Part shown: positions 1-64,000 of the stretch, piece by piece
How positions within the stretch are numbered: the stretch's first letter is position 1
How the letters are laid out: every line of letters starts with the position of its first letter
Origin: Conexibacter sp. SYSU D00693
GTDB taxonomy: Bacteria; Actinomycetota; Thermoleophilia; Solirubrobacterales; Solirubrobacteraceae
DNA length: 64,000 nucleotides
Direction of reading: 5' to 3'
Assembly: GCF_017084525.1 (NCBI RefSeq)
Contig: NZ_CP070950.1
Coordinates: 3,162,001-3,226,000 of the forward strand
Notes under the pieces: model-generated
Database searches by the model: none
The model's input: only the letters and a program-made list of their open reading frames with translations
What the model was told of the DNA's origin: nothing
Translations under genes and position numbers: made by a program

Positions 1-1
1 C

Positions 2-889
2 CGCCTCGACGTCCGCCTCGAGCAGGCCCAGTGGCTCGTGGCCGATGCCCGCAAGGCGCTGACCGAGCGCCGCGCCGGACGCGCCATGCCCTGCGGCGAG
101 GTCCGTCGCCAGCTCGGCGCCCTGCGCCGGCGCGACCGCCGCGTGCGCGCGCACCTCGACGCGTGCACGCCCTGCCTGGGCTTCGACCGCAGCCGCCGCG
201 CCCGCGCGCTGCACACCCGCTGCGTCACCCCGGTCCTCGGCCTCCTCGGGTGGGCGCGCGAGCTCGGCTCGCGCGGCGTGGCCGCCGCGTCGACGTCCCC
301 GGACGTCCTCGCCGCCGGGTCGTCGGCCCGTCCCGTCGCCGCCGCCGTCGCCGCCCTCGCCCTCGCGGGCGGCGGCATGGCCGCCACGACCGACCGCGAC
401 GCGCCGCGCGACAGCACCCGCACCGCGCAGGTCGCGGAGGTGGCGCCCGCGCGCGCGGCGGCCGCGCCGACCATCCGCCTGCGCGCCACGGGCGCCGACG
501 GCCCGCGGCGCCGTGCCCGCGCGACCGCCGCGGCGCGCCGTGCCGACGCTCGTGACGGCGACACGCCGCGCACCCGCGCGGTCGGCCGCGCGACGCCCAC
601 GCCGCCCGCCGACGACCGCCCGACGCGCCTGCCGCTCGACGGCCAGACGACCGCGGCCGTCGTGCCGGAGGTCCAGCCGCCGACGCCGCCCGCGGCCGAG
701 ACCCCCGCGTCCACGCCCGCCGGCGACACGCTGCGCACCGTGTCGAGCACGGTCGACACGGTCGTCCGGGGCACCCTCGGCGAGGCCGTCGTGCCGGTCG
801 TCGCGCAGGTCGAGGCCCGCGTCGGCGAGGTCGTGGGCGGCGTGCGCCAGCTGCTCGACGCCCTCGACCGGCCCCAGGGCACCAGGTAG
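2..889 (+). CDS. C-terminal part of sigma-70 family factor with zinc-finger and membrane segment (partial, 5' end outside window)
   Basis: The frame is open from the first bases, so the N-terminus lies before the window. The visible protein opens with a helical stretch (LEQAQWLVADARKAL) like the end of sigma region 4. A zf-HC2-like pattern follows (CGEVRRQL, then HLDACTPCLGF), then one hydrophobic segment near 319-385, and then a Pro/Ala/Arg-rich tail. I know this layout, sigma factor plus anti-sigma-like zinc finger plus membrane tail, from Solirubrobacter-type actinobacteria. Inference: an extracytoplasmic-type sigma factor that carries its own anchoring or inhibitory domain. The sigma-2 and sigma-4 core is not visible, so the family call is moderate. 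The tail has low complexity and no recognised domain. Confidence 0.55.
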   Translation, partial: RLDVRLEQAQWLVADARKALTERRAGRAMPCGEVRRQLGALRRRDRRVRAHLDACTPCLGFDRSRRARALHTRCVTPVLGLLGWARELGSRGVAAASTSPDVLAAGSSARPVAAAVAALALAGGGMAATTDRDAPRDSTRTAQVAEVAPARAAAAPTIRLRATGADGPRRRARATAAARRADARDGDTPRTRAVGRATPTPPADDRPTRLPLDGQTTAAVVPEVQPPTPPAAETPASTPAGDTLRTVSSTVDTVVRGTLGEAVVPVVAQVEARVGEVVGGVRQLLDALDRPQGTR

Positions 890-975
890 TCGGCGGGTGC
901 GCCGGCCTGCTTGAGCAGGTCGGCTCGATCGTCCAAGCGGTCCCGGATCCGGGCCGGTGAGCGGTCTTGGAGGGC

Positions 976-1803
976 ATGTCCCCTCGCAAGCCCTCCGCCC
1001 TCCTCACCGCCGTGCTCGCCTGCCTCGCGGGCACCCTCGTCTCCGCGCCGTCGGCCGCCGCCGACGGCCCCAAGGCCACGACCGCCGTCCCCGCCGCGAC
1101 CGCGGTCCACGCCGAGTCGCAGGCCCGCGCGGACCTCGCGGCCGCGTCGCGCCTGGCCCGCCGCGCGCCCGCCCAGGCCAGCCGTCTGGTCCGTCGCGCC
1201 GAGCGCCGCCTGCGCCAGGCCCACAGCGCGGCCGTCACGCGCGCCGCGTCCGCGCCGCTCGCCGTCCAGGCCGACGCCGCGGTCGCCCTCTCCGCCGCCG
1301 CCGTCACGCAGGCCGAGGAGGCCGCGAGCCTCGCCGTCCGCGGCACGGGCGCCGTGCGTCGCAGCGCCACGGCCGCCCTGCGCGTCGCGCTCGCCGCCCA
1401 GACCGACGCGCTCGTCGCCGTCGCCGCCCGCGCCGAGCGCGAGGCCGACACCGTCGACGCGGCCGTCGTGCAGGCGGTCACGGTCCTGGCCGGCGACCAG
1501 GTGAGCGTCCTGCTCAGCGTCGAGGACGCCCTCGCCGCCCGCGTCGACCACCGCACCGCCGCGGTCCTGCGCGCCGCTCGCGATCGCGCCGGCGACCGCC
1601 GCGCCGCCGCGCGGCGCGCCGTCGACGGCCTGCGCCTCGCCGCGCCCGCCGCGCTGCACGACGCCGTGCAGGCGCTGGCCGACGGCGTGCGCGTCGGCAG
1701 CGACCGCCTCGAGGACCTGCGCTCCGACTCGCTGGACGTCCCGTTCGCGGTCGACGCCCGGATCGGTCGCGACGGCCGTGCGGCCCGGGAGGGCCGCCGG
1801 TAG
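976..1803 (+). CDS. Secreted Ala/Arg-rich helical protein of unknown function
   Basis: A 275-residue product. Residues 1-31 form a clear signal peptide (SPRKP, a hydrophobic core, then SAAA). The rest is almost entirely amphipathic Ala/Arg/Val helix with no cysteines and no recognised domain. It loosely recalls the helical DUF5667-type exported proteins of actinobacteria, but I cannot assign it. ATG 976 was chosen because it gives the cleanest signal peptide; an in-frame TTG at 967 would add three residues. It lies about 90 bases after the membrane-linked sigma factor gene and could be its target or partner, which is inference from position only. A strong hairpin follows the stop. Confidence 0.6.
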   Translation: MSPRKPSALLTAVLACLAGTLVSAPSAAADGPKATTAVPAATAVHAESQARADLAAASRLARRAPAQASRLVRRAERRLRQAHSAAVTRAASAPLAVQADAAVALSAAAVTQAEEAASLAVRGTGAVRRSATAALRVALAAQTDALVAVAARAEREADTVDAAVVQAVTVLAGDQVSVLLSVEDALAARVDHRTAAVLRAARDRAGDRRAAARRAVDGLRLAAPAALHDAVQALADGVRVGSDRLEDLRSDSLDVPFAVDARIGRDGRAAREGRR

Positions 1804-1817
1804 CGCCACCCGGCACG

Positions 1818-1856
1818 GCGGCGGCGGGCCTTCCCCCCCCCGGGGCCCGCCGCCGC
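1818..1856 (+). terminator. GC-rich hairpin after the helical secreted protein gene
   Basis: Perfect 13-bp arms (GCGGCGGCGGGCC at 1818-1830 and its complement at 1844-1856) enclose a 13-base loop containing a run of C. It starts 15 bases after the stop at 1803. There is no T-run, as is usual for actinobacterial terminators. The function is inferred. Confidence 0.6.
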
Positions 1857-1882
1857 GCCGCCGTCTGCCCGCAGCACACGCC

Positions 1883-3538
1883 ATGCCCCTCGCCCGCCCC
1901 TCCCTCCGCCCCGCCGCCGTCGTGGCGCTCGTCGCCGCGGTCCTCGCCTGCCTGCTGGCCGCCGCGCCGGCGCACGGCGACGTCCCCGACCGCGTCGAGA
2001 CCGTCATCCAGGACGACGCGATCTTCCTCCACGAGTCCGAGGAGGGCATCCGCGCGGCCCTCCTCCAGGTCAAGGAGCTGGGCATCGACCGCGTCCGGCT
2101 CACCGCCGGCTGGTCGGTCATCGCCCCCCAGCCCGACGCCGCCGAGATGCCCGAGGGCTTCGACGCGACGGACCCGGCCGCCTACCCCCACGCCGCGTGG
2201 GACAACCTCGACCGCGCCGTGCGCCTCGTCCACGAAGCCGGCCTCGAGCCGATGGTCGACATCGCCTTCTGGGCCCCGCTGTGGGCGACGAAGGACCGCG
2301 CGCCGTCGCCGCGCAACCGCACCGAGGTCGACCCGCAGCGCTTCGCGGACTTCGCCCGCGCCGTCGCCCGGCGCTACAGCGGCACGTACGCCACGCCCGA
2401 GGCGCTGGCCGCCGTCGCCGCCAAGGCCGTCGACACCGGCAGCGTCGCGCTGGCCAAGCTCCTGGGCGGCCGGCGCGCCGCCGCCGCGACGCAGCCCGCG
2501 GGCGACCCCGAGGAGCTCCCGGCCGTCGACCTCTTCACGATCTGGAACGAGCCCAACCACCCCGGCTTCCTCCAGCCGCAGTGGGTGAAGCGCGGCGGCC
2601 GGTGGGAGCCGCGCTCGGCCGAGCTCTACCGGGACATGGTCTTCGCGGCCTACCCCGCCATCAAGGACGCCGCGCCGGCCGCGCAGGTCCTCATCGGCGG
2701 CACCGCGTCGATGGGCTCGAGCACGCCGGGCAGGAGCGGCGTGCCGCCGCTGCGCTTCCTGCGCGCGCTGGCCTGCGTCGACGAGCAGCTCAAGCCGGTG
2801 CGCACCGGCTCGTGCGCCGGCTTCCGCACGATCCCGGGCGACGGCTGGGCCCACCACCCGTACTCGCTGCGCACCCGCCCGGACGTCGATGCCGCCGACC
2901 AGGACAAGCTCCCGGTCGCGGCCACGAGCCGCCTGGCCCGGACGCTGCGCACCCTCGTCGCCCGCGGGCGCCTGGCCCCCGGCAACGCCGCGCTCTACCA
3001 GACCGAGTACGGCTACGAGACGCGCGAGCCCGACCCGCGGGCGGTCTTCTCCGCGGCCGAGCAGGCGAGCCTCCTGGCGCTCGCCGAGCGCCTGGGCACC
3101 GCCGACGGCGCCGTGCGGATGTGGCCGCAGTTCCTGCTGAAGGACCGCCCGGGGGACCTGCCCGGCGCGAACAACCGGCCGTTCGGCGACTGGCAGACCG
3201 GCCTGCTGCTGGCCGACGGCACCCCCAAGCCCGCGTTCTCGGCCTTCAAGGTCCCGGCGGCGGCGCGCTGCGTCGGCCGCGGAGCGCGCCGCGAGGTCGA
3301 GGTCTGGGGCCGCGTGCGCGGCGTCGAGGCGGCGCCGCAGGCGCGCGTCGAGCTGCTCTCCGGCAAGCGCTGGAAGGCGGTCGGCCGGGCGGCGAGCACG
3401 CCGCGCGAGGTCCGCAGCGACGAGACCGTCAAGCGCCTGCGGATGGGTCCCGGCCGCGTGCGCCTGCGCTGGGACAGCGGCCCGACCGCCGTGGTCCGGG
3501 TGCCCGACTGCGGTGGGAAGGGCACGGGCCGCGGATGA
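1883..3538 (+). CDS. Secreted glycoside hydrolase of the GH5/GH39-like (PslG-type) TIM-barrel group
   Basis: A 551-residue exported protein. ATG 1883 gives a signal peptide ending near APAHG; longer in-frame extensions upstream lack one. The barrel carries WNEPNHPGF, with Glu223 as the likely acid/base, and QTEYG, with Glu375 as the likely nucleophile. This matches clan GH-A retaining enzymes, especially the PslG-like proteins linked to exopolysaccharide. Early barrel strands include DRVRLTAGWSV. The last 90 residues look like a small beta domain. The substrate cannot be told from sequence; turnover of the organism's own exopolysaccharide or of plant polymers are both possible. A second glycosidase (GH2) lies about 5 kb downstream. 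Confidence 0.8.
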   Translation: MPLARPSLRPAAVVALVAAVLACLLAAAPAHGDVPDRVETVIQDDAIFLHESEEGIRAALLQVKELGIDRVRLTAGWSVIAPQPDAAEMPEGFDATDPAAYPHAAWDNLDRAVRLVHEAGLEPMVDIAFWAPLWATKDRAPSPRNRTEVDPQRFADFARAVARRYSGTYATPEALAAVAAKAVDTGSVALAKLLGGRRAAAATQPAGDPEELPAVDLFTIWNEPNHPGFLQPQWVKRGGRWEPRSAELYRDMVFAAYPAIKDAAPAAQVLIGGTASMGSSTPGRSGVPPLRFLRALACVDEQLKPVRTGSCAGFRTIPGDGWAHHPYSLRTRPDVDAADQDKLPVAATSRLARTLRTLVARGRLAPGNAALYQTEYGYETREPDPRAVFSAAEQASLLALAERLGTADGAVRMWPQFLLKDRPGDLPGANNRPFGDWQTGLLLADGTPKPAFSAFKVPAAARCVGRGARREVEVWGRVRGVEAAPQARVELLSGKRWKAVGRAASTPREVRSDETVKRLRMGPGRVRLRWDSGPTAVVRVPDCGGKGTGRG

Positions 3539-3590
3539 TCCCGGCGACCGGCGGCGCCCCCTCCGAAAAGACGGGGCGCGCCGGGGATCG
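3537..3590 (+). terminator. Extended hairpin after the glycoside hydrolase gene
   Basis: The inner arms GCGCCCC (3554-3560) and GGGGCGC (3573-3579) are flanked by outer complementary blocks, GATCCCGGCG and CGCCGGGGATC. The structure begins at the stop codon of the hydrolase. It is probably a terminator; the lack of a U-tail keeps confidence moderate. Confidence 0.5.
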
Positions 3591-3654
3591 ACGGGGAGGG
3601 GAAGGCGGGCGTCTGATGCTGCTCGCGCCCCGGGCGACCGACGATGCTCACCCC

Positions 3655-3969
3655 ATGGGCATGACCCTCCTCCGCGACGCGCGTCGCGCTCCTCGCCTCG
3701 GCGAGGCGCGCGCGACGCACGCCGCGCACGGGGAGGTCCGCTGCCGCTGTGCCGACTGCGGCGCCCACGTCGCGGGCTGGCAGGGCTACTCGCTCACCGG
3801 CTGGTGCGCGAACTGCGGCAGCTACGAGGTCGAGCCGCTGGCGCCGGCGAGCACCCCGGTCGCCGCGCCGTGCGCCCGGACGCCCGCCGCGCTGAGCGCC
3901 ATGCGGCGCCTCGCGCGTCAGCGCGCGCGGACGGCGGGGCCGGGCGCCGTGCCCGCCACGATGCGGTAG
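3655..3969 (+). CDS. Small zinc-ribbon protein
   Basis: A 104-residue product, with ATG at 3655 and a second in-frame ATG two codons later. Residues around 25-55 hold CRCADCG and, 17 residues on, WCANCG. These two CxxC knuckles imply a structural zinc ribbon, and the WxGY/LTGW residues between them resemble small zinc-ribbon proteins seen in related actinobacteria. The remainder is Ala/Arg-rich. The 3' end runs about 50 bases into the convergent SpoIID-family gene, so the exact C-terminus is less certain than the ribbon. The role is unknown; zinc ribbons of this size usually bind nucleic acid or protein. Confidence 0.5.
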   Translation: MGMTLLRDARRAPRLGEARATHAAHGEVRCRCADCGAHVAGWQGYSLTGWCANCGSYEVEPLAPASTPVAAPCARTPAALSAMRRLARQRARTAGPGAVPATMR

Positions 3970-5381
3970 ACGCCGCCGCGGTCGACGGTCAGGCGGTAGC
4001 CGCCGTCGCGACGCAGCTTCACGCTGCGCAGCGTGCGCCAGGTGCCCGCCGCGCTGCGGCGCTGGACGCGCACGCGGCCCGACGCCGGGCGCGGGGCGAC
4101 GGTCCCCCGCAGCCACGCCTCGCGGACCGACGCGGCGCCGGCCTCGGCGCCCCCACCGGCTTGCGTGGTGTCCTTGGCCTCCTTCTCGGGCTCCATCGGC
4201 TCGTCGGGCCTGGGGTCGGCCTTCGGCGTCGCGGTCGCGCCGATGGTCGTGAACGTCGCCCACGTGTCGTTGAGGCCGAGCCTGGCGCGCAGCACCGGGC
4301 CGGTGGTCGTCGTCGTCCCGCCGGTGCCCACGACCTGCGCGCGCACGACGCGCGGGGAGACGCCGCGCTTGAGGACCTTGATCGCCTTGAAGGAGCCCTT
4401 GACCAGGCCGCCGAGCTTGCGCCGCGCCTGGGCGGGCGTCATCTGCAGCTGCCAGCGGTGCTTGGGCGAGACCGAGTCGAACGGGTCGTCGACGCCCTTG
4501 AGCCACGGCTTGGGGATCGCGCCGATGAAGGAGAACTCGACGTTCTCGGTCTTGCCGCCCGAGGTCGAGAAGAAGAACGTCGTGACGGGCTGGCCGCCGT
4601 AGGTGACGACCTGGCCGGCGGTCTCGCGCGTCGCGCGGTCCGTCGAGGGGAACTCGGCCGCGACGCCCTTGTACATCTGCGAGCGCACGTCGGCGTACTG
4701 GTCCCAGCCGTCGCCGCCCTTCGTCGTCGTCAGCGCGTAGGAGCGCGCGGCGACCGCCTGGGCCTTGAGCGCCTCGTTGGGCCAGGAGGCCGGCGACTCG
4801 GCGCTGATGACGCCGCGCACGTAGTCCTCCATCCCGACCGCGTTGATCGCGTTGAGCCCGCCGCCCGCGGGGCGCAGCTCGAGGGCGCCGCGGTAGCGAC
4901 CGTTCGACGTCCCGTTCTGCGCACCGCCGAGCAGGCGGACCGCGCCGCCGCCGGCGGGCGCGACGCGCAGCGGCGCGTCGAAGGTCCCCATGGACTTCCC
5001 GGACGCGCTCAGCAGCCGCACGCGGCCGGCGGCCTGGCGGGCGCCGTAGGTGCGCGACGCGGAGAGCTTCTTCGACCCGGCCGCGACGGCGCCGCTGAAG
5101 CGCACGGTGCCCTTGCCCTGCTGGAGCAGGACGCGGACGTCGGGCTCCGGCGCGACCTTCGAGAGGTCGGTGGTCGTGTAGTAGTGCTTGAGGATCCGGT
5201 CGAAGGTCCAGCCCTGCTGCGCGAAGCCCAGCGCGCCGTACTGGCTCATGCCGATGCCGTGGCCGAAGCCGCCGCCCTTGATGACCAGGCGGGTCGCGCC
5301 GTGGGCGGGCGCGGCGGCGCCCGCCGCGAGCAGGGCGGCGCCGAGGACGGAGGCGGAGAGGGTGCTGCTGCGCATGCGCAT
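3918..5381 (-). CDS. SpoIID/LytB-domain exported cell-wall protein
   Basis: A 487-residue product with a signal peptide (MRMRSSTLSAS, then an Ala-rich core). It continues with GHGIGMSQYGALG and then VEDYVRGVISAE, ASWPNEALKAQAVAARSYAL, the hallmark of the SpoIID/LytB family. Bacillus SpoIID is a lytic transglycosylase acting on denuded peptidoglycan; here there is no sign of sporulation genes, so a general wall-remodelling role is inferred. The C-terminal 100 residues form a separate beta-rich region after a charged EPEKEAKD linker. ATG 5381 was chosen for the signal peptide; ATG 5375 is also possible. The gene is convergent with the zinc-ribbon gene and divergent from alsS. Confidence 0.85.
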   Translation of the reverse strand: MRMRSSTLSASVLGAALLAAGAAAPAHGATRLVIKGGGFGHGIGMSQYGALGFAQQGWTFDRILKHYYTTTDLSKVAPEPDVRVLLQQGKGTVRFSGAVAAGSKKLSASRTYGARQAAGRVRLLSASGKSMGTFDAPLRVAPAGGGAVRLLGGAQNGTSNGRYRGALELRPAGGGLNAINAVGMEDYVRGVISAESPASWPNEALKAQAVAARSYALTTTKGGDGWDQYADVRSQMYKGVAAEFPSTDRATRETAGQVVTYGGQPVTTFFFSTSGGKTENVEFSFIGAIPKPWLKGVDDPFDSVSPKHRWQLQMTPAQARRKLGGLVKGSFKAIKVLKRGVSPRVVRAQVVGTGGTTTTTGPVLRARLGLNDTWATFTTIGATATPKADPRPDEPMEPEKEAKDTTQAGGGAEAGAASVREAWLRGTVAPRPASGRVRVQRRSAAGTWRTLRSVKLRRDGGYRLTVDRGGVYRIVAGTAPGPAVRAR

Positions 5382-5462
5382 GTGGAGACACCATCGGCGC
5401 CGCAGGGTTGCGGCTCCAGGGCTGGGCGTCATGTGCCGGACGGGTGGGTAGGGGTCCATGTC

Positions 5463-7106
5463 GTGGCGAGCCGGCGTGCGAGTGACCTCTTCGTCGAGTG
5501 CCTGGAGGCCGAGGGCGTGCGCTACGTCTTCGGCATCCCGGGTGAGGAGACCCTCGACCTCAACGAGTCGCTGGCCAACTCGTCGGTCTCGTTCGTCCCT
5601 GTTCGACACGAGCAGGGCGGGGCCTACATGGCCGACATGCACGGGCGCCTCACCGGCCGCGCCGGCGTGTGCCTCGGGACGCTCGGTCCCGGCGCGATGA
5701 ACCTCGTCACCGCGGTCGGCGACGCGTTCCTGGACCGCGCGCCGCTCGTCGCCCTCACGGGCCAGGCCGACCTCGAGCGCATGCACAAGGAGAGCCACCA
5801 GTACATCGACCTGGTGGAGCTCATGCGGCCGATCACCAAGTGGAACGCGCGCGTGACCGCGCCGGAGATCGTCCCCGAGGTCGTGCGCAAGGCGTTCAAG
5901 GTCGCCGAGTCCGAGAAGCCGGGGGCGACGCACCTCGAGCTGCCCGAGGACGTCATGGCCCAGGAGGTCGACGGCGTCCCGCTGCCGCGCCGCCGGCCGG
6001 TGAAGCCGGAGCCCGCGGCGCGGGAGCTGCTCAAGGCGGCCGACCTCATCCGCAACGCGATCAACCCGGTCGCGCTGGCGGGCAACGGCGTCGTGCGGGC
6101 GGGCGCCGCGCCCGCGCTGCGCGAGTTCGTCCGCGCCACCGGCATCAGCGTCGCCGAGACCTTCATGGGCAAGGGCGTCATGGACTACACCGACCCGAAG
6201 GCGCTGGGGACAGTGGGCCTGCAGGCGCGCGACTACGCGATGGCGGGCTTCGAGGACGCCGACGTCGTCATCGCGATCGGCTACGACCTCGTCGAGCACG
6301 CGCCGAAGCACTGGAACCCGCGGGGCGACAAGACGATCGTCTGCATCGACGCGGTGGCCGCGGAGGTCGACGAGCACTTCATGCCGGAGGTCGAGCTCGT
6401 CGGCGACCTCTACCACGTGCTCACCCGGCTGGCGGAGGAGTGCCGCGACGTCCCCCACTCGGGCGGCTCGCACCGGCTGCGCGACGTCGTGCTCGGGCGC
6501 TTCGAGGCCGCCAAGCAGGACGACGCGTTCCCGATGCAGCCGCCGCGCGTGCTGTGGGAGATCCGCCAGGCGCTGGGCCGCGAGGACGTCCTGATCTCGG
6601 ACGTCGGCCTGCACAAGCTGTGGATCGGGCGGATGTTCCCGGCCCACGAGCCCAACACGGTCATGATCGCCAACGGCCTGGCGGGGATGGGCTTCGCCGT
6701 GCCGTGTGCGGTCGCCGCGAAGCTCGTGCACCCCGACCGCAAGGTCGTCACCGTCAACGGCGACGGCGGCTTCCTCATGAACTGCCAGGAGCTCGAGACC
6801 GCGATGCGGCTGCGCACGCCGTTCGTGAACGTCGTCTGGGAGAACCGGCAGTTCGGCTCCATCGTCTGGAAGCAGGACCGCAAGTTCGGCGAGCACTTCG
6901 GGACGGACTTCACGAACCCCGACTTCGTGAAGCTCGCCGAGGCGTTCGGCATGCCCGGCTTCCGGTGCGAGAGCGCCGAGGACTTCGGCAAGCACCTGCG
7001 CCACGCGCTCACCCTCGACGTCCCGTCGCTCGTCGTCGTGCCGATCGACTACTCGATCGACGTCGCGATCGCGCAGGAGCTCGGGACCGAGACGGTCAGC
7101 ACGTAG
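5463..7106 (+). CDS. alsS: Acetolactate synthase, AlsS (catabolic) type
   Basis: A thiamine-diphosphate enzyme condensing two pyruvates to 2-acetolactate and CO2. The product is 547 residues, normal for the family. Glu50 in RHEQGGAYMA is the conserved glutamate that activates the cofactor. NGDGGFLMNCQEL holds the metal/TPP motif (GDG to N). The stretch IGYDLVEHAPKHWNP resembles Bacillus AlsS more than anabolic IlvB, and no small regulatory subunit (ilvN) gene lies nearby. GTG 5463 was chosen because a purine-rich site (taggggt) lies about eight bases upstream and the N-terminus matches the family. A dehydrogenase follows 41 bases later, probably co-transcribed. An acetaldehyde/oxo-acid route is possible, but acetolactate synthesis is the best call. 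Confidence 0.82.
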   Translation: MASRRASDLFVECLEAEGVRYVFGIPGEETLDLNESLANSSVSFVPVRHEQGGAYMADMHGRLTGRAGVCLGTLGPGAMNLVTAVGDAFLDRAPLVALTGQADLERMHKESHQYIDLVELMRPITKWNARVTAPEIVPEVVRKAFKVAESEKPGATHLELPEDVMAQEVDGVPLPRRRPVKPEPAARELLKAADLIRNAINPVALAGNGVVRAGAAPALREFVRATGISVAETFMGKGVMDYTDPKALGTVGLQARDYAMAGFEDADVVIAIGYDLVEHAPKHWNPRGDKTIVCIDAVAAEVDEHFMPEVELVGDLYHVLTRLAEECRDVPHSGGSHRLRDVVLGRFEAAKQDDAFPMQPPRVLWEIRQALGREDVLISDVGLHKLWIGRMFPAHEPNTVMIANGLAGMGFAVPCAVAAKLVHPDRKVVTVNGDGGFLMNCQELETAMRLRTPFVNVVWENRQFGSIVWKQDRKFGEHFGTDFTNPDFVKLAEAFGMPGFRCESAEDFGKHLRHALTLDVPSLVVVPIDYSIDVAIAQELGTETVST

Positions 7107-7147
7107 GCACCCGCGTCGGTCGCGGTCCTCCTGGGCAGGATGGGGAC

Positions 7148-8635
7148 ATGGCAGCGACGGCATCGGAGCAGGAGCGGCGGGTCCTCGAGGCGGTCCCCAG
7201 CGGGCTCTACATCGGGGGCGAGTGGCGCGACGCGACGGGCGGCGGGCGCCTGGGCGTCGAGGACCCCTCGACGGGCGAGACGATCCACGAGATCGCCGAC
7301 GGCCAGGCCCAGGACGCCGACGCGGCGCTGGCGGCCGCGCACGAGGCGTTCAGGACCTGGCGCCACACCCCGCCGCGGGAGCGCAGCGACGTCCTGCGCC
7401 GCGCCTACGACCTGATCACGGAGCGCACGGACGACCTCGCGCTGCTCATGACGCTCGAGATGGGCAAGCCCATCGCCGAGTCCAAGGCCGAGATCGCCTA
7501 CGGCGCGAACTTCTTGCGCTGGTACGCCGAGGAGGCGGTGCGCATCGACGGGCGCTTCACGCCCAACGAGACCGGCGTCGGACGGGTGCTGACCATGCGC
7601 CAGCCCGTCGGCCCGTGCGTCTTCATCACGCCGTGGAACTTCCCGCTGGCCATGGGCACGCGGAAGATCGGCCCGGCGCTGGCGGCGGGCTGCACGGTCG
7701 TGGTCAAGCCGGCCAAGCAGACGCCGCTGTCGATGCTCGCGCTCGCGCAGGTGCTCGAGGAGGCCGGGCTGCCCGGCGGCGTCGTCAACGTCCTCACCGC
7801 GAAGTCCTCGGGCGAGGTCATGGAGCCGCTCATCAAGGACCCGCGCACGCGCAAGCTGTCCTTCACCGGCTCGACCGAGGTCGGGCGCAAGCTCATGGAG
7901 CAGGCCTCCGAGCAGGTCCTGCGCGTGTCCATGGAGCTCGGCGGCAACGCCCCGTTCCTCGTCTTCGCCGACGCCGACCTCGACAAGGTCGTCGAGGGCG
8001 CGCTCGTGGCGAAGATGCGCAACGGCGGCGAGGCGTGCACGTCGGCCAACCGCTTCCACGTCCACGAGTCGATCGCCGGCGCGTTCGCCGAGAAGCTCGC
8101 GGCCGCCATCGGCGACCTGAAGGTCGGCCGCGGCACGGAGCCCGACGTGAAGGTCGGCCCGCTCATCGACGAGTCCCAGCGCGAGACGGTCGAGGAGCTC
8201 GTCGACGACGCGACGTCCAAGGGCGCGCGGGTGGCGACGGGCGGCTCGCGCCTGGATGGCGGCGGCTACTTCTTCCAGCCGACGGTGCTGGCCGACGTGC
8301 CCGACGACGCCCGCCTGCTGCGGGAGGAGATCTTCGGCCCGGTCGCGCCGATCACGACGTTCTCCTCCGACGAGGAGGCGGTGCAGAAGGCCAACGCGAC
8401 CGAGTACGGCCTGGTCGCCTACGTCTACACGCAGGACGTCGACCGCGCCTTCCGCGTCATCGAGGAGCTCGAGACGGGCATGGTCGGCTTCAACCAGGGC
8501 ATGGTCTCCAACGCCGGCGCGCCGTTCGGCGGCGTCAAGCAGTCGGGCTTCGGTCGCGAGGGCGGCCCCGAGGGCCTGCACGAGTACCTCGAGACGAAGT
8601 ACGTCGCGATGAACGTGGGCGTGCCGCCGACCTAG
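7148..8635 (+). CDS. gabD: NAD(P)-dependent succinate-semialdehyde dehydrogenase family protein
   Basis: A 495-residue aldehyde dehydrogenase. The general base is Glu263 in MELGGNAP and the catalytic nucleophile is Cys297 in NGGEACTSANRF. Coenzyme-site motifs PWNFPLAMG and FTGSTEVGR are present. The GGEACTS context and overall spacing fit the succinate-semialdehyde/GabD branch. It would convert succinate semialdehyde (or a similar omega-aldehyde) to the acid and feed the TCA cycle, where fumC is also encoded in this window. ATG 7148 follows a purine-rich aggatgggg. A 25-base palindrome begins eight bases after the stop. Substrate choice within the ALDH family is not certain from sequence. Confidence 0.8.
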   Translation: MAATASEQERRVLEAVPSGLYIGGEWRDATGGGRLGVEDPSTGETIHEIADGQAQDADAALAAAHEAFRTWRHTPPRERSDVLRRAYDLITERTDDLALLMTLEMGKPIAESKAEIAYGANFLRWYAEEAVRIDGRFTPNETGVGRVLTMRQPVGPCVFITPWNFPLAMGTRKIGPALAAGCTVVVKPAKQTPLSMLALAQVLEEAGLPGGVVNVLTAKSSGEVMEPLIKDPRTRKLSFTGSTEVGRKLMEQASEQVLRVSMELGGNAPFLVFADADLDKVVEGALVAKMRNGGEACTSANRFHVHESIAGAFAEKLAAAIGDLKVGRGTEPDVKVGPLIDESQRETVEELVDDATSKGARVATGGSRLDGGGYFFQPTVLADVPDDARLLREEIFGPVAPITTFSSDEEAVQKANATEYGLVAYVYTQDVDRAFRVIEELETGMVGFNQGMVSNAGAPFGGVKQSGFGREGGPEGLHEYLETKYVAMNVGVPPT

Positions 8636-8642
8636 CTCAGAC

Positions 8643-8667
8643 GTGGAAAGTGCCAGGCACTTTCCAC
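8643..8667 (+). repeat. 25-base intergenic palindrome, family A
   Basis: Perfect 12-base arms (GTGGAAAGTGCC and its complement) around a single central A. It starts eight bases after the dehydrogenase stop. A near-identical copy, with arms GTGGAAGGTGCC, lies at 19838-19862. It is probably a terminator hairpin or a REP-like element. Confidence 0.75.
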
Positions 8668-8683
8668 CTGCCGTCCACGACCG

Positions 8684-8720
8684 GCGGGCATTGCGACGTG
8701 TGTCGTCACAATGCCCGCCG
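8684..8720 (+). promoter_or_regulatory. Dyad abutting the GH2 start codon
   Basis: 12-base arms (CGGCGGGCATTG at 8684-8695; complement at 8709-8720) enclose 13 bases that contain a second small CGAC/GTCG stem. The right arm ends one base before ATG 8722. As RNA it would occlude ribosome access; as DNA it could be an operator. Both readings are inference. Confidence 0.45.
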
Positions 8721-8721
8721 A

Positions 8722-10623
8722 ATGCGTCTCCGCCGGAGGTTGTCCCTCACCGTGCTCAGCGCGGTCCTCGCCCTGCTCGCCAGCGTCCCCGTCGCCAGCG
8801 CCCAGCTCACGCCCGCCCCGGTCGACACGACGTTCGCCGAGCCCGCCGCACACACCGGCGCCACCGGCCGCAGCGCCATGCCCGGCCCCTGGGTCGTCCG
8901 CGGCGACCGTGGCGCCAAGGGCACCGGCAAGGGGTGGCAGGACGGCAGCTTCGCCGGCCGCGTCGTCCAGCTGCCCTACTCGCCCAACGCCAGCCGCATC
9001 ACCGGCCCGCCCGGCATCCGCTCCTACCGCGGCAGCGTCGCCTGGTACCGCACGCGCATCCGCGTGGCCAAGAGCGGCGAGTACGCGATCCGCTTCGAGT
9101 CCGTCCACCACCACGCGACGGTCTTCCTCGACGGCAAGGAGATCGCCAGGCACACCGGCGTCTACCTGCCCTTCGAGCGCAAGGTCCGCCTGGAGGCCGA
9201 CCGCCCGGCGACGCTCGTCGTCCGCGCCGACTACCGCGACCCCTACGAGCAGAAGCGCACGGGCTGGCACCGCACGTGGTTCAACTTCGGCGGCATCAAC
9301 CGCGAGGTGACGATCCGCCCGGTCGGCGACAGCGAGGTCTCCGACCCGGAGATCCACACGACGCTCACCGACGCGGGCGCCGCGCGCGTCGAGGTCGGCG
9401 TCCACGTCACCAACCGCAGCGCGGAGGACCGGGAGCTGCCGGTGGTCGGCGTCCTGCGCCGGGGCGAGGCGTCGATCCCGGTGCAGTTCCCCAAGCTCCT
9501 GGTGCCCGCCGGCCAGACGATCCTCGTGGAGGGCCGCGCCGACGTGCCCGACCCGGCGCTGTGGCAGCCCGGCTCGCCCCAGCTCTACGACCTCGACCTC
9601 GCCGTCCCCGGCGAGTCGGCCTACACCATGCGCGTCGGCCTGCGCGAGCTCACGTGGAAGGGCTCGCGGATGCAGCTCAACGGCCGCCCGCTCAAGCTCC
9701 ACGGCGCCTCGATCCACGAGGACGTCAAGGGCCGCGGCGACGCGCTGGCGCCCGCCGACATGGACGGGATCGTGACCTCGCTGCAGCGCATCAACGCCAA
9801 CTCGACGCGCTCCCAGCACCCGCTCAACCCGGCGCTCCTCGAGCGCTTGGACGCGGCGGGCATCCTCGTCTGGCTCGGCCTGGGCCCGATCGACGCGCCC
9901 GGCTCGTGGACGTCGAAGACGCCGGCGCAGGCGCGCCGGGCCCGCGAGCGCGTGCGCGAGACGTTCGCCCAGTCCCAGCCGCACCCGTCGATCATCGCCT
10001 GGAACCTCGCCAACGAGATCGCCGGCAACGGCCGCCAGGACGGCCAGGTCCAGTACATCTCGGAGATGGGCGACTGGCTGCACCGCCGCGACCCCGGCCG
10101 CATGACCGCGGTCGACGTCTGGGGCACCCACCCGCCGCGCGAGGGCCAGCTCGGCCCGGTGTACCGCCACCTCGACGCGATCGCCGTGACGAACTACGTC
10201 GGGTGGTACGAGATCCCGCTCGCTCCCCGGGCGACGGTGGCCGCGAAGATCCGCACGACGACCGACGACTTCCTCACCACCTTCCGCAGCAAGGTGACGG
10301 TCATCAGCGAGTTCGGCGCGGAGGCCAACACGCACAACCCCTCCAGCCGGCCGGGCGGCTTCGCGTTCCAGACCCGGCTGCTGCGCCAGCACATCGGGGC
10401 CTACCGCCGCTCGGAGCAGCTCGCGGGCATGCTCATCTGGAACCTGCGCGACTTCGGCGTCGCGCCGACCTTCGCGGGCGGCTCGATCTCCAAGAAGGTC
10501 CCAGGGATCAAGATCGTCCGCGGGGTCAACCAGAAGGGCCTGTTCGACCACGCGGGCAAGGCCAAGCCGTCGGTCACCGCCGTGCGCGAGCTGTACGGGC
10601 AGCTCGGCGACGGCCTGTCGTAG
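8722..10623 (+). CDS. Secreted glycoside hydrolase family 2 enzyme
   Basis: A 633-residue product with a signal peptide ending near VASAQ. The domain order is that of GH2: an N-terminal jelly-roll (GSVAWYRTRI, ATVFLDGKEI), an immunoglobulin-like domain around residues 210-300, then a TIM barrel. Glu432 in NLANEIAGN is the likely acid/base and Glu530 in VISEFGAEA the likely nucleophile. The family includes beta-galactosidases, glucuronidases and mannosidases; the specificity is not readable here. It lacks the large C-terminal domain of LacZ. The start is set by the signal peptide and lies against a dyad that may regulate it. The next gene, an exported protease, starts 12 bases downstream, suggesting a secretion-related transcript. 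Confidence 0.85.
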   Translation: MRLRRRLSLTVLSAVLALLASVPVASAQLTPAPVDTTFAEPAAHTGATGRSAMPGPWVVRGDRGAKGTGKGWQDGSFAGRVVQLPYSPNASRITGPPGIRSYRGSVAWYRTRIRVAKSGEYAIRFESVHHHATVFLDGKEIARHTGVYLPFERKVRLEADRPATLVVRADYRDPYEQKRTGWHRTWFNFGGINREVTIRPVGDSEVSDPEIHTTLTDAGAARVEVGVHVTNRSAEDRELPVVGVLRRGEASIPVQFPKLLVPAGQTILVEGRADVPDPALWQPGSPQLYDLDLAVPGESAYTMRVGLRELTWKGSRMQLNGRPLKLHGASIHEDVKGRGDALAPADMDGIVTSLQRINANSTRSQHPLNPALLERLDAAGILVWLGLGPIDAPGSWTSKTPAQARRARERVRETFAQSQPHPSIIAWNLANEIAGNGRQDGQVQYISEMGDWLHRRDPGRMTAVDVWGTHPPREGQLGPVYRHLDAIAVTNYVGWYEIPLAPRATVAAKIRTTTDDFLTTFRSKVTVISEFGAEANTHNPSSRPGGFAFQTRLLRQHIGAYRRSEQLAGMLIWNLRDFGVAPTFAGGSISKKVPGIKIVRGVNQKGLFDHAGKAKPSVTAVRELYGQLGDGLS

Positions 10624-10634
10624 AGGATCTCCCC

Positions 10635-13600
10635 ATGGCCACCTCGCCGTCCGTCCGCCGCCCGCGCGCCCGCCGGGCGGCGGCGTGCCTCGCCCTGCTC
10701 GGGCTCGGCCTGGTCCCCGGGACGGCGCACGCCGCCGCGACCGCCGGGCCGCTCGAGCTGCGCGCGCAGTTCGTCTCGTCCACCGGCTGGGTCAAGCCGG
10801 GCCAGGAGTACCCCTTCAAGGTCCTCGTGCGCAACCCGTCCGGCACGGCCGTCGACGGCGCCAAGGTCACCGTCGAGCACCCGCGCGGCACCGCCTTCAC
10901 CACGGCCACCGGCCCGGGCGGGGCGACGGTGGGCGAGGACGGCGCGACGGTCACCTGGGACCCGGGCGAGCTGGCCGCGGGCGCGACGGCGACGCTCGTC
11001 GTGCGCGCGAAGGCGCGGACGCTCGGCCAGGAGCCGACGCTGCCCTGGCGCGACCTCTCGAGCACGGCGACGCTCGAGGTCTCCGGCGCGAAGGCGGTCG
11101 AGCGCACGCACGGGCCCAAGGCGATCCCGCCGAGCTCGACGTACGAGACCGCACGCTTCGGCGACCGCCCGTTCCCGGTCGTCCCGGTCGAGTACCAGGA
11201 CCGCGCGGCGGGGGCCTCGGCCCAGCGCCTGGACCAGGTCATCAACGACCCCGGCACGCCGGGCTCCACGTTCAACCTGTACCAGGAGATGTCCTACGGG
11301 CAGCTGTTCCCGCAGGCCGACGTGCCGTCGGCCGGGATCGCGTCCAAGGGCTTCGAGTACGGGCCCGGCTTCGACTTCACCCGCCTGCAGCTCGGCAACA
11401 CCTGCCTGGGCGTGACGCTCCGCGGCCTGCAGGGCGGCCCGCTCTACCAGCAGCGCATCCGCGACGGCTGGTACCGGCTCCCGGGGACGCTGGGCTACTA
11501 CGGCTCCGACGGCGCGGTCTCCGCGCTGCTGGGCGCGCAGCTCGGCCTCGCCGCCCTCCAGCAGATCGACAACGGCTGCGGCCCGAACACCAAGGTCGTG
11601 TGGGACGCGGCGGCGATCAGCGACCCCGAGATCGACTTCAACGACTTCGACACCGACAAGGACGGGCTCGTCGACTTCTTCATGGTCGTCTTCGCCGGGG
11701 TCGGCGGCAACGGCGACTCGCAGACCCAGCTGCCGCTGCCCTACGACAACGTCTGGCCCAACTCGGGGACGCTCGAGAACTCCTACACCGACCCGCGCAC
11801 GGGGCTGAAGGGCTTCACGACCGACGACCGGCTGACCGACCTCGAGGGCCGGCCGCTCTTCTACGAGGACGACGCGTACGCCAGGACCACGACGCGCGAG
11901 ACGCCCTACCCCGCCTACGTGCGCATCGGGCCCTACAACCTCAACCCGGAGACGGCGATCGAGAAGGCGTCGGTCATCTCCCACGAGTACGGCCACTCGC
12001 TCGGCCTGCCGGACTACTACTCGACCGGCTCGCGGCTGACCTACGGCACGTGGAACCTCATGGCCGAGGACCGCTCGCAGCACATGTCGCTGGCGGCCAA
12101 GCAGCAGCTCGGCTGGGTCGTGCCGCGCGTGCTCGACGCCGGCACCACCCGCGACGCGGCCGGCATGCGCGACGGCAAGCTCGACACCCACCGCATCGAC
12201 TGGCGCACGCGCGACGGCAAGCCGTACACCCTCGAGGGCCCTGACGTGCACAACGGCGAGGCCTACGCCGCCCGGCTGCCCGGCCGGCAGGTCCTGGACC
12301 CGGCGACCGTGCCCTCGGGCAAGCACGTCTGGTGGTCCACGCAGGGCAACGACTTCGGCTGCTCGCCGGTCAAGGGCTCCACCCTCGACATCGCGATCCC
12401 CGGGCTGCGGGACGTCCCGAAGGGCACGAAGGTCACGCTGCGCTTCAAGACCGCCTACGAGATCGAGTGGGACTTCGACTACGGCTTCGTGCTGGCCTCC
12501 CCCGACGGCCGCTCGTGGCGCTCGCTGCCGTCGGCGCGGCGGCGCACGACCCCGGCGTCCCAGAACCCCAACGGCGCGACCTGCCAGGGCCAGCTCGGCA
12601 ACGGCCTGACCGGCACGCCGCAGTCCTTCGACGGCGGCTCGGCGAGCGTCGACCGGCTCCTGGGCGAGTACCCCGGCGGCCTGCGCTTCGTCGACGACGA
12701 GTACGACCTCTCGTCGCTGGCCGGCACGCCCGGCGTCGTGCGCTTCTCCTACTCGACCGACACGGGCGCGCAGAAGCGCGGCTGGTTCATCGACGACCTC
12801 GAGGTGCGCGCCGGCGACCAGGTGCTCTACCGCGCCGACTTCGAGACCGACGACGACGCGGCGGTCTTCCCGGGCGCGTGCCGGGACACGCTCTCGACGG
12901 CCCGCAGCTGCACGCGGGCGTGGACACGCATCGCCGCCGACCGCGCGGCGCCGTCGGACCACGCCTACTACCTCGAGCTGCGCGACCGCTCGGGCTTCGA
13001 CGCCGACGGCCACGGCCAGGACGACCGCGGCAACGGCCCGACGTTCCAGCCCGGTCTGCTGCTCGAGCACCTCGACGAGTTCCGCGGCGATGGCAACGTC
13101 GGGGTCGACGACCCGCCCGCGGTCTCGCCGCTGGACGCGAGGCCCGAGCCGGGCAGCTCGGCGCCGGACCTCGACGACGCCGCCTTCACGGGCGCCGAGG
13201 GCCGCCGGTCGTTCGCCGACAGCGGCGAGGGCCACGTCGACAACTACAGCGACCCGTCGCGCCCGGACGGCCGCTGGCGCTTCGACTTCGACTGCCTGTC
13301 CTTCGACGTGCGCGGCATGGCCGGCGACGGCGTCGGCCCCACCACCGCGCCGGGCGACCTGCAGGCCGACGTGGCGCTGCGCGCGGCGAAGGGCTGCGCC
13401 CAGTGGGACCACGGCTACGGCGACGTGCGCGACGGCGCCCCCGTGGCGAAGTTCTCGGTGAGCGGCGGTGCGGCCCGCGCCGGCGCGCCGGTGACCTTCG
13501 ACGCGTCGGCCTCCTACGACGACCTCGACGCGCTCGAGCGCCTGAGCTTCCGCTGGGACCTCACCGGCGACGGCAAGACCGACGCGCGCGGGCTCAAGGT

Positions 13601-13988
13601 GCGGCGCACGTTCACCAGGGCCGCCAGGCGCAAGGTCTCGCTGACCGTCGTGGACCGCGGCGGCCACAGGACCAAGCGCACGCGCCGCGTGACGATCGGC
13701 CGGGCCGCGCGGCTGCTCACCTCGATCGGCCGGCCGCGTGTGGCCGGCGGCGCGCTGCGGGTCCGGGTGCGCGTGGGCAGGCGGGCGGCGCGCGTGGCCC
13801 TCGTCGTGCGCCGCGGCGGCAAGGTGCTGCGCCGCACCTCGGCGGTGCAGCGGCGCGCCGGGCGCCGGGTGGAGCTGCGCCTGCCGACCCGCAGCCTGCC
13901 GCGCGGGCGGCGGCTGCGGGTGGAGGTCGTGGCGGTGCGCGGCAGGACCCGGCAGGTCGTGACGCGCACCGCGACGGTGCGCCGGTAG
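10635..13988 (+). CDS. Exported M6-family (immune inhibitor A-like) metalloprotease with PKD domain
   Basis: A 1117-residue secreted protein with a signal peptide ending at AHAAA. An N-terminal DUF11-like beta domain (residues about 40-150) precedes the peptidase. H450-E-Y-G-H454-SLGLPD gives the HExxHxxGxxD zinc signature of family M6. Family-like features nearby include a DxDxDG calcium-loop-like FDTDKDGLVDFFMV before it. The later region (GWFIDDLEVRAG) looks like the carbohydrate-binding-like part of immune inhibitor A proteins. A PKD fold (VTFDASASYDDLD ... RWDLTGDG) lies near residues 940-1020, with a basic Arg-rich tail after it. The purine-rich gaggat just upstream supports ATG 10635. 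Likely nutrient scavenging; the virulence name is historical. Confidence 0.85.
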   Translation: MATSPSVRRPRARRAAACLALLGLGLVPGTAHAAATAGPLELRAQFVSSTGWVKPGQEYPFKVLVRNPSGTAVDGAKVTVEHPRGTAFTTATGPGGATVGEDGATVTWDPGELAAGATATLVVRAKARTLGQEPTLPWRDLSSTATLEVSGAKAVERTHGPKAIPPSSTYETARFGDRPFPVVPVEYQDRAAGASAQRLDQVINDPGTPGSTFNLYQEMSYGQLFPQADVPSAGIASKGFEYGPGFDFTRLQLGNTCLGVTLRGLQGGPLYQQRIRDGWYRLPGTLGYYGSDGAVSALLGAQLGLAALQQIDNGCGPNTKVVWDAAAISDPEIDFNDFDTDKDGLVDFFMVVFAGVGGNGDSQTQLPLPYDNVWPNSGTLENSYTDPRTGLKGFTTDDRLTDLEGRPLFYEDDAYARTTTRETPYPAYVRIGPYNLNPETAIEKASVISHEYGHSLGLPDYYSTGSRLTYGTWNLMAEDRSQHMSLAAKQQLGWVVPRVLDAGTTRDAAGMRDGKLDTHRIDWRTRDGKPYTLEGPDVHNGEAYAARLPGRQVLDPATVPSGKHVWWSTQGNDFGCSPVKGSTLDIAIPGLRDVPKGTKVTLRFKTAYEIEWDFDYGFVLASPDGRSWRSLPSARRRTTPASQNPNGATCQGQLGNGLTGTPQSFDGGSASVDRLLGEYPGGLRFVDDEYDLSSLAGTPGVVRFSYSTDTGAQKRGWFIDDLEVRAGDQVLYRADFETDDDAAVFPGACRDTLSTARSCTRAWTRIAADRAAPSDHAYYLELRDRSGFDADGHGQDDRGNGPTFQPGLLLEHLDEFRGDGNVGVDDPPAVSPLDARPEPGSSAPDLDDAAFTGAEGRRSFADSGEGHVDNYSDPSRPDGRWRFDFDCLSFDVRGMAGDGVGPTTAPGDLQADVALRAAKGCAQWDHGYGDVRDGAPVAKFSVSGGAARAGAPVTFDASASYDDLDALERLSFRWDLTGDGKTDARGLKVRRTFTRAARRKVSLTVVDRGGHRTKRTRRVTIGRAARLLTSIGRPRVAGGALRVRVRVGRRAARVALVVRRGGKVLRRTSAVQRRAGRRVELRLPTRSLPRGRRLRVEVVAVRGRTRQVVTRTATVRR

Positions 13989-13992
13989 GCCG

Positions 13993-15438
13993 CTAGGCCT
14001 TCGCGGGCGCCTTGCGCGCCCCGGGCTTCTTCGCGGCGGCCGGCTTCTTGGCGGCCGGCTTCTTGGCCGCGGCGGCCGGCTTCCCGGCTGCTGCCGCCGC
14101 CGGCCTGGCGGCCGGCTTGGGCTCGGCCTGGTTGCCCGCGGCGATGCGGCGCAGGTCGATCGTCTCGTCGTAGACCTTCGGGTCCACGCCCTGCTCGAGG
14201 GCGACGTCGCGCAGCATCCGCCCGGAGGTCGCGGCCTCCTTGACGATCGCGGCGGCCTTGTCGTAGCCGATCGACGTGTTCAGGGCCGTCGCGGTGGCGA
14301 GCGTCGACTCGGCCGAGCGCTTCGTGCCCTCCTTGTTGGCCTGCACGCCGTCGATGCACTTCTCCGCGAAGGCGACCGACGTCGTCGACAGCAGGTGGAT
14401 CGACTGCAGGAGGTTGCGGGCGATCAGCGGGATGCGCACGTTGAGCTCGAACTGGCCCTGCATGCCGCCGATGGTGATCGCGGTGTCGTTGCCGATGACC
14501 TGCGCGCTCACCTGCAGGACGACCTCGGGGATGACCGGGTTGACCTTGCCGGGCATGATCGACGAGCCCTTCTGGAGCTCGGGCAGGAAGAGCTCGCCGA
14601 TGCCCGCGCGCGGGCCGGAGCCCATGAGCGCGAGGTCCTGGGCGATCTTCGTCAGCGAGACGGCGACGACCTTCAGGGCGCCGCTGAGCTCGACGAGCGC
14701 GTCGCGGTTGGCCTGGGCCTCGAACGGGTCCGCCGGCGGCGCGATGAGCTTGAGCCTGGACTCCTTCGCGAGCTGCTTGCGCACGCGCTCGGCGAACTTC
14801 GGATGCGTGTTGAGGCCGGTGCCCGTGGCGGTGCCGCCGAGCGGGATCTGGCCGACGTGGGTCAGCGCGGCCTGGACGCGCTCCTGGCCCAGGCGGATCT
14901 GCGTCGCGTAGCCGGCGAACTCCTGGCCGAGGGTGACCGGGACGGCGTCCATGAGGTGCGTGCGGCCGCTCTTGACGACGTCCTTGAAGGCGCGCGCCTT
15001 GCGCTCCAGCGACTTCTCGAGCTGCTTGAGCGCGGGCAGCAGCGTGTTCGTCGCCTCGTCCAGCGCGGCGAGGTGGACGGCGCTCGGGAAGACGTCGTTG
15101 GAGGACTGGCCGTAGTTGACGTCGTCGTTGGGGTGGGCGCCCGAGAGGGAGGCGATCACCTCGTTGGTGTTCATGTTGGACGAGGTCCCCGAACCGGTCT
15201 GGAAGACGTCGATCGGGAACTGCTCGTCGTGGTCGCCGCGGGCGACGGCGTCGGCGGCGTCGGCGATCTTCGCGGCCAGGTCCTTGTCGAGGAGGCCCAG
15301 CTCGCCGTTGACGCGGGCGGCCGCGCCCTTGATGCGGCCGAGCCAGTGGATGACCGAGGGCGGGACGGTCTCGCCGGAGATCGGGAAGTTCTCGACGGCC
15401 TTCGTCGTCTCGCCGCCGTACAGCTTCTTGGGAGGCAT
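13993..15438 (-). CDS. fumC: Class II fumarate hydratase
   Basis: Catalyses fumarate/malate interconversion in the TCA cycle. The signature GSSIMPGKVNP is intact, as are TGSGTSSNMNTNEV and SGRTHLMDAVPVTLGQE, the substrate-site segments of the fumarase/aspartase superfamily. The total is 481 residues. The enzyme body ends around residue 440, and the last 40 residues are an Ala/Lys/Pro tail (repeats of KKPAA) like histone H1 tails, not part of the normal fold. ATG 15438 gives the expected N-terminus. The gene is convergent with the M6 protease gene, with only a few bases between stops. Oligomerisation as a tetramer is known for the family. Confidence 0.93.
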   Translation of the reverse strand: MPPKKLYGGETTKAVENFPISGETVPPSVIHWLGRIKGAAARVNGELGLLDKDLAAKIADAADAVARGDHDEQFPIDVFQTGSGTSSNMNTNEVIASLSGAHPNDDVNYGQSSNDVFPSAVHLAALDEATNTLLPALKQLEKSLERKARAFKDVVKSGRTHLMDAVPVTLGQEFAGYATQIRLGQERVQAALTHVGQIPLGGTATGTGLNTHPKFAERVRKQLAKESRLKLIAPPADPFEAQANRDALVELSGALKVVAVSLTKIAQDLALMGSGPRAGIGELFLPELQKGSSIMPGKVNPVIPEVVLQVSAQVIGNDTAITIGGMQGQFELNVRIPLIARNLLQSIHLLSTTSVAFAEKCIDGVQANKEGTKRSAESTLATATALNTSIGYDKAAAIVKEAATSGRMLRDVALEQGVDPKVYDETIDLRRIAAGNQAEPKPAARPAAAAAGKPAAAAKKPAAKKPAAAKKPGARKAPAKA

Positions 15439-15486
15439 GTCCGGCGGACAGTACGCCTCCGGGCTGGAGCGCCGTCGGCCGGTGCG

Positions 15487-16341
15487 CTAGCCGCAGAACG
15501 CGGCGATCTCGCGGGCGACGGCGACCGGGTCGTCGTGGGCCAGGAGGTAGCCCGTCCCGGGGACGACCCGCAGCTGCGCGCGGGGCAGCAGGCCGAGCGC
15601 CTCCTCGGCGGTCTGCAGCGGGTGGTGGCGGTCCTCGTCGGCCCAGAGCAGCAGCACCTCGGCGTCCAGTCCGGGGTAGGCGTCGAGGAGGTCGCGCCAG
15701 GCGCCGCGCGGCAGCCGGGCGGCCAGGCGCGCCCAGGAGCGCGAGAGGTTCGCGTTGCCGGCGACGTCGCTCATCGCGTGGGCCACGACGTCGGCGGCCG
15801 ACGGCGCGCCGCGGGCGCTGAGGGCGAGGCCGTGGCGGGGGCGGAAGAGCAGCGGCGCGGCGTGCGAGGCCGCGCGGTCCAGGCCCGGCAGGCCACCCGC
15901 GCGCGCCGCGGCGCGCCACATGCCGCGCAGCCCCTCGCGCGGTGCCGGGCGGTGCAGCCGGGTGGGCGCGACGACGAGGCGCCCGGGGCGCAGCTCGCCA
16001 GCGACCGTGGCGCGCAGCAGCAGCTCGGCGCCCAGGCCGTGGCCGCCGACGAGCGGCCGGGCGCCGGCGGTGTCCTCGCAGAAGGCGGCGAGCACGCGCG
16101 CCATCCAGTCCAGCGTCCACGGATGGCGGGGACGGTCCTCGCTGTCGCCGTGGCCCGGCAGGTCGGGCAGCACGACGCGGAAGCGATGGGCGAGGTGCTC
16201 GACGACGGGCTCCCACTCGCGGTGGCTGAGGCCGGCCGAGTGCACGAGGACGAGGCCGGGGCCGGTGCCGGCCTCGCGGTAGGCGATCCGAGCGCCGTCG
16301 CGGGCGTGGAAGAGGCGCAGGCGCAGCGGCGTGGCGCTCAT
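15487..16341 (-). CDS. Alpha/beta-hydrolase fold protein lacking the catalytic serine and histidine
   Basis: A 284-residue product with the standard fold: HSAGLSHREW for the oxyanion region, LPDLPGHGDSE before helix B. The nucleophile elbow normally reads GxSxG but here is G-H101-G102-L-G, with Gly in place of Ser/Asp/Cys. The C-terminal motif that normally reads GxGHxxxxxxP is GTGY265LLAHDDP, with Tyr for His. The acid side (WADED, Asp237) is retained. As written it should not hydrolyse esters. It may be a binding, regulatory or structural pseudoenzyme, or use a different mechanism. The start overlaps the stop of the upstream lipoprotein gene by four bases, so the two are co-transcribed. Confidence 0.8.
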   Translation of the reverse strand: MSATPLRLRLFHARDGARIAYREAGTGPGLVLVHSAGLSHREWEPVVEHLAHRFRVVLPDLPGHGDSEDRPRHPWTLDWMARVLAAFCEDTAGARPLVGGHGLGAELLLRATVAGELRPGRLVVAPTRLHRPAPREGLRGMWRAAARAGGLPGLDRAASHAAPLLFRPRHGLALSARGAPSAADVVAHAMSDVAGNANLSRSWARLAARLPRGAWRDLLDAYPGLDAEVLLLWADEDRHHPLQTAEEALGLLPRAQLRVVPGTGYLLAHDDPVAVAREIAAFCG

Positions 16342-16811
16342 CCGCGCGCCAACCCCGCCCGCGTGCCGTCGACGAGCGCGGTCTGCACCCGGGCCGGTGC
16401 GCCCTCGAGCTTGATCGCGGTGCCCTCGATGCGCCTGGCGAGGTTCTCCTGGATGCCGTTGGTGCGCGAGGCGCCGCGGCGCACGGCGCCGGCGAGGAAG
16501 CCCAGGCGGGTCGCGGCGACCGGGTCGCGGGCGTCGCGCGCGCGGATCGCGAGGTCCTCGGCCACGCCGCTGAGCAGCAGCCCGAGCGCCTGGAGGTCGG
16601 CGTCGCTGCGGGCGCGCGTGACGCAGGTGGAGATCGCGGTCCCGTCGCCGAGGCGGACGTCGCCGGGCGCCGCGCGCAGGGCGGGCGTGTAGAGCTCGGG
16701 CTGCTGCTGGGTGCAGGAGAACGGCATGCGCGGCAGCTCCTCGCCGCAGCCCGTCGCCAGCCCACCCGCCAGCGCGGCGGCGGCCAGCGGCAGGGCGAGC
16801 CGGGAGCCCAT
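16338..16811 (-). CDS. Putative lipoprotein of unknown function
   Basis: A 157-residue product. The N-terminal signal sequence ends in a lipobox-like LATGC, so it is probably lipidated at Cys22 and anchored outside the membrane. Two further cysteines (FSC, STC) could pair. The rest is a helical domain without a recognised family. It is first in a two-gene transcript with the degenerate hydrolase (ATGA overlap), suggesting a joint envelope role. A -10-like TAGGAT six bases before the ATG indicates a leaderless transcript. It is divergent from the MATE pump with 17 bases between start codons. Confidence 0.6.
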   Translation of the reverse strand: MGSRLALPLAAAALAGGLATGCGEELPRMPFSCTQQQPELYTPALRAAPGDVRLGDGTAISTCVTRARSDADLQALGLLLSGVAEDLAIRARDARDPVAATRLGFLAGAVRRGASRTNGIQENLARRIEGTAIKLEGAPARVQTALVDGTRAGLARG

Positions 16812-16817
16812 GGCGCG

Positions 16818-16823
16818 ATCCTA
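16818..16823 (-). promoter_or_regulatory. -10 box for the lipoprotein/hydrolase pair
   Basis: TAGGAT on the minus strand, six bases before ATG 16811. The geometry would place transcription start at the first base of the start codon (leaderless). No convincing -35 box was seen. Confidence 0.5.
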
Positions 16824-16828
16824 GGGCC

Positions 16829-18115
16829 GTGCGCCGCTCGCCCCACGACCGCGAGATCCTCCGGCTCGCGGCGCTGGCCCTGCCCGCGCTCGCGGCCGAG
16901 CCCACGTACCTGCTGGTGGACACGGCGATCGTCGGCCACCTCGGCACGCGCGAGCTGGCCGCGCTGGCGCTCGCCGCGACCGTGCTGGGCGCGTTGACGG
17001 CCCTGTGCAACTTCCTGACCTACGGGACGACGGCGCAGGTCGCGCGGCTGCACGGGGCAGGCGAGCACGAGCGAGCGGGAGAGGTGGCGGCGCAGGCGGT
17101 CTGGCTCGCGCTGGCCATCGGCGTCGTGCTGGCGGGCGCGTGCGCGGCCCTCGCCGATCCGCTCATGGCGCTCGTCGGCGGCAGCGGGGAGACCGCGGAG
17201 GTCGCGGCGCGCTACCTGCGCCTGAGCCTCCTCGGGCTGCCGTTCGCCCTCCTGGCCCTCAGCGGTCAGGGGTTCCTGCGCGGTGTGGGCGACCTGCGCA
17301 CGCCGCTCGTGGTCGTGGTGGTCGCCAACGCGGTCAACGCCGTGCTGGAGGTGGTCCTCGTGTACGGCCTGGACTGGGGCCTCGACGGCAGCGCGCTGGG
17401 GACCGTCGTCGCGCAGGCCGGCATGGGCGGCGCGTTCGCCTGGCTACTGCTGCGCGCGCCCGCGGTCTCGCGCCGGCCGCAGCCGGCGATCCTGCGGCGC
17501 CTCGCGCGGATGGGCGTCCACATCGTCGTGCGCACGGGCTCGCTGCTCGCGTCGTTCACGGTGGCCAGCGCGGTGCTCGCACGGGTCGGCGAGCCGTCGC
17601 TGGCCGCTCACCAGATCGCCTTCCAGCTCTTCGTCTTCCTCGCGCTCGTGCTCGACGCCGTGGCCATCGCCGGGCAGGTGCTGACCGGACGGGCGCTGGG
17701 CGCCGGCGACGCCGAGGGCGCGTTCGCCGCGGCGCGGCGGATGTGCGTCTGGGCCTTCGCGTTCGGCGCGCTGCTGGCGCTCGTCCTGCTCGCGACGACG
17801 TCGGTCGTCCCGGGCCTGTTCACGGGCGACGAGGCGGTGGTCGAGCGGGCGGAGGAGCTCTGGCCGCTCTTCGCCCTGCTCCAGCTGCCGGGGGCGGTCG
17901 TCTTCGCGCTCGACGGGATCCTCATCGGCGCGGGCGACACCCGCTACCTGGCGTGGGCGATGGCCGCGTCGTCGGCGGTCTTCGTCCCGCTCGCGCTGCT
18001 GGCCGACTCGGTCGTCGAGATGTGGTGGGCGCTCGTCGCGCTCATGGTGCTGCGGCTCGTCGCGACCGGCTGGCGCTTCGCGTCGCGGCGCTGGGTGGTG
18101 CTCGGGGCGGGCTAG
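16829..18115 (+). CDS. MATE-family efflux transporter (DinF-like branch)
   Basis: A 428-residue integral membrane protein with about 12 predicted hydrophobic helices in two six-helix halves, the MATE layout. The N-terminal segment PTYLLVDTAIVGHLGT is the family signature (VDxxxVGxLG). The second half shows AGQVLTGRALGAGD, which also matches. MATE proteins exchange cationic compounds for Na+ or H+; the substrate is not predictable here. The start is GTG 16829, directly opposite the lipoprotein promoter. The 3' end overlaps the convergent PPK2 gene by four bases. Confidence 0.85.
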   Translation: MRRSPHDREILRLAALALPALAAEPTYLLVDTAIVGHLGTRELAALALAATVLGALTALCNFLTYGTTAQVARLHGAGEHERAGEVAAQAVWLALAIGVVLAGACAALADPLMALVGGSGETAEVAARYLRLSLLGLPFALLALSGQGFLRGVGDLRTPLVVVVVANAVNAVLEVVLVYGLDWGLDGSALGTVVAQAGMGGAFAWLLLRAPAVSRRPQPAILRRLARMGVHIVVRTGSLLASFTVASAVLARVGEPSLAAHQIAFQLFVFLALVLDAVAIAGQVLTGRALGAGDAEGAFAAARRMCVWAFAFGALLALVLLATTSVVPGLFTGDEAVVERAEELWPLFALLQLPGAVVFALDGILIGAGDTRYLAWAMAASSAVFVPLALLADSVVEMWWALVALMVLRLVATGWRFASRRWVVLGAG

Positions 18116-18909
18116 TCGTCCTCGCCCGTGTGGGGGAGGGGCTCGGGCAGCGGGAAGCCGTGTTCCTCGCACCCGCGCTCGATGGCCTTGATGACCGTCT
18201 CCATGACCAGCACCCGGGCGAGCTTCTTCGAGTCGCCGGGGATGAGGTGCCACGGGGCCTCGGGGACGTCCGTGCGCTCGAGCATCTCCTCGACGGCCTC
18301 CTCGTAGGCCGGGCGCTTCTCGCGGTTGCGCCAGTCCTCCTCGGTGAGCTTCCAGGACTTCAGCGGGTCCTTGCCGCGGGCCTCGAAGCGCTTGAGCTGC
18401 TCCTCGTCGGAGAGGTGCATCCACAGCTTCACGAGGACCATGCCCTCGGCGGCGAGCGTGCGCTCGAAGCCCACGATCTCGTCGTAGCCGCGGCGCCACT
18501 GCTCCTCGGTGGCGAAGCCCTCGACGCGCTCGACCAGGACGCGCCCGTACCACGAGCGGTCGAGCACCGCCATGCCGCCCCAGCCCGGCAGGACGGGCCA
18601 GAAGCGGTGCAGGAAGTGGTGGCGCTTCTCGTCGTGCGTGGGCGCGGAGAAGGCGGCGACACGGACGTGGCGCGGGTCGAGCGGCGCGACGAGCCGGCGG
18701 ATGGCGCCGCCCTTGCCCGAGGCGTCCCAGCCCTCGAAGACGACGCAGACGGGCGGGCCGAGCTGCGGCTGGGCGGGGTCCATCCCGCCGTGGATGCCGC
18801 CGAGCGCGAGGCGCAGCTGCAGCAGCCGCCGGCCGCCCACGGCGAGGCGGGCGTCCTGCTCGGGGCGCTTGATCTTCTGGGAGAGGTCGACGGCGTCGAG
18901 GCGGCCCAT
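18112..18909 (-). CDS. ppk2: Polyphosphate kinase 2 family protein
   Basis: A 265-residue single-domain PPK2. The Walker A motif is GWDASGKGG and the lid/Walker B region reads VLDRSWYGRVLVERVEG. The motif KLWMHLSDEEQLKRFEARGKDPLKSWK is typical of the family. These enzymes transfer phosphate between polyphosphate and nucleotides (NDP or NMP), so it may recharge ATP/GTP from polyphosphate. A class I, II or III assignment cannot be made safely. A TAGGCA box lies six bases before the ATG, again suggesting a leaderless message. It is convergent with the MATE gene (four-base overlap) and divergent from the MerR gene. Confidence 0.9.
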   Translation of the reverse strand: MGRLDAVDLSQKIKRPEQDARLAVGGRRLLQLRLALGGIHGGMDPAQPQLGPPVCVVFEGWDASGKGGAIRRLVAPLDPRHVRVAAFSAPTHDEKRHHFLHRFWPVLPGWGGMAVLDRSWYGRVLVERVEGFATEEQWRRGYDEIVGFERTLAAEGMVLVKLWMHLSDEEQLKRFEARGKDPLKSWKLTEEDWRNREKRPAYEEAVEEMLERTDVPEAPWHLIPGDSKKLARVLVMETVIKAIERGCEEHGFPLPEPLPHTGEDD

Positions 18910-18971
18910 CGTCCATGCCTACCCGCGCGCAAGCCCGCGTGCAACGGTGGCGTGCGCGCGAGCGCTGGCCG

Positions 18972-19829
18972 ATGCTCCGAGCGGGGATGTCCGCGATCCG
19001 CACCACCGCCGCTGCCGCCATGCTGGGCGTGAGCCCGAGCACGCTGCGCTCCTGGGAGCGGCGCTTCGGCTTCCCCGAGCCGCTGCGCACCGCCGGCGGC
19101 CACCGCCACTTCGACCTCGAGCAGATCGAGGCGCTGCGGGCGGCCCTGCACCAGACCGGCGACGCCGCGGCGGCCATCGCGGTCGCCCGCTCGCGCGGGG
19201 CCGGCCCGGCGACCGACGCACGCCTCGGCCAGGCCTTCGCCGCCTTCGACGAGCCCGCCGCCAACCGCCTGCTCGAGGAGTCGCTCGCGCTGCGCTCCGT
19301 CGAGCGCACGGTCGCCGAGGTCCTGCTGCCCGCGGTCTGCGCGCTGGACGCCGGGCTGCCGGAGGCGGCCTTCGCCCAGCGCTTCGCCGCCGGCTGGCTG
19401 GCCGCGGCCATGCGCGTCGCCCCGCCGGCGTCGCGCCCGGAGGGCGTCCTGGTCTTCGACGCGGGCGCGCCGCTGTCCGCCGACGGCCTGCACGCCCAGG
19501 CCCTCGAGCTCGCCCTGCGCCGCGGCGGCCTGCGCACGCTCGTGCTCACCGCCGCCCTGGACCCCGAGCGCGTCGGCCGCGCCGTCCGCGCCCTCCAGCC
19601 CCGCGCGGTCGTGCTCACCGGCTCGGGCGCCTCGCTCGACGCCCTCGCCCGCCTCGTCTTCGCCGCGCGCCGCGCCTCGGCCGACGCCGACGTGGCGGTC
19701 CTCGACTTCCGCGGCGCGGTCCCGGCCAAGGGCGCCTCCCTCGTCGAGCGCCTTCCGGACCACCCGCTCGCCGCCCGCGAGGCCCTCCTCGCGCGCCTCG
19801 CGGCGCCCGCCCTGCGCGCCGCGGTCTGA
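18972..19829 (+). CDS. MerR-family transcriptional regulator with degenerate B12-binding-like C-terminus
   Basis: The N-terminal winged helix reads AMLGVSPSTLRSWERRFGFPEPLRTAGGHRHF, the MerR/CarH-LitR subtype. A helical bundle follows (about residues 85-150), and then a Rossmann-like region (LALRRGGLRTLVLT ... PRAVVLTGSG) where photoreceptor relatives bind cobalamin. The DxHxxG cobalamin motif is not visible; the matching stretch reads GAPLSADGLH. It is therefore probably a B12-independent regulator. ATG 18972 was taken; ATG 18987 and a longer form from 18915 are possible. A family A palindrome begins nine bases after the stop. Targets are unknown. Confidence 0.75.
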   Translation: MLRAGMSAIRTTAAAAMLGVSPSTLRSWERRFGFPEPLRTAGGHRHFDLEQIEALRAALHQTGDAAAAIAVARSRGAGPATDARLGQAFAAFDEPAANRLLEESLALRSVERTVAEVLLPAVCALDAGLPEAAFAQRFAAGWLAAAMRVAPPASRPEGVLVFDAGAPLSADGLHAQALELALRRGGLRTLVLTAALDPERVGRAVRALQPRAVVLTGSGASLDALARLVFAARRASADADVAVLDFRGAVPAKGASLVERLPDHPLAAREALLARLAAPALRAAV

Positions 19830-19837
19830 GGCGTCGG

Positions 19838-19862
19838 GTGGAAGGTGCCAGGCACCTTCCAC
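19838..19862 (+). repeat. 25-base intergenic palindrome, family A (second copy)
   Basis: Arms GTGGAAGGTGCC and complement around a central A. It differs from the 8643 copy at one position per arm, with the pairing conserved. It starts nine bases after the MerR stop. Confidence 0.75.
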
Positions 19863-19916
19863 TCGTTCGGGGCCGACGTTCGGGGCCGTCCGGCGGGCGG
19901 TGCATGCTCCCGACCC

Positions 19917-20363
19917 GTGACCACGCCGACGCTCGTCCCCGGGGACCCGCTTGCCCACCGCGCCCTGGAGTCCCTCCTCCGTGCTGAGGCGAGCGTGCGC
20001 CGGCGCCTGTCGGCCGACCTCGAGCGCGAGCGGCTGAGCGCGTCGGGCTTCTCGGTCCTCCTCGCGCTGACCGACGGCGGCGGGGAGCTCGAGCTGCGCG
20101 ACCTCCGCGCCCGGCTGCGCACCTCGAAGGCCAACGCCACCGAGGTCGTCACGACGCTCGAGAGCCGCGGGCTGGTCCAGCGCTTCCGCCTCGCCCACGA
20201 CCGGCGCGCCGCCGCGGTGCGCCTCACGGTCTCCGGGCGCGAGTGCGTCGACCGCCTCTTCCCCGAGCACACCGAGCGCGTCTCCATCGCGTTCGCGGCG
20301 CTCGACGAGGAGGAGAAGCGCACCTTCGCCGCGCTCTGCCAGAAGCTCGCCGCCGCCGCGTAG
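19917..20363 (+). CDS. MarR-family transcriptional regulator
   Basis: A 148-residue product, the usual MarR length. The winged helix covers LSASGFSVLLALTDGGGELELRDL, RLRTSKANATEVVTTLESRGLVQR and the wing DRRAAAVRLTVSGRE. N- and C-terminal helices would form the dimer interface. GTG 19917 was chosen because upstream in-frame sequence runs into the palindrome and lacks family similarity. MarR proteins typically repress efflux or oxidative-stress genes and respond to small ligands. The nearest downstream gene is ileS, 48 bases away, which has its own -10-like box. The target is not evident. Confidence 0.85.
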   Translation: MTTPTLVPGDPLAHRALESLLRAEASVRRRLSADLERERLSASGFSVLLALTDGGGELELRDLRARLRTSKANATEVVTTLESRGLVQRFRLAHDRRAAAVRLTVSGRECVDRLFPEHTERVSIAFAALDEEEKRTFAALCQKLAAAA

Positions 20364-20394
20364 CGCCGCAGGGCGGGCGCGCGCCGCGCGCTCC

Positions 20395-20400
20395 TAGACT
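20395..20400 (+). promoter_or_regulatory. -10 box upstream of ileS
   Basis: TAGACT lies 11 bases before ATG 20412. The geometry is close to leaderless. There is no room for a T-box leader between the MarR stop and ileS. Confidence 0.4.
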
Positions 20401-20411
20401 GGGGCGCTCGC

Positions 20412-23400
20412 ATGCCGCGCCGCGCCGTCGACCCCAACCAGGACTTCCCCCAGCTCGAGGAGCAGGTGCTCGAGCGCTGGCGCGAGCGCGACGTCTTCCA
20501 GGAGTCGATGCGCCGCCGGGAGGGCGCCGAGCCCTGGGTCTTCTGGGAGGGCCCCCCGACGGCCAACGGCCGCCCCGGCTCCCACCACGTCCTCAGCCGC
20601 GCCTACAAGGACGTCTTCCCGCGCTTCCAGACCATGCGCGGGCGCTACGTCGAGCGCAAGGGCGGCTGGGACTGCCACGGCCTCCCGGTCGAGATCACCG
20701 TCGAGCAGCAGCTCGGCCTCAAGTCCAAGGCCGACATCGAGGCCTTCGGCATCGAGGAGTTCAACCGCCGCTGCCGCGAGTCGGTCTTCGAGTTCCTCGA
20801 GGAGTGGACGAAGCTCACCGAGCGCATCGCGTTCTGGGTCGACCTCGACCACCCGTACCGCACGCTCGACACGAGCTACGTGGAGTCGGTCTGGTGGTCG
20901 CTCAAGCAGGTCTTCGACAAGGACCTCCTCTACGAGGGCCACAAGGTCGTCCCGTACTGCCCGCGCTGCGGCACCGCCCTGTCCTCGCACGAGCTCGCGC
21001 TGGGCTACAAGGACGTCGTCGACCCGTCGGTCTACGTGCGCTTCCCGCTGCGCGACCGTCCCGGCGACGAGCTGCTCGTGTGGACGACCACGCCGTGGAC
21101 GCTCGTCTCGAACGCCGCCGTCGCCGTCGACCCCGAGCTGACGTACGTGCGCGCGCAGGCGGACGGCTACGTCGCGATCCTCGCCGAGGCGCTCGTCGAG
21201 CGCGTCCTGGGCGAGGGCGCCGAGGTCCTGGAGCGCTTCCCCGGCAACGACCTCGTCGGCCTCTCCTACGAGCCGCCGTTCGGCTTCATCGCCGCCGACG
21301 CCTACGGCCCGAAGGGCCATACCGTCCTGCCCGCCGACTTCGTCACCGCCGAGGACGGCACCGGCCTGGTCCACACCGCCATCGCCTTCGGCGAGGACGA
21401 CTTCCGCCTGGGCACCGAGCACGGCCTGACCGTCGTCAACCCGGTCAAGCTCGACGGCACCTACGACGAGCGCATCGGCGAGTACGCGGGGCGCTTCGTC
21501 AAGGACGCCGACGCCGACCTCGTCGAGGACCTCCGCGCGCGCGGGCGGCTGCACAAGGCCGTCGAGTACGAGCACGCCTACCCGCACTGCTGGCGCTGCT
21601 CGACGCCGCTGCTCTACTACGCCAAGCCGTCCTGGTACATCGCGACCTCGAAGGTCCGCGACCGGATGATCGCCGCCAACGAGACGGTCACCTGGCACCC
21701 CGAGCACATCAAGCACGGGCGCTTCGGCAACTGGCTGGAGGGCAACGTCGACTGGGCGCTGTCGCGCGAACGCTACTGGGGCACGCCGCTCCCGATCTGG
21801 CGCTGCGACGCCGACCCGTCGCACGTGCACTGCGTCGGCTCCTTCGAGGAGCTCGAGCAGCTCAGCGGCGTCGCGCTCGAGGACCCCCACCGGCCCTACG
21901 TCGACGACGTCCGCTTCCCGTGCCCGCACGGCGACGGCGAGATGGGGCGCGTGCCCGAGGTCATCGACGTCTGGTTCGACTCCGGCGCCATGCCCTTCGC
22001 GCAGTGGCACGCGCCGTTCGAGAACGAGGACAAGCTCGCGCGCTCGTACCCCGCGCAGTTCGTCTGCGAGGCGCTGGACCAGACCCGCGGCTGGTTCTAC
22101 TCGCTGCTGGCGATCAGCGTGCTGCTCAACGACCGCGCGCCCTACGAGGACGTCGTCTGCCTCGGCCTCATCCTCGACGAGGAGGGTCAGAAGATGTCCA
22201 AGTCCAGGGGCAACGTCGTGGCGCCCTGGGACGTGCTCGACCGCTTCGGCGCCGACGCCTTCCGCTGGTACTTCTTCAGCTCCAAGCAGCCGTGGGACGG
22301 CTACCGCTTCTCGATGGAGGCCATCGGCGAGGGCGTGCGGCTGTTCCTCAAGCAGCTGTGGAACACCTACGGCTTCCACGTCCTCTACGAGCAGGCCACC
22401 GAGCCGGCCGGCGACCCCGAGGCCAGGACCGACCTCGACCGCTGGGCGCTGTCGCGCCTCGCGGCGACGGTCGAGACGGTCACCGACGCGCTCGAGGGCT
22501 TCGACGCGACGGCCGGCGCGCGCGCCATCGCCGCCTTCGTCGACGACCTCTCCAACTGGTACGTGCGCCGCTCGCGCCGGCGCTTCTGGGACGGCGAGGC
22601 GGCCGCGTTCGCGACGCTCCACGAGTGCCTCGTGACGGTCGCCAAGCTCCTGGCGCCCTACTGCCCGTTCGTGGCCGACGAGCTCTTCGACAACCTCGAC
22701 GGGTCCGAGCCCTCGGTCCACCTCTGCGACTGGCCGTCCGCCGGGCCGCGCGACGTGGAGCTCGAGGAGGCGATGGCGACGGCGCGCGAGGCGGTGCGTC
22801 TGGGCCTCGGCGCGCGCGGCGCGGCGAAGGTCAAGCTGCGCCAGCCGCTGCGCGAGGCGATCGTCGTCGCCGCCGGCAAGGAGCGCGACGCGATCGAGCG
22901 CCTGGCCGACGTCGTGCGCGACGAGCTCAACGTCAAGGAGCTGCGCTTCGTCGGTGCCGCCGACGAGCTGGGCTCCTACGCGCTCAAGCCGAACTACCGC
23001 TCCCTGGGCCCGCGCTTCGGCGCGGCGATGCCCCAGGTCGCGGCCGCCGTCGAGGCGCTCGACGCGGGCTCGGTGGCCGGCGTGCTGCGCGGCGGGGGGA
23101 CGGTCGGCGTCCACGTCGACGGCCACGACCACGAGCTGGGTCCCGACGACATCGCGCTGGCGCTGCAGCCGCTCGAGGGCTACCAGCTCGAGCGTGAGGG
23201 CGGGCACGCCGTGGCGCTGGAGCTCGCGATCGACGACGCGCTGCGTCGCGAGGGCTGGGCGCGTGAGGTCGTCCGGGCGGTGCAGAACGCCCGCAAGGAC
23301 GCCGGTCTCGAGGTCTCGGACCGCATCGCGCTCGAGCTCGGCGGCGACGCGGAGCTGCTGGCCGCCGCGCGCGAGCACGAGGCCTACGTCGTCGGCGAGG

Positions 23401-23495
23401 TCCTGGCCACGTCGGTGGTCTACGACGGCGCCGGGCACGGCGCGTCGGCGACCGTCGAGGGCCGCCCGCTCGTCGTCGGCGTGCGGGCCGTCTAG
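20412..23495 (+). CDS. ileS: Isoleucyl-tRNA synthetase
   Basis: A 1027-residue class I synthetase charging tRNA-Ile. The HIGH-box region reads GPPTANGRPGSHHVLSR, the GxHH variant I recall from several high-GC and eukaryote-like IleS proteins. The KMSKS motif is exact (K594 onward, in GQKMSKSRGN). The editing domain (TTTPWTLVSNAAVAV) separates the two. WDCHGLPVE and FDSGAMPFAQWH are family signatures. The CPRCG and CWRCS knuckles suggest zinc-binding inserts. The C-terminal anticodon-binding helices and a tail of about 180 residues complete the long (IleS2-like) form, which often carries mupirocin tolerance. That property is inference only. Confidence 0.95.
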   Translation: MPRRAVDPNQDFPQLEEQVLERWRERDVFQESMRRREGAEPWVFWEGPPTANGRPGSHHVLSRAYKDVFPRFQTMRGRYVERKGGWDCHGLPVEITVEQQLGLKSKADIEAFGIEEFNRRCRESVFEFLEEWTKLTERIAFWVDLDHPYRTLDTSYVESVWWSLKQVFDKDLLYEGHKVVPYCPRCGTALSSHELALGYKDVVDPSVYVRFPLRDRPGDELLVWTTTPWTLVSNAAVAVDPELTYVRAQADGYVAILAEALVERVLGEGAEVLERFPGNDLVGLSYEPPFGFIAADAYGPKGHTVLPADFVTAEDGTGLVHTAIAFGEDDFRLGTEHGLTVVNPVKLDGTYDERIGEYAGRFVKDADADLVEDLRARGRLHKAVEYEHAYPHCWRCSTPLLYYAKPSWYIATSKVRDRMIAANETVTWHPEHIKHGRFGNWLEGNVDWALSRERYWGTPLPIWRCDADPSHVHCVGSFEELEQLSGVALEDPHRPYVDDVRFPCPHGDGEMGRVPEVIDVWFDSGAMPFAQWHAPFENEDKLARSYPAQFVCEALDQTRGWFYSLLAISVLLNDRAPYEDVVCLGLILDEEGQKMSKSRGNVVAPWDVLDRFGADAFRWYFFSSKQPWDGYRFSMEAIGEGVRLFLKQLWNTYGFHVLYEQATEPAGDPEARTDLDRWALSRLAATVETVTDALEGFDATAGARAIAAFVDDLSNWYVRRSRRRFWDGEAAAFATLHECLVTVAKLLAPYCPFVADELFDNLDGSEPSVHLCDWPSAGPRDVELEEAMATAREAVRLGLGARGAAKVKLRQPLREAIVVAAGKERDAIERLADVVRDELNVKELRFVGAADELGSYALKPNYRSLGPRFGAAMPQVAAAVEALDAGSVAGVLRGGGTVGVHVDGHDHELGPDDIALALQPLEGYQLEREGGHAVALELAIDDALRREGWAREVVRAVQNARKDAGLEVSDRIALELGGDAELLAAAREHEAYVVGEVLATSVVYDGAGHGASATVEGRPLVVGVRAV

Positions 23496-23511
23496 CGACG
23501 GCGCGTCGCGC

Positions 23512-23880
23512 TCAGCCGTCGTCCCCGCAGAGCGCGGGGGTGCAGATGAGGACGAAGCCGATGGTCGTCTTGCCGCCCTCCTTGACCAGGACGTCGGTCC
23601 ACGGCCCCCTGCCGCCCTTCGTCCAGTCGAAGTAGCGCCAGCCCCTGGGCTCGGGGATCCGCGCGGCGAGCCGCTTGGCGGCCTTGCACGAGATGCTCCC
23701 GCGGACGCGGTAGGTCTTGTAGCGCACGCCCGGCGACGGCCCGGTGGCGGTGCCGCAGCTCGTCGTCCCCTTCGTCGAGGGCGGCATCTTCGGCGGCGTC
23801 TGGGCGGGTGCCACGGTCCCGGCCGCCAGGAGGGCGGCCAGCGCCGCGGCGGCGGTGGCGACGGTGCCAGCGGAGGGCAT
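23512..23880 (-). CDS. Small exported protein with four cysteines, unknown function
   Basis: A 122-residue product. The N-terminal 27 residues form a signal peptide ending near APAQ. Mature cysteines occur in TSCGT, SISCKAAKR, ICTPALCGD; the spacing would allow two disulfides. The motif GWRYFDWTKGGRGPWTDV has the look of a small secreted beta domain also seen in hypothetical proteins of soil actinobacteria. No enzyme motif was seen. It lies 16 bases after the convergent ileS stop and upstream (in transcription order) of nothing obvious. It is a hypothetical protein with good coding character. Confidence 0.6.
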   Translation of the reverse strand: MPSAGTVATAAAALAALLAAGTVAPAQTPPKMPPSTKGTTSCGTATGPSPGVRYKTYRVRGSISCKAAKRLAARIPEPRGWRYFDWTKGGRGPWTDVLVKEGGKTTIGFVLICTPALCGDDG

Positions 23881-23889
23881 CTGGCGGGA

Positions 23890-24948
23890 TCATGCCCCAC
23901 CGCCTGGCTTGACACCCTGCCCGGTCGAGCGCGCGTCCTGCCCCAGACGCCGGACCAGGTCCGCGGCGCGCTCGTCGGTCGCGAGCTGGTAGGCCTGCCC
24001 CGCCCAGAGGTGCAGGAGGTCCGCGTCGCCGCGCTCGCGGGCCGCCGCCCGCAGGGGCGCGGTCAGGTGGTGGACCTCGGGGTAGGCGGCGGGCGCGGAG
24101 CCGTCGTGCTCGCGCAGGAAGCGGTTGACGATGCCGCGGGCGGTGCGCCCGGTGAAGGCGCGCGTCAGGGCCGTGGGGGCGTCGCCGCGCAGCGCCTCGC
24201 GGTGGACGGGCGCGGTGCCGGCCTCCGGCGCGCGCAGGAACGCCGTGCCCAGCTGGGCGGCGGTCGCACCGGCGGCGAGGACCGCGGCGACGCCGGCGCC
24301 GGTGGCGATGCTGCCCGCCGCGACCATGGGGAGGCCGACCGGCGCGACGAGCTGCAGCAGCGCCAGCAGGCCGAGCGGCGGGGCGCCGGGCGTCAGCCAG
24401 CCGCCCTGGTGGCCGCCGGCCTCGGCGCCCTGGACGACCACCGCGTCGGCACCGGCGTCGTGGGCGGCCCGGGCCTCGGCGGTCGACGTGACGGTCACCC
24501 ACACCGCCGCGCCGGCGTCCTGCAGCCGGGCGACGTCCTCGGGCGACGGGCACCCGAAGGTCGTCGAGACCACCGGCACCCGCTCGCGCACGACCACGTC
24601 GAGCTTCGCCGCGTAGCCGTCGTCGTCGTGGCGCGGCTCGCCGAGGGCGACGCCCGCGGCCGCGGCCTCGGGCTCCAGCCGCCGCGCATAGGCGCGGACG
24701 GCGTCCGCGTCGTCGGTGGGGGGCGACGGGACGAAGAGGTTGACCCCGAAGGGCGCGTCGCCCAGGGCGCCACGGGCGGCGGCGACCTCCCCGGCGACCG
24801 CGTCGACGGCCTTGTAGCCGGCGGCGAGGAAGCCCAGCCCGCCGGCGCCCGACACGGCGGTCGCGAGGGCCACGGTCGACGGCCCGCCCGCCAGCGGGGC
24901 CTGGACGACGGGCTCGACCAGCCTGGCCGGGTCGAACCGCGCGGTCAT
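23890..24948 (-). CDS. Nitronate monooxygenase (2-nitropropane dioxygenase family)
   Basis: A 352-residue FMN-dependent TIM-barrel enzyme oxidising alkyl nitronates to carbonyl compounds and nitrite. Family marks are the N-terminal [24 protein letters not shown], the phosphate-binding [19 protein letters not shown] (the His of GGHQG is the usual active-site residue) and [20 protein letters not shown]. It overlaps the upstream HCCA-isomerase-like gene by four bases (ATGA) and lies in a three-gene block headed by a TetR repressor. That context suggests induction by a toxic nitro or aromatic compound. Some family members are enoyl reductases (FabK-like), but the GGHQGG context favours nitronate monooxygenase. 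Confidence 0.88.
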
Positions 24949-25511
24949 GCGCGCGCGGCGACCTCCTCGAGGCGGTCGTCGCCCCAGACGACCTCGCCGT
25001 CGACGACGACCGACGGGATGCCGGTGACGCCGGCGGCCAGGGCGGCGTCGGTCGCCGCCCGCAGCGCGTCCTTGGTCGTCTGGCGCCCGGCCGCCTCGAG
25101 CAGCTCGTCCGGGTCGAGGCCGGCGCGCCGGGCGGCCTCGGCAAGGCCCTCGGCGTCGAGCTGCCGCGCCTCGGTGAAGTGCAGGCGCATGGCGGCGAGC
25201 GCGAACGGGCGCAGCGCTCCGCGGGCGTCGGCGGCGGTCGCGCAGCGGGCAGCGAGCAGGCCGTTGGCCGGCCAGTCGTCGGCCCAGCGCAGGGGAGGAA
25301 GGCCGCGCTCGGCGGCGCGTCGCTCCACCTCGGCGATCCCCTGCTCGCGCGCGTCGGTCAGCGCCCAGGACGACCGGCCCGTGGCCTGGAAGATCGCGCC
25401 GAGGAGCACCGGCGTCCACACCGGCGGCTCGGGCAGGAGCTCGTCGATGCGCTCGGCGGCCAGCCAGGCGTAGGGCGAGAGGAGGTCGAGGTAGAAGGTC
25501 GTGCGTGCCAT
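24945..25511 (-). CDS. HCCA-isomerase/DsbA-fold (GST-kappa-like) protein
   Basis: A 188-residue thioredoxin-fold protein. The N-terminal [11 protein letters not shown] has Ser-Pro-Tyr where DsbA has CPxC, so it is not a disulfide oxidase. It resembles 2-hydroxychromene-2-carboxylate isomerase and kappa-class glutathione transferases, which use a serine there. [17 protein letters not shown] is the cis-Pro loop of the fold. The helical insert lies between residues 60 and 150. It is co-transcribed with the nitronate monooxygenase (four-base overlap). A dyad two bases upstream of its ATG is a likely TetR operator. The glutathione requirement is doubtful in an actinobacterium; mycothiol or a thiol-free reaction is possible. 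Confidence 0.82.
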
Positions 25512-25512
25512 G

Positions 25513-25530
25513 ACTTGTCGCGTGACAAGT
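25513..25530 (-). promoter_or_regulatory. Likely TetR operator before the isomerase/monooxygenase genes
   Basis: A perfect inverted repeat ACTTGTC-GCGT-GACAAGT. It fills the 18-base gap between the tetR stop and the ATG of the next gene. Such a position allows the repressor to block the two downstream genes. It is noticeably AT-richer than its surroundings. Confidence 0.6.
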
Positions 25531-26174
25531 TACGCCGTCCGCAGCAGCGCGGCAAGGGCGATGACGACCTGGTCGCGGCGGCGCGCGAGGAACGCGGGGT
25601 CGCCGGCGTCGAGTCCCACGGCGGGCAGGAGCGTGTGCTGGTGCGCCAGGGGGAGGACGCTCAGCGCCACCCAGGCGACCACCGCCTCGGCGACGTCGAA
25701 GCGGGCCAGGCCGTCGCGCGGCGCGGCGTCGCGAACCGCCCGCAGCACGTCCTCGAGGGTGGTCGACTCGTGCGGTGCAGCGGCGAGGCGGGCGCCGCCC
25801 TCGAGCGCCTCGCGCTGCACGAGCGAGACGAACGCCGGCCGGCCGGCGAGGAAGCGCAGGTAGCCCTCGGCAGCCTCGGCCAGCGGGGCCTCCAGCGGGC
25901 GCTCGTCGTCCCCGGCCGCCCACGCGCGCAGCGGGGCGACCGCGGGCGCCAGTGCCGCCTCGCGCGCCTCGAACAGCCGCGTCAGCACCGCGGCGTACAG
26001 CGCCTCCTTGCGCCCGAAGAAGTACCGCGGGGCCTCGCGCGACAAGCCCGCCGCGGCGCCGATCTCCGCCACGCTGGCGCCGGCGAACCCGCGCGCGGCG
26101 AAGAGCTCCTCGGCGGCGTCGAGCAGCGCCTGCCGGCTGCGCTCGGCGTCGCGGCGACGCGGGCCCTCGGACAC
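25530..26174 (-). CDS. TetR-family transcriptional repressor
   Basis: A 214-residue product. The N-terminal HTH reads [45 protein letters not shown], with a helix 3 ending in RYFF rather than the common YYHF. The C-terminal helices form the ligand/dimer domain, with no assignable ligand. It starts with GTG 26174; TAGGCT lies six bases upstream. It is followed by the operator-like dyad and then the isomerase and nitronate monooxygenase genes on the same strand. The likely circuit is a local repressor released by a substrate of these enzymes. Confidence 0.87.
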
Positions 26175-26180
26175 CGGGCC

Positions 26181-26186
26181 AGCCTA
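26181..26186 (-). promoter_or_regulatory. -10 box of the TetR gene
   Basis: TAGGCT on the minus strand, six bases before GTG 26174. This fits leaderless transcription. Confidence 0.45.
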
Positions 26187-26225
26187 GAGGGGGGCGAACT
26201 CGTGGCCCGCCCGCCTACAGAGGGC

Positions 26226-26549
26226 ATGGACCACGACACACTGTGCGCCACGGTCGCGGGGATCCCCGCCGGGCGCTGGATGAGCTACGCCGACGTCGCC
26301 CTGGCGGCGGGCGGCGGCCCTGCGCACGCGCGGGCGATCAACGGGATGCTGCGCCGGCTGGCGCCGCAGGGCGCGCATCGCGTGCTGAAGAGCGACGGGA
26401 CGGTCGCGCCCACGGCGCTGGGCGACCCGGTCGCGGTGCGCAAGGCGCTCGAGGCCGAGGGCGTCGCCTTCGACGGCGGGCGCGCCGCGCAGGAGCTGCG
26501 GGTGCGCCCGCCGGAGGCGGAGGTGGAGGCGGCCGCCCAGGCGGCCTGA
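26226..26549 (+). CDS. Alkyltransferase-like (MGMT-family) DNA-binding protein
   Basis: A 107-residue product with the MGMT C-terminal DNA-binding domain ([23 protein letters not shown]). The alkyl-acceptor motif PCHR of true O6-methylguanine methyltransferases is replaced by [10 protein letters not shown], so it has no acceptor cysteine. Such alkyltransferase-like proteins bind O6-alkylguanine and hand the lesion to nucleotide excision repair. The family usually has Trp at this position, whereas Ala is seen here. AGAGGGC directly before ATG 26226 may act as a ribosome site. It is convergent with trxA, with nine bases between stops. Confidence 0.8.
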
Positions 26550-26558
26550 CCCGGGCGG

Positions 26559-26888
26559 CTAGGCCGCGGGCGTGAGCTCGAGCTCAGCCTCGAGCTTGCG
26601 CTTCGGGAAGGCGCCGGTGACCTTCTTGGCGACCTGCCCGTGCTTGAAGAGGATCAGCGTGGGGATCGACAGCACCTGGAACTGCGCCGCGGTCTGCTGG
26701 TTGTCGTCCACGTTGAGCTTGAGGACCTTGAGGTCGGGCTGCTCCTTGGCGATCTCCTCGACCACCGGGGCGACCACGCGGCACGGACCGCACCACGGCG
26801 CCCAGAAGTCGACGAGGACGGGCTGGTCGGCCTCGAGGACCTCAGCCTGGAAGTTGGTGTCGGTGACGTCGGTGACGGTGCCTGCCAT
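26559..26888 (-). CDS. trxA: Thioredoxin
   Basis: A 109-residue classical thioredoxin. The redox site is FWAPWCGPCRVVAPV, and the cis-Pro loop is SIPTLILFKHG. It reduces protein disulfides in the cytoplasm with thioredoxin reductase, which is not in this window. It has the clearest expression signals here: AAGGAG six bases before the ATG, and a TATAGT -10 box further up. This is consistent with high constitutive expression. Full length, no insertions. Confidence 0.96.
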   Translation of the reverse strand: MAGTVTDVTDTNFQAEVLEADQPVLVDFWAPWCGPCRVVAPVVEEIAKEQPDLKVLKLNVDDNQQTAAQFQVLSIPTLILFKHGQVAKKVTGAFPKRKLEAELELTPAA

Positions 26889-26894
26889 GTCGAT

Positions 26895-26929
26895 CTCCTT
26901 CGCGGTCTCGCTCGGCTCCGACCACTATA
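26895..26929 (-). promoter_or_regulatory. trxA promoter -10 box and ribosome binding site
   Basis: On the minus strand, TATAGT (26929-26924) is followed by a leader of roughly 30 bases and AAGGAG (26900-26895), six bases before ATG 26888. A -35 box is not obvious. It is unlike the leaderless neighbours. Confidence 0.6.
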
Positions 26930-26990
26930 CGAAGTGAAGTGCCGAGCCCCTCGGAGCCGCAGGCTACCCGGCTGGCGAGAGGCGGAAGAG

Positions 26991-27719
26991 CTAGGCCCCG
27001 CGGCGCAGTCGCGGCACGAGCAGCGCCGCCTCCAGCGCGATGCGCCAGCCCATCTTCGACCGGCCCCGCACCCGGTCGCGGAAGACGATCGGCACCTCGA
27101 CCACGCGGAAGCCGCGCCGCACCGCCCGGTAGGTCAGCTCGACCTGGAACGCGTAGCCCACCGACCGGACCGTCGGCAGGTCCAGCGCCTCGAGCACCTC
27201 GCGCCGGAAGCACTTGAAGCCGCCCGTCAGGTCGCGCACCGCCAGGCCGAGCACCACGCGCGCGTAGAACGAGCCGCCGCGCGACACCACCCGCCGCACC
27301 GGCCCCCAGTCGCGCACCCCGCCGCCGCGCACGTAGCGCGAGCCGAGCACGAGGTCGGCGTCCCCGCGCACCGCGTCCAGCAGGCGCTCGAGGTCCATCG
27401 GGTCGTGCGAGAAGTCCGCGTCCATCTCCAGGACGTGCGACGCCCCGCCCTCCAGCGCCCGCGCGAAGCCGGCCAGGTAGGCCCGTCCCAGCCCCTCCGG
27501 CGCCCCGCGGTGCAGCACCTCGACCTCCTCGGGGAACTCCGCCGCCAGCCCGTCGGCGATCTCCCCGGTCCCGTCCGGCGAGCTGTCGTCGACGACCAGG
27601 ATCCGGAACCCCTCGGGCGCCGCCCGCCGCAGCACGGCCTGCGCCGCCCGCACGATCGCCTCGACGTTCTCCGCCTCCTCGTAGGTGGGCAGGACGAGCC
27701 AGGGGACCGCGCGCGACAC
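26991..27719 (-). CDS. Polyprenol-phosphate mannosyltransferase-like GT2 glycosyltransferase
   Basis: A 242-residue GT2 enzyme, the normal size for a Dpm1/Ppm1 catalytic domain. It begins VLPTYEEAENV, then VVDDSSPDGT for nucleotide-sugar binding, MDADFSHDP carrying the DxD metal motif, and GGFKCFRREVLEAL, all diagnostic of dolichol/polyprenol monophosphomannose synthases. It would transfer mannose from GDP-mannose to polyprenyl phosphate on the inner membrane face for later lipoglycan or protein glycosylation. GTG 27719 was chosen because the conserved strand begins nine residues later and a TAGGCT box lies eight bases upstream. The gene was originally divergent from polX; the integrated element now separates them. 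Confidence 0.9.
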   Translation of the reverse strand: MSRAVPWLVLPTYEEAENVEAIVRAAQAVLRRAAPEGFRILVVDDSSPDGTGEIADGLAAEFPEEVEVLHRGAPEGLGRAYLAGFARALEGGASHVLEMDADFSHDPMDLERLLDAVRGDADLVLGSRYVRGGGVRDWGPVRRVVSRGGSFYARVVLGLAVRDLTGGFKCFRREVLEALDLPTVRSVGYAFQVELTYRAVRRGFRVVEVPIVFRDRVRGRSKMGWRIALEAALLVPRLRRGA

Positions 27720-27727
27720 CGCTGGAG

Positions 27728-27733
27728 AGCCTA
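27728..27733 (-). promoter_or_regulatory. -10 box for the GT2 gene
   Basis: TAGGCT on the minus strand, eight bases before GTG 27719. It is a leaderless-type arrangement. Confidence 0.45.
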
Positions 27734-27761
27734 GGGACGGCCCGCGCGCCGAGCGTCCCGC

Positions 27762-27767
27762 TACGGT
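27762..27767 (+). promoter_or_regulatory. Stranded native polX -10 box
   Basis: TACGGT lies 11 bases before the ATG of the left attachment repeat. Before integration this would have driven polX. It now reads into the element's left end, where the frame closes after about 46 codons. Confidence 0.4.
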
Positions 27768-27778
27768 CGAGCGCAGCG

Positions 27779-27805
27779 ATGCCCGACCCCTCCAACGCCC
27801 AGATC
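27779..27805 (+). repeat. attL (left attachment repeat)
   Basis: Starts ATGCCCGACCCCTCCAACGC and runs 27 bases, identical to 45120-45146. The flanking bases differ on both sides. It is a dead copy of the polX start: the frame stops near 27917. Confidence 0.9.
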
Positions 27806-28061
27806 CCCACGGGCGTGGCCGGTCGTGTCTCGTCATGTCTCGGCGCGCTATCCGCTGGCCGGTGCCCTGTGCCGTTGTGGCCCACAGGAGCAGGACAGGG
27901 CAAAGGACAGGGCGGCTGAAGGACAAGGGCGGGAACAGCCCTCCCCCTGGCCCCCGGGGTGGGCTAAGGAACGGTTCGCGTCCCCCAGCCGTGACTCCCT
28001 AGCGCCCGGAACCGATGAGGCCTCGTGACGCTTAGCGCTTCCCCCGGACGGAACCGCCCGT
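27806..28061. other. Left end of the element, no gene recognised
   Basis: No convincing coding region. It contains three AGGACA-RGGGC direct repeats (27892-27930) and leads into the tandem AAAGGANNN array. Short open frames across it lack ribosome sites and family similarity. Confidence 0.5.
27892..27930 (+). repeat. Three AGGACARGGGC direct repeats
   Basis: Copies at 27892, 27904 and 27920; the third has one extra A. They lie about 90 bases inside the attL core. Candidate arm-type integrase sites or replication-protein sites. Confidence 0.5.
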
Positions 28062-28110
28062 AAAGGACGGAAAGGACCCAAAGGAGCCAAAAAGGATCCG
28101 AAAGGACGCC
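28062..28110 (+). repeat. Tandem AAAGGANNN array (five copies)
   Basis: AAAGGACGG, AAAGGACCC, AAAGGAGCC, AAAGGATCC and AAAGGACGC, starting at 28062, 28071, 28080, 28091 and 28101 (steps of 9, 9, 11 and 10 bases). It directly follows the stop of the AlbA-ATPase gene. The iteron-like spacing suggests binding sites for a replication initiator or integrase arm domain. The function is inference. Confidence 0.6.
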
Positions 28111-29516
28111 TAGTCGTGCTTCAGGCCCCACTTCGCGCCGCGACCCCAGCCCACCGTCTCGACGAGATCCAGGCTTCTCAAGAAGTGGAGGTCCCTTTGA
28201 ACGCTCCGGCGCTCGACGCCCGCGCCCAAAGTAGCGACCACGCGCTGGAGCGCCTGCTCGCCACCTACCGCAAGCACCTGAAGGATGTCTTGCTGCTGCT
28301 GCGATAGGTCATGGCCGATGCGCTTAGGAGGCATGTAGCTGCTCGGACGGAAGCGAACCAGCAACGCGCCGGGGGAGTTCTCAAATTCGGGGCGAGGGAG
28401 ACCTGCTTGAGCGGTGAGCTGGGTCATCTTCAGGGTTCCGCGACCCCACGTTTCGATGATTCCTCGTCGGTAGAAGACGTCTGCGATCGTCGGGTTCCAC
28501 GGGAGCGACTCATGAGGCCGATAGAGGTCGGCCACCTCCAGGCCGAAGTGCAGGCCGCCGCTTGACGTGATCTCTAGGCGGTCGTCGTAGATCGCGATGC
28601 CGACGGAGCCGCCGCCGATCGAGTAGTCCCGATGGCAAAGCGCGTTCGCAAGCGCCTCGCGGAGGGCAACGGGCGGGTAGATCGGATCGTCCGTGCGCTC
28701 GAAAACGCCTGCTTGGATGCGCCCGGCCACAGGCAGATGCGCGCGAAGGAACTGGTCGGCTCTGCTCAGGAGCGTGAACGCATTGCCGTGGAACTGACGG
28801 TTGTCGATGAACTCGGTCTTGTCAGTACCGCGAAAGCGAGCAAGGCGCACGCGACATTGGGGAAACGACGCCACCAGGTTGTCTGACCGGGCGAAGAGCA
28901 CCACAGCGGCGCGTAGGAGACCATCGGCCGTGAGCACCCCGAGCCCTCGGAGCATCTCGCGGGCATCACGGGTTCCCGGTTCCTCAAGACGGCCCCGTCG
29001 CACCGCCTCGTCAACAGTGCGTGCAATCTCGGACTGGTCGAGGTCCGAAACGTCCCAGCCACTGGCGATCTCGCTCTCCCACCGCTGATTCGCATGGTGA
29101 GCCTCGAGCAGCATCTCGTGGTACTGCTCTCGGGAGATGGCAACGGTCGTGTTGCCAATCCGCGCGTACGCCTGGCCCTTGTACGAATGGGGTCGCCGAT
29201 GGCTGCGTCCCACCGAAGCCACGATGACCTCGCCGGTCCCGGCGGGAATACGATCGACCTCCGGTGAGACAGCCGGTTCGATCCGGCTGAACTCCGCAAC
29301 GACTTGCTCGAGGGTCTTGTCGGACACCGTCTGCCCGACGACATGGCCGTCTTGGTCGACGCCAAAGATCACCCGCCCGCCCTGCCCATTCAGCATGCCG
29401 CAGATCGTCTCCGCCGCCTCGCGTCGACAGCCGGTACTGGTTCGGACCTTGAACTCTTGGGTCTCGGACTCGCCCCGAGAAGCCCACTCCTCGACATCGC
29501 TGATGCTGAGCGTCAC
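28110..29516 (-). CDS. AlbA_2/Schlafen-type DNA-binding ATPase (RecG-like COG2865 group)
   Basis: A 468-residue product. The N-terminal domain (ESETQEFKVRTS, AAETICGMLNGQGGRVIFGVDQDG) is the Schlafen/AlbA_2 putative nucleic-acid-binding fold. A GHKL-type ATPase-like region follows (ALREALANALCHRDYS as N-box, then SSGGLHFGLE and RGIIETWGRGTLKM). A winged helix closes the protein (QQQDILQVLAVGG ... LVETVGWGRGAKWGL). These proteins are frequent on mobile elements and are thought to be regulators or defence-related factors; biochemical roles are poorly known. It starts with GTG 29516, with TAGCAT six bases upstream. Confidence 0.82.
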   Translation of the reverse strand: MTLSISDVEEWASRGESETQEFKVRTSTGCRREAAETICGMLNGQGGRVIFGVDQDGHVVGQTVSDKTLEQVVAEFSRIEPAVSPEVDRIPAGTGEVIVASVGRSHRRPHSYKGQAYARIGNTTVAISREQYHEMLLEAHHANQRWESEIASGWDVSDLDQSEIARTVDEAVRRGRLEEPGTRDAREMLRGLGVLTADGLLRAAVVLFARSDNLVASFPQCRVRLARFRGTDKTEFIDNRQFHGNAFTLLSRADQFLRAHLPVAGRIQAGVFERTDDPIYPPVALREALANALCHRDYSIGGGSVGIAIYDDRLEITSSGGLHFGLEVADLYRPHESLPWNPTIADVFYRRGIIETWGRGTLKMTQLTAQAGLPRPEFENSPGALLVRFRPSSYMPPKRIGHDLSQQQQDILQVLAVGGEQALQRVVATLGAGVERRSVQRDLHFLRSLDLVETVGWGRGAKWGLKHD

Positions 29517-29522
29517 GTGATG

Positions 29523-29528
29523 ATGCTA
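29523..29528 (-). promoter_or_regulatory. -10 box for the AlbA-ATPase gene
   Basis: TAGCAT on the minus strand, six bases before GTG 29516. Confidence 0.35.
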
Positions 29529-29553
29529 CGGCGCACCAAGCGGGCGTGACCGT

Positions 29554-30333
29554 CTACGAATCCGTGTCGGAGTAGCACAGGCTGTGGACTGTCTCGCCGG
29601 AATCACATAGCCGGCGTCCCAGCAGGTACCCCATAATCGTCCGGTGCGGGTCGTTGTCGTGGTGCTCGATCTCGGCTGTCGACACCTCATCTGCCCGCAT
29701 AAACACGAGCCGATCTGAGCCGGGGGCGAGGAGCCATCCGCTCTGGGTGAAGCTGACCAGACGCCCCTCGTACTGCCCGCCATCGGTCAAGCGCAGGGTC
29801 ACTGTCGAGAGGGGGGCTGGATTCCAGAAGGCTTGACCGACGACGGCTCCCACCACCGCCGTGGCGCCGGCGATGGCTAGCGCCGCGCGCGGGAGTTGGT
29901 CGACTTCAAGGCCCCAGCGCCGGGCTTGGCGCGCTAGGTACACCACGAACAGGACAAAGAGGTCTGCGGCGATCCCGTAAGCAGGCGGCAAGGTCAACGC
30001 GGCAACCAGGAGTCCGAGACCCGTGACAACAGTCAGCGGCTGGCTTACCGCCTCGGGTTCGGTGGACCGCGGAACGTGAAGAGCCTTGAGCGGCCGACGG
30101 AGGTTGCCGGACAGCACGAGCCAGACGCTCGCAACCGCGACAACGGCGGCCGACGCCAGAGCGGCGAACAGACCGGGGGCTATTCCACGACCGAGCACCT
30201 GTTCGACCGGGAGCTGTGTCAACGCATCTCCTGGGTCCACATCCGCCGCCATGAGACGCGACGTCCAGATAAGGGCCCCGAGGACGTAAAGCATCCCAAC
30301 GCTTAGCGCCACAGCTGCGGGGAGCACGGTCAA
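29554..30333 (-). CDS. Multi-spanning membrane protein of unknown function
   Basis: About 259 residues, with four or five hydrophobic helices in the first 170 residues (GMLYVLGALIW; AALASAAVVAVASVWLVL; VVTGLGLLVAALTL; LFVLFVVYLA; ALAIAGATAVVGAVVG). A soluble C-terminal beta-like domain follows (GGQYEGRLVSFTQSGWLLAP ... VFMRADEVSTAEIEHHD). TTG 30333 is the listed start; GTG 30327 is equally possible, and the frame stays open further upstream without a good start codon. It is in tandem with the AlbA-ATPase gene and divergent from the serine recombinase gene. I do not recognise the family. Confidence 0.55.
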   Translation of the reverse strand: MTVLPAAVALSVGMLYVLGALIWTSRLMAADVDPGDALTQLPVEQVLGRGIAPGLFAALASAAVVAVASVWLVLSGNLRRPLKALHVPRSTEPEAVSQPLTVVTGLGLLVAALTLPPAYGIAADLFVLFVVYLARQARRWGLEVDQLPRAALAIAGATAVVGAVVGQAFWNPAPLSTVTLRLTDGGQYEGRLVSFTQSGWLLAPGSDRLVFMRADEVSTAEIEHHDNDPHRTIMGYLLGRRLCDSGETVHSLCYSDTDS

Positions 30334-30463
30334 GGCTTGGATGACCCGCTCGCCGAGGCGGCGGGTCTCAACTGAGGCTTCTCGCTGCCGTTCGATAGGC
30401 CACGTCTACCGTCCGCGCTCCGCATCAGTCAACGGGGGCTGGCTGTTCGAGCAACACGGCGGC

Positions 30464-32563
30464 ATGCCGACTCTGCGACTGGACGGGTATGTCCGTGTCT
30501 CCGACGTACGCGGGCGCGGCGGGCCGTCCTTTCTCTCTCCAACGCTCCAGCGTGACCGCATCGAAGCCTGGTGCACTCTCTTCGGGGCGCGCCTCGTGCG
30601 GGTGGTCGAGGAGATGGACCAGTCGGGCGCTCGTCCGGACCGCCCTGAGCTTCTAGGCGCTATCGAGCGGGTCGAGAGTGGGCGCAGTGACGGCATCGTC
30701 GTCGCCAGGCTGGACCGCTTCGGCCGATCACTGACGGACGCCTTGGCACACCTCGATCGCATTCAGCGAGCCGGGGGGACGTTTGTGTCGGTGGGGGATC
30801 AATTCGATCTAAGCACCGACCACGGTCGTCTCATGCTTCGAATGATGCTGTCGTTCGCCGAGTACGAGCGCGACCGCATCCGCAGCAGCTGGGACGACGT
30901 GCGACGCAAGCGCGTCGAGCGGGGGATCCACGGCGCCAGCAACCCGCCGACGGGCTACCGCAAAGGGCCCGACGCCCGGCTCGTCGTCAGCCACCGCCAG
31001 GCTATGGCCATAGGCGAGGCCTTCGAGATGGCGGCTCAAGGCGGCAACCTCGGCGCGATCGGACGCCTCCTTCGCCAACGAGGCATCCGTGGCAACGACG
31101 GAAGCGGCACGTGGAGTCCAAGCTCGGTGGCGCACCTCCTCGAGAACAGGGCGTACCTCGGAGAGGCCCGCAACGGCCCGTACGTCAAGCGCGACGCGCA
31201 CCCGGCCCTTGTCGATCCGGTCACCTGGCGCCTAGCCCAGCGTCGGCCCAGACGAATCGCCCCGCACCGAGCGGGGCTGTTGAGCGGCCTGGCGCGTTGC
31301 GCGACCTGTCGGGCCGTGATGACGATCACCGGTGGCTCACGGGCGGGGGAGGACCGGTCATACCGCTGCTCGCGCCCGGCAGCCGCCCCATGCCCAGCGC
31401 CCGCCGCGATCTCGTCGCAACGACTCGACACCCTGGCCGAGGACCTCCTGTTCTCCGTCGCTCGCCGGCGCCCACAAGTTCAACGTCGCGCCCGTAGCGC
31501 CATCCATCACGCCGAGCTCGCGCTGGCCCAGGCGGAGGACCGGCTTGCCAGGTACCGGGACAGCGACGCGACCCTTGGCGTGCTCACGGACGAGCAGTAC
31601 GCGGCCGGGCTTGAGACCCGCTCGGAGCGGGTGCGTCGCCTGGCCGAGGAGCTGATGGACCGTCGGGCCGCCTACGCGGCCAGCATCGAAGGGCTGCTCG
31701 AGCAGCTCCCCGACGGCTGGCAGGCCATGGACGTGCCCTCTCGCCGGCGGCTGCTGCACGCCTGCTTCGACGTGCTCTTTGTGGCGCCAGGGCGCGACGT
31801 GCGGATCGAGGATCGGGTCTTCGTCTGCGAGACCGGGGAGGGACCCGGCGGTCTGCCCGCACCCGGTTGCAACGCGGTGATGGGGACGCCGTTCGTGTTC
31901 CCTCGAAGCGGGCGAAGGGCGACTCGGCAGCTGAACCGGATGCTTGCCGCCAGCCGGTACGCGTGGTCGAAAGAGGAGATCGAGCGCCGCCTTCGTGAGT
32001 TCATCGGCGACGGGGACACCTTTCCGACGCCGAAGGAGTTCGTCGAGGCCGACCAGAGGCGGCTGTACGAGCACGTGAAGATGCGCGGCGGCGGCCCGCT
32101 GTGGGCGTCGCGGCTGCGCGTGACCTATCCGCAGCAGGGCCGCACGACGGCGTTGCTCTGGACGCGAGATCGGGTTGAGCAGGAGCTCGAGCCATTCCTT
32201 GCCGGGCGCAGCGCCTGGCCCCGCTACACCGAGTTCTGCAGGGCCGGCAAGCAGAACCTTCGTCGCGCTTTGGTGCGCTTCGCCCCGATCGAGGAATGGG
32301 CCGCCCAGTTCGATCTGTCGATCTCGAACATGCGAGGGCCGCATCTCGTGTGGACAGACGATCAGATCGAAGCTGCCTGCCAGGAGCTGATCGGCGAAAG
32401 CGGCGAGTGGCCTCGACGAGCGGACTTCCGCCGCGCCGGCCTCGACGGCTGCTATGGGGCCATCTGGCGCGGGCTCGGAGCACGGGGCTGGGCGACCCGG
32501 CTCGGCGTCCGATTCCCCGACGAACGGGGAGGCAGAAAGCCCGCCGCATCGCCTCCCGACTGA
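30464..32563 (+). CDS. Large serine recombinase with three C-terminal DNA-binding-like repeats
   Basis: A 699-residue product. The resolvase domain has Ser13 in GYVRVSD as the nucleophile and DGIVVARLDRFGRS, LMLRMMLSFAEYERDRIRSSW as later signatures. The recombinase domain covers ASNPPTGYRKGP to RAYLGEARNG. A zinc ribbon follows (ARCATCRAVM ... YRCSRP ... PCPAP), then a coiled coil (AELALAQAEDRLARYRD). Three repeats of about 64 residues begin at Trp501, Trp566 and Trp630. Site-specific integration or inversion is the known family role. ATG 30464 fits the family N-terminus. Since a tyrosine integrase sits at the element's end, this enzyme may serve another site or be a relic. Confidence 0.85.
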   Translation: MPTLRLDGYVRVSDVRGRGGPSFLSPTLQRDRIEAWCTLFGARLVRVVEEMDQSGARPDRPELLGAIERVESGRSDGIVVARLDRFGRSLTDALAHLDRIQRAGGTFVSVGDQFDLSTDHGRLMLRMMLSFAEYERDRIRSSWDDVRRKRVERGIHGASNPPTGYRKGPDARLVVSHRQAMAIGEAFEMAAQGGNLGAIGRLLRQRGIRGNDGSGTWSPSSVAHLLENRAYLGEARNGPYVKRDAHPALVDPVTWRLAQRRPRRIAPHRAGLLSGLARCATCRAVMTITGGSRAGEDRSYRCSRPAAAPCPAPAAISSQRLDTLAEDLLFSVARRRPQVQRRARSAIHHAELALAQAEDRLARYRDSDATLGVLTDEQYAAGLETRSERVRRLAEELMDRRAAYAASIEGLLEQLPDGWQAMDVPSRRRLLHACFDVLFVAPGRDVRIEDRVFVCETGEGPGGLPAPGCNAVMGTPFVFPRSGRRATRQLNRMLAASRYAWSKEEIERRLREFIGDGDTFPTPKEFVEADQRRLYEHVKMRGGGPLWASRLRVTYPQQGRTTALLWTRDRVEQELEPFLAGRSAWPRYTEFCRAGKQNLRRALVRFAPIEEWAAQFDLSISNMRGPHLVWTDDQIEAACQELIGESGEWPRRADFRRAGLDGCYGAIWRGLGARGWATRLGVRFPDERGGRKPAASPPD
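31958..32539 (+). repeat. Coding tandem repeats at the recombinase C-terminus
   Basis: Three units (31958-32152, 32153-32344, 32345-32539), each W-S/T-x-D/E-x-I/V-E with a later FP or WP, an EF/DF, and a closing WA-x-R/Q-L/F. The DNA is diverged, so this is an old protein-level duplication. Similar modules occur as helicase-associated or homing-type DNA-binding repeats. Confidence 0.65.
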
Positions 32564-32609
32564 TCATCAGGAGGCGTGTACCGCGCGCGCCCCGCCCAGG
32601 TGATCAGCC

Positions 32610-35600
32610 TTGCGACCGGCTGAGACCAACGCCAAGCCGGCTCAGAAGAAGAAGGCCAAGCCGGGCCGTCTCTCTCCTGAGGAGGCACGACGCCTCGCCC
32701 GCGCCGTGGTCAAGGCGGGAGGCGGCGAGATCGAAGTCAAGGCGCCGCAGCGCAACGCCCGCGACTTCGATGACCCCAAGCGCCAGCCCGGCCTGGTCAA
32801 GTCGCCCGCGTACCGCAAGGACGTCCGCGCGGAGTACGACGCCAGGTCGCCCGAGGAGCGGCGGCACATCGCTCGAGACGCAGAGCGCGAAGAGGGCGCA
32901 GCGGCTCGCGAGATCGACCGGTACTCCAGCGAGAAGCGCCGCGGCGTTCGACTGCAAAAGGCTGCTCTCGCCTCCCTCGACGGCACGGACCCTCTGACGG
33001 ATGAGGAGCGCAAGGGCTTGCGGATCCTGCAGCGCAAGGAGCTTCGCGGGGCACTGAGCATCGCCTCATCGATCGACTCGCTGGAGGCGCCCGACCGCGG
33101 CCCGAACCTCGACCTCGTCAAGAAGATCATCGACCGCATCGGCACCGGGAACGTGCCGACCGGCAGGGACACCGGTGTCTCCAACAGCGAGGCGCTCGCC
33201 AAGGGCGCCAGCGCTGCCCGGAACGTCCTGCAGTTCGCCAATCGGGGCAGCCGCGCCGCCGCGCTTCCCGTCGACCAGCTCGCCGCTGGCATGAAGGTGG
33301 CGGGCAGGGCCGACGCGCACCTCACCCCCAGCCAGGACGCCGCCGCGAAGGGGGCGATAGAGGGGACGAGCAAGTTGCTTGAGCAGCTCACCCGTCCGCT
33401 GTCCGGGACGGTCGGCGGGATCCGCGCGGCCGTGCGTGGCGACAACGTCCTGGAGGGCGCGGTCGCCGGCGCCAAGGAGAACGACCAAAGCTTCGGCGAC
33501 CTGCTCACGGACCTGGGCGTCTCCCCGGACCTCGCCGGCGCAGCCGGTCTGGCGCTCGACCTCACGCTCGACCCGCTCAACCGGGTGTCGCTCTCGGTCA
33601 AGCCGGCGGCCGAGCAGAAGGCGCTCAGCGCGCAGGCCAAGGAAGCTCGCCGGCAGGCCCGAGTCATTGCGCAGGCGCGCAAGCGTGGCGAGTTCACCGA
33701 CGAGGAGCTGCAGGACCTGAGGCGCTTCGCCGAGCAGGCGATCCGCAACGAGGGCGAGAAGGCGGCGAGGTCCGTGAAGCCGGGCCGCGCTCTTCAGGCG
33801 GGGGTGCACGTCCCGGCTCGCGGCATCAAGTCGGTCAACGTCCCGGGCACTCGCGCGGTCGGTGAGCGTGTCGGCAAGCTCGCGCGGCGAGTCGTCCAGA
33901 CGGATCGCGGCAATCAGGTCGCTCGCATCTCGCCCAAGACGGCGCCGAAGGGGATGGTCCGCGCTGAGTCCGATGCCCTGCGGGACATGGAGGCGGAGTC
34001 TCGTGCCGTGCTCACCCGAGTCAGCGACAGGTTCAACCGCCTCGCGCGGCTCGTCGCGAGGGAGACCGGCCGCGATGTCGATCGGTACCGGCGAGTGATC
34101 CATGCGATCGAGGGAGGCACCGTCGACCAGCTCCCGGAGCAGCTCGGCCGGACTGCCCGCGAACTGACGAAGGCGTTCGACGAGGCTGCGGATGTCGCTG
34201 CCGACTACGGCATCCGGCTCCAGCTCCGCGACCTCGCAGTCCCATCTCGCGACCTGAAGGACCTGCTGGGACGCGCCCGCGCGGCGGTGGACAAGACCGT
34301 GCGCTCAGCGGGACGACAGCGCAGCGAAGCTGCGGCCGAGCTGCGCGGCCTTGACGCGGCACGGCCGGCTAGCCAGGTGCCTCAGACGCGTCCGGTCGTT
34401 CGCGCCAATGAGCGCCTCGACGAGGTGCTTGCGCGGGCCGACGGCGAGGGCGTGCTCTCCGACGACAGCGACGTCTTCTGGGAGCGCTACGGCAAGGAGC
34501 TCGAGCTCATCGAGCGGCAGCTGGCCGTCGGTCTCGGCAGCAGCCGGCTGACGCCTCGCCGGTCACGAGTCGTCTCCCGCCTAGAAGACGCCGAGCAGCG
34601 AGGTGCCGCCGTGAACGCGCAACGTGCCGAGCTCACCGCCGGCCCGCCGACGACAGCGACGGAGGAGCGTCACCTCCTCGAGACAATCGCGAAGGTCGGT
34701 GCAGTCACCCGCCGCAACGAGCTGAGGGAAGACGCGGAGCGCCTGCTCGCCCGGGTCGACGCCTCTCCGCCGCCCGTCGGATACGTGCCGCGTCAGTACG
34801 AGCGCCACCTCGAAGACCCTGCCTCGTCGCCTGCTGGGCCGTCCGGCCCAAGTCAGGCGTTCGGGCATGCCGAGCAGCGCCTCGACCGCCGCAGACTGGA
34901 GGACATCGAGCGGGAGTTCGCCGAACGGGGCAAGCAGCTTCCGTTCAGTGTCGACCTTCCTCAGCTCGTCGGTGCTTACGGCGTCAAGCTCGCGAGGCGG
35001 CTGGCCTCCGCGCACCTGTTCCGCGGCGTTCAGGCACGGTTCGGTGCCGCGCCAACCCACGACATCCTCGAGGCCGGTGGCGTGGACCTGTGGCGCGTCA
35101 GTCATGGGCGCTACTCCCGCATGTCTGACGACGACGTCGCGGCGGTCCGCCGCGCGGTTGCCAGCGGCGATGTCCCCGACGACGTCATCGCCTTCCCGAC
35201 CGCTGTCAGCCGCGAGCTTGAGGTTCGCCTTCGCCACCACGACGGCAACCCGCTCATGGCTGACTACGACCGGCTCCTGCGCGGCTGGAAGATCGCATCG
35301 ACCATCGCCCGCCCCGGCTACTTCATCAACACCGCCGTCGGCAACGCCTGGCAGGCCTACCTCCTCGACGCCAGCCCCGCCGACTTCGGACGCGGCTGGA
35401 AGGCCCTGACCGCCCTGGTTGCCGATGAGCGGCGCGCCACCCGCCTCAACGGCACGCCGCTCTCGCGCTTCCTCGACCGCGTCATGCCGAACGCGACGGT
35501 CAAGGTCCTCGGCGTACCGACCCCCGTGCGCGACCTCATCGAGGAGGCACAGGCCGTTGGTCTGGTCCGCGCCGGCTCGCGCATCTCCGACCCGTCCGAG

Positions 35601-36752
35601 TTGTCCCTCGAGCAGCAAGCTCGACGCAACGTGCTGACGCGCATCCGGCCGCTCGAGGCTGCAGGGTCGCTCGCCGAGGACCTCGACGATGCCGCGAAGC
35701 TGGCGCTCTTCATCAAAGGCCGGCGCATGGGCCTGGACCCGAGGCAGGCCGGCAAGCATGCCCTGCTGGGCATGATCAACTACGCCGACCTCTCAGAGGT
35801 CGAGCGGCGGGTGTTCAAGCGGCTCATGCCGTACTACGTCTTCACGTCACGCAACGTGCCGATGCAGGTGAAGCGGATCGCCGCGCGACCCGGCAAGCTC
35901 GCGAACTTCGAGAAGTTCCGGCAGGCGCTAGCGGAGCACGCGGGGCTCGGACCGGACTGGTTGGCGGACCTGACCGACTCCGATCAGGAGCGCATGCCCG
36001 TTCCGGTGCCTGGCTGGAAGCCCGGCGGCTTTCAGGCCTACCGGTACCTGCGCCTTCCGTCCGAGGACCTGAGCCGGCTCACGCCGCTGCTCGGGGGAGA
36101 TGTGGTGCGGGTGCTCAAGCGGTACGCCGCCGACCTGACGCCCGCTATCAAGCTCCCGATCGAGCTCAGCCTCAACCAGCGCTTCGACTTCGACCGGGAC
36201 ATCCAGAACCCGACCGGCCGCCAGGACGAGGCGGGTGCCCTCCTGCGCAACGTCATGCGCCTCGCGGGTGGCGGCGAGAAGGACCAGGTCGACCCGCGCA
36301 CGGGCAAGCGCTACGCCGGCGTCGACGCCCGAGTCGTGCACCTGCTCCGCACGCTCGGCGGGTCCTACGGCGCCCTCGTCCTGTCGGCCGGCACCGAGAC
36401 CAAGGACCGAGGCGGCCAGACCTTCGGCATGCGTCTCCTCAACCAGGCCACGGGCCAGGGCGGCAACGCCCCTGACCCGCTGGATACGCAGGTGAGCCGG
36501 CTCTACGACGCCAAGGACAAGGCGGAGCGCGCGGCAGCGCGACTCCGCAACGAGGGCCGCCAGGACACCGCCGACTACATCCGCGTCCAGGACCGTCTCG
36601 ACGACATCGGTCGCGGACTGACGAAGCTGCGCGCGGCTCTCGGCTACCCGGACGACCGCCGGCAGGTGGGCGAGGTGCGCAGGCGCGAGCTGCTCACAGT
36701 GCGTGAGGGCCCGGAGGTACGGGCGTTCAAGGCCAAGTACGGACTCGACTAG
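32610..36752 (+). CDS. Giant phage-like protein (internal virion/polyvalent type), 1380 residues
   Basis: Starts with TTG 32610 preceded by AGGTGA at good spacing. The N-terminal 250 residues are charged and helical; segments near 270-330 are Gly/Ala-rich (GTVGGIRAAVRG, GAAGLALDLTLDPLN). Near residues 890-915 it reads GWKIASTIARPGYFINTAVG, and near 1070-1090 RLMPYYVFTSRNVPMQVKR. Paired motifs of this kind (RPGYxxxNxxGN; PFYxFTRxNxPxQ) recur in very large tailed-phage proteins thought to be internal-virion or polyvalent ejection proteins. No catalytic motif was recognised. It lies alone, with no other structural genes, between the recombinase and small membrane-protein genes. The role is unknown. 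Confidence 0.6.
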   Translation: MRPAETNAKPAQKKKAKPGRLSPEEARRLARAVVKAGGGEIEVKAPQRNARDFDDPKRQPGLVKSPAYRKDVRAEYDARSPEERRHIARDAEREEGAAAREIDRYSSEKRRGVRLQKAALASLDGTDPLTDEERKGLRILQRKELRGALSIASSIDSLEAPDRGPNLDLVKKIIDRIGTGNVPTGRDTGVSNSEALAKGASAARNVLQFANRGSRAAALPVDQLAAGMKVAGRADAHLTPSQDAAAKGAIEGTSKLLEQLTRPLSGTVGGIRAAVRGDNVLEGAVAGAKENDQSFGDLLTDLGVSPDLAGAAGLALDLTLDPLNRVSLSVKPAAEQKALSAQAKEARRQARVIAQARKRGEFTDEELQDLRRFAEQAIRNEGEKAARSVKPGRALQAGVHVPARGIKSVNVPGTRAVGERVGKLARRVVQTDRGNQVARISPKTAPKGMVRAESDALRDMEAESRAVLTRVSDRFNRLARLVARETGRDVDRYRRVIHAIEGGTVDQLPEQLGRTARELTKAFDEAADVAADYGIRLQLRDLAVPSRDLKDLLGRARAAVDKTVRSAGRQRSEAAAELRGLDAARPASQVPQTRPVVRANERLDEVLARADGEGVLSDDSDVFWERYGKELELIERQLAVGLGSSRLTPRRSRVVSRLEDAEQRGAAVNAQRAELTAGPPTTATEERHLLETIAKVGAVTRRNELREDAERLLARVDASPPPVGYVPRQYERHLEDPASSPAGPSGPSQAFGHAEQRLDRRRLEDIEREFAERGKQLPFSVDLPQLVGAYGVKLARRLASAHLFRGVQARFGAAPTHDILEAGGVDLWRVSHGRYSRMSDDDVAAVRRAVASGDVPDDVIAFPTAVSRELEVRLRHHDGNPLMADYDRLLRGWKIASTIARPGYFINTAVGNAWQAYLLDASPADFGRGWKALTALVADERRATRLNGTPLSRFLDRVMPNATVKVLGVPTPVRDLIEEAQAVGLVRAGSRISDPSELSLEQQARRNVLTRIRPLEAAGSLAEDLDDAAKLALFIKGRRMGLDPRQAGKHALLGMINYADLSEVERRVFKRLMPYYVFTSRNVPMQVKRIAARPGKLANFEKFRQALAEHAGLGPDWLADLTDSDQERMPVPVPGWKPGGFQAYRYLRLPSEDLSRLTPLLGGDVVRVLKRYAADLTPAIKLPIELSLNQRFDFDRDIQNPTGRQDEAGALLRNVMRLAGGGEKDQVDPRTGKRYAGVDARVVHLLRTLGGSYGALVLSAGTETKDRGGQTFGMRLLNQATGQGGNAPDPLDTQVSRLYDAKDKAERAAARLRNEGRQDTADYIRVQDRLDDIGRGLTKLRAALGYPDDRRQVGEVRRRELLTVREGPEVRAFKAKYGLD

Positions 36753-36782
36753 TCACTCCCCGTCGGACATCCTGCCCCTGAC

Positions 36783-37709
36783 GTGTCGCAGCGACCGCCC
36801 GGGGAACCGTGCCCGCCATACGGCGGACGTTGGTGGATCTGGGTTGGCCGCTGGGCACGGAGCGAGTTCGGCGAGGCGTGGCGAGTGTCTCAAGGCAGTC
36901 AGGAACGTGTTCGAGGGACCCATCGGCTTCTGCTGACCGCTGGCTTGGTGGCCCTTTGCCTGGCCGCCGTCGCGGGAGCGCTGGCGGTTCACCACAACCA
37001 GAGCCGGAGCAGCAACCTCCTCGCCGAGGCGACCGGCGGGCTCGCAAGCATCGGTGTGGCTCTGCTGCTCATCGATTGGCTCACTCGCCGCGAGCGTCAG
37101 CTTCGCTACGCCGACCTGACCTGGGTCGTCGTCGAATCCGCCGTCAACACGATTGAGGACGTAGAGGGCGCGCTGCGGTACTTCGCTCGCTCAGTCCAGT
37201 CCCAATCGAGCGTCATGATCGAGCTACGGACCGGCGAGATCCAAGGTGAAGAGCCAGACGATCACGAGGCGATGTTTTGGCGGCAGCGGACGCCGAAGTT
37301 GGAGGAGTCGAGGCGACGACACATCGCCGAGGACATCGAGCTGTGCAAGCGCAACGGCCAAGCACGCGCGGCCCCCTCGGAATATGGGTGGAAGGTCGTG
37401 CCGGGGATCGCCCGCGATCTCGAACACCTAGGGGTTCTCGGGGATCGGCTCGCTGGTCCTGCGCAGGATTCGGACGACGTCCTGCTGCTGCTCCATGCCT
37501 TGTGGCGACTCAGCGATCAGCGACACCGCGTACTCCACGCAAAGGCGCTCTACGAGGACGGCGTGATCAATCCCATCTGGGGCGCGATGGCCGAACTCGG
37601 CGTGAAACTGCGGAGGGCGTACGAAGCAGGAGTTGTGGCGTCCGCAACGGCGCAGCGGTGGACTGGACGAGCGGGAGACGACCCCCCGCCACTGGAACGC
37701 TTGGGTTAG
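36783..37709 (+). CDS. Two-helix membrane protein with cytoplasmic domain, unknown function
   Basis: Up to 308 residues from GTG 36783; a later GTG near 36884 would start just before the first helix and may be the true start, because no ribosome site precedes 36783. Two hydrophobic helices (LLLTAGLVALCLAAVAGALAV and GGLASIGVALLLIDWL) are followed by about 200 soluble, mostly helical residues with a conserved-looking WRQRTPKLEESRRRHIAEDIEL. It is followed 26 bases later by a tiny two-helix protein, possibly its partner. I do not recognise a family. The layout resembles sensor or effector proteins of mobile-element cargo, which is inference. Confidence 0.5.
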   Translation: MSQRPPGEPCPPYGGRWWIWVGRWARSEFGEAWRVSQGSQERVRGTHRLLLTAGLVALCLAAVAGALAVHHNQSRSSNLLAEATGGLASIGVALLLIDWLTRRERQLRYADLTWVVVESAVNTIEDVEGALRYFARSVQSQSSVMIELRTGEIQGEEPDDHEAMFWRQRTPKLEESRRRHIAEDIELCKRNGQARAAPSEYGWKVVPGIARDLEHLGVLGDRLAGPAQDSDDVLLLLHALWRLSDQRHRVLHAKALYEDGVINPIWGAMAELGVKLRRAYEAGVVASATAQRWTGRAGDDPPPLERLG

Positions 37710-37735
37710 CGCAGAAGTTGGTGGACAATCGACCT

Positions 37736-37939
37736 GTGAAGGGCATCGTCGTCTGGCTGATCGTGCTGGTCGGATTGCTCCTTGGGGGCGGTGATCCGAT
37801 CCAAACCAGCGACGACGCGTTGCTGGCCGCGGCGGCAACATGGTTCGGCCTCGGCTGTGGCTGGTTCTTGGCGGAGCTCCGCCGGGAAGGCGCTGATCGC
37901 GAGACGGATGACCGTTCGTCGCGGCGCCCCGCCGTTTGA
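37736..37939 (+). CDS. Small two-helix membrane protein
   Basis: 67 residues from GTG 37736 (ggtgga about 11 bases upstream); GTG 37721 would add five. Two hydrophobic helices, GIVVWLIVLVGLLLGG and LLAAAATWFGLGCGWFLAEL, end in a charged tail. It closely follows the larger membrane protein gene, suggesting co-expression. No homologue recognised. Confidence 0.45.
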   Translation: MKGIVVWLIVLVGLLLGGGDPIQTSDDALLAAAATWFGLGCGWFLAELRREGADRETDDRSSRRPAV

Positions 37940-37977
37940 CGCTGAGCGTCGACGCGCCAAGGTCGGCGCCATTTGAG

Positions 37978-38044
37978 TAGTCACGACCGGTCACTAGCTC
38001 GCTCCGGTTGACCTAGCTCTGGTTCCGCGGTCGGGTCGTGACTA
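37978..38044. promoter_or_regulatory. Inverted repeat upstream of the HTH gene
   Basis: TAGTCACGACC (37978-37988) and GGTCGTGACTA (38034-38044), exact 11-base arms 45 bases apart. It lies 77 bases before the HTH start. A possible paired operator with looping. Confidence 0.45.
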
Positions 38045-38120
38045 GTCAAACGATTCACGGCCGCTGGCGGGTGACTCCGGACCGGCTCGAGTCGTGCCCT
38101 CCCAGGCCGACACTGGTCGC

Positions 38121-38573
38121 ATGGACAAGCGATCAGGCAGCACCAACCCCGAGCCGCGAGAGCCCTGGCTGGACAAGCGCCAAGCAGCTGCGCACCTGGG
38201 TGTTACGACCCGCACGATCGAGAATTGGCAGAAGCACGACGGCCTTCCCCACGCTAAGAGCCCAGCCGGAAGTCAGTGCTTCTACCGACGCACGGAGCTC
38301 GACGCATGGCTCCGGCAAGCGCACCACACCGACGCGCGGGAGCTGTGCCCCGTCTCAGACGAGCTGCTCGACGAGGCCGACCATCGCGCCGCCACCCAGC
38401 GGCTCATCGCCAACGCGCTCCACGCTCCGGCCGCCCGACTCCGAGAACTCGCCGACCTCTTCGACGAGGCGTGTCACGCGCTCAACGAGGACGCACTCGG
38501 AGCCCTCAGCGGGGCGAACGAGGTGGCACGAGAGGTACGCGCGCTCTTGGACGTCCTGGACCTCGGGGAGTAA
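38121..38573 (+). CDS. Helix-turn-helix (HTH_17/excisionase-like) protein
   Basis: A 150-residue product. Residues 16-65 form a MerR-like/HTH_17 winged helix: WLDKRQAAAHLGVTTRTIENWQ, then a wing ending YRRTELDAWLRQ. The C-terminal 85 residues are helical (DEADHRAATQRLIANAL, LFDEACHALNEDALG) and could oligomerise. ATG 38121 fits the domain; GTG 38094 is possible. An inverted repeat upstream may be its operator, and a hairpin terminator follows. The role is a regulator or directionality factor of the element. Confidence 0.7.
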   Translation: MDKRSGSTNPEPREPWLDKRQAAAHLGVTTRTIENWQKHDGLPHAKSPAGSQCFYRRTELDAWLRQAHHTDARELCPVSDELLDEADHRAATQRLIANALHAPAARLRELADLFDEACHALNEDALGALSGANEVAREVRALLDVLDLGE

Positions 38574-38588
38574 GGACCACCGGCGAAC

Positions 38589-38615
38589 GCCGAAGCGCCC
38601 GGCCGGCGCTTCGGC
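38589..38615 (+). terminator. Hairpin after the HTH gene
   Basis: 11-bp perfect stem GCCGAAGCGCC / GGCGCTTCGGC with a five-base loop, followed by tgttc. It starts 15 bases after the stop. Confidence 0.65.
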
Positions 38616-38669
38616 TGTTCTACGCTCGCGCGACCGTGCCTCGGGGGGCACCGAACTCAAGGGGGAGCG

Positions 38670-39368
38670 ATGCAACTCAGCAGGACCGCACTCGCCGGCG
38701 TTGTCGCAGGCGTTGCCATGGCAGTCACCGCCACGGCGTGGGGTGTCGCCGCGATCCAAGCGCCAGACGGAACGATCACCGCTTGCGTCGACCAGCAGGG
38801 ACGCCCACGCCTGCTCGACTCAGCATCAGTGCACCCGGGCGACCGCACCTGCACCCGCAAGGAGAAGCAGGTCAAGTGGAACGTCACAGGACCGGCTGGT
38901 GCCCCGGGCCCGCCCGGGCCACCAGGAGCGCCTGGCGCACCCGGACAGCCAGGCGCCTCGGGATCCTCGGTCGTTGCACGCGGCACCGGCACCCGATTCG
39001 AGTGGAACCTCCCACAGGACAACAACAAGACCTACAACCTCGCCAACGGCGCCTTCACCCAGCAGGCCGGCGAGACGGACTACATCGCCGGCAACTACAT
39101 GAAGGTCTCAAGCGAGAACGTGAGCTGCGGTATCGGCTACCCCATCGTCTTCATCCAGCAAGGCGACGACGAGGCCGTCCGAGCCAACGTTGCCGGGGGC
39201 ATCGGAGCACCCGACCAAGAGATCACGACGCCAACGTGGAACCCGTTCCTCGCCGAGGTCACGACCGCAACACAGCGAAGCCTCAGGATCGGCGTTCAGG
39301 GCTTCCAGGGGTGTACCGGCAAGGTGATCGTGGAGAACGCCAAGGTCGTGATCGCCGGCATCCGCTGA
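38670..39368 (+). CDS. Secreted protein with collagen-like GXY repeats
   Basis: A 232-residue product. The N-terminal TALAGVVAGVAMAVTATAWG is a signal/anchor segment. A small Cys-pair region follows (TACVDQQGRPRLL ... RTCTRKEKQVKW), a layout common in exported proteins of Thermoleophilia. About eight GXY triplets (GPAGAPGPPGPPGAPGAPG) come next. A C-terminal beta domain contains NVSCGIGYPIVFIQ and FQGCTGKVIVENAKV, with two Cys that may pair. The GXY stretch is too short for a stable long triple helix but could trimerise. GGGGGAGCG before ATG 38670 may be a ribosome site. It is cargo of the element; a cell-surface role is inferred. Confidence 0.75.
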   Translation: MQLSRTALAGVVAGVAMAVTATAWGVAAIQAPDGTITACVDQQGRPRLLDSASVHPGDRTCTRKEKQVKWNVTGPAGAPGPPGPPGAPGAPGQPGASGSSVVARGTGTRFEWNLPQDNNKTYNLANGAFTQQAGETDYIAGNYMKVSSENVSCGIGYPIVFIQQGDDEAVRANVAGGIGAPDQEITTPTWNPFLAEVTTATQRSLRIGVQGFQGCTGKVIVENAKVVIAGIR

Positions 39369-39427
39369 CCACCCGTAAAGCGCGTCCACCGGCGCGGCGG
39401 GAGGCGGGCCCGTGCGCGCGAGTAACA

Positions 39428-39760
39428 ATGTCGTCATGGATCCGGGGCGAGAGGAGAAAAGCTCTCGGCCCGATCGCATGGGCCCTCACCATCGAGTGCA
39501 TGCCTGCATCTCCCGTCCGTCGTCGGCCAGCTCACCCGGCCACGATCGCCCTGCACATGGCCGGCTCGTCGGTCACCGACGTCGCCGACGCCCTGCAGAT
39601 GCGCGTTGGCAGCGTCAGCTCTCAGCTCGCTGGCGTTCGTCGAAAGCATCCGAGGCTTCCTGAGGTCCTCGTCGAGCTGGTCGGCCCTGATCAGGCGGCC
39701 GAGGTCCTGCGTCTCATCCCGGAGCGCAGTCAGGCTGGAAAGGCGAACGCCCGCCAGTAG
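39428..39760 (+). CDS. Small helix-turn-helix protein
   Basis: About 110 residues from ATG 39428; ATG 39500 is an alternative giving 86. The core ATIALHMAGSSVTDVADALQMRVGSVSSQLAGVRRK is a sigma-4/LuxR-like helix-turn-helix. The N-terminal part is basic. The stop codon lies inside a strong hairpin terminator. The DNA target is unknown; it is probably a regulator of the element. Confidence 0.5.
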   Translation: MSSWIRGERRKALGPIAWALTIECMPASPVRRRPAHPATIALHMAGSSVTDVADALQMRVGSVSSQLAGVRRKHPRLPEVLVELVGPDQAAEVLRLIPERSQAGKANARQ

Positions 39761-39770
39761 GCGGGCGTTC
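39745..39770 (+). terminator. Hairpin overlapping the end of the small HTH gene
   Basis: 11-bp perfect stem GAACGCCCGCC / GGCGGGCGTTC with an AGTA loop. The TAG stop codon lies in the loop and first base of the 3' arm. Confidence 0.65.
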
Positions 39771-39795
39771 TGCGGACAGCGAGCGCCTCCACATC

Positions 39796-40464
39796 ATGGC
39801 CTCGAACGCGGAAGAGCCAGAGGGCAGGCTGGGCCGGGCCGCCTACGGAAGTACGGACCTGATCGTCGGCGGCGTCTCGCTGGACGAGGGCGTCCGGCAG
39901 CTCTGCTGGTTGGCCGAGACCGTTTCCGACGACGAGCAGCGGTGGCTCTTCGCCTGCACGCTAGACCTCGATGAGCAGGCGCTTTGGGTCGCGATACCCA
40001 CTTACCCAGACCCTGCGACAGAGGCGGTCAGTCGCCGCTGGCTCAGGACCCTCCCGACAGACTCCGCCCGGGTCTCGGTCTGCGGCGCGACCCATCCCGG
40101 GCGTGGCGAGTCGCCTGTCTTCACCGACGCGCCCCATGCAGTACTGCCTCTCTCCCTAGACGGGCGAGGACTGACCGCCGCGATGTGTTCCGCTGCACCT
40201 CCCGGTTTGGTCGTGCAGACCGACGACGACCTCTTCGACGCCTACTGGCACCTCGCCCAGGCGGCGCCCTTCGGCGACGTGGCTTGGGCTCGGAATGTTC
40301 TCGAGATCGTCCCTGACCAGGGCTGGCTCATGAACGTCGCCGGCGTCATGACGGAGCACGGCTACCGCGCCCAGCTGCGCGACCTCGACACAGAAGCGCC
40401 CCGGCTCTCGCTCGACAAGCTCATCGACGTCCTGGGCCCGGTGCTACATGGCGCTCACGCCTGA
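39796..40464 (+). CDS. Hypothetical protein of 222 residues
   Basis: A soluble acidic protein with even coding character but no family I recognise. Notable stretches are DEQRWLFACTLDLDEQALWVAIPTYP and FDAYWHLAQAAPFGDVAWARNVLEIVPDQGWLMN. There is no signal peptide or membrane helix. ATG 39796 follows the preceding terminator by 25 bases; no strong ribosome site is visible. It precedes the replication module and may be expressed with it. Confidence 0.55.
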   Translation: MASNAEEPEGRLGRAAYGSTDLIVGGVSLDEGVRQLCWLAETVSDDEQRWLFACTLDLDEQALWVAIPTYPDPATEAVSRRWLRTLPTDSARVSVCGATHPGRGESPVFTDAPHAVLPLSLDGRGLTAAMCSAAPPGLVVQTDDDLFDAYWHLAQAAPFGDVAWARNVLEIVPDQGWLMNVAGVMTEHGYRAQLRDLDTEAPRLSLDKLIDVLGPVLHGAHA

Positions 40465-40759
40465 CGCGCCGAGCGCGCCCCGTCCGTCCGCCCTCGCCGC
40501 CATCCTTGGATCGCCCGGTTCGCCTGGGCAGCTCAAGATCGTCAACAGCTCCGGCAAGGGCGTGGCTTCGGCCGCGCCCTTCGTCGTTCGGTGGCGATAC
40601 GTCCGAGGCGCGGTGCATCCTGACCGTGCAGGTACATCCACGCCTACCCGTATGGGTGGCGCATCAGGGCAGCCCCGTCGGCAGCCATCGAGCAATGACG
40701 ACTTGATCCGCCGCGACGTTCGGTCGCGGAAAGGAAGGAGCTGCCATGTTCCAGGCTGA
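40448..40759 (+). CDS. Doubtful small ORF between hypothetical gene and primase
   Basis: A 103-codon frame overlapping the previous gene by 17 bases and the primase by 14. The first half has ordinary composition; the second half is basic and unstructured. No domain and no good ribosome site. If it is not real, 40465-40745 is non-coding leader with an AAAGGAAGGAG ribosome site just before the primase. Confidence 0.2.
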   Translation: MALTPDAPSAPRPSALAAILGSPGSPGQLKIVNSSGKGVASAAPFVVRWRYVRGAVHPDRAGTSTPTRMGGASGQPRRQPSSNDDLIRRDVRSRKGRSCHVPG

Positions 40760-41780
40760 GGGGCTGAGCACCCCACTGTCTGTGGCTGAGCGGGCCGGCC
40801 TGGCCTGCTGTCACCTCGAGGCCCTGACCCGGCACGCGCCGGCCGAGCACGACGTGCTCGAGCTGCGCATCAAGTGGCCGAACTCTCCCGGCATGCGACA
40901 GCGGTTCGGCGCAACCGGAGCGGATGACCGGCAGGTCGGCCCCGAGATCCGGCGCCTTGCCGCCGAGGCCATCTCGGCAAGCGACCGCGGCGCCGAGGTC
41001 TACGTGAGCGCCGGCGCCCGACTGCGCAATGAAGGAGGGGCGGGCGTCGTGCCCGCCCTGGGCGTGTTGTGGGCGGATGCCGACGATCCCCAGTCGCGGG
41101 CCGCCGTCATCAGCTTCCCGTGCCGACCGTCGCTCGTGCTCGAGACGTCGCCGGGCCGGTGCCACGCCACCTGGCTTCTCCGAGAGCCGATCCCGTCAAC
41201 GCTGGCCGAGCGGCTGATGCGTCGCCTGGCCGCCGAGCTCGGCACCGACCCGAAGGCCACCGATCGAGCACGCATTCTGCGGCTGGCCGGAACCGTCAAC
41301 CGGAAGAGGTCGCCCTTCGTGGTGCGGCCCGTCGTGAACCGCTCCGAGGGCGTCCTGTTCAAGCGGTGGCGGGTGTACTCGGCGGCGGACATCGCCACCT
41401 GGCTCGGCGGCGTCCATGACCCCGACTCGCCGGCCGCCAATGTCGTGCCCATGACGGCGCGCACCACGGTCGGTACGGATGTGCTCAGGGACTTCCTCCG
41501 GTCGATCCCGGCCGCCGTCTACGTGCCGGCCCTCACGGGCCGCCCCGTCAACGGCGAGGGCTTCGTCGCCTGCCCATGGCATGGCAACGGGGCCGAGCGC
41601 ACACCGAGCCTCCACGTGCTCGGCCGACGCCCTGAGGCCTACTTCTGCCATGGCTGCGGGGAGGGCGGCGACATCTTCGACGCGGCGGCCAAGGTCTGGG
41701 CGCTTGATGTCCGGCGCGACTTCCCGGCCATCAAGGACCGGCTGCTGTCCATGGTTCGCGGCGAGGAGGTGGCGGCATGA
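40746..41780 (+). CDS. Primase: archaeo-eukaryotic-type core with CHC2 zinc finger
   Basis: A 344-residue product. Core motifs of the primase-polymerase fold are visible: VLWADADDPQ (motif I, DxD), SPGRCHATWLL (motif II, with the His), and RARILRLAGTVNRK near motif III. The C-terminus carries a DnaG-like zinc finger: C276-P-W-H279 and C301-H-G-C304, in AYFCHGCGEGGDIFD. It would synthesise primers for the element's replication. AAAGGAAGGAG lies close before ATG 40746, a strong ribosome site. It overlaps the RepA-like ATPase gene by four bases; the two belong to one replication operon. Confidence 0.82.
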   Translation: MFQAEGLSTPLSVAERAGLACCHLEALTRHAPAEHDVLELRIKWPNSPGMRQRFGATGADDRQVGPEIRRLAAEAISASDRGAEVYVSAGARLRNEGGAGVVPALGVLWADADDPQSRAAVISFPCRPSLVLETSPGRCHATWLLREPIPSTLAERLMRRLAAELGTDPKATDRARILRLAGTVNRKRSPFVVRPVVNRSEGVLFKRWRVYSAADIATWLGGVHDPDSPAANVVPMTARTTVGTDVLRDFLRSIPAAVYVPALTGRPVNGEGFVACPWHGNGAERTPSLHVLGRRPEAYFCHGCGEGGDIFDAAAKVWALDVRRDFPAIKDRLLSMVRGEEVAA

Positions 41781-42892
41781 GCGCCGAGCCGCTGCCTTCG
41801 ATGACGGCCTTCCAGGCGCAGCTTGCCGTCATCGAGGGGGGGATGGTGGTCCCTCCGGGAGAGACACACAACCACCACCCCCCTGTTCTGGGCGCTAGAG
41901 AGCAGGCCCGGCGATGCATCCGGTTCGTCGACATGGGCGTCGAGCTCGCCAAGCCGGAGGAAGCTCAGGTCTGGCGCGTCGACCGCTTCGCCCAGGACGG
42001 CGCGCTCACGACCCTCGCCGCCCGAGGCGGTGCCGGCAAGTCATGGCTCGGGATGGCGCTATGCCACGCCGTGACGACGGGCACGCCGGCCGCTGGCATC
42101 TCCACCACGCCTGGAGTCGCCGTCTACGTCGACGGCGAGATGGGCACCCGCATGATGACCCGGCGGTGGCGTGACTGTGGGCTTCCGCGGGACGCGTTCA
42201 AGTACGTCGACGCCATGGGGCTCGACCTCGGCGCCCAGGCGGGCGTTGACGCCCTCGCCGAGGCCCTCGCCCGGGTGCAGGCGCGCTTCATCGTGTTCGA
42301 CTCGCTTCGTCGCCTTGCCCCCGGCAAGAAGGAGAACGAGTCCGACGACATGGCCCCCCTCGTCGCCTCGTTGGCGAACGTGTGCCGCGAGCTCGACGCC
42401 GCCGGCCTGCTCCTCCACCACGCAGGACACGATGACACCCGGGCCGTGCGCGGCTCGTCCGCCATCGTCGACCAGTCCGACGCCGTCTTCACCGCCCGCC
42501 GCCTCGCTGACACGACGATCAGCCTCGAGTGCGATCCGCTGAAGGGCGGCAAGTTCCGCATGGACGAGGAGCCCCCAGCCCGGCTGCTGAAGATCGTGGC
42601 CCATGGGGGGAGGGTGGTGGTCGAGGGATCCCCCCTTGCGACCACCACCACCCCCCGCCAATCCGCGTCTGACCGGATGACCGAGCGCATCCAACAGGTC
42701 ATGCGCGAGGAGGCAACGCCGCTGCGAAAGACAGCGATCGCCGAGCTATGCGTGGTCAGCGCGGACACGCCGTCTTTCAGGGACGCGTTCAGGCAACTGC
42801 GGCGCCTCGACGTGGTGGTCGAAACCGAGCACGGCTTCGTCCTGGCTGGCACGCCGACGCAGGACTCCATGCTCGCCGAGGCTGCACGATGA
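41777..42892 (+). CDS. RepA-like hexameric helicase/ATPase (AAA_25)
   Basis: A 371-residue RecA-fold ATPase. Walker A is ARGGAGKSWLG with Lys88; Walker B is FIVFDSLRRL. The sensor stretch LLLHHAGHDDTRAVRGSSAIVDQSD is characteristic of RepA/DnaB-like plasmid helicases. The C-terminal 90 residues resemble a winged helix (LRKTAIAELCVVSADTPSFRDAFRQLRRL). The start overlaps the primase stop and the stop overlaps the excisionase-like start, both as ATGA. The likely role is unwinding at the element's origin, perhaps at the AAAGGANNN array brought near after circularisation. Confidence 0.85.
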   Translation: MSAEPLPSMTAFQAQLAVIEGGMVVPPGETHNHHPPVLGAREQARRCIRFVDMGVELAKPEEAQVWRVDRFAQDGALTTLAARGGAGKSWLGMALCHAVTTGTPAAGISTTPGVAVYVDGEMGTRMMTRRWRDCGLPRDAFKYVDAMGLDLGAQAGVDALAEALARVQARFIVFDSLRRLAPGKKENESDDMAPLVASLANVCRELDAAGLLLHHAGHDDTRAVRGSSAIVDQSDAVFTARRLADTTISLECDPLKGGKFRMDEEPPARLLKIVAHGGRVVVEGSPLATTTTPRQSASDRMTERIQQVMREEATPLRKTAIAELCVVSADTPSFRDAFRQLRRLDVVVETEHGFVLAGTPTQDSMLAEAAR

Positions 42893-43173
42893 CCCAGGCG
42901 AACGTCGACAGCGTGGCTGCCCTCGTCGCTGCCGTTCTCGAGATCCCTGGCGTCGCCGAGGCCGTCGAGCGAGTGGGTGCACGACCGCCCGCAGCGCTGT
43001 CAGAGCCGCTGCTGACCGTCGACGACGTTGCCCATCTGCTCGGCCTGCCTGCGAAGACGGTCCGGCAGTACGCCCGAGAGGGGCGCCTGCCGGCCGTCAA
43101 GATCGGAAGCGGGTGGCGATTCGCTCGCGCTGAGGTCCACCAGTACCTCCGCGCGGGGACACTGGCCGCCTAG
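42889..43173 (+). CDS. Excisionase-like helix-turn-helix protein
   Basis: A 94-residue product. The C-terminal half is a MerR-like/HTH_17 domain: LLTVDDVAHLLGLPAKTVRQYAREGRLPAVKIGSGWRF in outline, ending RAEVHQYL. This is the standard layout of Xis-type directionality factors next to tyrosine integrases. It is translationally coupled to the RepA-like gene (ATGA overlap) and convergent with the integrase (four-base stop overlap). The coupling would link excision with replication. The N-terminal 45 residues are helical. Confidence 0.8.
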   Translation: MTQANVDSVAALVAAVLEIPGVAEAVERVGARPPAALSEPLLTVDDVAHLLGLPAKTVRQYAREGRLPAVKIGSGWRFARAEVHQYLRAGTLAA

Positions 43174-44540
43174 GGCCTGGCCTCCGAGCCCTCCGCGGCG
43201 GAGGAAGTCTCAAGCGCGGCTAGAGGGTTCACCTCGACTGCGAACGCGCGCGACAGGCGGTCGGCGGCGTCCTGCTTCGGCAGGTAGTGGGCGTAGACCA
43301 TCGTCGTCTCGATCGACGCGTGGCCAAGCCACTCCTTGATCTCGACCAGCGTGGCGCCATGAGCGGCAGCCATCGTCGCGAACGAATGGCGCAGGTCGTG
43401 CCAGCGCAGCTTCTTGCCGACGCCGGCGGCGACAAGCGCCCGCTTGAACGCCTTGTCGGCCCCGCCGTGATCAACCACACCGCCCGCCGAGTTGACGAAC
43501 ACGAGGTCGTCGTCGAACGTCCAGGCCTCACGCTGGCGAAGGCGCGCGAGCTCCGCGGCCGCCTGGTCGATCAAAGGCAACGACCTCGACCTCTTGCCCT
43601 TCGTCCGGCCGGCCTCGGTGGGCGAAAGACGCGTCGGCATGTTCCGCTCCACCCGCAAGGAGCGCGCCGCGAAGTCGACGTCCCTCCAGCGCAGTGCCCG
43701 CAACTCGCCCGCTCGCAGCCCGGTCCAGGCTGACACGCGGATCATCGACGCGTACAGGCCCGCCATGTACCTACGCGCCTCGGTGACGCGCTCTGCCTGT
43801 CGTTCGCTGACGGCGCCGCGCTGCCCGTCCTGGCGCAACGTCTCGCGTGGCGTCTCGGGCAGCCAGTCGCCCTCCGCGGCAGCCGCTACCGCGATGACCT
43901 CCTCGGGCTGCAGAAAGACGATGCCCGCCGCCTTTCGTGCAGGCGCCGGCCGCTTGACGTCGCGCATGGGATTGCCCGGCAGCCATCGCTTCTCGACCGC
44001 TCGAGCGAGGGTTCCCGACAGCACGCTGTGCGCCATCCGTCGGTTGCCGCGGCTCACCCCTCGCTCAGCCATCTTCTCCATGGCCAGGTCTAGGCGGCTG
44101 ACGTCGAGCCGCCGCAGCGGCGTCGATGCCGGCAGGACCGGCAGCACGTGCAACTGCCAAACCGATCGGTAGGACTGCAGGCTTCCAACCGACAGGTCCT
44201 TCTCGTGCTCGGCATGGCGCACGTACTCGTCGAACGCATCGCCGAGCGTCCTCACTCCCGGCTTGGCCGCGAAGACGTGGCGTCCCTTCTCGGCGGCCAT
44301 GAGCTCCGCCAGCGCCTCCTGGGCCTCCTTCGGGGTCAGGTGCCCGTCGGGCTTAGGGCCGTCTGCGGTGCGCCAGACGACGGCGCCCCGCGCCGTCCGT
44401 CGGCCGGAGTCCTTGACCCACGCCGGGCCGAGAACCTTGCGGGTGGGTGTCCCCTCGGCGCGCATGTACTTGGCGACCCACACGCGCCCGCCCGCACGCG
44501 GCTCCACCCGGACGTGTCCGCTAATCCGTGGCGCGCTCAC
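43170..44540 (-). CDS. int: Tyrosine integrase of the element
   Basis: A 456-residue product. The catalytic core has Arg in WTGLRAGELRALRW, HDLRHSFATMAA (HxxR), LGHASIETTMVYAHY with the nucleophilic Tyr. The SAM-like core-binding domain covers LGDAFDEYVRHAEHEKDLSVGSL onward, and the N-terminal 90 residues could be an arm-binding domain (RVWVAKYMRAEG). GTG 44540 was chosen because it begins the conserved AP2-like N-terminus. It should catalyse integration at the 27-base polX site and, with the excisionase-like protein, excision. It lies about 580 bases from attR. Confidence 0.92.
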   Translation of the reverse strand: MSAPRISGHVRVEPRAGGRVWVAKYMRAEGTPTRKVLGPAWVKDSGRRTARGAVVWRTADGPKPDGHLTPKEAQEALAELMAAEKGRHVFAAKPGVRTLGDAFDEYVRHAEHEKDLSVGSLQSYRSVWQLHVLPVLPASTPLRRLDVSRLDLAMEKMAERGVSRGNRRMAHSVLSGTLARAVEKRWLPGNPMRDVKRPAPARKAAGIVFLQPEEVIAVAAAAEGDWLPETPRETLRQDGQRGAVSERQAERVTEARRYMAGLYASMIRVSAWTGLRAGELRALRWRDVDFAARSLRVERNMPTRLSPTEAGRTKGKRSRSLPLIDQAAAELARLRQREAWTFDDDLVFVNSAGGVVDHGGADKAFKRALVAAGVGKKLRWHDLRHSFATMAAAHGATLVEIKEWLGHASIETTMVYAHYLPKQDAADRLSRAFAVEVNPLAALETSSAAEGSEARP

Positions 44541-44620
44541 CGCTCTGCGCTCTTCGTGGTGACGGCCCGAAGGCGATGCCTCCGGGCCGTCGACTCGCTC
44601 GTCATGGACGGTGGACGTCC

Positions 44621-44923
44621 CTAGCCGAGGGCGAACTCGAGGAGGACGTCCCCGGGCTGCTCGACCCCGCTGATGGCGAGCCCGACCATGTCGGCGGCCT
44701 CCTCGTAGAAGTCGACGGACGGGCCGTCGTCGCCGAGGTGGTCGTTGATGGCGGCGATCAGCTCGCCGTGGTGGCGGACCATGGTGCTCGCCAGCTGACC
44801 GCCGGCCTCGCGGCGCTGGCCGGCGAAGGCATGGCCGAGGATCGTGTCCACCTGGTTGATGGAGTTGGCCCGGATCTTGCGCAGCTCGCTGGGAGTCCGC
44901 TCGTCGATACCGTGGATCTGCAT
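44621..44923 (-). CDS. Small hypothetical protein beside the integrase
   Basis: 100 residues, mainly helical and acidic (ERTPSELRKIRANSINQVDTIL; VDFYEEAADMVGLAISGVEQPG). A good ribosome site, AGAGGTGAG, precedes ATG 44923, which supports it as a real gene. It is upstream of int on the same strand and may be co-transcribed. No family recognised; a regulator or small phage-type protein is possible. Confidence 0.6.
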   Translation of the reverse strand: MQIHGIDERTPSELRKIRANSINQVDTILGHAFAGQRREAGGQLASTMVRHHGELIAAINDHLGDDGPSVDFYEEAADMVGLAISGVEQPGDVLLEFALG

Positions 44924-45017
44924 CGATACTCACCTCTCGGTGCCGGGGCCGGGGTGCTGCAACACCGCCGGCCCGTCTCTTTTCCGGGGCTCAGTCGAGT
45001 CCCGCTGATGGGCTGCT

Positions 45018-45046
45018 AGGGAACAGGAACGAAGAACACGTGTCAA
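45018..45046 (-). promoter_or_regulatory. Possible promoter for the small gene and integrase
   Basis: TTGACA on the minus strand (45046-45041) with a 17-base spacer to TTCCCT (45023-45018). The -35 is perfect, the -10 poor. It would give a leader of about 90 bases to ATG 44923. Confidence 0.35.
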
Positions 45047-45119
45047 CCACCTCTGCGCTCAACGGTCGACATTTCCGCAGCAGCAAGCCAAGTGTCGCTG
45101 ATCGATCGGACGGCTAGTC

Positions 45120-45146
45120 ATGCCCGACCCCTCCAACGCCCAGATC
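45120..45146 (+). repeat. attR (right attachment repeat, start of polX)
   Basis: Identical over 27 bases to 27779-27805. It encodes MPDPSNAQI of the intact polX. The sequence upstream (44924-45119) belongs to the element and holds no further gene. Confidence 0.9.
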
Positions 45147-46850
45147 GCCGCGGCCTTCGACGAGCTCGGCGACCTCTACGAGCTCGACGGCGCGATCGTG
45201 CATCGCGTCGTGGCCTACCGCAACGCGGCGAAGGCGGTGCGCGAGGCGCCGGTGTCGATCGCCGCGCTCACGCGCGAGGGGAAGGTCACGCAGCTGCCCG
45301 GGATCGGCAAGACGCTCGAGGAGAAGATCAGCGCGCTGCTCGAGACCGGGACGATCCCGGCGGCGGAGAAGCTGCGGGCGAAGTTCCCGCCCGGGCTGGT
45401 GGACATGACACGCCTGCCGGGCGTGGGGCCCAAGCGGGTGCGCAAGCTCTTCGACCAGCTCGGGATCGCGTCGCTCGACGCGCTGCGCGAGGCGGCCGAG
45501 CAGCAGCAGCTGCGCGACGTGAAGGGCTTCGGGCCGAAGTTCGAGGAGACCGTCCTTGCCGCGTTTGCGGCGGGGGTGGCGGAGAAGGCGGCGCCGCGGA
45601 CGCTCCTGCACCGGGCGACGGACATGGCGGCGGCGATCGTCGACGCGTTGCAGGCCCATCCGTCGGCGGGGACGGTGGCGGTCGCGGGCGGCGTACGGCG
45701 GCTCACCGAGTCGGTCAAGGACCTCGACGTCATCGCGACCTCCGACGACCCTGCGGGCCTGGCCGGCGCGCTGGGCGAGCTCGACCTCGTCGAGTCCTGC
45801 AGCGTCGCCGGCGAGGCGGGCGCACGGGCACGGACGCACACGGGCATGCCGATCGACCTGCGGGTCGTGGCGCCCGACCAGCTCGGCAACCTCCTGCAGC
45901 ACTTCACCGGCTCGAAGGCCCACAACGTGCGCCTGCGCGAGATGGCGGTGCGCAAGGGGCTGCACGTCTCCGAGTACGGCGTGCTGGACGACGCGACGGG
46001 CACGACGCACCGCTGCGCGACCGAGGAGGAGGTCTACGCGCTGCTGGGTCTGCCGTGGATCGCGCCCGAGCTGCGCGAGGACCGCGGCGAGCTCGACGCC
46101 GGCTTCATCCACCCGGAGCTCGTCACCCAGGAGGACCTGCGCGGCGACCTGCACTGCCACACGATCGCCTCGGACGGCCGCGCGACGATCGAGGGCATGG
46201 CGCACGCGGCGCAGGCCCGCGGCCTCGAGTACCTCTGCATCACCGACCACTCGGCGACGCACGGCTTCGGCAACGACGTCCCCGCCGACGAGCTGCTGCG
46301 CCAGGTCGAGCGCGTGCGCGAGGTCGACGCGTCCATGGACGGCTTCACGCTGCTCATCGGGACCGAGACGAACATCCTCCCCGACGGCCGGCCCGACTAC
46401 GACGACGACGTGCTCGCCCAGCTCGACTGGGTGGTCGGCTCGGTCCACACCCAGTTCCAGATGGGCGAGGCGGAGATGACCAAGCGCATCGTCGCCGCGC
46501 TCGAGCACCCGATGATCGACTGCCTCGGCCACCCGACCGGCCGCCTCATCGAACGGCGCGAGGGCTACACCTTCGACCTCGACGCGGTCCTCGACGCCGC
46601 CAGGCGCACGGGCTCGATGCTCGAGATCAACGGCAACCCCAACCGCCGCGACCTGCGCGAGACCCACGCGCGCGCCGCGGCGCAGGCCGGCATCCCGATC
46701 GTCATCAACTCCGACGCCCACGGCCCCGAGACGCTGGACGTCACCCGCTGGGGCGTCGCCACGGCGCGCCGCGCCTGGCTGACCAAGGACGACGTCGTCA
46801 ACACCCTCCCCTGGAGGGACTTCGCGCCCCTGCGCAAGCGCGCGCGGTGA
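45120..46850 (+). CDS. polX: Family X DNA polymerase with PHP 3'-5' exonuclease domain
   Basis: A 576-residue product, full length. The N-terminal helix-hairpin-helix motifs are LPGIGKTLEEKI and LPGVGPKRVRKLF. The polymerase palm shows GGVRRLTESVKDLDVI (DxD) and PIDLRVV as the third carboxylate. The PHP domain holds DLHCHTIASDG, ITDHSATHG, GTETNI, EINGNPNRRDL and SDAHGPE, the metal ligands of an active nuclease. It fills short gaps in base-excision repair. The first nine codons are the attachment core, so coding is intact, but upstream DNA is element-derived. The stop codon lies within a 33-base palindrome. Confidence 0.95.
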   Translation: MPDPSNAQIAAAFDELGDLYELDGAIVHRVVAYRNAAKAVREAPVSIAALTREGKVTQLPGIGKTLEEKISALLETGTIPAAEKLRAKFPPGLVDMTRLPGVGPKRVRKLFDQLGIASLDALREAAEQQQLRDVKGFGPKFEETVLAAFAAGVAEKAAPRTLLHRATDMAAAIVDALQAHPSAGTVAVAGGVRRLTESVKDLDVIATSDDPAGLAGALGELDLVESCSVAGEAGARARTHTGMPIDLRVVAPDQLGNLLQHFTGSKAHNVRLREMAVRKGLHVSEYGVLDDATGTTHRCATEEEVYALLGLPWIAPELREDRGELDAGFIHPELVTQEDLRGDLHCHTIASDGRATIEGMAHAAQARGLEYLCITDHSATHGFGNDVPADELLRQVERVREVDASMDGFTLLIGTETNILPDGRPDYDDDVLAQLDWVVGSVHTQFQMGEAEMTKRIVAALEHPMIDCLGHPTGRLIERREGYTFDLDAVLDAARRTGSMLEINGNPNRRDLRETHARAAAQAGIPIVINSDAHGPETLDVTRWGVATARRAWLTKDDVVNTLPWRDFAPLRKRAR

Positions 46851-46879
46851 GAGGAAGGGGTCAGACCCCTCCTTCTCAC
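46847..46879 (+). repeat. 33-base palindrome, family B, at the polX stop
   Basis: 16-base arms GTGAGAGGAAGGGGTC and GACCCCTCCTTCTCAC around a central A, with two mismatches. The polX TGA stop is bases 2-4 of the element. Confidence 0.75.
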
Positions 46880-46921
46880 CCGCCCGTTTGCAGGCACTTC
46901 GTGGAGACGGTGCGCGGGGGC

Positions 46922-46954
46922 GTGCGAAGAAAGGGACAGTCCCCTGCTTCTCAC
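46922..46954 (-). repeat. 33-base palindrome, family B, at the oxidoreductase stop
   Basis: Arms GTGCGAAGAAAGGGAC and GTCCCCTGCTTCTCAC around a central A, with three mismatches. Read on the minus strand it also begins GTGA and supplies the TGA stop of the oxidoreductase gene. Confidence 0.72.
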
Positions 46955-47889
46955 ACCTCGAGGACGACCTTGCCGCGGACGTGGCCCCGCTCGAGGAGCC
47001 GGTGGGCGTCCGCGGCCCGCTCGAGGGGGAGGGTCTCCTGGACCTCGACGCGCAGCCGGCCGTCGTCGACGCGCTCGGCGAGCTCGACGAGCTCCGCGGC
47101 CGAGGGACGCACGAACGTGTAGTGGCCGCGGACGCGGGAGCGCTCCTTGACCGACGGGTCGACGATCGAGACGAGCGCGCCGCCGTCCTTGAGCACCGCC
47201 TCGGCCTGCGCCTGCCCGTCGCCGCCCACGAGGTCGAGGGCGGCGTCGAAGCCCTCGGGCGCCGCCTCGCGCAGGGCCGCCTCGACGTCCTGCGCGCCGT
47301 AGTCGACGACCGCGTCCGCGCCGAGCGAGCGCACGAAGTCGTGGTTGCGCTCCGACGCGGTGCCGACGACGCGGGCGCCGAGGTCCCGGGCGATCTGCAC
47401 CGCGACGTGGCCGACGCCGCCCGACGCGGCCGTGACGAGCACGGTCTGGCCCGCCTCGACCCGCGCGCCCTCCACGAGCGCCTGCCAGGCGGTGAGCCCG
47501 ACGAGCGGCAGGCCGCCGGCGTGCACGACGTCGACCGACCGCGGCCGCCGCGCCACCGCGCCCGCCGGCATCGCCGCGAGCTCGGCGTAGGTCCCCGCGG
47601 CGATCTCGGTCTTGCGGCAGTACGCGTAGACCGGGTCGCCCGGCTCGAGGTCGACGACGGCCGGGCCGACCGCCTCGACGACGCCCGCGGCGTCCCAGCC
47701 CAGCACGAGCGGGAAGTGGTGGGGGAAGCCGCCCTCGAGCCGGCCCTGGCGGATCTTCGTGTCGACCGGGTTGATGCCCGCCGCCTGGACCCGGATGAGG
47801 ACGCTGTCCGGTCCGACCTTCGGGTCGTCGACCTCCCGCAGCTGCATCCGGTCGGCGTCGCCGAACTCGTCGATCACGATCGCGCGCAT
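46951..47889 (-). CDS. Zinc-free quinone-oxidoreductase-type MDR protein
   Basis: A 312-residue member of the medium-chain dehydrogenase superfamily. AAGINPVDTKIRQG lacks the zinc-binding residues of alcohol dehydrogenases, as in the quinone oxidoreductase branch. The nucleotide site reads LVTAASGGVGHVAVQIARDLGARVVGTAS. WDAAGVVEAVG is a family mark. It would use NADPH to reduce quinones or enones. The gene is bracketed by two family B palindromes, one giving its stop and one 27 bases upstream of its start. It has no obvious operon partner. Confidence 0.87.
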   Translation of the reverse strand: MRAIVIDEFGDADRMQLREVDDPKVGPDSVLIRVQAAGINPVDTKIRQGRLEGGFPHHFPLVLGWDAAGVVEAVGPAVVDLEPGDPVYAYCRKTEIAAGTYAELAAMPAGAVARRPRSVDVVHAGGLPLVGLTAWQALVEGARVEAGQTVLVTAASGGVGHVAVQIARDLGARVVGTASERNHDFVRSLGADAVVDYGAQDVEAALREAAPEGFDAALDLVGGDGQAQAEAVLKDGGALVSIVDPSVKERSRVRGHYTFVRPSAAELVELAERVDDGRLRVEVQETLPLERAADAHRLLERGHVRGKVVLEV

Positions 47890-47915
47890 GCACGAGCGCC
47901 TACCCCGCGACGGCG

Positions 47916-47948
47916 ATGCGAAGAAGGGGACTGTCCCCTTCGTCGCAC
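47916..47948 (-). repeat. 33-base palindrome, family B, between oxidoreductase and GT4 genes
   Basis: Arms ATGCGAAGAAGGGGAC and GTCCCCTTCGTCGCAC around a central T, with two mismatches. It ends six bases from the stop of the GT4 gene. Confidence 0.72.
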
Positions 47949-47953
47949 GGCGG

Positions 47954-48952
47954 CTAGCGGTCGAGGAGCGCGGGAACCAGCCGCTCGGCGACCACGGCGT
48001 CCACGCTGGCGCGCCGGAACGGGGCGACCGCGGCGAGCGCCCGCTCGGCCCAGCCGTCGTCCGGAGCGTCGAGCGCCGCGCGCAGGGCGCCCGCCAGCGC
48101 GGCCTCCTCGACGACGAACCCGTCCCCGAGACCCCGCAGGACCGGCAGCGCCGCGTAGGGCCCCGGCGCGGGTGTCGTCACGACCCGGCAGCCGTCGGCC
48201 AGCGCCTCGAGCTGGGCGAGGCCGAAGTCCTCGCGGCGGGGCGCCGTGACGAAGACCCGCGCGCGGCGCACGAGCGCCCGGTACGCGGTCGGCTCCAGGC
48301 GGCCCGCGAAGCGCACGCCCTCCACCGGCCCGAACGCCGCGCCCTGCTGCGCGTCGACGCCCGCCACCACCAGCTCCTCGCCCGGCCGCCGCGCCGCCGC
48401 CCAGGCGGCGAGCACCCGGTCCAGGCCCTTCTTCGCCGGGTTCGTCGCGTAGGTGATCGCCGCGAGGTCGCGCGTCCCCCCGGCGGGCCCGCTCGGCTCG
48501 ACCGGGATCGGCACGACGACGACCCGCTCCTGCGCCACCGCGACCCCCGCCTCCGCCAGCGCCCCCGCGTCCTGGGGCACGAGCAGCGGCGCCGCCGCGA
48601 GCCGGCGGCGCTCCACCGGCCGCTGCCAGACCCCGTGGCGGCCGGGGCGGTTCACCGCGGCGAGCGCGTCGAAGCGGATCGCCCCCGGCTCGGGCCACAG
48701 CGCCGCCGCCGTCGTCGTCGAGTAGACGACGGCCCGCGGCCGCGCCGACCGCAGCGCCTCGCGCGCCGCCGCCCGCGCCGCCCGCGCCCACACCAGGTCC
48801 GTCAGGGCCAGCGTGCGCACCTCGCCCGGCGCCCGCGGGACCGCCCGCCGCACGCCCACTCCCGCACGCTCGAGCGACGACGCCAGCTCGTCCTCGGCCG
48901 CGCGCAGCCCGGCGGTCGAGCCCAGGCAGACGAGGAGCACGTCGGGCGCCAC
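47954..48952 (-). CDS. GT4-family glycosyltransferase
   Basis: A 332-residue GT-B fold protein. The C-terminal donor site is recognisable: ITYATNPAKKGLDRVLAAWA, VRFAGRLEPTAYRALVRRARVFVTAPRREDFGLAQLEALADGC, the EDFGLAQLEA segment being the usual E-x7-E motif of GT4. The N-terminal acceptor domain is less conserved (VLLVCLGSTAGLRAAEDELASSL). It begins with GTG 48952, nearly adjacent to the divergent DUF554 gene. Donor and acceptor are unknown; cell-surface glycan synthesis is likely. Confidence 0.82.
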   Translation of the reverse strand: MAPDVLLVCLGSTAGLRAAEDELASSLERAGVGVRRAVPRAPGEVRTLALTDLVWARAARAAAREALRSARPRAVVYSTTTAAALWPEPGAIRFDALAAVNRPGRHGVWQRPVERRRLAAAPLLVPQDAGALAEAGVAVAQERVVVVPIPVEPSGPAGGTRDLAAITYATNPAKKGLDRVLAAWAAARRPGEELVVAGVDAQQGAAFGPVEGVRFAGRLEPTAYRALVRRARVFVTAPRREDFGLAQLEALADGCRVVTTPAPGPYAALPVLRGLGDGFVVEEAALAGALRAALDAPDDGWAERALAAVAPFRRASVDAVVAERLVPALLDR

Positions 48953-48974
48953 GACCGAGCATCATGCCGTCGGC

Positions 48975-49676
48975 GTGACCGGCACGCTCATCAACATCGG
49001 CGCCGTGCTGGCCGGCACGCTGGCCGGGCGGCTCGTCGGCGCGCGCCTGCCGGCCGGCCTCCAGCAGCGCGTGCTCTTCGGCCTCGGCCTCGTCACGGGG
49101 GTCATCGGCATCGACCTCGCCCTGGCCTGGCGCGACACGAACACGCTCTTCGTCCTCGGCGGCGTCCTGCTCGGCGGCATCGCCGGCGAGGCGCTGCGCA
49201 TCGAGGACCGCCTGGCCGCCCTCGGCGACCGCCTCCAGCGCTGGACCACCAAGGACGAAGGGCACTCGAGCGTCTCCGAGGCGTTCTTCACCGCCAGCCT
49301 CCTGTTCTGCGTCGGCCCGCTCGCCGTCGTCGGCTCGATCCAGGACGGCCTGACGGGCGACTACGAGGCGCTGGCCACCAAGGCCCTGCTCGACGGCTTC
49401 GCGTCCGTGGCCCTCGCCGCCTCGCTGGGCTGGGGCGTCGGTCTCAGCGTCCTGACGATCCTCGTCTACCAGGGCGGCCTCACGCTGTTCGCCGGCGTCT
49501 TCGACAGCGTCCTCACCGAGGGCAGCGACGAGCTCCTCGCGCTCACGAGCGCGGGGGGCGTCCTGATCATCGGGATCGCCCTGAAGCTCCTCGACGTCCA
49601 GGACGTCAAGGTCGGCAACTTCCTGCCGGCCCTGCTCTTCGCGCCGCTGATCGCCGCGATCGCCGGGGCGTTCTAG
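48975..49676 (+). CDS. DUF554 membrane protein
   Basis: 233 residues with about seven hydrophobic helices. The start GTLINIGAVLAGTLAGRLVG and the central EAFFTASLLFCVGPLAVVGSIQDGLTGDYEALATKALLDG are the DUF554 signature (YdfK/YqgA). The function of the family is not established. GTG 48975 fits the conserved N-terminus. It overlaps the convergent next gene by four bases at the stop (ctag shared). Confidence 0.87.
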   Translation: MTGTLINIGAVLAGTLAGRLVGARLPAGLQQRVLFGLGLVTGVIGIDLALAWRDTNTLFVLGGVLLGGIAGEALRIEDRLAALGDRLQRWTTKDEGHSSVSEAFFTASLLFCVGPLAVVGSIQDGLTGDYEALATKALLDGFASVALAASLGWGVGLSVLTILVYQGGLTLFAGVFDSVLTEGSDELLALTSAGGVLIIGIALKLLDVQDVKVGNFLPALLFAPLIAAIAGAF

Positions 49677-50200
49677 ACGCCCTCGGCGGGCTGCGTCGGG
49701 ACCTCACGGCGGAAGCCCGGCACGCGCACGAGCTTCACCGGCTCGAACGGCGAGGTGCGCTCGACGTAGAACGTCGCGCCGTCGCGGTCCTCGACGGCGC
49801 GGACCGCCGCCTCCTGCCGGCGCCACAGCAGCGACCACAGCAGCAGGAACCCCGTCGCCACGCCCGCGACCTGCGGGACCCAGAGGGCGACGACGCCCGC
49901 CGCCACCACGAGCGCCAGCAGCGGCCACAGGCGGTTGAGCAGCGCGACGCCCGGCCGCAGCTCGGGCAGCGTCGTCTGGGCCCGGGCGGTGGCCATCGCC
50001 GTGGCGGTCGCCTCCGACGCGGCCGCGCCGCGGCCCAGCCACCCGCCGAGCAGGCCCGCCACCGCCCACCACGCGGTGCACACGAGCACGAGCGCGTCGT
50101 CCTGCACCCGCGTCGCGCCGGCGACGGTCAGCACGGCGAGCGTCGTGCCCGCGGCGGCGCTGAGGAGGACGGTCGCCCGCAGCAGGTCGGCGAAGCGCAC
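49673..50200 (-). CDS. Small membrane protein of unknown function
   Basis: 175 residues with four hydrophobic helices (LLRATVLLSAAAGTTLAVLTVAG; DALVLVCTAWWAVAGLLGGWLG; WPLLALVVAAGVVALWV; VAGVATGFLLLWSLLW) and a soluble C-terminus containing DGATFYVERTSPFEPVKLVRVPGFRR. GTG 50200 is the chosen start. A TAGGGC box lies 11 bases upstream, coinciding with the otsB stop codon. It follows otsB by 14 bases and may also be co-transcribed with it. Confidence 0.6.
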   Translation of the reverse strand: MRFADLLRATVLLSAAAGTTLAVLTVAGATRVQDDALVLVCTAWWAVAGLLGGWLGRGAAASEATATAMATARAQTTLPELRPGVALLNRLWPLLALVVAAGVVALWVPQVAGVATGFLLLWSLLWRRQEAAVRAVEDRDGATFYVERTSPFEPVKLVRVPGFRREVPTQPAEGV

Positions 50201-50214
50201 CGGCGGCTCTCGCC

Positions 50215-51036
50215 CTAGAGCGCGGCCGCGAGCGCCTCGAGCATCGCCCGCACCCCGGCGGGCCCGTCGACGACGACGTCGGCCTCCGCCTCGAGCTCCT
50301 CGGGCGTCTCGTCGGAGGCGACGCCGACGCACAGCGCATGCTCGAGCGTGCCCTCGGCCACCGCCTCGCGCAGCGCACGGAACGCGTCGAGGTCCGTGCG
50401 GTCGTCGCCCGCGTAGAGCGCCGCCGCCAGCGACGTGTCCCCGAGCACCGCGCGGACGCCCCGGCCCTTGTGCAGCTCGACGGGCGGGCGGACCTCCAGG
50501 ACCTTGCGCCCCCAGTGCGTCACGAGGCCGGCGGCCTCGGCGCGCGCCGCGACGTCGCGCACCGCGGTCTCGGCGGCGTCCTCGTCGGGAGCGCCGCGCC
50601 AGTGGAACGCGCAGATGACGTCCTTGTCCTCGCCGCGCACGCGCAGCCGGCGCAGCTCGTCGCTGTCCCACTCGCGGAAGGCGAAGTCGCGGACCGCGGC
50701 GCGCCCCTGGGCGACCTCGGGGTCGAGCTCGGGCTCCGTGGCGCCGCCGCGCAGGAGCTCGGCCCCGTGGTTGCCCACGTAGGTGATCGAGCCCAGCGAG
50801 ACGATCCGCCGTGCGGTCGCGGCCCGGCGGCCGCTCACGCACGCGACCAGGCCGTAGCCCCGCGCCACCTTGATGAGCGGCGCGCGCGTCGGCTCGGGGA
50901 CGTGCGCATCGTCGGCGTGGCGGACGATCGGCGCGAGCGTGCCGTCCACGTCGAGCAGGACCCCGGAGCGCGACGGGGTCGCCACGAGCGGGGCGAGCGC
51001 GTCCTGCAGGGCGGCCGTCGGCGTCACGTGGGCCAT
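50215..51036 (-). CDS. otsB: Trehalose-6-phosphate phosphatase
   Basis: A 273-residue HAD-superfamily phosphatase. Motif I is LLDVDGTLAPIV (both Asp present), motif II is in ACVSGR, motif III Lys in ELHKGRGV and motif IV is YAGDDRTDLDAF. YVGNHGAEL is typical of OtsB. It removes phosphate from trehalose-6-phosphate to give trehalose, an osmolyte and actinobacterial envelope precursor. No otsA lies in this window. ATG 51036 was taken over a longer upstream frame that has no family match. Confidence 0.92.
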   Translation of the reverse strand: MAHVTPTAALQDALAPLVATPSRSGVLLDVDGTLAPIVRHADDAHVPEPTRAPLIKVARGYGLVACVSGRRAATARRIVSLGSITYVGNHGAELLRGGATEPELDPEVAQGRAAVRDFAFREWDSDELRRLRVRGEDKDVICAFHWRGAPDEDAAETAVRDVAARAEAAGLVTHWGRKVLEVRPPVELHKGRGVRAVLGDTSLAAALYAGDDRTDLDAFRALREAVAEGTLEHALCVGVASDETPEELEAEADVVVDGPAGVRAMLEALAAAL

Positions 51037-51088
51037 TCTCGCAGCAGCGTGCCCGATCCCCGCGCCCTGCAGGCCGGCCTGCGCGCCG

Positions 51089-51094
51089 TAGGCT
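51089..51094 (+). promoter_or_regulatory. -10 box for the split transporter genes
   Basis: TAGGCT, eight bases before ATG 51103. Leaderless geometry. Confidence 0.4.
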
Positions 51095-51102
51095 CCCTGC
51101 CG

Positions 51103-51459
51103 ATGTCGCGACGGGCCGCCCTCGTCACCATCGGGGGGTCGGCCGGGCTGTTCTCCGGCCTCTTCGGCGTCGGCGGCGGCACGGTCATCGTCCCGCTGCT
51201 CGTGCTGTGGATGGCCTACGAGGAGCGCGAGGCGACCGGCACGTCGCTCGCGGCGATCGTCGTCATGGCCGCCGCCGGCGCGGCGGTCCACGCCGCCTAC
51301 GGCAACCTCGACGTGGGCGACGCCGCCCTCGTCGGCGTCCCCGCGGTCGGCGGCGTCCTCGCCGGCACGTGGCTCCAGCAGCGCGTCCCCCGGCGTGGCA
51401 TCTCCCTGCTCTTCAGCCTCCTGCTGGCCGTCACCGCGGTCCGGCTGCTCGTCGGATGA
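51103..51459 (+). CDS. TSUP (TauE/SafE) transporter, first half-size subunit
   Basis: 118 residues with about four helices. The N-terminal SAGLFSGLFGVGGGTVIVPLL is the TSUP repeat signature. Full TauE/SafE proteins are about 250 residues and contain two such repeats; this gene encodes only one. The second repeat is the next gene, overlapping by four bases (ATGA). Coupled translation suggests a heterodimer restoring the usual eight-helix transporter. TSUP proteins move sulfite, sulfonates or other organic acids. It ends cleanly after RLLVG, with no sign of a frameshift. Confidence 0.82.
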   Translation: MSRRAALVTIGGSAGLFSGLFGVGGGTVIVPLLVLWMAYEEREATGTSLAAIVVMAAAGAAVHAAYGNLDVGDAALVGVPAVGGVLAGTWLQQRVPRRGISLLFSLLLAVTAVRLLVG

Positions 51460-51824
51460 CCCTCGTCCTCGTCGGCATCGCCGCCGGTCTGCTGAGCGGG
51501 ATGCTCGGCGTCGGCGGCGGCGTGCTGTTCGTCCCGGTGCTCGTCGTCGCGGCGGGCCACGGCCACGTCGAGGCCGAGGCGACGTCGCTGCTGGCGATCG
51601 TCCCGGTCGCCCTCGTCGGCGCCGCCAACCAGCGCCGCTACGGCAACCTGCGCCTGCGCGACGGCCTGCTGCTGGGCGCCACCGCGGTGCCCGGTGCCGT
51701 CGTGGGCGTCCTCGTCGTCAACGCGGTGCCCGAGCGCGCCGTCGAGGTCGCCTTCGCGCTGCTGCTGCTCTACGTCGCGTTCACCATGGCCCGCCGTGGC
51801 CTGCGCGAGGATCCCGGCCGATGA
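51456..51824 (+). CDS. TSUP (TauE/SafE) transporter, second half-size subunit
   Basis: 122 residues, again one repeat: IAAGLLSGMLGVGGGVLFVPVL. The two halves align to each other along their whole length (YGNLDVGDAALVGVPAVGGVLAG against YGNLRLRDGLLLGATAVPGAVVG). Both keep their own start. It overlaps the next (MBL hydrolase) gene by four bases, so three genes are translationally coupled. A genuine two-gene transporter is more likely than a sequencing error, because both frames end and begin at an ATGA. Confidence 0.82.
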   Translation: MTLVLVGIAAGLLSGMLGVGGGVLFVPVLVVAAGHGHVEAEATSLLAIVPVALVGAANQRRYGNLRLRDGLLLGATAVPGAVVGVLVVNAVPERAVEVAFALLLLYVAFTMARRGLREDPGR

Positions 51825-52603
51825 GCGCGCTCGAGCTCGAGGTCGTCGGCTGCGCGATGGCGACGCCCCTGGGCGCGCCGTGCTCGAGCTACCTCGTGCG
51901 CGGCGGCGGCACCACGGTGCTGCTGGACTGCGGGCCCGGTGCGCTGCCCGGGCTCTGGGAGCGCGGCGCGCTCGCCGAGCTCGACGCGATCGTCGTCTCG
52001 CACATGCACCAGGACCACGTCCTGGACCTCGTCCCGCTCTCCAACGCGATGACCCAGGAGGTGCTGGCGCCGCTGCGGGGCGCGCGGGGGCCGATCGCCC
52101 TGCACGTCCCCCGGGAGGGCGGTCCGGAGGTCCTCGAGGCGCTCGCCGCGGCGGTCGGCGAGCCCGGCCGGTTCGCCGCGGGCTTCGCCCTGCACACCTA
52201 CGCCCCGCCGGACCGGCTGCGCCTCGGCGAGCTCGAGCTGACCTTCGCCGCGACGGGCCACCGCGGGCCGTGCTTCGCCATCCGCGTCGGGCTCGGCGAC
52301 GTCGCGCTGGTCTACGGCGCCGACAGCCCGCCGAGCGCGGCGCTGGAGGAGCACTGCCGCGGCGCGGACCTCGTCGTCCTCGAGGCCTCGGCGCTCGACC
52401 CCTCGCCCGACGTCGAGCGCTTCGGCCACATGACCGCCGACCAGGCGGCCGGCGTCGCCGCCCGCGCCGGCGCCGGGCGGCTCGTCCTGACGCACCTGAG
52501 CCCGTGGCTCGACGGCGAGGACGCGCGCAAGCAGGAGCGGGCGCGGTCGCGGTTCCCCGGCCCGGTCGACCTGGCGCGCCCGGGGGCGGTCTTCCGGGCC
52601 TAG
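51821..52603 (+). CDS. MBL-fold metallo-hydrolase
   Basis: 260 residues. The metal motif VVSHMHQDHVLDL (HxHxDH) is intact. Later ligands are the His of AATGHRG and Asp of YGADSPP, and VLTHLSPW completes the set. The layout resembles RNase Z-like/YhfI-type MBL enzymes acting on small phosphodiesters or esters. It is third in the transcript with the split TSUP transporter (ATGA overlap), so it may process a compound moved by it. It is convergent with the LytTR regulator gene (four-base overlap). Confidence 0.85.
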   Translation: MSALELEVVGCAMATPLGAPCSSYLVRGGGTTVLLDCGPGALPGLWERGALAELDAIVVSHMHQDHVLDLVPLSNAMTQEVLAPLRGARGPIALHVPREGGPEVLEALAAAVGEPGRFAAGFALHTYAPPDRLRLGELELTFAATGHRGPCFAIRVGLGDVALVYGADSPPSAALEEHCRGADLVVLEASALDPSPDVERFGHMTADQAAGVAARAGAGRLVLTHLSPWLDGEDARKQERARSRFPGPVDLARPGAVFRA

Positions 52604-53403
52604 ACCTGCAGCCGGCGGCGCAGCGCGGCGACGTGGCGGCGGGCGACCGGCACCTCGGTGCCGTCGTCGAGCGCCAGCACGGCGGTGCCGTTGACCTCCC
52701 CGCGCAGCTCGACCGCCCGGCGCAGGTTGACCAGCCAGCCGCGGTGGACCCGCGCGAAGCCGGCGGGCTCCCACTCGGACTCGAGCGTCGTCAGCGGGAC
52801 GCGCAGCAGGTAGCGGCCGTCGTCGCAGGCGATGCGCGCGTAGTCGCCGTTGGCCTGGACGGTGGTGATGGCGTCGAGGCGCACGAGGCGCTTGGCGCCG
52901 CCGCGCGGGGCGTCGACGGCCACGACGTCGGGACCACCGGTGCCGCGTGCCGGCTCCTCGACGCCCGCGGGCGCCGGCGCGGCGGCCTCGGCGGGCGCCG
53001 CCTGGGGCCGGCGGGCACGCGCGTGGGCGTGCACCCGCTCGAGCGCGGTCTGCAGCCGGTCGCGCCCGACGGGCTTGACCAGGAAGTCCACCGCCTCGAC
53101 CTCGAAGGCCTCGACCGCCGCCGACGGGTGACCGGTGAGGAAGACGACGGCCGGCGGCTCGGTGAAGCGCCGCAGCAGGCGGGCCAGCGCCATGCCCTTG
53201 ATCTCGGGCATCTGGACGTCGAGGAAGAGCCCGTCGTAGCGGGCGCCGCTGAGCTTCACCAGCGCGTCGCGGGCGCCGGTGGCCGTCTCGACGCTGGCCA
53301 CGAGCGGTGATCGCTCGAGCTGGCGACGCACGTCGAGCAGCGCGCGCGGCTCGTCGTCGACGGCGAGGATGCGAAGGCTGCGCGCCGCGCCGTCCACGCT
53401 CAT
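52600..53403 (-). CDS. LytTR-family response regulator
   Basis: 267 residues. The receiver domain (RILAVDDEPRALL, phospho-acceptor Asp62 in GLFLDVQMPEIKG, VFLTGHPSAAVEAFEVEAVDFLVKPV) is followed by an Ala/Pro linker and a LytTR DNA-binding domain (ITTVQANGDYARIACDDGRYLL ... FARVHRGWLVNLRRAVELRG). LytTR proteins bind paired 9-bp repeats and often control wall or exported products. It is encoded after, and overlapping by four bases, a truncated LytS-like gene. Confidence 0.93.
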   Translation of the reverse strand: MSVDGAARSLRILAVDDEPRALLDVRRQLERSPLVASVETATGARDALVKLSGARYDGLFLDVQMPEIKGMALARLLRRFTEPPAVVFLTGHPSAAVEAFEVEAVDFLVKPVGRDRLQTALERVHAHARARRPQAAPAEAAAPAPAGVEEPARGTGGPDVVAVDAPRGGAKRLVRLDAITTVQANGDYARIACDDGRYLLRVPLTTLESEWEPAGFARVHRGWLVNLRRAVELRGEVNGTAVLALDDGTEVPVARRHVAALRRRLQV

Positions 53404-53891
53404 GCGCCCCCCAGGTCGATGGCGACGCGCTCGGGCTCCTGCCCGCCGGGCCAGTCGGACAGGTCGAGGCGCACGGTGCGCCCGTCGGCGGCCGGACGGA
53501 GCGCGACGCGCAGGGCGCCGGGACGCTCGCGCAGCCGCTGGCCGACCGCGTCCTGCACGCGCTCCTGCAGCACGAGCGGGGTGACGGGCGGGGCCCCGGC
53601 GGGCGCCACGGCGACGTCGACCTGCAGCCGGTCGGGGAAGCGCCCCTGCTCGAGGCGCAGGTACGAGCGCGTGAACGCCAGCTCCTCGTCCAGCGGGACG
53701 GGCTCGAGGTCGCGCCGCAGCCGGTAGGCCAGGAAGGCGCCGAGCTCGGCGAGGAGGTCGCGCGCGAGGTCCGGGTCCTCCTCCACGTAGCTCGCCGCGG
53801 CGGCCAGCACGTTGTTGAGGAAGTGGGCACCGGGCGCCGGAGGCGCGTCGCTCCCGCGCCTCGTCGCCTGGACCATCGGATCTCTGTCCAT
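53400..53891 (-). CDS. Truncated LytS-like histidine kinase fragment
   Basis: 163 residues from ATG 53891 (ATG 53900 adds three). It contains the His_kinase (LytS) dimerisation segment: GAHFLNNVLAAAASYV, LLAELGAFLAYRLRRDLEPVPLDEELAFTRSYLRLEQGRF. The expected ATPase N-box is degenerate (VTPLVLQERVQDAVGQRL) and no GxGxG box follows. There is no sensor or membrane domain. It probably cannot phosphorylate by itself; it may be a phosphotransfer or dimerisation partner for the LytTR regulator, to which it is translationally coupled. Confidence 0.72.
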   Translation of the reverse strand: MDRDPMVQATRRGSDAPPAPGAHFLNNVLAAAASYVEEDPDLARDLLAELGAFLAYRLRRDLEPVPLDEELAFTRSYLRLEQGRFPDRLQVDVAVAPAGAPPVTPLVLQERVQDAVGQRLRERPGALRVALRPAADGRTVRLDLSDWPGGQEPERVAIDLGGA

Positions 53892-53940
53892 GACCGCCAT
53901 CGCCCCGGTGGTGCACGCTCTCCCCAGCGTGAAGGGCGCG

Positions 53941-53946
53941 ATCCTA
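53941..53946 (-). promoter_or_regulatory. -10 box for the LytS-like/LytTR pair
   Basis: TAGGAT on the minus strand, about 50 bases before ATG 53891. This pair would have a real leader, unlike its neighbours. Confidence 0.4.
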
Positions 53947-53983
53947 CCGCTCTGGGACGCTGGACCGCCTGAAGTCGCTGGCG

Positions 53984-53989
53984 TACGCT
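53984..53989 (+). promoter_or_regulatory. -10 box for the hybrid kinase
   Basis: TACGCT, eight bases before ATG 53998. Divergent from the previous box, with about 40 bases between them. Confidence 0.4.
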
Positions 53990-53997
53990 GAGGCGCG

Positions 53998-56900
53998 ATG
54001 GACGACGGCCGCTCGCGCCTGCGCGTCGCCGGGGCGCCCGGCGCGGCCGACGTGCGGCTCGTCGACCTCGCCCACGAGCCGATGGCCGTGCTCGACCGCC
54101 GCGGCCTGCTGCGTCGCGTCAACCAGGCGGTCACCGAGGTCACGGGCTGGCCCCAGCACGAGCTCGTCGGGCGCCCGCTGGCCGACGCGCTGCACCCCGA
54201 CGACCGCGAGCGCGTCACCGTGGCGCTCGCCGCGCTGGTCGACGGCGGCCCCCCGCTCGAGGGCTTCGCGGTGCGCTCGCTGTCCCCCGCGGGCCAGGTG
54301 CGCTGGCTGGGCCTGCGCGCCCGCCACGACCGCCAGCTCGACCTCGTCGTGGCCACCGCCCGCGACCTCGGTGGGGAGGCCGAGCGCGCGGTCACCGGCC
54401 TCGCCCAGACCTTCGCCGCGTCGCCCGCGGGCTTCGCGCTGATCCTGCCCGACGGGCGCATCCACGACGTCAACCCGGCGCTGTGCCGCATGCTCGGCCG
54501 CACGCGCGACCAGCTCGTCGGCCGCGAGATCGCCGAGCTCGAGGTCGGCCGCGCGCGAGACGAGGTCGCCCGCGAGCGCCGCGCGATGCTCGAGGGCGCG
54601 CTGCCCGGCTACCGCGTCGACCGCCGCTTCCGCCACGCCGAGGGCCACGTCGTGGTCGGGCGCGTCGTCGGCACGCTGGTGCGCGACCCCGGTGGCGCGC
54701 CGCTGGCCTACGCCTGCGTCATCGAGGACGTCAGCCGCGCCCGGATGGCGCTCGACCGCCTCGCCGACAACGAGGCCAAGCTCGCCGAGGCCCAGCAGAT
54801 CGCCCGCCTGGGCTCGTGGGAGTGGGACGTCGTCGAGGACCGCGTCACCTGGTCCGACGAGCTGCACCGCATCTACGGCGTGCCGATGGGCAGCCCGCCC
54901 GACGCCTACGGGGACGCGCTGGACCGCGTCCACCCCGCCGACCGCAGCCGCGTCGCGCGCGAGGTCGGCTCCGCGATCGTCGACGGCGAGGGCTGGGCGA
55001 CGGACTACCGCGTCGTGCGGCCCGACGGCGAGGTCGTCCACGTCCACGCGCGCGGCGACGTCGTCCTGGGTCCCGACGGGACGCCGGTGCTCGTGCGCGG
55101 CACCTGCCAGGACGTCACGGAGCGCCGGCGGGTGGAGGACGCGCTGCGCTCGGCCGAGCAGCTCTTCCGCCGCGCCTTCGACGACGCGCCGATCGGCATG
55201 GCGCTGCTCGACGGCCGCCGGCGCTGGCTGCGGGTCAACCCGTCGGTCTCCCGCATGCTGGGCCGCGACGAGGAGGACCTGCGCGGGCACAAGCTCGACG
55301 AGCTCGTCCTGGCGGCCGACCGCGAGCTCGACGCCCAGCCGCTGCGCGAGCTGCTGGAGGGCCGGCGGCAGTCCTACGCGGTCGAGAAGCGCCTGCGCCA
55401 CGCCGACGGCTCGACGATCCACGTCGTCCAGCACGTCTCCCTGCTGCTGGGCGACGACGTCTCCTTCCTCTGCCAGCTCGTCGACGTGACCGAGAGCCGG
55501 CGCGCGGAGGCCGACCGCCGCGCCGGCGAGGTCCGCCTGCAGGCGATCGTCGACAACGCGCCCGCGGTCATCTTCGTCAAGGACCCGGCCCTGCGCTACG
55601 TCCTGGTCAACCGGCGGTGGGAGGCGCTCTACGGCGTGGGCTCCGACGAGGTCGTCGGCCGCACCGCCTCCGAGGTGCTGGACCCCGACGAGGCGGTCCG
55701 CGTCGAGCAGCTCGACCTCCAGGTCCTCGAGACGGCCCGCGACGTCGAGGTGCTGGCGCGCGTGCACACGGCGGCGGGCAGCCCGGTCGAGTTCCTGAGC
55801 CTGCAGTTCCCGATCTTCGACGACGACGGCCGGGTCTCCGGCGTGTGCGGCATCGCCACCGACGTCACGGAGCGCCGGCGCTCGACCACCGAGCGCGCGG
55901 AGCTCGAGCGCCGGCTCGCGCAGTCCCAGCGCCTCGAGACGGTCGGCCGCCTCGCCGGCGGGGTCGCGCACGACTTCAACAACCTGCTGTCGGTGATCAT
56001 CACCTGCGCGGGGTTCGCCCTGAAGGAGGCCGCGCCCGGCAGCCCGGTGCGCGAGGACGTCGAGGAGATCGAGCGTGCCGCACAGCGCGCCGCGCGCCTC
56101 GTGCGCCAGCTGCTCATCTTCTCCCGGCGCGAGGTCGTGCAGCCCGAGGTCGTCGACCTCGGCGACCTCGTCGAGGACCTCGACGGCCTGCTGCGCCGGT
56201 CGCTCACCGAGCGCGTGCAGCTCGTCGTCGTGCGCGAGGACGGCGTGCCGCCGGTGCTCGCCGACCCGGCCCGCATCGAGCAGGTCCTGCTCAACCTCGT
56301 GATCAACGCGCGCGACGCCCTGGCCGAGGAGGGCGGGACGATCCGCGTCGTCGTCACCCGGTCGCCGTCGGGCGGCGCGCGCGTGCAGGTCTGCGACGAC
56401 GGCCCGGGCATGGAGCCCGACGTCGCCGAGCGCGCCTTCGAGCCGTTCTTCACCACGAAGGCCAGCGGCGAGGGCACGGGCCTCGGCCTCGCGACCGTCC
56501 AGGGCATCGTGGCCGACTCGGGCGGGGCGGTCGACCTCGAGACCGCGCCGGGCGCGGGGACGACGATCACCGTCGACCTGCCGGGCACCGACGAGGCGGC
56601 GCGCGGCGTGGCGCCGGTCGGACCGGTCGCCACGCGCGCGCACGGCAGTGGGCGGATCCTGCTCGTGGAGGACCAGACGCCGGTGCGGGCCCAGGCGCGG
56701 CGGATCCTCGAGGCGGCGGGCTACGCGGTCGTCGAGGCGGCCGACGGCGACGAGGCGCTCGAGCGCATCGACGAGACGGTCGACCTCCTGCTCACCGACG
56801 TCGTCATGCCGGGCATGAGCGGCCAGGAGGTCGCCGACCGGGCGGTCGAGCTGCACCCGCGGCTGCGGGTCGTCTTCATGTCGGGCCACACCGAGGACGT

Positions 56901-57015
56901 CGTCGTCCGCGAGGGCGTGCGCGAGGGCGGCGTGGCGTTCGTGCAGAAGCCGTTCAACGAGGCGGCGCTGCTGCAGGCCGTCCTCGTGGCGCTCGCGCCG
57001 GAGGGGATCGCCTAG
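53998..57015 (+). CDS. Multi-PAS hybrid sensor histidine kinase with receiver domain
   Basis: 1005 residues, no membrane helix, so a cytosolic sensor. Five PAS-like units are visible at about 20-130, 135-250, 260-380, 385-500 and 510-640 (e.g. GWPQHELVGRPLADALHPDD, GSWEWDVVEDRVTWSDELHRIYG). The HisKA domain has His658 in GGVAHDFNNLL. The ATPase has LVINARDALAEEGG, DDGPGMEPD and GEGTGLGLATVQGI. A C-terminal receiver has Asp934 in LLLTDVVMPGMSG. The architecture is of the RodK/soluble hybrid type that phosphorelays to a partner. The ligand is unknown. It is divergent from the LytTR pair and convergent with the ACT gene (four-base overlap). Confidence 0.9.
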   Translation: MDDGRSRLRVAGAPGAADVRLVDLAHEPMAVLDRRGLLRRVNQAVTEVTGWPQHELVGRPLADALHPDDRERVTVALAALVDGGPPLEGFAVRSLSPAGQVRWLGLRARHDRQLDLVVATARDLGGEAERAVTGLAQTFAASPAGFALILPDGRIHDVNPALCRMLGRTRDQLVGREIAELEVGRARDEVARERRAMLEGALPGYRVDRRFRHAEGHVVVGRVVGTLVRDPGGAPLAYACVIEDVSRARMALDRLADNEAKLAEAQQIARLGSWEWDVVEDRVTWSDELHRIYGVPMGSPPDAYGDALDRVHPADRSRVAREVGSAIVDGEGWATDYRVVRPDGEVVHVHARGDVVLGPDGTPVLVRGTCQDVTERRRVEDALRSAEQLFRRAFDDAPIGMALLDGRRRWLRVNPSVSRMLGRDEEDLRGHKLDELVLAADRELDAQPLRELLEGRRQSYAVEKRLRHADGSTIHVVQHVSLLLGDDVSFLCQLVDVTESRRAEADRRAGEVRLQAIVDNAPAVIFVKDPALRYVLVNRRWEALYGVGSDEVVGRTASEVLDPDEAVRVEQLDLQVLETARDVEVLARVHTAAGSPVEFLSLQFPIFDDDGRVSGVCGIATDVTERRRSTTERAELERRLAQSQRLETVGRLAGGVAHDFNNLLSVIITCAGFALKEAAPGSPVREDVEEIERAAQRAARLVRQLLIFSRREVVQPEVVDLGDLVEDLDGLLRRSLTERVQLVVVREDGVPPVLADPARIEQVLLNLVINARDALAEEGGTIRVVVTRSPSGGARVQVCDDGPGMEPDVAERAFEPFFTTKASGEGTGLGLATVQGIVADSGGAVDLETAPGAGTTITVDLPGTDEAARGVAPVGPVATRAHGSGRILLVEDQTPVRAQARRILEAAGYAVVEAADGDEALERIDETVDLLLTDVVMPGMSGQEVADRAVELHPRLRVVFMSGHTEDVVVREGVREGGVAFVQKPFNEAALLQAVLVALAPEGIA

Positions 57016-57554
57016 GCGTCGTCCTCGACGCCGAGGCGCCGCACCACCACGTCGAGGTCCTGCTCGCGGGCCACGCGCTCGAGCGCCGCGGCGACGTCGT
57101 CGTCGCTCATCGACGGTGGCGTGGCGACCTCGAGCATCATCGCGTAGAGCGGGTCCTCGTCGCCGTCCTCGACGCGCCGGGTCGAGAGGTCGGTGATCGA
57201 GACGTCGCGGCGGGAGAGCTCGGTCGTGACGGCGTGGACGATGCCCGGGTGGTCGACGCCGTAGACGGTCAGCAGGTGGGTCGGGTCGGCCGGGTCCTCG
57301 GCGCCCTCGCCGACCTCGTGGACGGCGACGACGTCGAGCCCGAGGTCGTCGGCGATGCGCCCGAGGTCCTCCTGCAGGAGCGCGAGGTCGGCCTCCGGCG
57401 GCGGCTCGACGACGAGCAGCATGCTGAAGCGCCCGCCGAGGAGCCCCATCTGGGAGTCGGCGAGGTTCACGCGGTGGGCCACGAGCACGCCGGTCAGGGC
57501 GGCGACGATGCCGGGCCGGTCGCGACCGATGGCGGTGACGGCGAGCGGCCTCAC
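57012..57554 (-). CDS. Two-ACT-domain protein (GcvR-like)
   Basis: 180 residues made of two tandem ACT domains: VTAIGRDRPGIVAALTGVLVAHRVNLADSQM and LTVYGVDHPGIVHAVTTELSRRDVSITDLSTR. The arrangement is that of GcvR-type regulators that sense amino acids, known in enterobacteria to modulate glycine-cleavage gene control. The partner here is unknown. GTG 57554 is the start; TAGCCT lies seven bases upstream and coincides with the YhaM-like stop codon. It follows that gene by ten bases on the same strand. Confidence 0.83.
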   Translation of the reverse strand: MRPLAVTAIGRDRPGIVAALTGVLVAHRVNLADSQMGLLGGRFSMLLVVEPPPEADLALLQEDLGRIADDLGLDVVAVHEVGEGAEDPADPTHLLTVYGVDHPGIVHAVTTELSRRDVSITDLSTRRVEDGDEDPLYAMMLEVATPPSMSDDDVAAALERVAREQDLDVVVRRLGVEDDA

Positions 57555-57561
57555 CGTCCTC

Positions 57562-57567
57562 AGGCTA
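57562..57567 (-). promoter_or_regulatory. -10 box for the ACT gene
   Basis: TAGCCT on the minus strand, seven bases before GTG 57554. The TAG is also the upstream gene's stop codon. Confidence 0.35.
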
Positions 57568-58464
57568 CCCGCCCCCGTCGAGGCCGAGCCCGTGGTCGAT
57601 CGCGCCCTTGACGGCGGCGTCGACGGCGTTGAGGCGGAAGAGGGCGAGCGCCTCGACGCTGGCGAACCGGGAACCGGCCCCCGCCCGTCCCGCGGCGTCG
57701 GGCCCGTGGTGGGTCAGGACGCAGTGCTCCAGGGCGAGCCGGCGCTCGGCGCTGAGCCCGGCGACGCGGGGCGCGCGCTCGGCGAGCATCCGCAGGCCGA
57801 GCTCGACGTGGCCGAGCAGCCGTCCCTCGTCGCTGAGGCCGATCTCGGCGCCGTAGGTGAACTCGCGGGTGCGTCCCAGGTCGTGGACGAGCGCGGCGGT
57901 GAGCAGGAGGTCGCGGTCGAGTCCCTGGTGCAGCTGCGTGACCTCCACCACGAGCGTCCCGACGGCGACAGTGTGCTCGAGCAGGCCGCCGAGGTAGGCG
58001 TGGTGGCCGTTGCGGGTGCACGGCGCGCGGCGCATCGCCGCGCGCACGTCGCCGTCGTCGAGCAGGAGCGCGAGCAGCCCGCGCAGCCCGGGGTCGTGCA
58101 CCTCGCGGGCGAGGTGCTCGAGGAAGCCGTCGAGCTCGTCGAGGTCGCGGTAGGCGACCGGCAGGAAGGCGGCGGGGTCGGCCTCGCGCGGGTCGGCGCG
58201 GACGATGGTGCGCACCTGCACCTGGAGCTGGTCGCCGAAGCGCTCGACCAGGCCGGTCACGCGGACGAGGTCGCCCCGGTCGAAGCCGGCGGCCAGGGCG
58301 TCGGCGTCGCGGAACGCGCGGCCCGGGATCGCGCCGGTGCGGTCGCGCAGCTCCAGGGCGAGGTAGGGCGCGCCGCTGCGCGCCGTCAGCCGGTCCTTGC
58401 GGGTGCAGGCCAGGACGGCGGCGAGCTCGTCGCCGGCGCGCAGGGTGGCGACCGTCTGGGGCAT
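57565..58464 (-). CDS. YhaM-like 3'-5' exoribonuclease (OB fold plus HD domain)
   Basis: 299 residues. The N-terminal OB fold (YLALELRDRTGAIPGRAFRD, GDLVRVTGLVERFGDQLQVQV) binds nucleic acid. The HD domain has NGHHAYLGGLLEHTVAV, AALVHDLGRTREF and EHCVLTHHG, the metal-binding set of YhaM. The family degrades RNA and single-stranded DNA from the 3' end. ATG 58464 is preceded by TAGGGT nine bases away. Full length for the family. Confidence 0.88.
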   Translation of the reverse strand: MPQTVATLRAGDELAAVLACTRKDRLTARSGAPYLALELRDRTGAIPGRAFRDADALAAGFDRGDLVRVTGLVERFGDQLQVQVRTIVRADPREADPAAFLPVAYRDLDELDGFLEHLAREVHDPGLRGLLALLLDDGDVRAAMRRAPCTRNGHHAYLGGLLEHTVAVGTLVVEVTQLHQGLDRDLLLTAALVHDLGRTREFTYGAEIGLSDEGRLLGHVELGLRMLAERAPRVAGLSAERRLALEHCVLTHHGPDAAGRAGAGSRFASVEALALFRLNAVDAAVKGAIDHGLGLDGGG

Positions 58465-58473
58465 CGGCCACGG

Positions 58474-58479
58474 ACCCTA
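58474..58479 (-). promoter_or_regulatory. -10 box for the YhaM-like gene
   Basis: TAGGGT on the minus strand, nine bases before ATG 58464. Confidence 0.4.
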
Positions 58480-58529
58480 GGGCCGGCCACGGCGGTCCGG
58501 CGCCCTGGAGGGGGCGAGGCGACCGGGAG

Positions 58530-58535
58530 TACCCT
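58530..58535 (+). promoter_or_regulatory. -10 box for the PAC2 gene
   Basis: TACCCT, eight bases before ATG 58544. Confidence 0.4.
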
Positions 58536-58543
58536 CGCGGTGC

Positions 58544-59440
58544 ATGAACCCGCTGATCTGGGAGAGCCGGCCGGACGGCCTGCGGGCACCCGCGCTCGTG
58601 TGCGCGTTCACCGGCTGGAACGACGCGGGCGATGCGGCCTCTGCCGCGCTGCGCTTCGTCGGCGCGTCCCTCGGCGCGACCCGCTTCGCCCAGATCGACC
58701 CCGAGGAGTTCTTCGACTTCCAGGCCTGCCGGCCGAAGATCTCGATCGTCGACGCGCAGACGCGCGAGATCGAGTGGCCGTCGATCGAGGTGTACGAGGG
58801 CCGCGCGCCGTTCGCGCAGCGCGACCTCGTCCTGCTGCAGGGGCCCGAGCCCAGCCACCGGTGGCGCACGTTCTCGCGCCTGGTGGTCGACCTCGCCGAG
58901 GCGCTCGGCGTCCAGACCGTCGTGACGCTCGGCGCGCTCCTGGCCGACGTGCCGCACACCCGGCCGGTCGGCATCTCGGGCATCGTCGGCCAGGGCGGGG
59001 AGACCTCGCGGATCGGCGTCTCGCCGACGTCCTACGAGGGGCCGACGGGGATCGTCGGCGTGCTGCACGCGGCGTGCCAGGAGGCGGGGATGCCGTCGAC
59101 GTCGCTGTGGGCGAGCGTCCCGCACTACGTGGCCGCGGCGCCCAACCCGAAGGCCGCGCTCGCGCTCGTGCGCAAGCTCGAGTCGGTCGTCGGCATCACC
59201 GTCGACGCCGCCGAGCTCGAGTCCGCCACGGCCGACTACGAGCGTCAGGTGTCGCTCGCGGTCCAGGCGGACCCCGACGTCCAGGCGTTCGTCGAGCGCC
59301 TCGAGCAGGCCGCCCAGGAGGAGGAGGCCGACCTGGACCCGTCGGCGCTGCCCTCCGGCGACGTGCTGGCCCGCGAGTTCCAGCGCTTCCTGCGCCAGCG
59401 CGGGCCCGGCGACGGGCCCGACGTGGCCGGCGGGCGCTAG
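58544..59440 (+). CDS. PAC2-family protein
   Basis: 298 residues. Signatures are ALVCAFTGWNDAGDAASAALRFV, the central FEDFQ-like EEFFDFQACRPKI, VTLGALLADVPHTRPVGISG and the EGPTGIVGVLHAACQEAG segment. Homologues are predicted proteasome-assembly-chaperone-like proteins common in actinobacteria with proteasomes. The C-terminal 50 residues are acidic (AAQEEEADLDPSALPSGD). Its exact role in bacteria is not established. Confidence 0.9.
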   Translation: MNPLIWESRPDGLRAPALVCAFTGWNDAGDAASAALRFVGASLGATRFAQIDPEEFFDFQACRPKISIVDAQTREIEWPSIEVYEGRAPFAQRDLVLLQGPEPSHRWRTFSRLVVDLAEALGVQTVVTLGALLADVPHTRPVGISGIVGQGGETSRIGVSPTSYEGPTGIVGVLHAACQEAGMPSTSLWASVPHYVAAAPNPKAALALVRKLESVVGITVDAAELESATADYERQVSLAVQADPDVQAFVERLEQAAQEEEADLDPSALPSGDVLAREFQRFLRQRGPGDGPDVAGGR

Positions 59441-59482
59441 GCGAGGGTGTCGCCGGCGGTCCGCCGGGGAACCGGGACCACG

Positions 59483-60193
59483 ATGCTCCGCCAGTTCGAC
59501 CTCGGACGCACGCTCTCGGCCGCGGGCGCCGTCCTGCTGCTCGTCTCGCTGTTCCTCAAGTGGTACGACGAGGCGTCGGCGTGGGAGTCCTTCGAGGTGC
59601 TCGACCTCGCGCTCGCTGCGCTGGCGCTGGCGACGATCGCCGCGGCGCTGCGCGAGGACGTCGTGCCCGACACGCTGCTGCGCTGGCTGCCGGTGCTCGC
59701 CTTCGCCGTCGTGGCGCTGCAGCTCATCCACCCGCCGCCGGTCATCCAGCTGCTCGACGACGTGGGTGGGGGCGACACGTCCATCCCGCTGAGCGAGGGC
59801 GCATGGCTCGGCCTCGCCGCGACCGCGCTCATGAGCGCGGGCGCCGTCCTCGGCCTCGCGCGGATCTCGATCTCCGTCGACGTGGCCGACCGCCGCTCGC
59901 CCGCGGAGGGTCCGGACGGCACCGTCGCGGGGTCCGCGGCCACGCCGCCCACGCCGCACGACGCGCCGACGACGGCACCCGCACCGCGTGGGGGCTCGCT
60001 CTTCGGCGGCCCGCGGCGGCCCGAGCCCGACGAGGTCGACGCGCCGCCGCCGCCCGCGCGTGAGCCCGAGCCGACGCCGCCGCACGACGACGAGGTGCGC
60101 GAGGTCCCGGCGGTCGACCGCCGCCAGCCCGCGCCCAGCGCCGACGAGCCCGACCCGACCCAGCCGCTGCGGCTGCCGCCGGACGCGCAGTGA
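59483..60193 (+). CDS. Membrane protein with long Pro-rich cytoplasmic tail
   Basis: 236 residues from ATG 59483 (GTG 59447 would add 12). Four hydrophobic helices: LSAAGAVLLLVSLFLKWY, LDLALAALALATIAAAL, LLRWLPVLAFAVVALQLIH, GAWLGLAATALMSAGAVLGL. The rest is Pro/Asp/Glu-rich and probably disordered, ending DPTQPLRLPPDAQ. A similar short motif (DATRPF, DETQPMAI) recurs in the next gene's tail, like phospho-threonine (FHA-target) motifs. It is coupled to the next gene by GTGA overlap. Confidence 0.65.
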   Translation: MLRQFDLGRTLSAAGAVLLLVSLFLKWYDEASAWESFEVLDLALAALALATIAAALREDVVPDTLLRWLPVLAFAVVALQLIHPPPVIQLLDDVGGGDTSIPLSEGAWLGLAATALMSAGAVLGLARISISVDVADRRSPAEGPDGTVAGSAATPPTPHDAPTTAPAPRGGSLFGGPRRPEPDEVDAPPPPAREPEPTPPHDDEVREVPAVDRRQPAPSADEPDPTQPLRLPPDAQ

Positions 60194-61197
60194 CCGAGGG
60201 CTTCGAGCTCCTGCGCCTGGCCGCCGAGGAGGTGGCCGAGGGCGTCTGCGTCGTGGAGCTCGAGGGTCGCTGGCCCTCCGACGACGTCGTCGGCGACGCC
60301 GTCCGCCTGTGCGCCGGCCCCACCGAGGTCACACCCGTCCCCGGCAGCGCGGGCGCGACGGACGGGGTCCTGCGCGCCCGCTTCGTCCTGCCCCCCACCG
60401 CGCTCGCCGAGGACCTCGTCCTCCTCGCGCCCGGCATCCGCGTCCGCCTCCCTGAGCCCGACGACGGCGGCTCCGACCGCCTCGCCCAGCTCGCCCGCGA
60501 GCTCAACCGCACCCGTCGCGAGCGCGATCGCCTCGAGGACGGGCGCGTGGCCGTGGAGCAGGAGCTCGCCGCGCTGCGCGGCGCCGCCGGCGAGGCCGCC
60601 GCCCTGCGCCGGGAGCGCGAGCAGCTCCAGGGCGCCGTCGCCGAGCTCGAGGCCGTGCGCCGTGAGCGCGACGAGCTGTCGCTCGCCGTGAAGGAGCTGG
60701 AGGCGGTGCGCCGCGAGCGCGAGCACGCCCAGGACGAGGCCGAGGGCCTGCGCCGGGCCATCGGCGACCTGCGGCGGGAGTCGGCCGCCCGCCAGGGCGA
60801 CCTCGACGAGGCCCGGGCGGAGGTGGCGCGGCTGCGCGACGAGCTCGAGCGCCTCCGCGACCGCGAGGAGCGCGTGCAGCCGGCGCGCGCCCGGGTCCCC
60901 GCCCGCGTCTCCGAGGACGCCGACCCGGACGCCACCCGGCCGTTCGCGGTCGAGGACGAGCCCGACGAGACGCAGCCGATGGCGATCGCGGACCTGCCCG
61001 ACCCGGAGCCGCGGGATGCCGCCGCCCCGGGGGAGTCCGTCCGCGTGATCGCCGGGCCCCGATCACCGCGCCGGCGCGCCGGCATGCCCGAGGCGGTCCC
61101 CATCGCGGAGCTCAGCGAGCGCCCGCGCGCGGTCTACTTCGCCCTCGCCGGGTTCGGCGTCCTCGGGCTGCTGGTCGTCCTGCTGCTCCTGCTCTAG
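60190..61197 (+). CDS. Coiled-coil protein with C-terminal membrane anchor
   Basis: 335 residues. The N-terminal 95 residues form a small domain (FELLRLAAEEVAEGVCVVELEGRW ... FVLPPTALAEDLVLLAPG). A long coiled coil spans about 95-225 (heptads such as RREREQLQGAVAELEAVRRERDEL in outline). A disordered region with DPDATRPF and DETQPMAI follows, then a terminal membrane helix (ALAGFGVLGLLVVLLLLL). TxPx motifs suggest Ser/Thr kinase targets, which is inference. GTG 60190 overlaps the previous stop. It is convergent with the helicase gene by four bases. Confidence 0.65.
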   Translation: MTEGFELLRLAAEEVAEGVCVVELEGRWPSDDVVGDAVRLCAGPTEVTPVPGSAGATDGVLRARFVLPPTALAEDLVLLAPGIRVRLPEPDDGGSDRLAQLARELNRTRRERDRLEDGRVAVEQELAALRGAAGEAAALRREREQLQGAVAELEAVRRERDELSLAVKELEAVRREREHAQDEAEGLRRAIGDLRRESAARQGDLDEARAEVARLRDELERLRDREERVQPARARVPARVSEDADPDATRPFAVEDEPDETQPMAIADLPDPEPRDAAAPGESVRVIAGPRSPRRRAGMPEAVPIAELSERPRAVYFALAGFGVLGLLVVLLLLL

Positions 61198-64000
61198 CGC
61201 TCGGCCGCCGGACAGGCGATGCGGAAGTCGCACATGGAGCAGGCGGCGTAGGAGGGCGTGGGCTCGAAGCCCTGGCCGAGGATCCCGTCGGCGACCTCGA
61301 GGACCGTGTCGGTGATCCAGTCCTGGTCGACCTCGTCGGCGGGCAGCGGGACCTTCTCGTCGTCGAGGACGTAGAGGTAGGACTGCACGGAGCGCTCGAT
61401 GTCCCACGCCTCGCGGGCGGCCACGGCGTACAGCGCGAGCTGGACGTCCTCGCGCAGGGCGGCCTTCGTGCGGGGGCGTCCGGTCTTGTAGTCGATGAGC
61501 TCGTAGGAGCCGTCGGGGAGGCGGTCGACGCGGTCGACGCGGCCGCGCAGGACGTGCGGGCCGAGCTTGAACTGGAACGCCTTCTCGAACCAGAGCGGCT
61601 CGCCGTCGTCGGCGAGCGAGCGCTGGTGGTAGCGGCGCAGGGCGTCGTCGGCCTTCACGCGCAGCTGGACCTCCTCGTCCGAGCCGCCGGTGAACCCGCC
61701 GCGCCGCCAGGCCGCGTCGAGCAGCCCGAGCAGCTCGTCCACCGTGCGCCCGCCGGACTGGTGGTAGCGCTCGAGGACCTGGTGGACGACGATCCCGAAG
61801 CGCTGGTTGGTCGTCGGCTCCTGCGGGATCCGGAAGACCCGCGCGAACTTGTACTTCAGCGGGCACGTCCGGTACGTGTCGATGTCGGACGCCGAGAGCG
61901 CGAGGCCGTCGCCGCGGCGGGGCAGGAACGGCTCGAGCGACGGCTCCTCGCGCGCGGCGACCGCCGCGGCGCGCACGGCGGCGTCCTGCTCGGAGGCCAG
62001 CAGCAGCTCGTCCAGCGGCGAGGTCTGCAGGACCTCGCGCTGCGTGGCCGTCGCCGCCTGGAGGATCGCCGCGTTGATGCCCGGCAGGGCGTCGGCGACC
62101 GACTGGCCGTCGGGACGCGCCATGAGCGCGCTGAGCTTGAGCAGCTCGAGGTAGCGGGTGACGCCGTGGGCGACGTCGAGGTCGGTGTCCAGGCGCAGCT
62201 CGCCCAGGCGGGCACCGACCGAGCGCACCGAGCCGAGCAGCTCGTCGCGCAGCCGCCCGAAGGTCGCGTGCAGCGCCTCGTCGGGGCCGAAGAGCTCCTC
62301 CTCGCGCGCCTCCCACGCCAGGCCGAGCGCCCCGCGCGCCTCCTCGCAGAACGGCGACGGCGGTTGGGGCGCGCCGCTGTCCGAGCGCTCGGCGTAGGTC
62401 AGCGTCAACGTCCTGCGCGCGCGGGTCATCGCGACGTGCAGCAGCCGGCGCATGGCGGCGACGTGCGCGCCGTGCGTGCCCGCCTCGCGGGCCTCGGCGC
62501 TCAGCAGCTCGTCGGGCACGGGCTCGACCAGCCGCCGCCGGGCCCCCGGCATCCGCGACGCCTGGAGGCCGAGGACGAAGACGTGGTCGAGCTCGCGGCC
62601 CTTCGCCGCGCCCATCGACAGCACCTGGACCGCCTGCGCGCGCACGCCGTCCTCGGTGCCCTCCTCGTCCTCGTGCCCGCCGGCCTCGGCGACCGCGGCG
62701 AGCCAGCGGCCCAGGTCGCGTGGCGTGGCCTGCGGGTCGCGCCGCGCGTAGCGCTCGGCCAGCTCGCCGAGCTTGGCCAGCGCGACGAGCCGCTCGACGA
62801 CGTCGGCCTGGGCGGCGAACAGCTGGCGCCGGCGCAGCCCGAGGCGGTCGACGAGCCGGTGCACGAAGAGGTCGGGCCGCTCGGTGTCGAGGCCGGCCGC
62901 GAAGGACCGGTGGAGCTTGAGGAAGCCGAGGATCCGCTCGCGCGCGGCGGGGTCGATCTGCGGCGACTCGGTCGCGGCCGCGAGGGCGCTGACCATGTCG
63001 AGCTTGCGCCGCCGCGCGATCTGCACGCAGCGCGCGATGTCCGCGGAGCGCAGCTCGACCGGGGGCCGTGCGAGGGCGCGGACCGCGGCGCCGGCGTCGT
63101 TGGGGTCGCCGAGGAGGCGCAGCCACGCCAGCACGTCGCGGACCTCGGCCTGGGCGAACAGCGCGGCCGCGCCGACGAGCCGGTGGGGCACCGCGCGCTC
63201 GTCGAGGGCGACCGCCACGGCACGCCCCTCGTGGCGGACGCTGCGCACGAGGACGCCGATGCGCGCCGGGTCGGCGCCGTCGCGCACGAGCCGCTCGACC
63301 TGCGCCGCCACGGCCTGCGCCTGCGCGCGCTCGTTCGCGCAGCGCCAGAACGCCACGGCGCTCGCGTCCTGCGGCGGACCTCCGCCGTCGACGGCGTCCG
63401 GGCCGGCGACGACCGTCGCCGCCGCCCGCGCTACCGCGGGCGGGCACCGCAGCGACCCCGGCAGCCGCAGCTCCTCCAACCCGCCGAAGCGGTCGGCCAG
63501 CGTGCGCAGGTTGGACCGCGGGGCCCCCTGGGGGCGCAGGACGGCCTGGTCGGGGTCGGCCGCGGCGAGGAGGTCGCCGTGCTCGGCGGCCAGCAGCGCG
63601 ACGACGCGGCACTGCGCCGGCGTGAGGTCCTGCAGCTCGTCGACCAGGACGTGGCGCCAGCGGGCCGCCACCCGCGCGCGCACGTGCGGGCGCCCGCGCA
63701 GGAGCGCCTCCGTGCGCAGCACGAGGTCGCCGAGGTCCAGCGCCCCAGCCTGGGCCAGCATCGCGTCGTGCGCGGCGTGCAGCGCCGCGAACTCGCGCTC
63801 GCGCACCGCCCGCGGGTCGTCGTCGGGCAGCGCCGCCGCCCAGCGTCCGACGTCGGCCGCGGTGATGCCCTCCTCCTTGAGCCGGTCGATCCGCGCGAGG
63901 ACGCCGCCGAGCATGGCCGCCGGCGAGCCGCGGAAGTCGTGCGCGCGCAGCGTCAGCTCGTCGAGGCGGTCGAGGAGCATCGCCAGGCGGTCGGCGTGCG
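61194..64000 (-). CDS. UvrD-like helicase fused to PD-(D/E)XK nuclease (partial, 5' end outside window)
   Basis: The last 935 residues are visible; the frame remains open to the window edge, so Walker A lies outside. Helicase motif II is HVLVDELQDLTPAQ and motif III is in AAADPDQAVLRPQ. Motif V/VI regions are VLSMGAAKGRELDHVFVLG and LLHVAMTRARRTLTLTY. The C-terminal nuclease shows RGRVDRVDRLPDGSYELIDYKTG, the RecB/AddB-type motif. Four cysteines (TCPLKYKFA and CSMCDFRIACP) suggest an iron-sulfur cluster, as in AddB and mycobacterial AdnA/AdnB. It is likely a double-strand-break resection enzyme of the AdnAB type. A partner gene may lie upstream. Confidence 0.88.
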   Translation of the reverse strand, partial: HADRLAMLLDRLDELTLRAHDFRGSPAAMLGGVLARIDRLKEEGITAADVGRWAAALPDDDPRAVREREFAALHAAHDAMLAQAGALDLGDLVLRTEALLRGRPHVRARVAARWRHVLVDELQDLTPAQCRVVALLAAEHGDLLAAADPDQAVLRPQGAPRSNLRTLADRFGGLEELRLPGSLRCPPAVARAAATVVAGPDAVDGGGPPQDASAVAFWRCANERAQAQAVAAQVERLVRDGADPARIGVLVRSVRHEGRAVAVALDERAVPHRLVGAAALFAQAEVRDVLAWLRLLGDPNDAGAAVRALARPPVELRSADIARCVQIARRRKLDMVSALAAATESPQIDPAARERILGFLKLHRSFAAGLDTERPDLFVHRLVDRLGLRRRQLFAAQADVVERLVALAKLGELAERYARRDPQATPRDLGRWLAAVAEAGGHEDEEGTEDGVRAQAVQVLSMGAAKGRELDHVFVLGLQASRMPGARRRLVEPVPDELLSAEAREAGTHGAHVAAMRRLLHVAMTRARRTLTLTYAERSDSGAPQPPSPFCEEARGALGLAWEAREEELFGPDEALHATFGRLRDELLGSVRSVGARLGELRLDTDLDVAHGVTRYLELLKLSALMARPDGQSVADALPGINAAILQAATATQREVLQTSPLDELLLASEQDAAVRAAAVAAREEPSLEPFLPRRGDGLALSASDIDTYRTCPLKYKFARVFRIPQEPTTNQRFGIVVHQVLERYHQSGGRTVDELLGLLDAAWRRGGFTGGSDEEVQLRVKADDALRRYHQRSLADDGEPLWFEKAFQFKLGPHVLRGRVDRVDRLPDGSYELIDYKTGRPRTKAALREDVQLALYAVAAREAWDIERSVQSYLYVLDDEKVPLPADEVDQDWITDTVLEVADGILGQGFEPTPSYAACSMCDFRIACPAAER

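Follow-up and report, generated by a model that had tools for sequence, protein, structure and literature searches.

Phage satellites by definition lack viral structural genes (PMC13376191). Those of the PICI, SaPI and StCI type are 7-20 kb long and comprise attL and attR sites, an integrase, regulatory and replication genes and defence-type cargo (PMC13376191). The capsid-forming PICIs (cf-PICIs) are integrated elements that encode part of the virion themselves, namely capsid, portal, connectors and terminases, and that take the rest from a helper by borrowing its tails (PMC10690885). In the actinobacteria, the Streptomyces phage satellites MulchRoom and MiniFlayer also encode virion parts; they have capsid and packaging genes and no primases (PMC10690885).

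The locus described here lies in a 64,000-nucleotide stretch of DNA from Conexibacter sp. SYSU D00693 (the window). It is an element of 17.3 kb with exact ends, marked by a 27-bp att direct repeat at the 5' end of polX, and has the following features:

27779..27805, + strand: attL, a 27-bp exact direct repeat corresponding to the first 9 codons of polX, identical to 45120-45146, 17,341 bp apart
28110..29516, - strand: Schlafen AlbA_2 / HATPase_c_4 protein, a regulator or defence-type cargo (PF04326, E=1.4e-18; PF13749, E=3.6e-20)
30341..32563, + strand: large serine recombinase with zinc ribbon (Pfam Resolvase/Recombinase/Zn_ribbon; phrog_95, E=1.9e-76), either cargo or a second integration system
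32610..36752, + strand: giant virion-type protein of 1380 aa, with two candidate start codons, at 32610 and 32706
33570..33575, + strand: invariant or near-invariant Asp321-Pro322 of the giant, in an N-terminal conserved segment with consensus D-I-x2-D-P-L (33-member alignment A3)
35142..36509, + strand: C-terminal conserved domain of the giant, residues 845-1300, mostly helical (AlphaFold2, BFVD)
35802..35843, + strand: signature E-R-x4-R-x2-P-Y-Y-x-F of the giant, residues 1065-1078
38121..38573, + strand: HTH_17 / excisionase-like protein with a weak resemblance to terminase small subunits
40746..41780, + strand: RepB-type primase with CHC2 zinc finger (PF16793, E=2.4e-9; PF01807, E=3.4e-6)
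41777..42892, + strand: AAA_25 RepA-like ATPase (PF13481, E=1.2e-30; 56% identity to a protein of the G009 element)
42889..43173, + strand: HTH protein resembling excisionases, in convergent orientation to the integrase (51% identity to a protein of the G009 element)
43170..44933, - strand: tyrosine integrase adjoining attR (PF00589, E=3.4e-28), true start maybe internal, at 44507
45120..45146, + strand: attR, reconstituting the 5' end of polX (45120-46850)

The sequence-only reading had singled out a protein of 1380 residues with paired motifs near residues 895 and 1071, and both observations hold. The ORF runs intact from a TTG at 32610 through 1380 codons with no internal stop, and a codon-usage caller favours a GTG at 32706, giving 1348 aa. 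RPGYFINTAVGN starts at residue 901 (35310-35345), slightly downstream of the position first given, and RLMPYYVFTSRNVPMQ at residue 1071 (35820-35867). Neither a search of the window giant alone against Pfam and PHROG, in which nothing was significant, nor patterns chosen automatically from this single protein recovered any relatives. When viral contigs were scanned with a pattern designed by hand around the second motif (E-R-x4-R-x2-P-[FY]-Y-x-[FW]), 115 loci were picked up, 113 of which encode a protein matching the family HMM at E<=1e-10; the motifs in the window protein are therefore not a chance occurrence.

The family is described by profiles A2-A7. The window giant scores 4e-109 in an 18-row family profile that includes the window sequence itself as a row, and blastp against members from G001, G002 and Paenibacillus gives 25-28% identity (E 1e-17 to 1e-28). 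It also has the C-terminal feature of the family, D..K..P...RN with E-R-x4-R-x2-P-[FY]-Y, roughly 100 residues short of the C-terminus, and the N-terminal segment with D-P-[LT]. The same family occurs in Cellulosimicrobium phage DS1, Microbacterium phage Shocker, Arthrobacter phage Jasmine and the Paenibacillus larvae phages API480 and SV21; in these the giant sits in a complete phage late operon, whereas the window giant does not. In complete phages an Ala/Gln-rich partner gene precedes the giant and lysis genes follow it; no solved relative of the partner protein was found. Of 33 family members, 15 match phrog_36598 and six a tail-fibre/host-specificity PHROG, and the family profile also picks up a solved phage 'Tail protein', 9k3a (E=1e-7). 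No strong transmembrane segments were found in the giants. By its sequence, then, the window ORF is a member of a large family of putative ejection or internal-virion proteins of podovirus-like phages.

An AlphaFold2 model of residues 845-1300 (pLDDT 77, pTM 0.74) bears out the earlier association with polyvalent phage proteins. Its fold matches BFVD entries annotated as phage large polyvalent proteins (best E=6.8e-10), one of which is named LPD38 (E=5.1e-5). LPD38 polyvalent proteins (PMC5512222; for example, phage JC1 gp69, PMC9144972) share this C-terminal fold and a phage-type context, but combine several enzymatic domains in one polypeptide, whereas the window giant has no Pfam domain above threshold; the Pfam LPD38 model matched 0 of the 33 family members at E<=0.001. 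Foldseek returned no significant structural match to the giant in the PDB, and a repeat comparison reached only Z <3. A match solely to a cellular enzyme family, which had been named as evidence against a virion-type protein, was not found, and no cellular enzyme family was matched at all.

In 146 genomes of the same bacterial family, profile searches recovered four further elements, for four genera in all, that end in direct repeats and carry the giant without a recognisable head gene (G002, 15.6 kb; G009, 28.5 kb; G239, 19.7 kb; G049, 14.3 kb). These have end repeats of 28-51 bp, a tyrosine integrase and a giant of 1077-1426 aa. Two profile matches were set aside, one likely foreign, on a contig of 40% GC within an otherwise GC-rich assembly (G388:C360), and one a KdpB-like false positive (G175). 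The family genomes thus hold the giant in five headless elements, of 14.3-28.5 kb, and in two complete-phage loci, contradicting the possibility raised at the outset that the gene is confined to complete prophages. The expectation that it would lie beside recombinases in other islands was borne out for the tyrosine integrase, which lies at the far end of the element, and not for the adjacent serine recombinase, which is not common to the other elements and was rejected as the carrier of the giant. The window integrase is 46% identical to that of the G009 element and 39-43% identical to those of G002, where, as in G049, the elements occur in tandem.

The constant presence of the giant in these loci is partly a matter of ascertainment, since they were selected for carrying it. 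Relatives of the RepB-type primase in the family (L159-L171) mostly have no giant in the 11-20 kb of sequence covered for each, and the giant is therefore an accessory of this replicon type and not part of its core. Besides the giant, the G009 element encodes a virion protein resembling tail nozzles and the C-terminus of a minor-tail protein, three late-type genes in all. The partner gene is conserved upstream of the giant in the G239 element and is absent from the window and G049 elements. In the tree of giants, starred branches force at least four label changes between phage and element, although by themselves such changes could reflect either recurrent capture or recurrent loss of head genes.

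PHROG and Pfam searches of the window island gave no hit to capsid, portal, tail or terminase genes, in agreement with the sequence-only reading, and terminase-large (phrog_2) and portal (phrog_1216) profiles, both of which detected the two complete-phage loci as positive controls, had no match in the whole 4.43-Mb genome. Four of the five element-bearing genomes have no match to phrog_2 or the portal profile in whole-genome searches; the fifth, G049, has a weak terminase match on a different contig from the element. Within the five elements, profile searches found no recognisable head or packaging genes or fragments, and a tblastn search of the G239 element gave none either. Across all 146 genomes the portal profile found the two complete-phage loci, one weak match and no headless element; the portal and head-protein profiles used as controls here were generic ones, with lower sensitivity than the profile tuned to the giant. 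In the window element, no packaging-redirection gene (TerS, Rpp-like or capsid-size determinant) could be recognised with confidence. The protein at 38121-38573 has an ambiguous HTH/TerS N-terminal match, weak for the terminase-small-subunit family (E=1.1e-6); it was dropped as a terminase small subunit, the match being better explained by an excisionase/HTH_17 protein.

Set against the described systems, the window element has the attL/attR pair and end integrase of a PICI/SaPI/StCI-type satellite, together with a RepB-type primase, an AAA_25 ATPase and HTH proteins, and defence-type cargo also occurs in these elements. The five span 14.3-28.5 kb, set beside the 7-20 kb of such satellites. 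However, no TerS, Rpp or capsid-redirecting gene was recognised in them, and they carry one (window) to three (G009, late-type) virion-type genes where such satellites have none. Like cf-PICIs they are integrated and encode part of a virion, but they lack genes for major capsid protein, portal, connectors and terminases and bring an ejection/tail-side protein instead. The window element also reverses MulchRoom and MiniFlayer, having a primase and no capsid or packaging genes.

It may be, at slightly less than an even chance, that this site-specific integrative element, with its int-xis-RepA-primase set and cargo, behaves like a phage satellite and that its giant is an ejection-type protein used with helper heads. 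Upon helper infection or induction, it would excise from polX by its own tyrosine integrase and replicate with its own Rep/primase. Its DNA would then enter heads built by a helper podovirus, where the element's giant would replace or join that of the helper, and the resulting particle would breach the next cell by means of ejection machinery that the element encodes; in the G009 case, tail proteins would be element-supplied as well. The satellite strategy first proposed for this locus predicts recurrence in discrete elements of other genera, and finding the orphan gene in that same arrangement lends it partial support. More tentatively, the elements could represent a distinct strategy in which helper heads and packaging are stolen and podovirus ejection or tail-interior proteins, captured from phages several times independently, are carried along.

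The giant could instead be interference cargo, an unlikely role in which the captured ejection-type product joins the particles of an infecting podovirus and poisons them or blocks superinfection, shielding the host while the element spreads otherwise. Other defence-type genes are indeed aboard (SIR2, TIR and Mrr in G009, a RES/Xre pair in G002, an HD phosphohydrolase in G239), virion-assembly blockers encoded by prophages are already known (PMC10884400), and the window element carries the giant alone, without the phage partner gene. Yet a dominant-negative version would tolerate truncation, and the full-length architecture, intact in all five elements, fits a working virion part at least equally well, as does the conserved upstream partner in G239.

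It is similarly doubtful that these are decayed prophages without head modules, or plasmid-like islands with a chance late-gene fragment, in which the ORF is now functionless. Choosing loci by the giant would bring such leftovers into view, the three late genes kept in G009 are compatible with partial deletion, and the tandem elements show recombination-prone sites; but all five giants are intact ORFs beside functional-looking int and att, and the portal profile matches none of the headless elements. The closest phage, in G436, has only the partner (34%) and the giant (37% over 1,396 aa) in common with the G239 element, and tblastn of its terminase, portal and head proteins against that element found nothing, while its partner protein was found. 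A complete small virus with unrecognised head proteins of its own, the giant being part of its virion, is very improbable. Several genes of the elements are without a match in the databases, and the 308-aa ORF at 36783-37709 counts among the orphans, but the orphan ORFs are small, seldom shared from one element to another and not arranged in a late operon, the 14.3- and 17.3-kb elements have little coding room beyond known genes, and none of the five has a terminase-large match.

Known satellites remodel helper capsids or, in the case of cf-PICIs, bring heads and steal tails. If the satellite reading is true, these elements would be the mirror image of cf-PICIs, a satellite class that brings the machinery for cell entry. 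Because the same protein occurs in complete phages and as a single-gene add-on, they offer a natural assay for giant podovirus ejection-type proteins. Such satellites could determine the way in which a stolen particle delivers its DNA and perhaps the host that receives it.

The open reading frame at 32610-36752 (+) is real and intact, with 1,380 codons; its TTG start is uncertain, and the start caller favours a GTG at 32706. The sequence-only reading had placed paired motifs near residues 895 and 1071 of this giant protein, and both are present, at 901 and 1071. The window spans G000:C1:3162001-3226000, part of a single 4.43-Mb contig, and the low-GC island around the giant ends on either side in an exact 27-bp repeat, with copies at 27779 and 45120. 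The repeat is the first nine codons of polX, and the right-hand polX stays intact.

Genes of the 17.3-kb window element
Schlafen-AlbA_2 protein
membrane protein
30341-32563, serine recombinase
32610-36752 (+), the giant
HTH proteins
RepB-type primase
AAA_25 RepA
excisionase-like gene
tyrosine integrase, adjoining attR

At its C-terminus, the serine recombinase is extended by a segment with about three repeats of about 60 residues (W-x-D ... W-P-x3-F-x2-A), perhaps for extra DNA binding, and the product of 38670-39368 is predicted to be exported and contains a collagen-like Gly-Pro repeat. The giant had been called an orphan lacking capsid, portal or terminase neighbours, and this holds: no head or terminase gene is found inside the element, and terminase (phrog_2) and portal (phrog_1216) profiles match nothing in the whole genome.

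Searched alone against Pfam and PHROG, the window giant has no significant match, and tblastn with it finds two relatives.

Relatives found by tblastn
Cellulosimicrobium phage DS1, 1,783-aa gene immediately upstream of the lysis gene
terL-bearing Paenibacillus plasmid, 1,106-aa gene immediately upstream of holin/GH25 genes

A profile (A2) built from five relatives gave the signature E-R-x4-R-x2-P-[FY]-Y-x-[FW], which was scanned as a degenerate DNA pattern through viral contigs and 84,980 species genomes. The viral contigs hold 115 signature loci, 113 of which match the family profile at E<=1e-10, whereas the species genomes hold only seven, three of them true. By these sequence counts, the family is large and phage-centred. 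Isolates carrying the gene include Paenibacillus larvae phage vB_PlaP_API480, Microbacterium phage Shocker and Arthrobacter phage Jasmine. Members span about 930-2,850 aa, with a conserved domain close to the C-terminus; a second conserved segment near the N-terminus (D-P, residues 321-322 of the window giant) indicates that kinship extends over the full length. Among 33 members, 15 match phrog_36598, six a tail-fibre/host-specificity PHROG and none a Pfam family. A phage 'Tail protein' of solved structure (9k3a) fits the family profile at E=1e-7 and, with the viral signature loci, bears out the virion-type nature first proposed for the giant. For residues 845-1300, covering the region around 850-1150 singled out earlier, the predicted structure (pLDDT 77, pTM 0.74) resembles phage proteins annotated as large polyvalent, LPD38 among them; a PDB fold search with it gave no significant match.

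When 146 genomes of the host's taxonomic family were searched by profile, eight proved to encode giants. When neighbourhoods were read one by one, four further elements emerged, each flanked by direct repeats and encoding a tyrosine integrase; the giant does recur in recombinase-bearing elements.

Further elements carrying a giant
G002, 15.6 kb, 28-bp repeats, in tandem with an 8.5-kb element
G009, 28.5 kb, 51-bp repeats
G239, 19.7 kb, 48-bp repeats
G049, 14.3 kb, 46-bp repeats

From their sequence, the end repeats look like tRNA 3' ends. No terminase-large, portal or head gene is recognisable in these four, on searches that include a PHROG scan covering the best 25 of 45 matched families. The G009 element resembles that of the window in RepA (56%), primase (38%), xis (51%) and integrase (46%), and additionally encodes a virion protein resembling a tail nozzle (phrog_3287, phrog_511) as well as a minor-tail C-terminus. 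Its SIR2_2, TIR_2 and Mrr-type proteins (L174:15204-16037, L175:5515-6372, L174:16283-17833) are probable anti-phage defence cargo. The tandem G002 elements (L006+L007, joined coordinates 5616, 14104 and 29721) share one tRNA-3'-like att site, and each encodes a separate tyrosine integrase akin to that of the window. In G049, a second tyrosine integrase directly right of the attR repeat (L192:13690-14913) suggests a second tandem element.

Complete-phage loci also carry the gene, two of them in the remaining three of the eight genomes. G001 has terL, portal and head protein; in G436:C611, terL and portal are matched by profile, and further late genes are assigned from position and blastp to the G009 element. 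In G191, from another family of the class, terminase and portal are assigned from gene position. As a control, the portal profile was run over all 146 genomes and matched just the phage loci of G001 and G436, plus one weak site, while the head-protein profile matched G001 alone; neither revealed an orphan head module, these profiles being less sensitive than the giant's. A weak portal match without a detected giant (G371:C1:1044490-1045284) is possibly another phage type, and the third remaining genome, a high-GC assembly, has its giant-family gene on a 24-kb contig of 40% GC (G388:C360; L172, L176) that is probably foreign phage.

In the phages, an Ala/Gln-rich partner of 370-490 aa lies directly upstream of the giant, and the pair also occurs in the G002 and G239 elements. 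The G239 element and the G436 phage have partners that are 34% identical and giants that are 37% identical over 1,396 aa, and blastp finds no other gene common to these loci; the remaining partners are linked solely through place, length and composition. From gene position, size and helical content, together with nozzle, portal and partner neighbours, we infer an internal or ejection-type protein of short-tailed phages. In a 38-row tree, the G239 giant is sister to that of the G436 phage, G002 to a viral-contig giant, and G009 to G049; the window giant lies beside the G001/G002 group. Its starred branches require the label to switch between phage and element four times or more. Shuffling gives about as many switches (mean 4.8), so that the labels show no clustering.

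The elements share sharp ends, int/xis/rep, defence-type cargo and small size with phage satellites, which by the definition in PMC13376191 lack structural genes, whereas these carry an ejection/tail-side gene. Capsid-forming PICIs encode heads and take tails, and Streptomyces satellites encode capsids and lack a primase (PMC10690885); the present elements are the opposite, headless with their own ejection/tail-side gene. No gene for redirecting packaging was recognised. The open-access literature yielded nothing relevant on satellites that bring an ejection protein or an internal virion protein. Because the giant served to find the loci, its presence in all of them partly reflects ascertainment, and no close copies fit for a selection test are among them. 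An interference role for the giant is rather unlikely, and so, to the same degree, is an origin through lost head genes or a chance capture. The satellite-like features, combined with a division of genes opposite to that of known satellites, tentatively point to a satellite-like element whose ejection proteins go into particles made by a helper, a reading to which we give somewhat under even chances. Such an element would excise and be packaged in helper-made particles, into which its ejection protein would be incorporated, and that protein may then act at cell entry.

Follow-up and report, generated by a model that had tools for sequence, protein, structure and literature searches.

Palindromic REP-like repeats of Conexibacter sp. 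SYSU D00693 lie at gene ends, supply stop codons and may bound an inserted oxidoreductase gene

Overview

The three palindromes which separate the polX and GT4 genes in the window, i.e., the whole stretch of 64,000 nucleotides analysed here (G000:C1:3162001-3226000, where G000 is this genome, of 4.43 Mb), are probably non-autonomous copies of the REP/TIR type, spread by a linked transposase, kept at gene ends by a filter, devoid of an intrinsic terminator function, and bounding the insertion of an oxidoreductase gene. The stop-supplying repeat family is real and well supported, and the reading of a gene-sized segment is bolder. The spread of REP repeats and their placement at gene ends represent an unsettled question, and three palindrome families carrying TGA or TAA in one and the same register offer a simple and testable account of the survival of mobile repeats in a tightly packed genome. 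If it is true that segments between REPs travel as units, the role of REP transposases would extend to the movement of genes.

The Palindromes of the polX–GT4 Junction

A sequence-only reading of the window had described three 33-base elements of 16+1+16 geometry at positions 46847, 46922 and 47916, coordinates which proved to be right (Table 1), with 14, 13 and 14 of the 16 arm positions paired in palindromes 1, 2 and 3, respectively. The core consists of GGGGTC/GACCCC or GGGGAC/GTCCCC with A or T in the centre, in overall agreement with that description, except for palindrome 2, which has AGGGAC in one arm. The two elements with a GTGA terminus do provide the TGA codons of polX and of the oxidoreductase gene, as had been read from the letters, and the third one adjoins the stop of GT4; since this codon occupies positions 47956-47954 (- strand), the gap is five bases and not six as previously given.

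Table 1. Positions of the palindromes and of the associated genes (window numbering, unless a genome position is given).
Feature	Position	Strand	Remarks
polX-type DNA polymerase	45120..46850	+	Pfam: HHH, pol beta thumb and PHP domains
Family B palindrome 1	46847..46879	+	GTGA terminus is the polX TGA stop (46848-46850, bases 2-4 of the element)
Spacer of the palindrome 1/2 pair	46880..46921	.	42 bases; box ACGAAGTNCCTGCA at 46889-46902 (- strand)
Family B palindrome 2	46922..46954	-	GTGA terminus on the - strand is the oxidoreductase TGA stop (46953-46951, bases 2-4 read on -)
Zinc-binding alcohol dehydrogenase / quinone oxidoreductase-like gene	46951..47889	-	Pfam; extra gene at the polX-GT4 junction
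Family B palindrome 3	47916..47948	-	TGC-type terminus without stop codon; separated from the GT4 stop by 5 bases and from the oxidoreductase start by 26
Glycosyltransferase family 4-like gene (GT4)	47954..48952	-	Pfam; immediate convergent neighbour of polX in five relatives
Interval from palindrome 1 to palindrome 3	46847..47948	.	Candidate insertion bounded by REPs; relatives lack it between polX and GT4
REP-associated tyrosine (HuH, IS200/IS605-like) transposase gene	G000:C1:3380488-3381216		243 aa; between two copies of the palindrome

A Dispersed Repeat Family

Inside the window, a search for the short core alone with 2 mismatches allowed gives 7 matches, no more than expected by chance (10.3 in shuffles); the signal rests on the full length of the elements and on their recurrence throughout the genome. 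A genome-wide pattern search with GAAGNAGGGGWCWGWCCCC (one arm plus core, at most 2 mismatches), of the kind proposed along with the initial description, yields 70 + 65 strand matches in G000 and 0 + 0 for the reversed control. A covariance model of the family, built from 41 distinct copies out of the 63 G000 elements found by weight matrix, gives at least 129 strand matches in at least about 65 places, a lower bound as 150 of the 1995 first-look candidates were scored. Paired positions co-vary beyond shuffled or slid controls, with 24 cells changed on both sides for a shuffled mean of 12. Two main termini occur among the G000 copies, GTGAGAAG (38 ends), which carries TGA, and GTGCGAAG (30 ends), which carries no stop. 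Many copies are paired, with spacings of 65-122 bases, and the box ACGAAGTNCCTGCA is exactly conserved in the pair spacers of L039, L055, L056 and L060, corresponding to the window pair and three other pairs.

Among the 41 genomes searched, the repeat occurs exclusively in G000 and in G020, a fragmented genome, 64% complete, which is the only representative of its genus in the comparison. One scan of genome contigs, in a collection that may omit near genomes, returned two records, from Coriobacteriia and a deltaproteobacterial MAG. The idea of a mobile or REP-like element is thus backed by dozens of copies, by a linked transposase and by the co-occurrence of transposase and repeat in G020.

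The REP-Associated Transposase

The transposase gene (L058 4989-5720) is enclosed by palindromes at L058 4912-4944 and 5680-5712, forming inverted repeats on both sides. Both belong to the TGC type and contain no stop, and the last transposase codons are read from the 3' palindrome in G000 (L058 5680-5712, ..KQGTVPFF..) as well as in G020 (L091, ..NQGSDP..). The protein possesses an IS200/IS605-type core with HuH and a catalytic Tyr, and seven rows of the transposase alignment (row L081 left out) show the motifs H-x-H and Y-I-x-x-N-P-V. It scores above the cut-off with Pfam Y1_Tnp and just below the 80-bit cut-off with NCBIfam REP_Tyr_transpos (E=5.6e-21, 75 bits), and its sole PDB match is TnpAREP 4er8 (E=0.0013). 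For a C-terminal helix-turn-helix, the matches are HTH_23 (E=0.0046) and similar ones, every one of them below cut-off.

Relatives of the transposase are distributed in 13 of the 41 genomes, accompanied by the repeat in G000 and G020 only. The nearest one, from G020 (51% identity), is bordered by a G020 version of the palindrome, TGAGAATGAGGGGTCWGACCCCTCATTCTCA, and G017 exhibits a different, unrelated palindrome, TTAAACGTCCWGGACGTTTAA, around its own transposase. The G000 genome contains three Y1_Tnp genes, the third of which, in L081 near 2230 (G000:C1:2918411-2919088), has a different palindrome, GGAAAGTGCCTGGCACTTTCC, close by. A second type of repeat, with short-armed GGGGTCTGACCCC/GGGGTCAGACCCC cores, is organized in tandem-like arrays at G000:C1:286007-287000 (L063, L085) and near 59690, 323667, 611868, 1448269, 1600888, 1643836 and 1870359, some of them on either side of another Y1_Tnp gene.

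Gene Ends and Stop Codons

The location at gene ends and the supply of stop codons, first noticed for the elements of the window, hold genome-wide in G000, and also in G020 and G017. The G000 analysis set comprises 64 elements in 37 units, element and gene-end counts being derived from our own weight matrix and codon-usage gene finder, not from curated annotation. Of the 74 unit ends, 42 point towards the 3' end of a gene and 28 towards a gene start, the remaining 4 being without a gene nearby. The 42 ends pointing to a 3' end either provide the stop codon at their bases 2-4 (11), straddle it (2), occur beyond it (26, of which 15 within 10 bases) or are read through (3). The distance to the stop, which had been proposed as a check, falls between -4 and +10 bases for 28 of these 42 ends, and the copies are not randomly placed relative to gene ends. 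With respect to their termini, 11 of the 23 NTGA ends oriented towards a gene 3' end fall in register, and the TGC-type ends cluster 1-8 bases beyond stops.

In G020, 36 of the 56 ends are oriented towards a gene 3' end, including 20 in register, 1 straddling, 9 beyond the stop and 6 read through; for the NTGA unit ends so oriented, 20 of 27 are in the TGA register and 3 beyond the stop, and several copies provide stops to the convergent genes on both sides. For the palindrome of G017 (44 + 45 strand matches genome-wide; 22 elements examined from the 30 loci listed), 13 of the 26 ends directed at a gene 3' end provide TAA, again at bases 2-4; TAA occurs at 11 of 58 G017 stops away from elements, a count in which overlapping loci are included repeatedly. 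When a gene runs into an NTGA/NTAA end, its stop occupies bases 2-4 in 11 of 11 (G000), 20 of 24 (G020) and 13 of 17 (G017) cases, compared to the one third expected without selection (p = 6e-6, 7e-7 and 3e-4, respectively). This register test shows a filter or a preference, without telling which. The TGAG context is found at 48 of 191 G000 stops away from elements. As a separate observation, a 4-base overlap of stops is common in convergent pairs, amounting to exactly 4 bases in 14 of the 38 element-free pairs of the window and G000 loci, according to our own gene calls.

The genes ending in an element were compared with their relatives. Ten G000 genes with a stop in an element were used as queries, eight of which have relatives in the loci compared, and the differences in length are small and occur in both directions. 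The relatives are slightly shorter on median for five of the eight genes, which does not fit simple truncation. Relatives of polX extend 1-2 residues further in 9 of 17 cases, those of the dehydrogenase (oxidoreductase) share the same end codon (2 of 2), and those of another G000 gene, presumably DNA-glycosylase-like, end at least 7 residues later (3 of 3). Among 11 G020 genes, 9 have relatives at 50% identity or more, with per-gene medians 0-1 residues longer for six genes and 4, 11 and 18 residues longer for three. The G020 gene which we take to be Era shares its end codon with all 9 of its relatives, five of which have ATCGAGTAG, and the gene of a presumed ferritin-like protein does so with 7 of 13. 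The small differences and shared end codons indicate that the stop of the element is usually at or near the old gene end. Truncation as a general rule was rejected for G000, where relatives are not longer on median, and gave a mixed result for G020. In addition, and as the only intragenic case, two palindromes (L087 3005-3070, G020) occur inside the ORF of a gene assumed to be dehydrogenase-like, adding 22 codons; a G019 relative, 84% identical, is devoid of palindromes and the net difference is 36 bases instead of 66, so that insertions may involve local replacement.

Relationships with Known Repeat Systems

The family fits the known TIRYT/REP class. In the parts of the work of Di Nocera et al. 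2013 (PMC3733652) available to us, tyrosine transposases are flanked by TIRs with a GGGGWSAS motif, some of which are self-complementary and dispersed as dimers and clusters, and, from the available text of PMC6006769, most TIRYTs belong to TnpAREP subclass 2.1, all with an HTH domain. Similarly to these TIRYT/TIRtron systems, as far as they are covered there, the HuH-Tyr transposase gene of G000 lies between inverted repeats, here self-complementary, with GGGGWSAS readable as GGGGACAG or GGGGTCAG on one strand of most aligned copies; the copies are dispersed in dimers and clusters, and the 3' repeat overlaps the transposase gene. In contrast, the G000 copies carry TGA in a fixed register and bound a gene segment, and the supply of stop codons by TIR-type repeats was not found described in the same parts of PMC3733652 or PMC6006769.

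A resemblance also exists with the GTAG REPs associated with RAYT/TnpAREP (Nunvar 2010, PMC2817692; PMC8266576, both consulted in part), which are short palindromes near gene 3' ends with a related transposase linked to them. According to the portions available, the GTAG foot plays a guide role (PMC8266576), the GTAG termini "often provide" a TAG stop to flanking ORFs, a trait shared by the G000 termini, and convergent REPs are mostly located within 20 bases of 3' ends (PMC3733652). The G000 repeats differ from the GTAG REPs so described by full-length, nearly symmetrical arms and by NTGA or NTGC termini, mainly GTGAGAAG and GTGCGAAG; their 5' foot bears no unpaired tag, be it GTAG or GTGG. 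The pairing of copies at preferred distances and the partial conservation of the spacer recall the REPIN/BIME composites, as presented in the parts seen of PMC3116915 and PMC2817692, which differ with regard to the G000 spacings of 65-122 bases and to the orientation of the paired units, undefined here because each unit is itself palindromic. Literature searches for the core sequences and for RAYT/REPIN in Actinobacteria found no paper with an exact match and no match, respectively. To a class and a stop-codon trait which are already known, the present analysis adds the TGA/TAA versions of the stop, the register common to three families of palindromes and the segment enclosed by two of them.

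Filter, Targeting or 3' Signal

The explanation favoured here assumes that the transposase listed in Table 1 would spread copies of the palindrome, of which one terminus subtype reads N-TGA-G. An end landing at a gene end in the TGA frame would cause the gene to stop inside the element, near its old end and with its function kept, and an element entered in the other frames would be read through. Under such a filter, an insertion would persist if it disrupts no gene, whether by lying immediately 3' of a stop or by being entered in the TGA frame. An unlikely alternative is that the transposase has a preference for stop codons, or for a TAG/TGAG-like tetranucleotide, and inserts copies exactly at stops. 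The excess of TGA-register ends among the 27 NTGA ends of G020 (20 vs 3 beyond the stop), with ends next to gaps of 200-300 bases included, goes beyond a plain filter and leaves room for such targeting, to which may be added the presumed Era gene ending exactly at the ancestral codon, the frequent TGAG at element-free stops and the common 4-base overlap of convergent stops in G000. It is opposed by G000 itself, where fewer than half of the NTGA ends facing a 3' end are in register and TGC-type ends settle beyond stops, by the three G020 genes 4, 11 and 18 residues shorter than their relatives, and by the intragenic copy L087, where insertion by a T^A model would shift the frame. This T^A model, an insertion in a TAG stop restoring TGA in G020, was considered on account of outer bases that often read GTAG/CTAC, but TAG/TAA is restored at 11 of 20 ends; with the stop restored at about half of the ends and the frame shift at L087, it was dropped. 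With relatives at 50-88% identity, a pre-existing TGA as obligatory target could not be told apart from the filter.

It is still more doubtful that the hairpins are selected 3' processing or termination signals, kept to end or protect transcripts, with gene ends trimmed back onto them. The folding energies calculated for the RNA hairpins of palindromes 1, 2 and 3 (-21, -14.4 and -21.8 kcal/mol) denote stable structures, the closeness to gene 3' ends is strong and convergent genes share one palindrome or pair, all of which would suit a signal. However, no T-run follows the hairpins and a scan of positions 46500-48300 for terminator-like sites returned 0, so that by sequence the palindromes are not intrinsic (Rho-independent) terminators. 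Moreover, the repeat family occurs in 2 of 41 genomes only, the relatives managing without it, and 28 of the 74 G000 unit ends face a gene start. Accordingly, the mobile or REP-like nature, the gene-end location and the stop supply proposed by the sequence-only reading are retained, and its terminator, understood as an intrinsic one, is abandoned.

The Segment Bounded by Palindromes

Besides the filter acting on single copies, the favoured explanation includes the arrival of the oxidoreductase gene between palindromes. In L124, L114, L140, L115 and L132, GT4 and polX are immediate convergent neighbours whose stops lie 5, -4, 11, 162 and -98 bases apart, respectively, an absence of the whole interval which the sequence-only reading had missed; these five loci are part of 17 matched polX loci, the other 12 showing no GT4 match within ~1.5 kb on each side. 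The polX-GT4 junction of L115 (G011) holds a 162-base run of tandem-like repeats. Within the interval of G000, nothing else is found than the palindromes, the spacer, the dehydrogenase gene and 31 further bases (26 + 5), and the dehydrogenase was matched in 2 of 24 relatives (E <= 1e-20), on contigs other than that of polX. Owing to the direct convergence in five relatives, the segment 46847-47948 looks like an inserted REP-bounded segment with the oxidoreductase gene, palindromes 1 and 3 bounding the whole polX-GT4 separator in G000 only among the genomes compared.

There is a real possibility, though short of the favoured reading, that the oxidoreductase gene came alone and that palindromes were added independently at both ends, a scenario which competes with the REP-bounded insertion only and agrees with the general tendency of palindromes to settle near gene ends. 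It is less easily reconciled with a separator reduced, beyond the palindromes and the gene, to the 42-base spacer and the 26 + 5 bases, with the gaps of -4, 5 and 11 bases in three of the five relatives, and with the distances between units in G000, which include five gaps under 2 kb (735, 961, 1370, 1408 and 1555) and none of 2-10 kb. Random placement expects 0.63 gaps under ~2 kb, with P(>=5) = 0.0006. One of the short gaps contains the transposase, and others contain a winged-helix regulator plus an AHSA1 protein, and a sigma-factor gene plus a second gene. These observations suggest that segments between two palindromes may move as units. It can tentatively be imagined, with more doubt than conviction, that a REP-associated transposase, usually regarded as a spreader of tiny palindromes only, is able to move whole gene segments located between two palindromes and that the stop codon at the tip would spare both reading frames at the landing junction; polX-[E1-E2-oxidoreductase-E3]-GT4 would then represent one case, and further cases would be the intervals of 1.4-1.6 kb at G000:C1:2519415-2520818, 3340049-3341490 and 3378823-3380411.

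Just upstream of polX, a tyrosine recombinase-like frame (43170-44933, -) and a small excisionase-like HTH frame (42748-43173, +) were recognized by eye.
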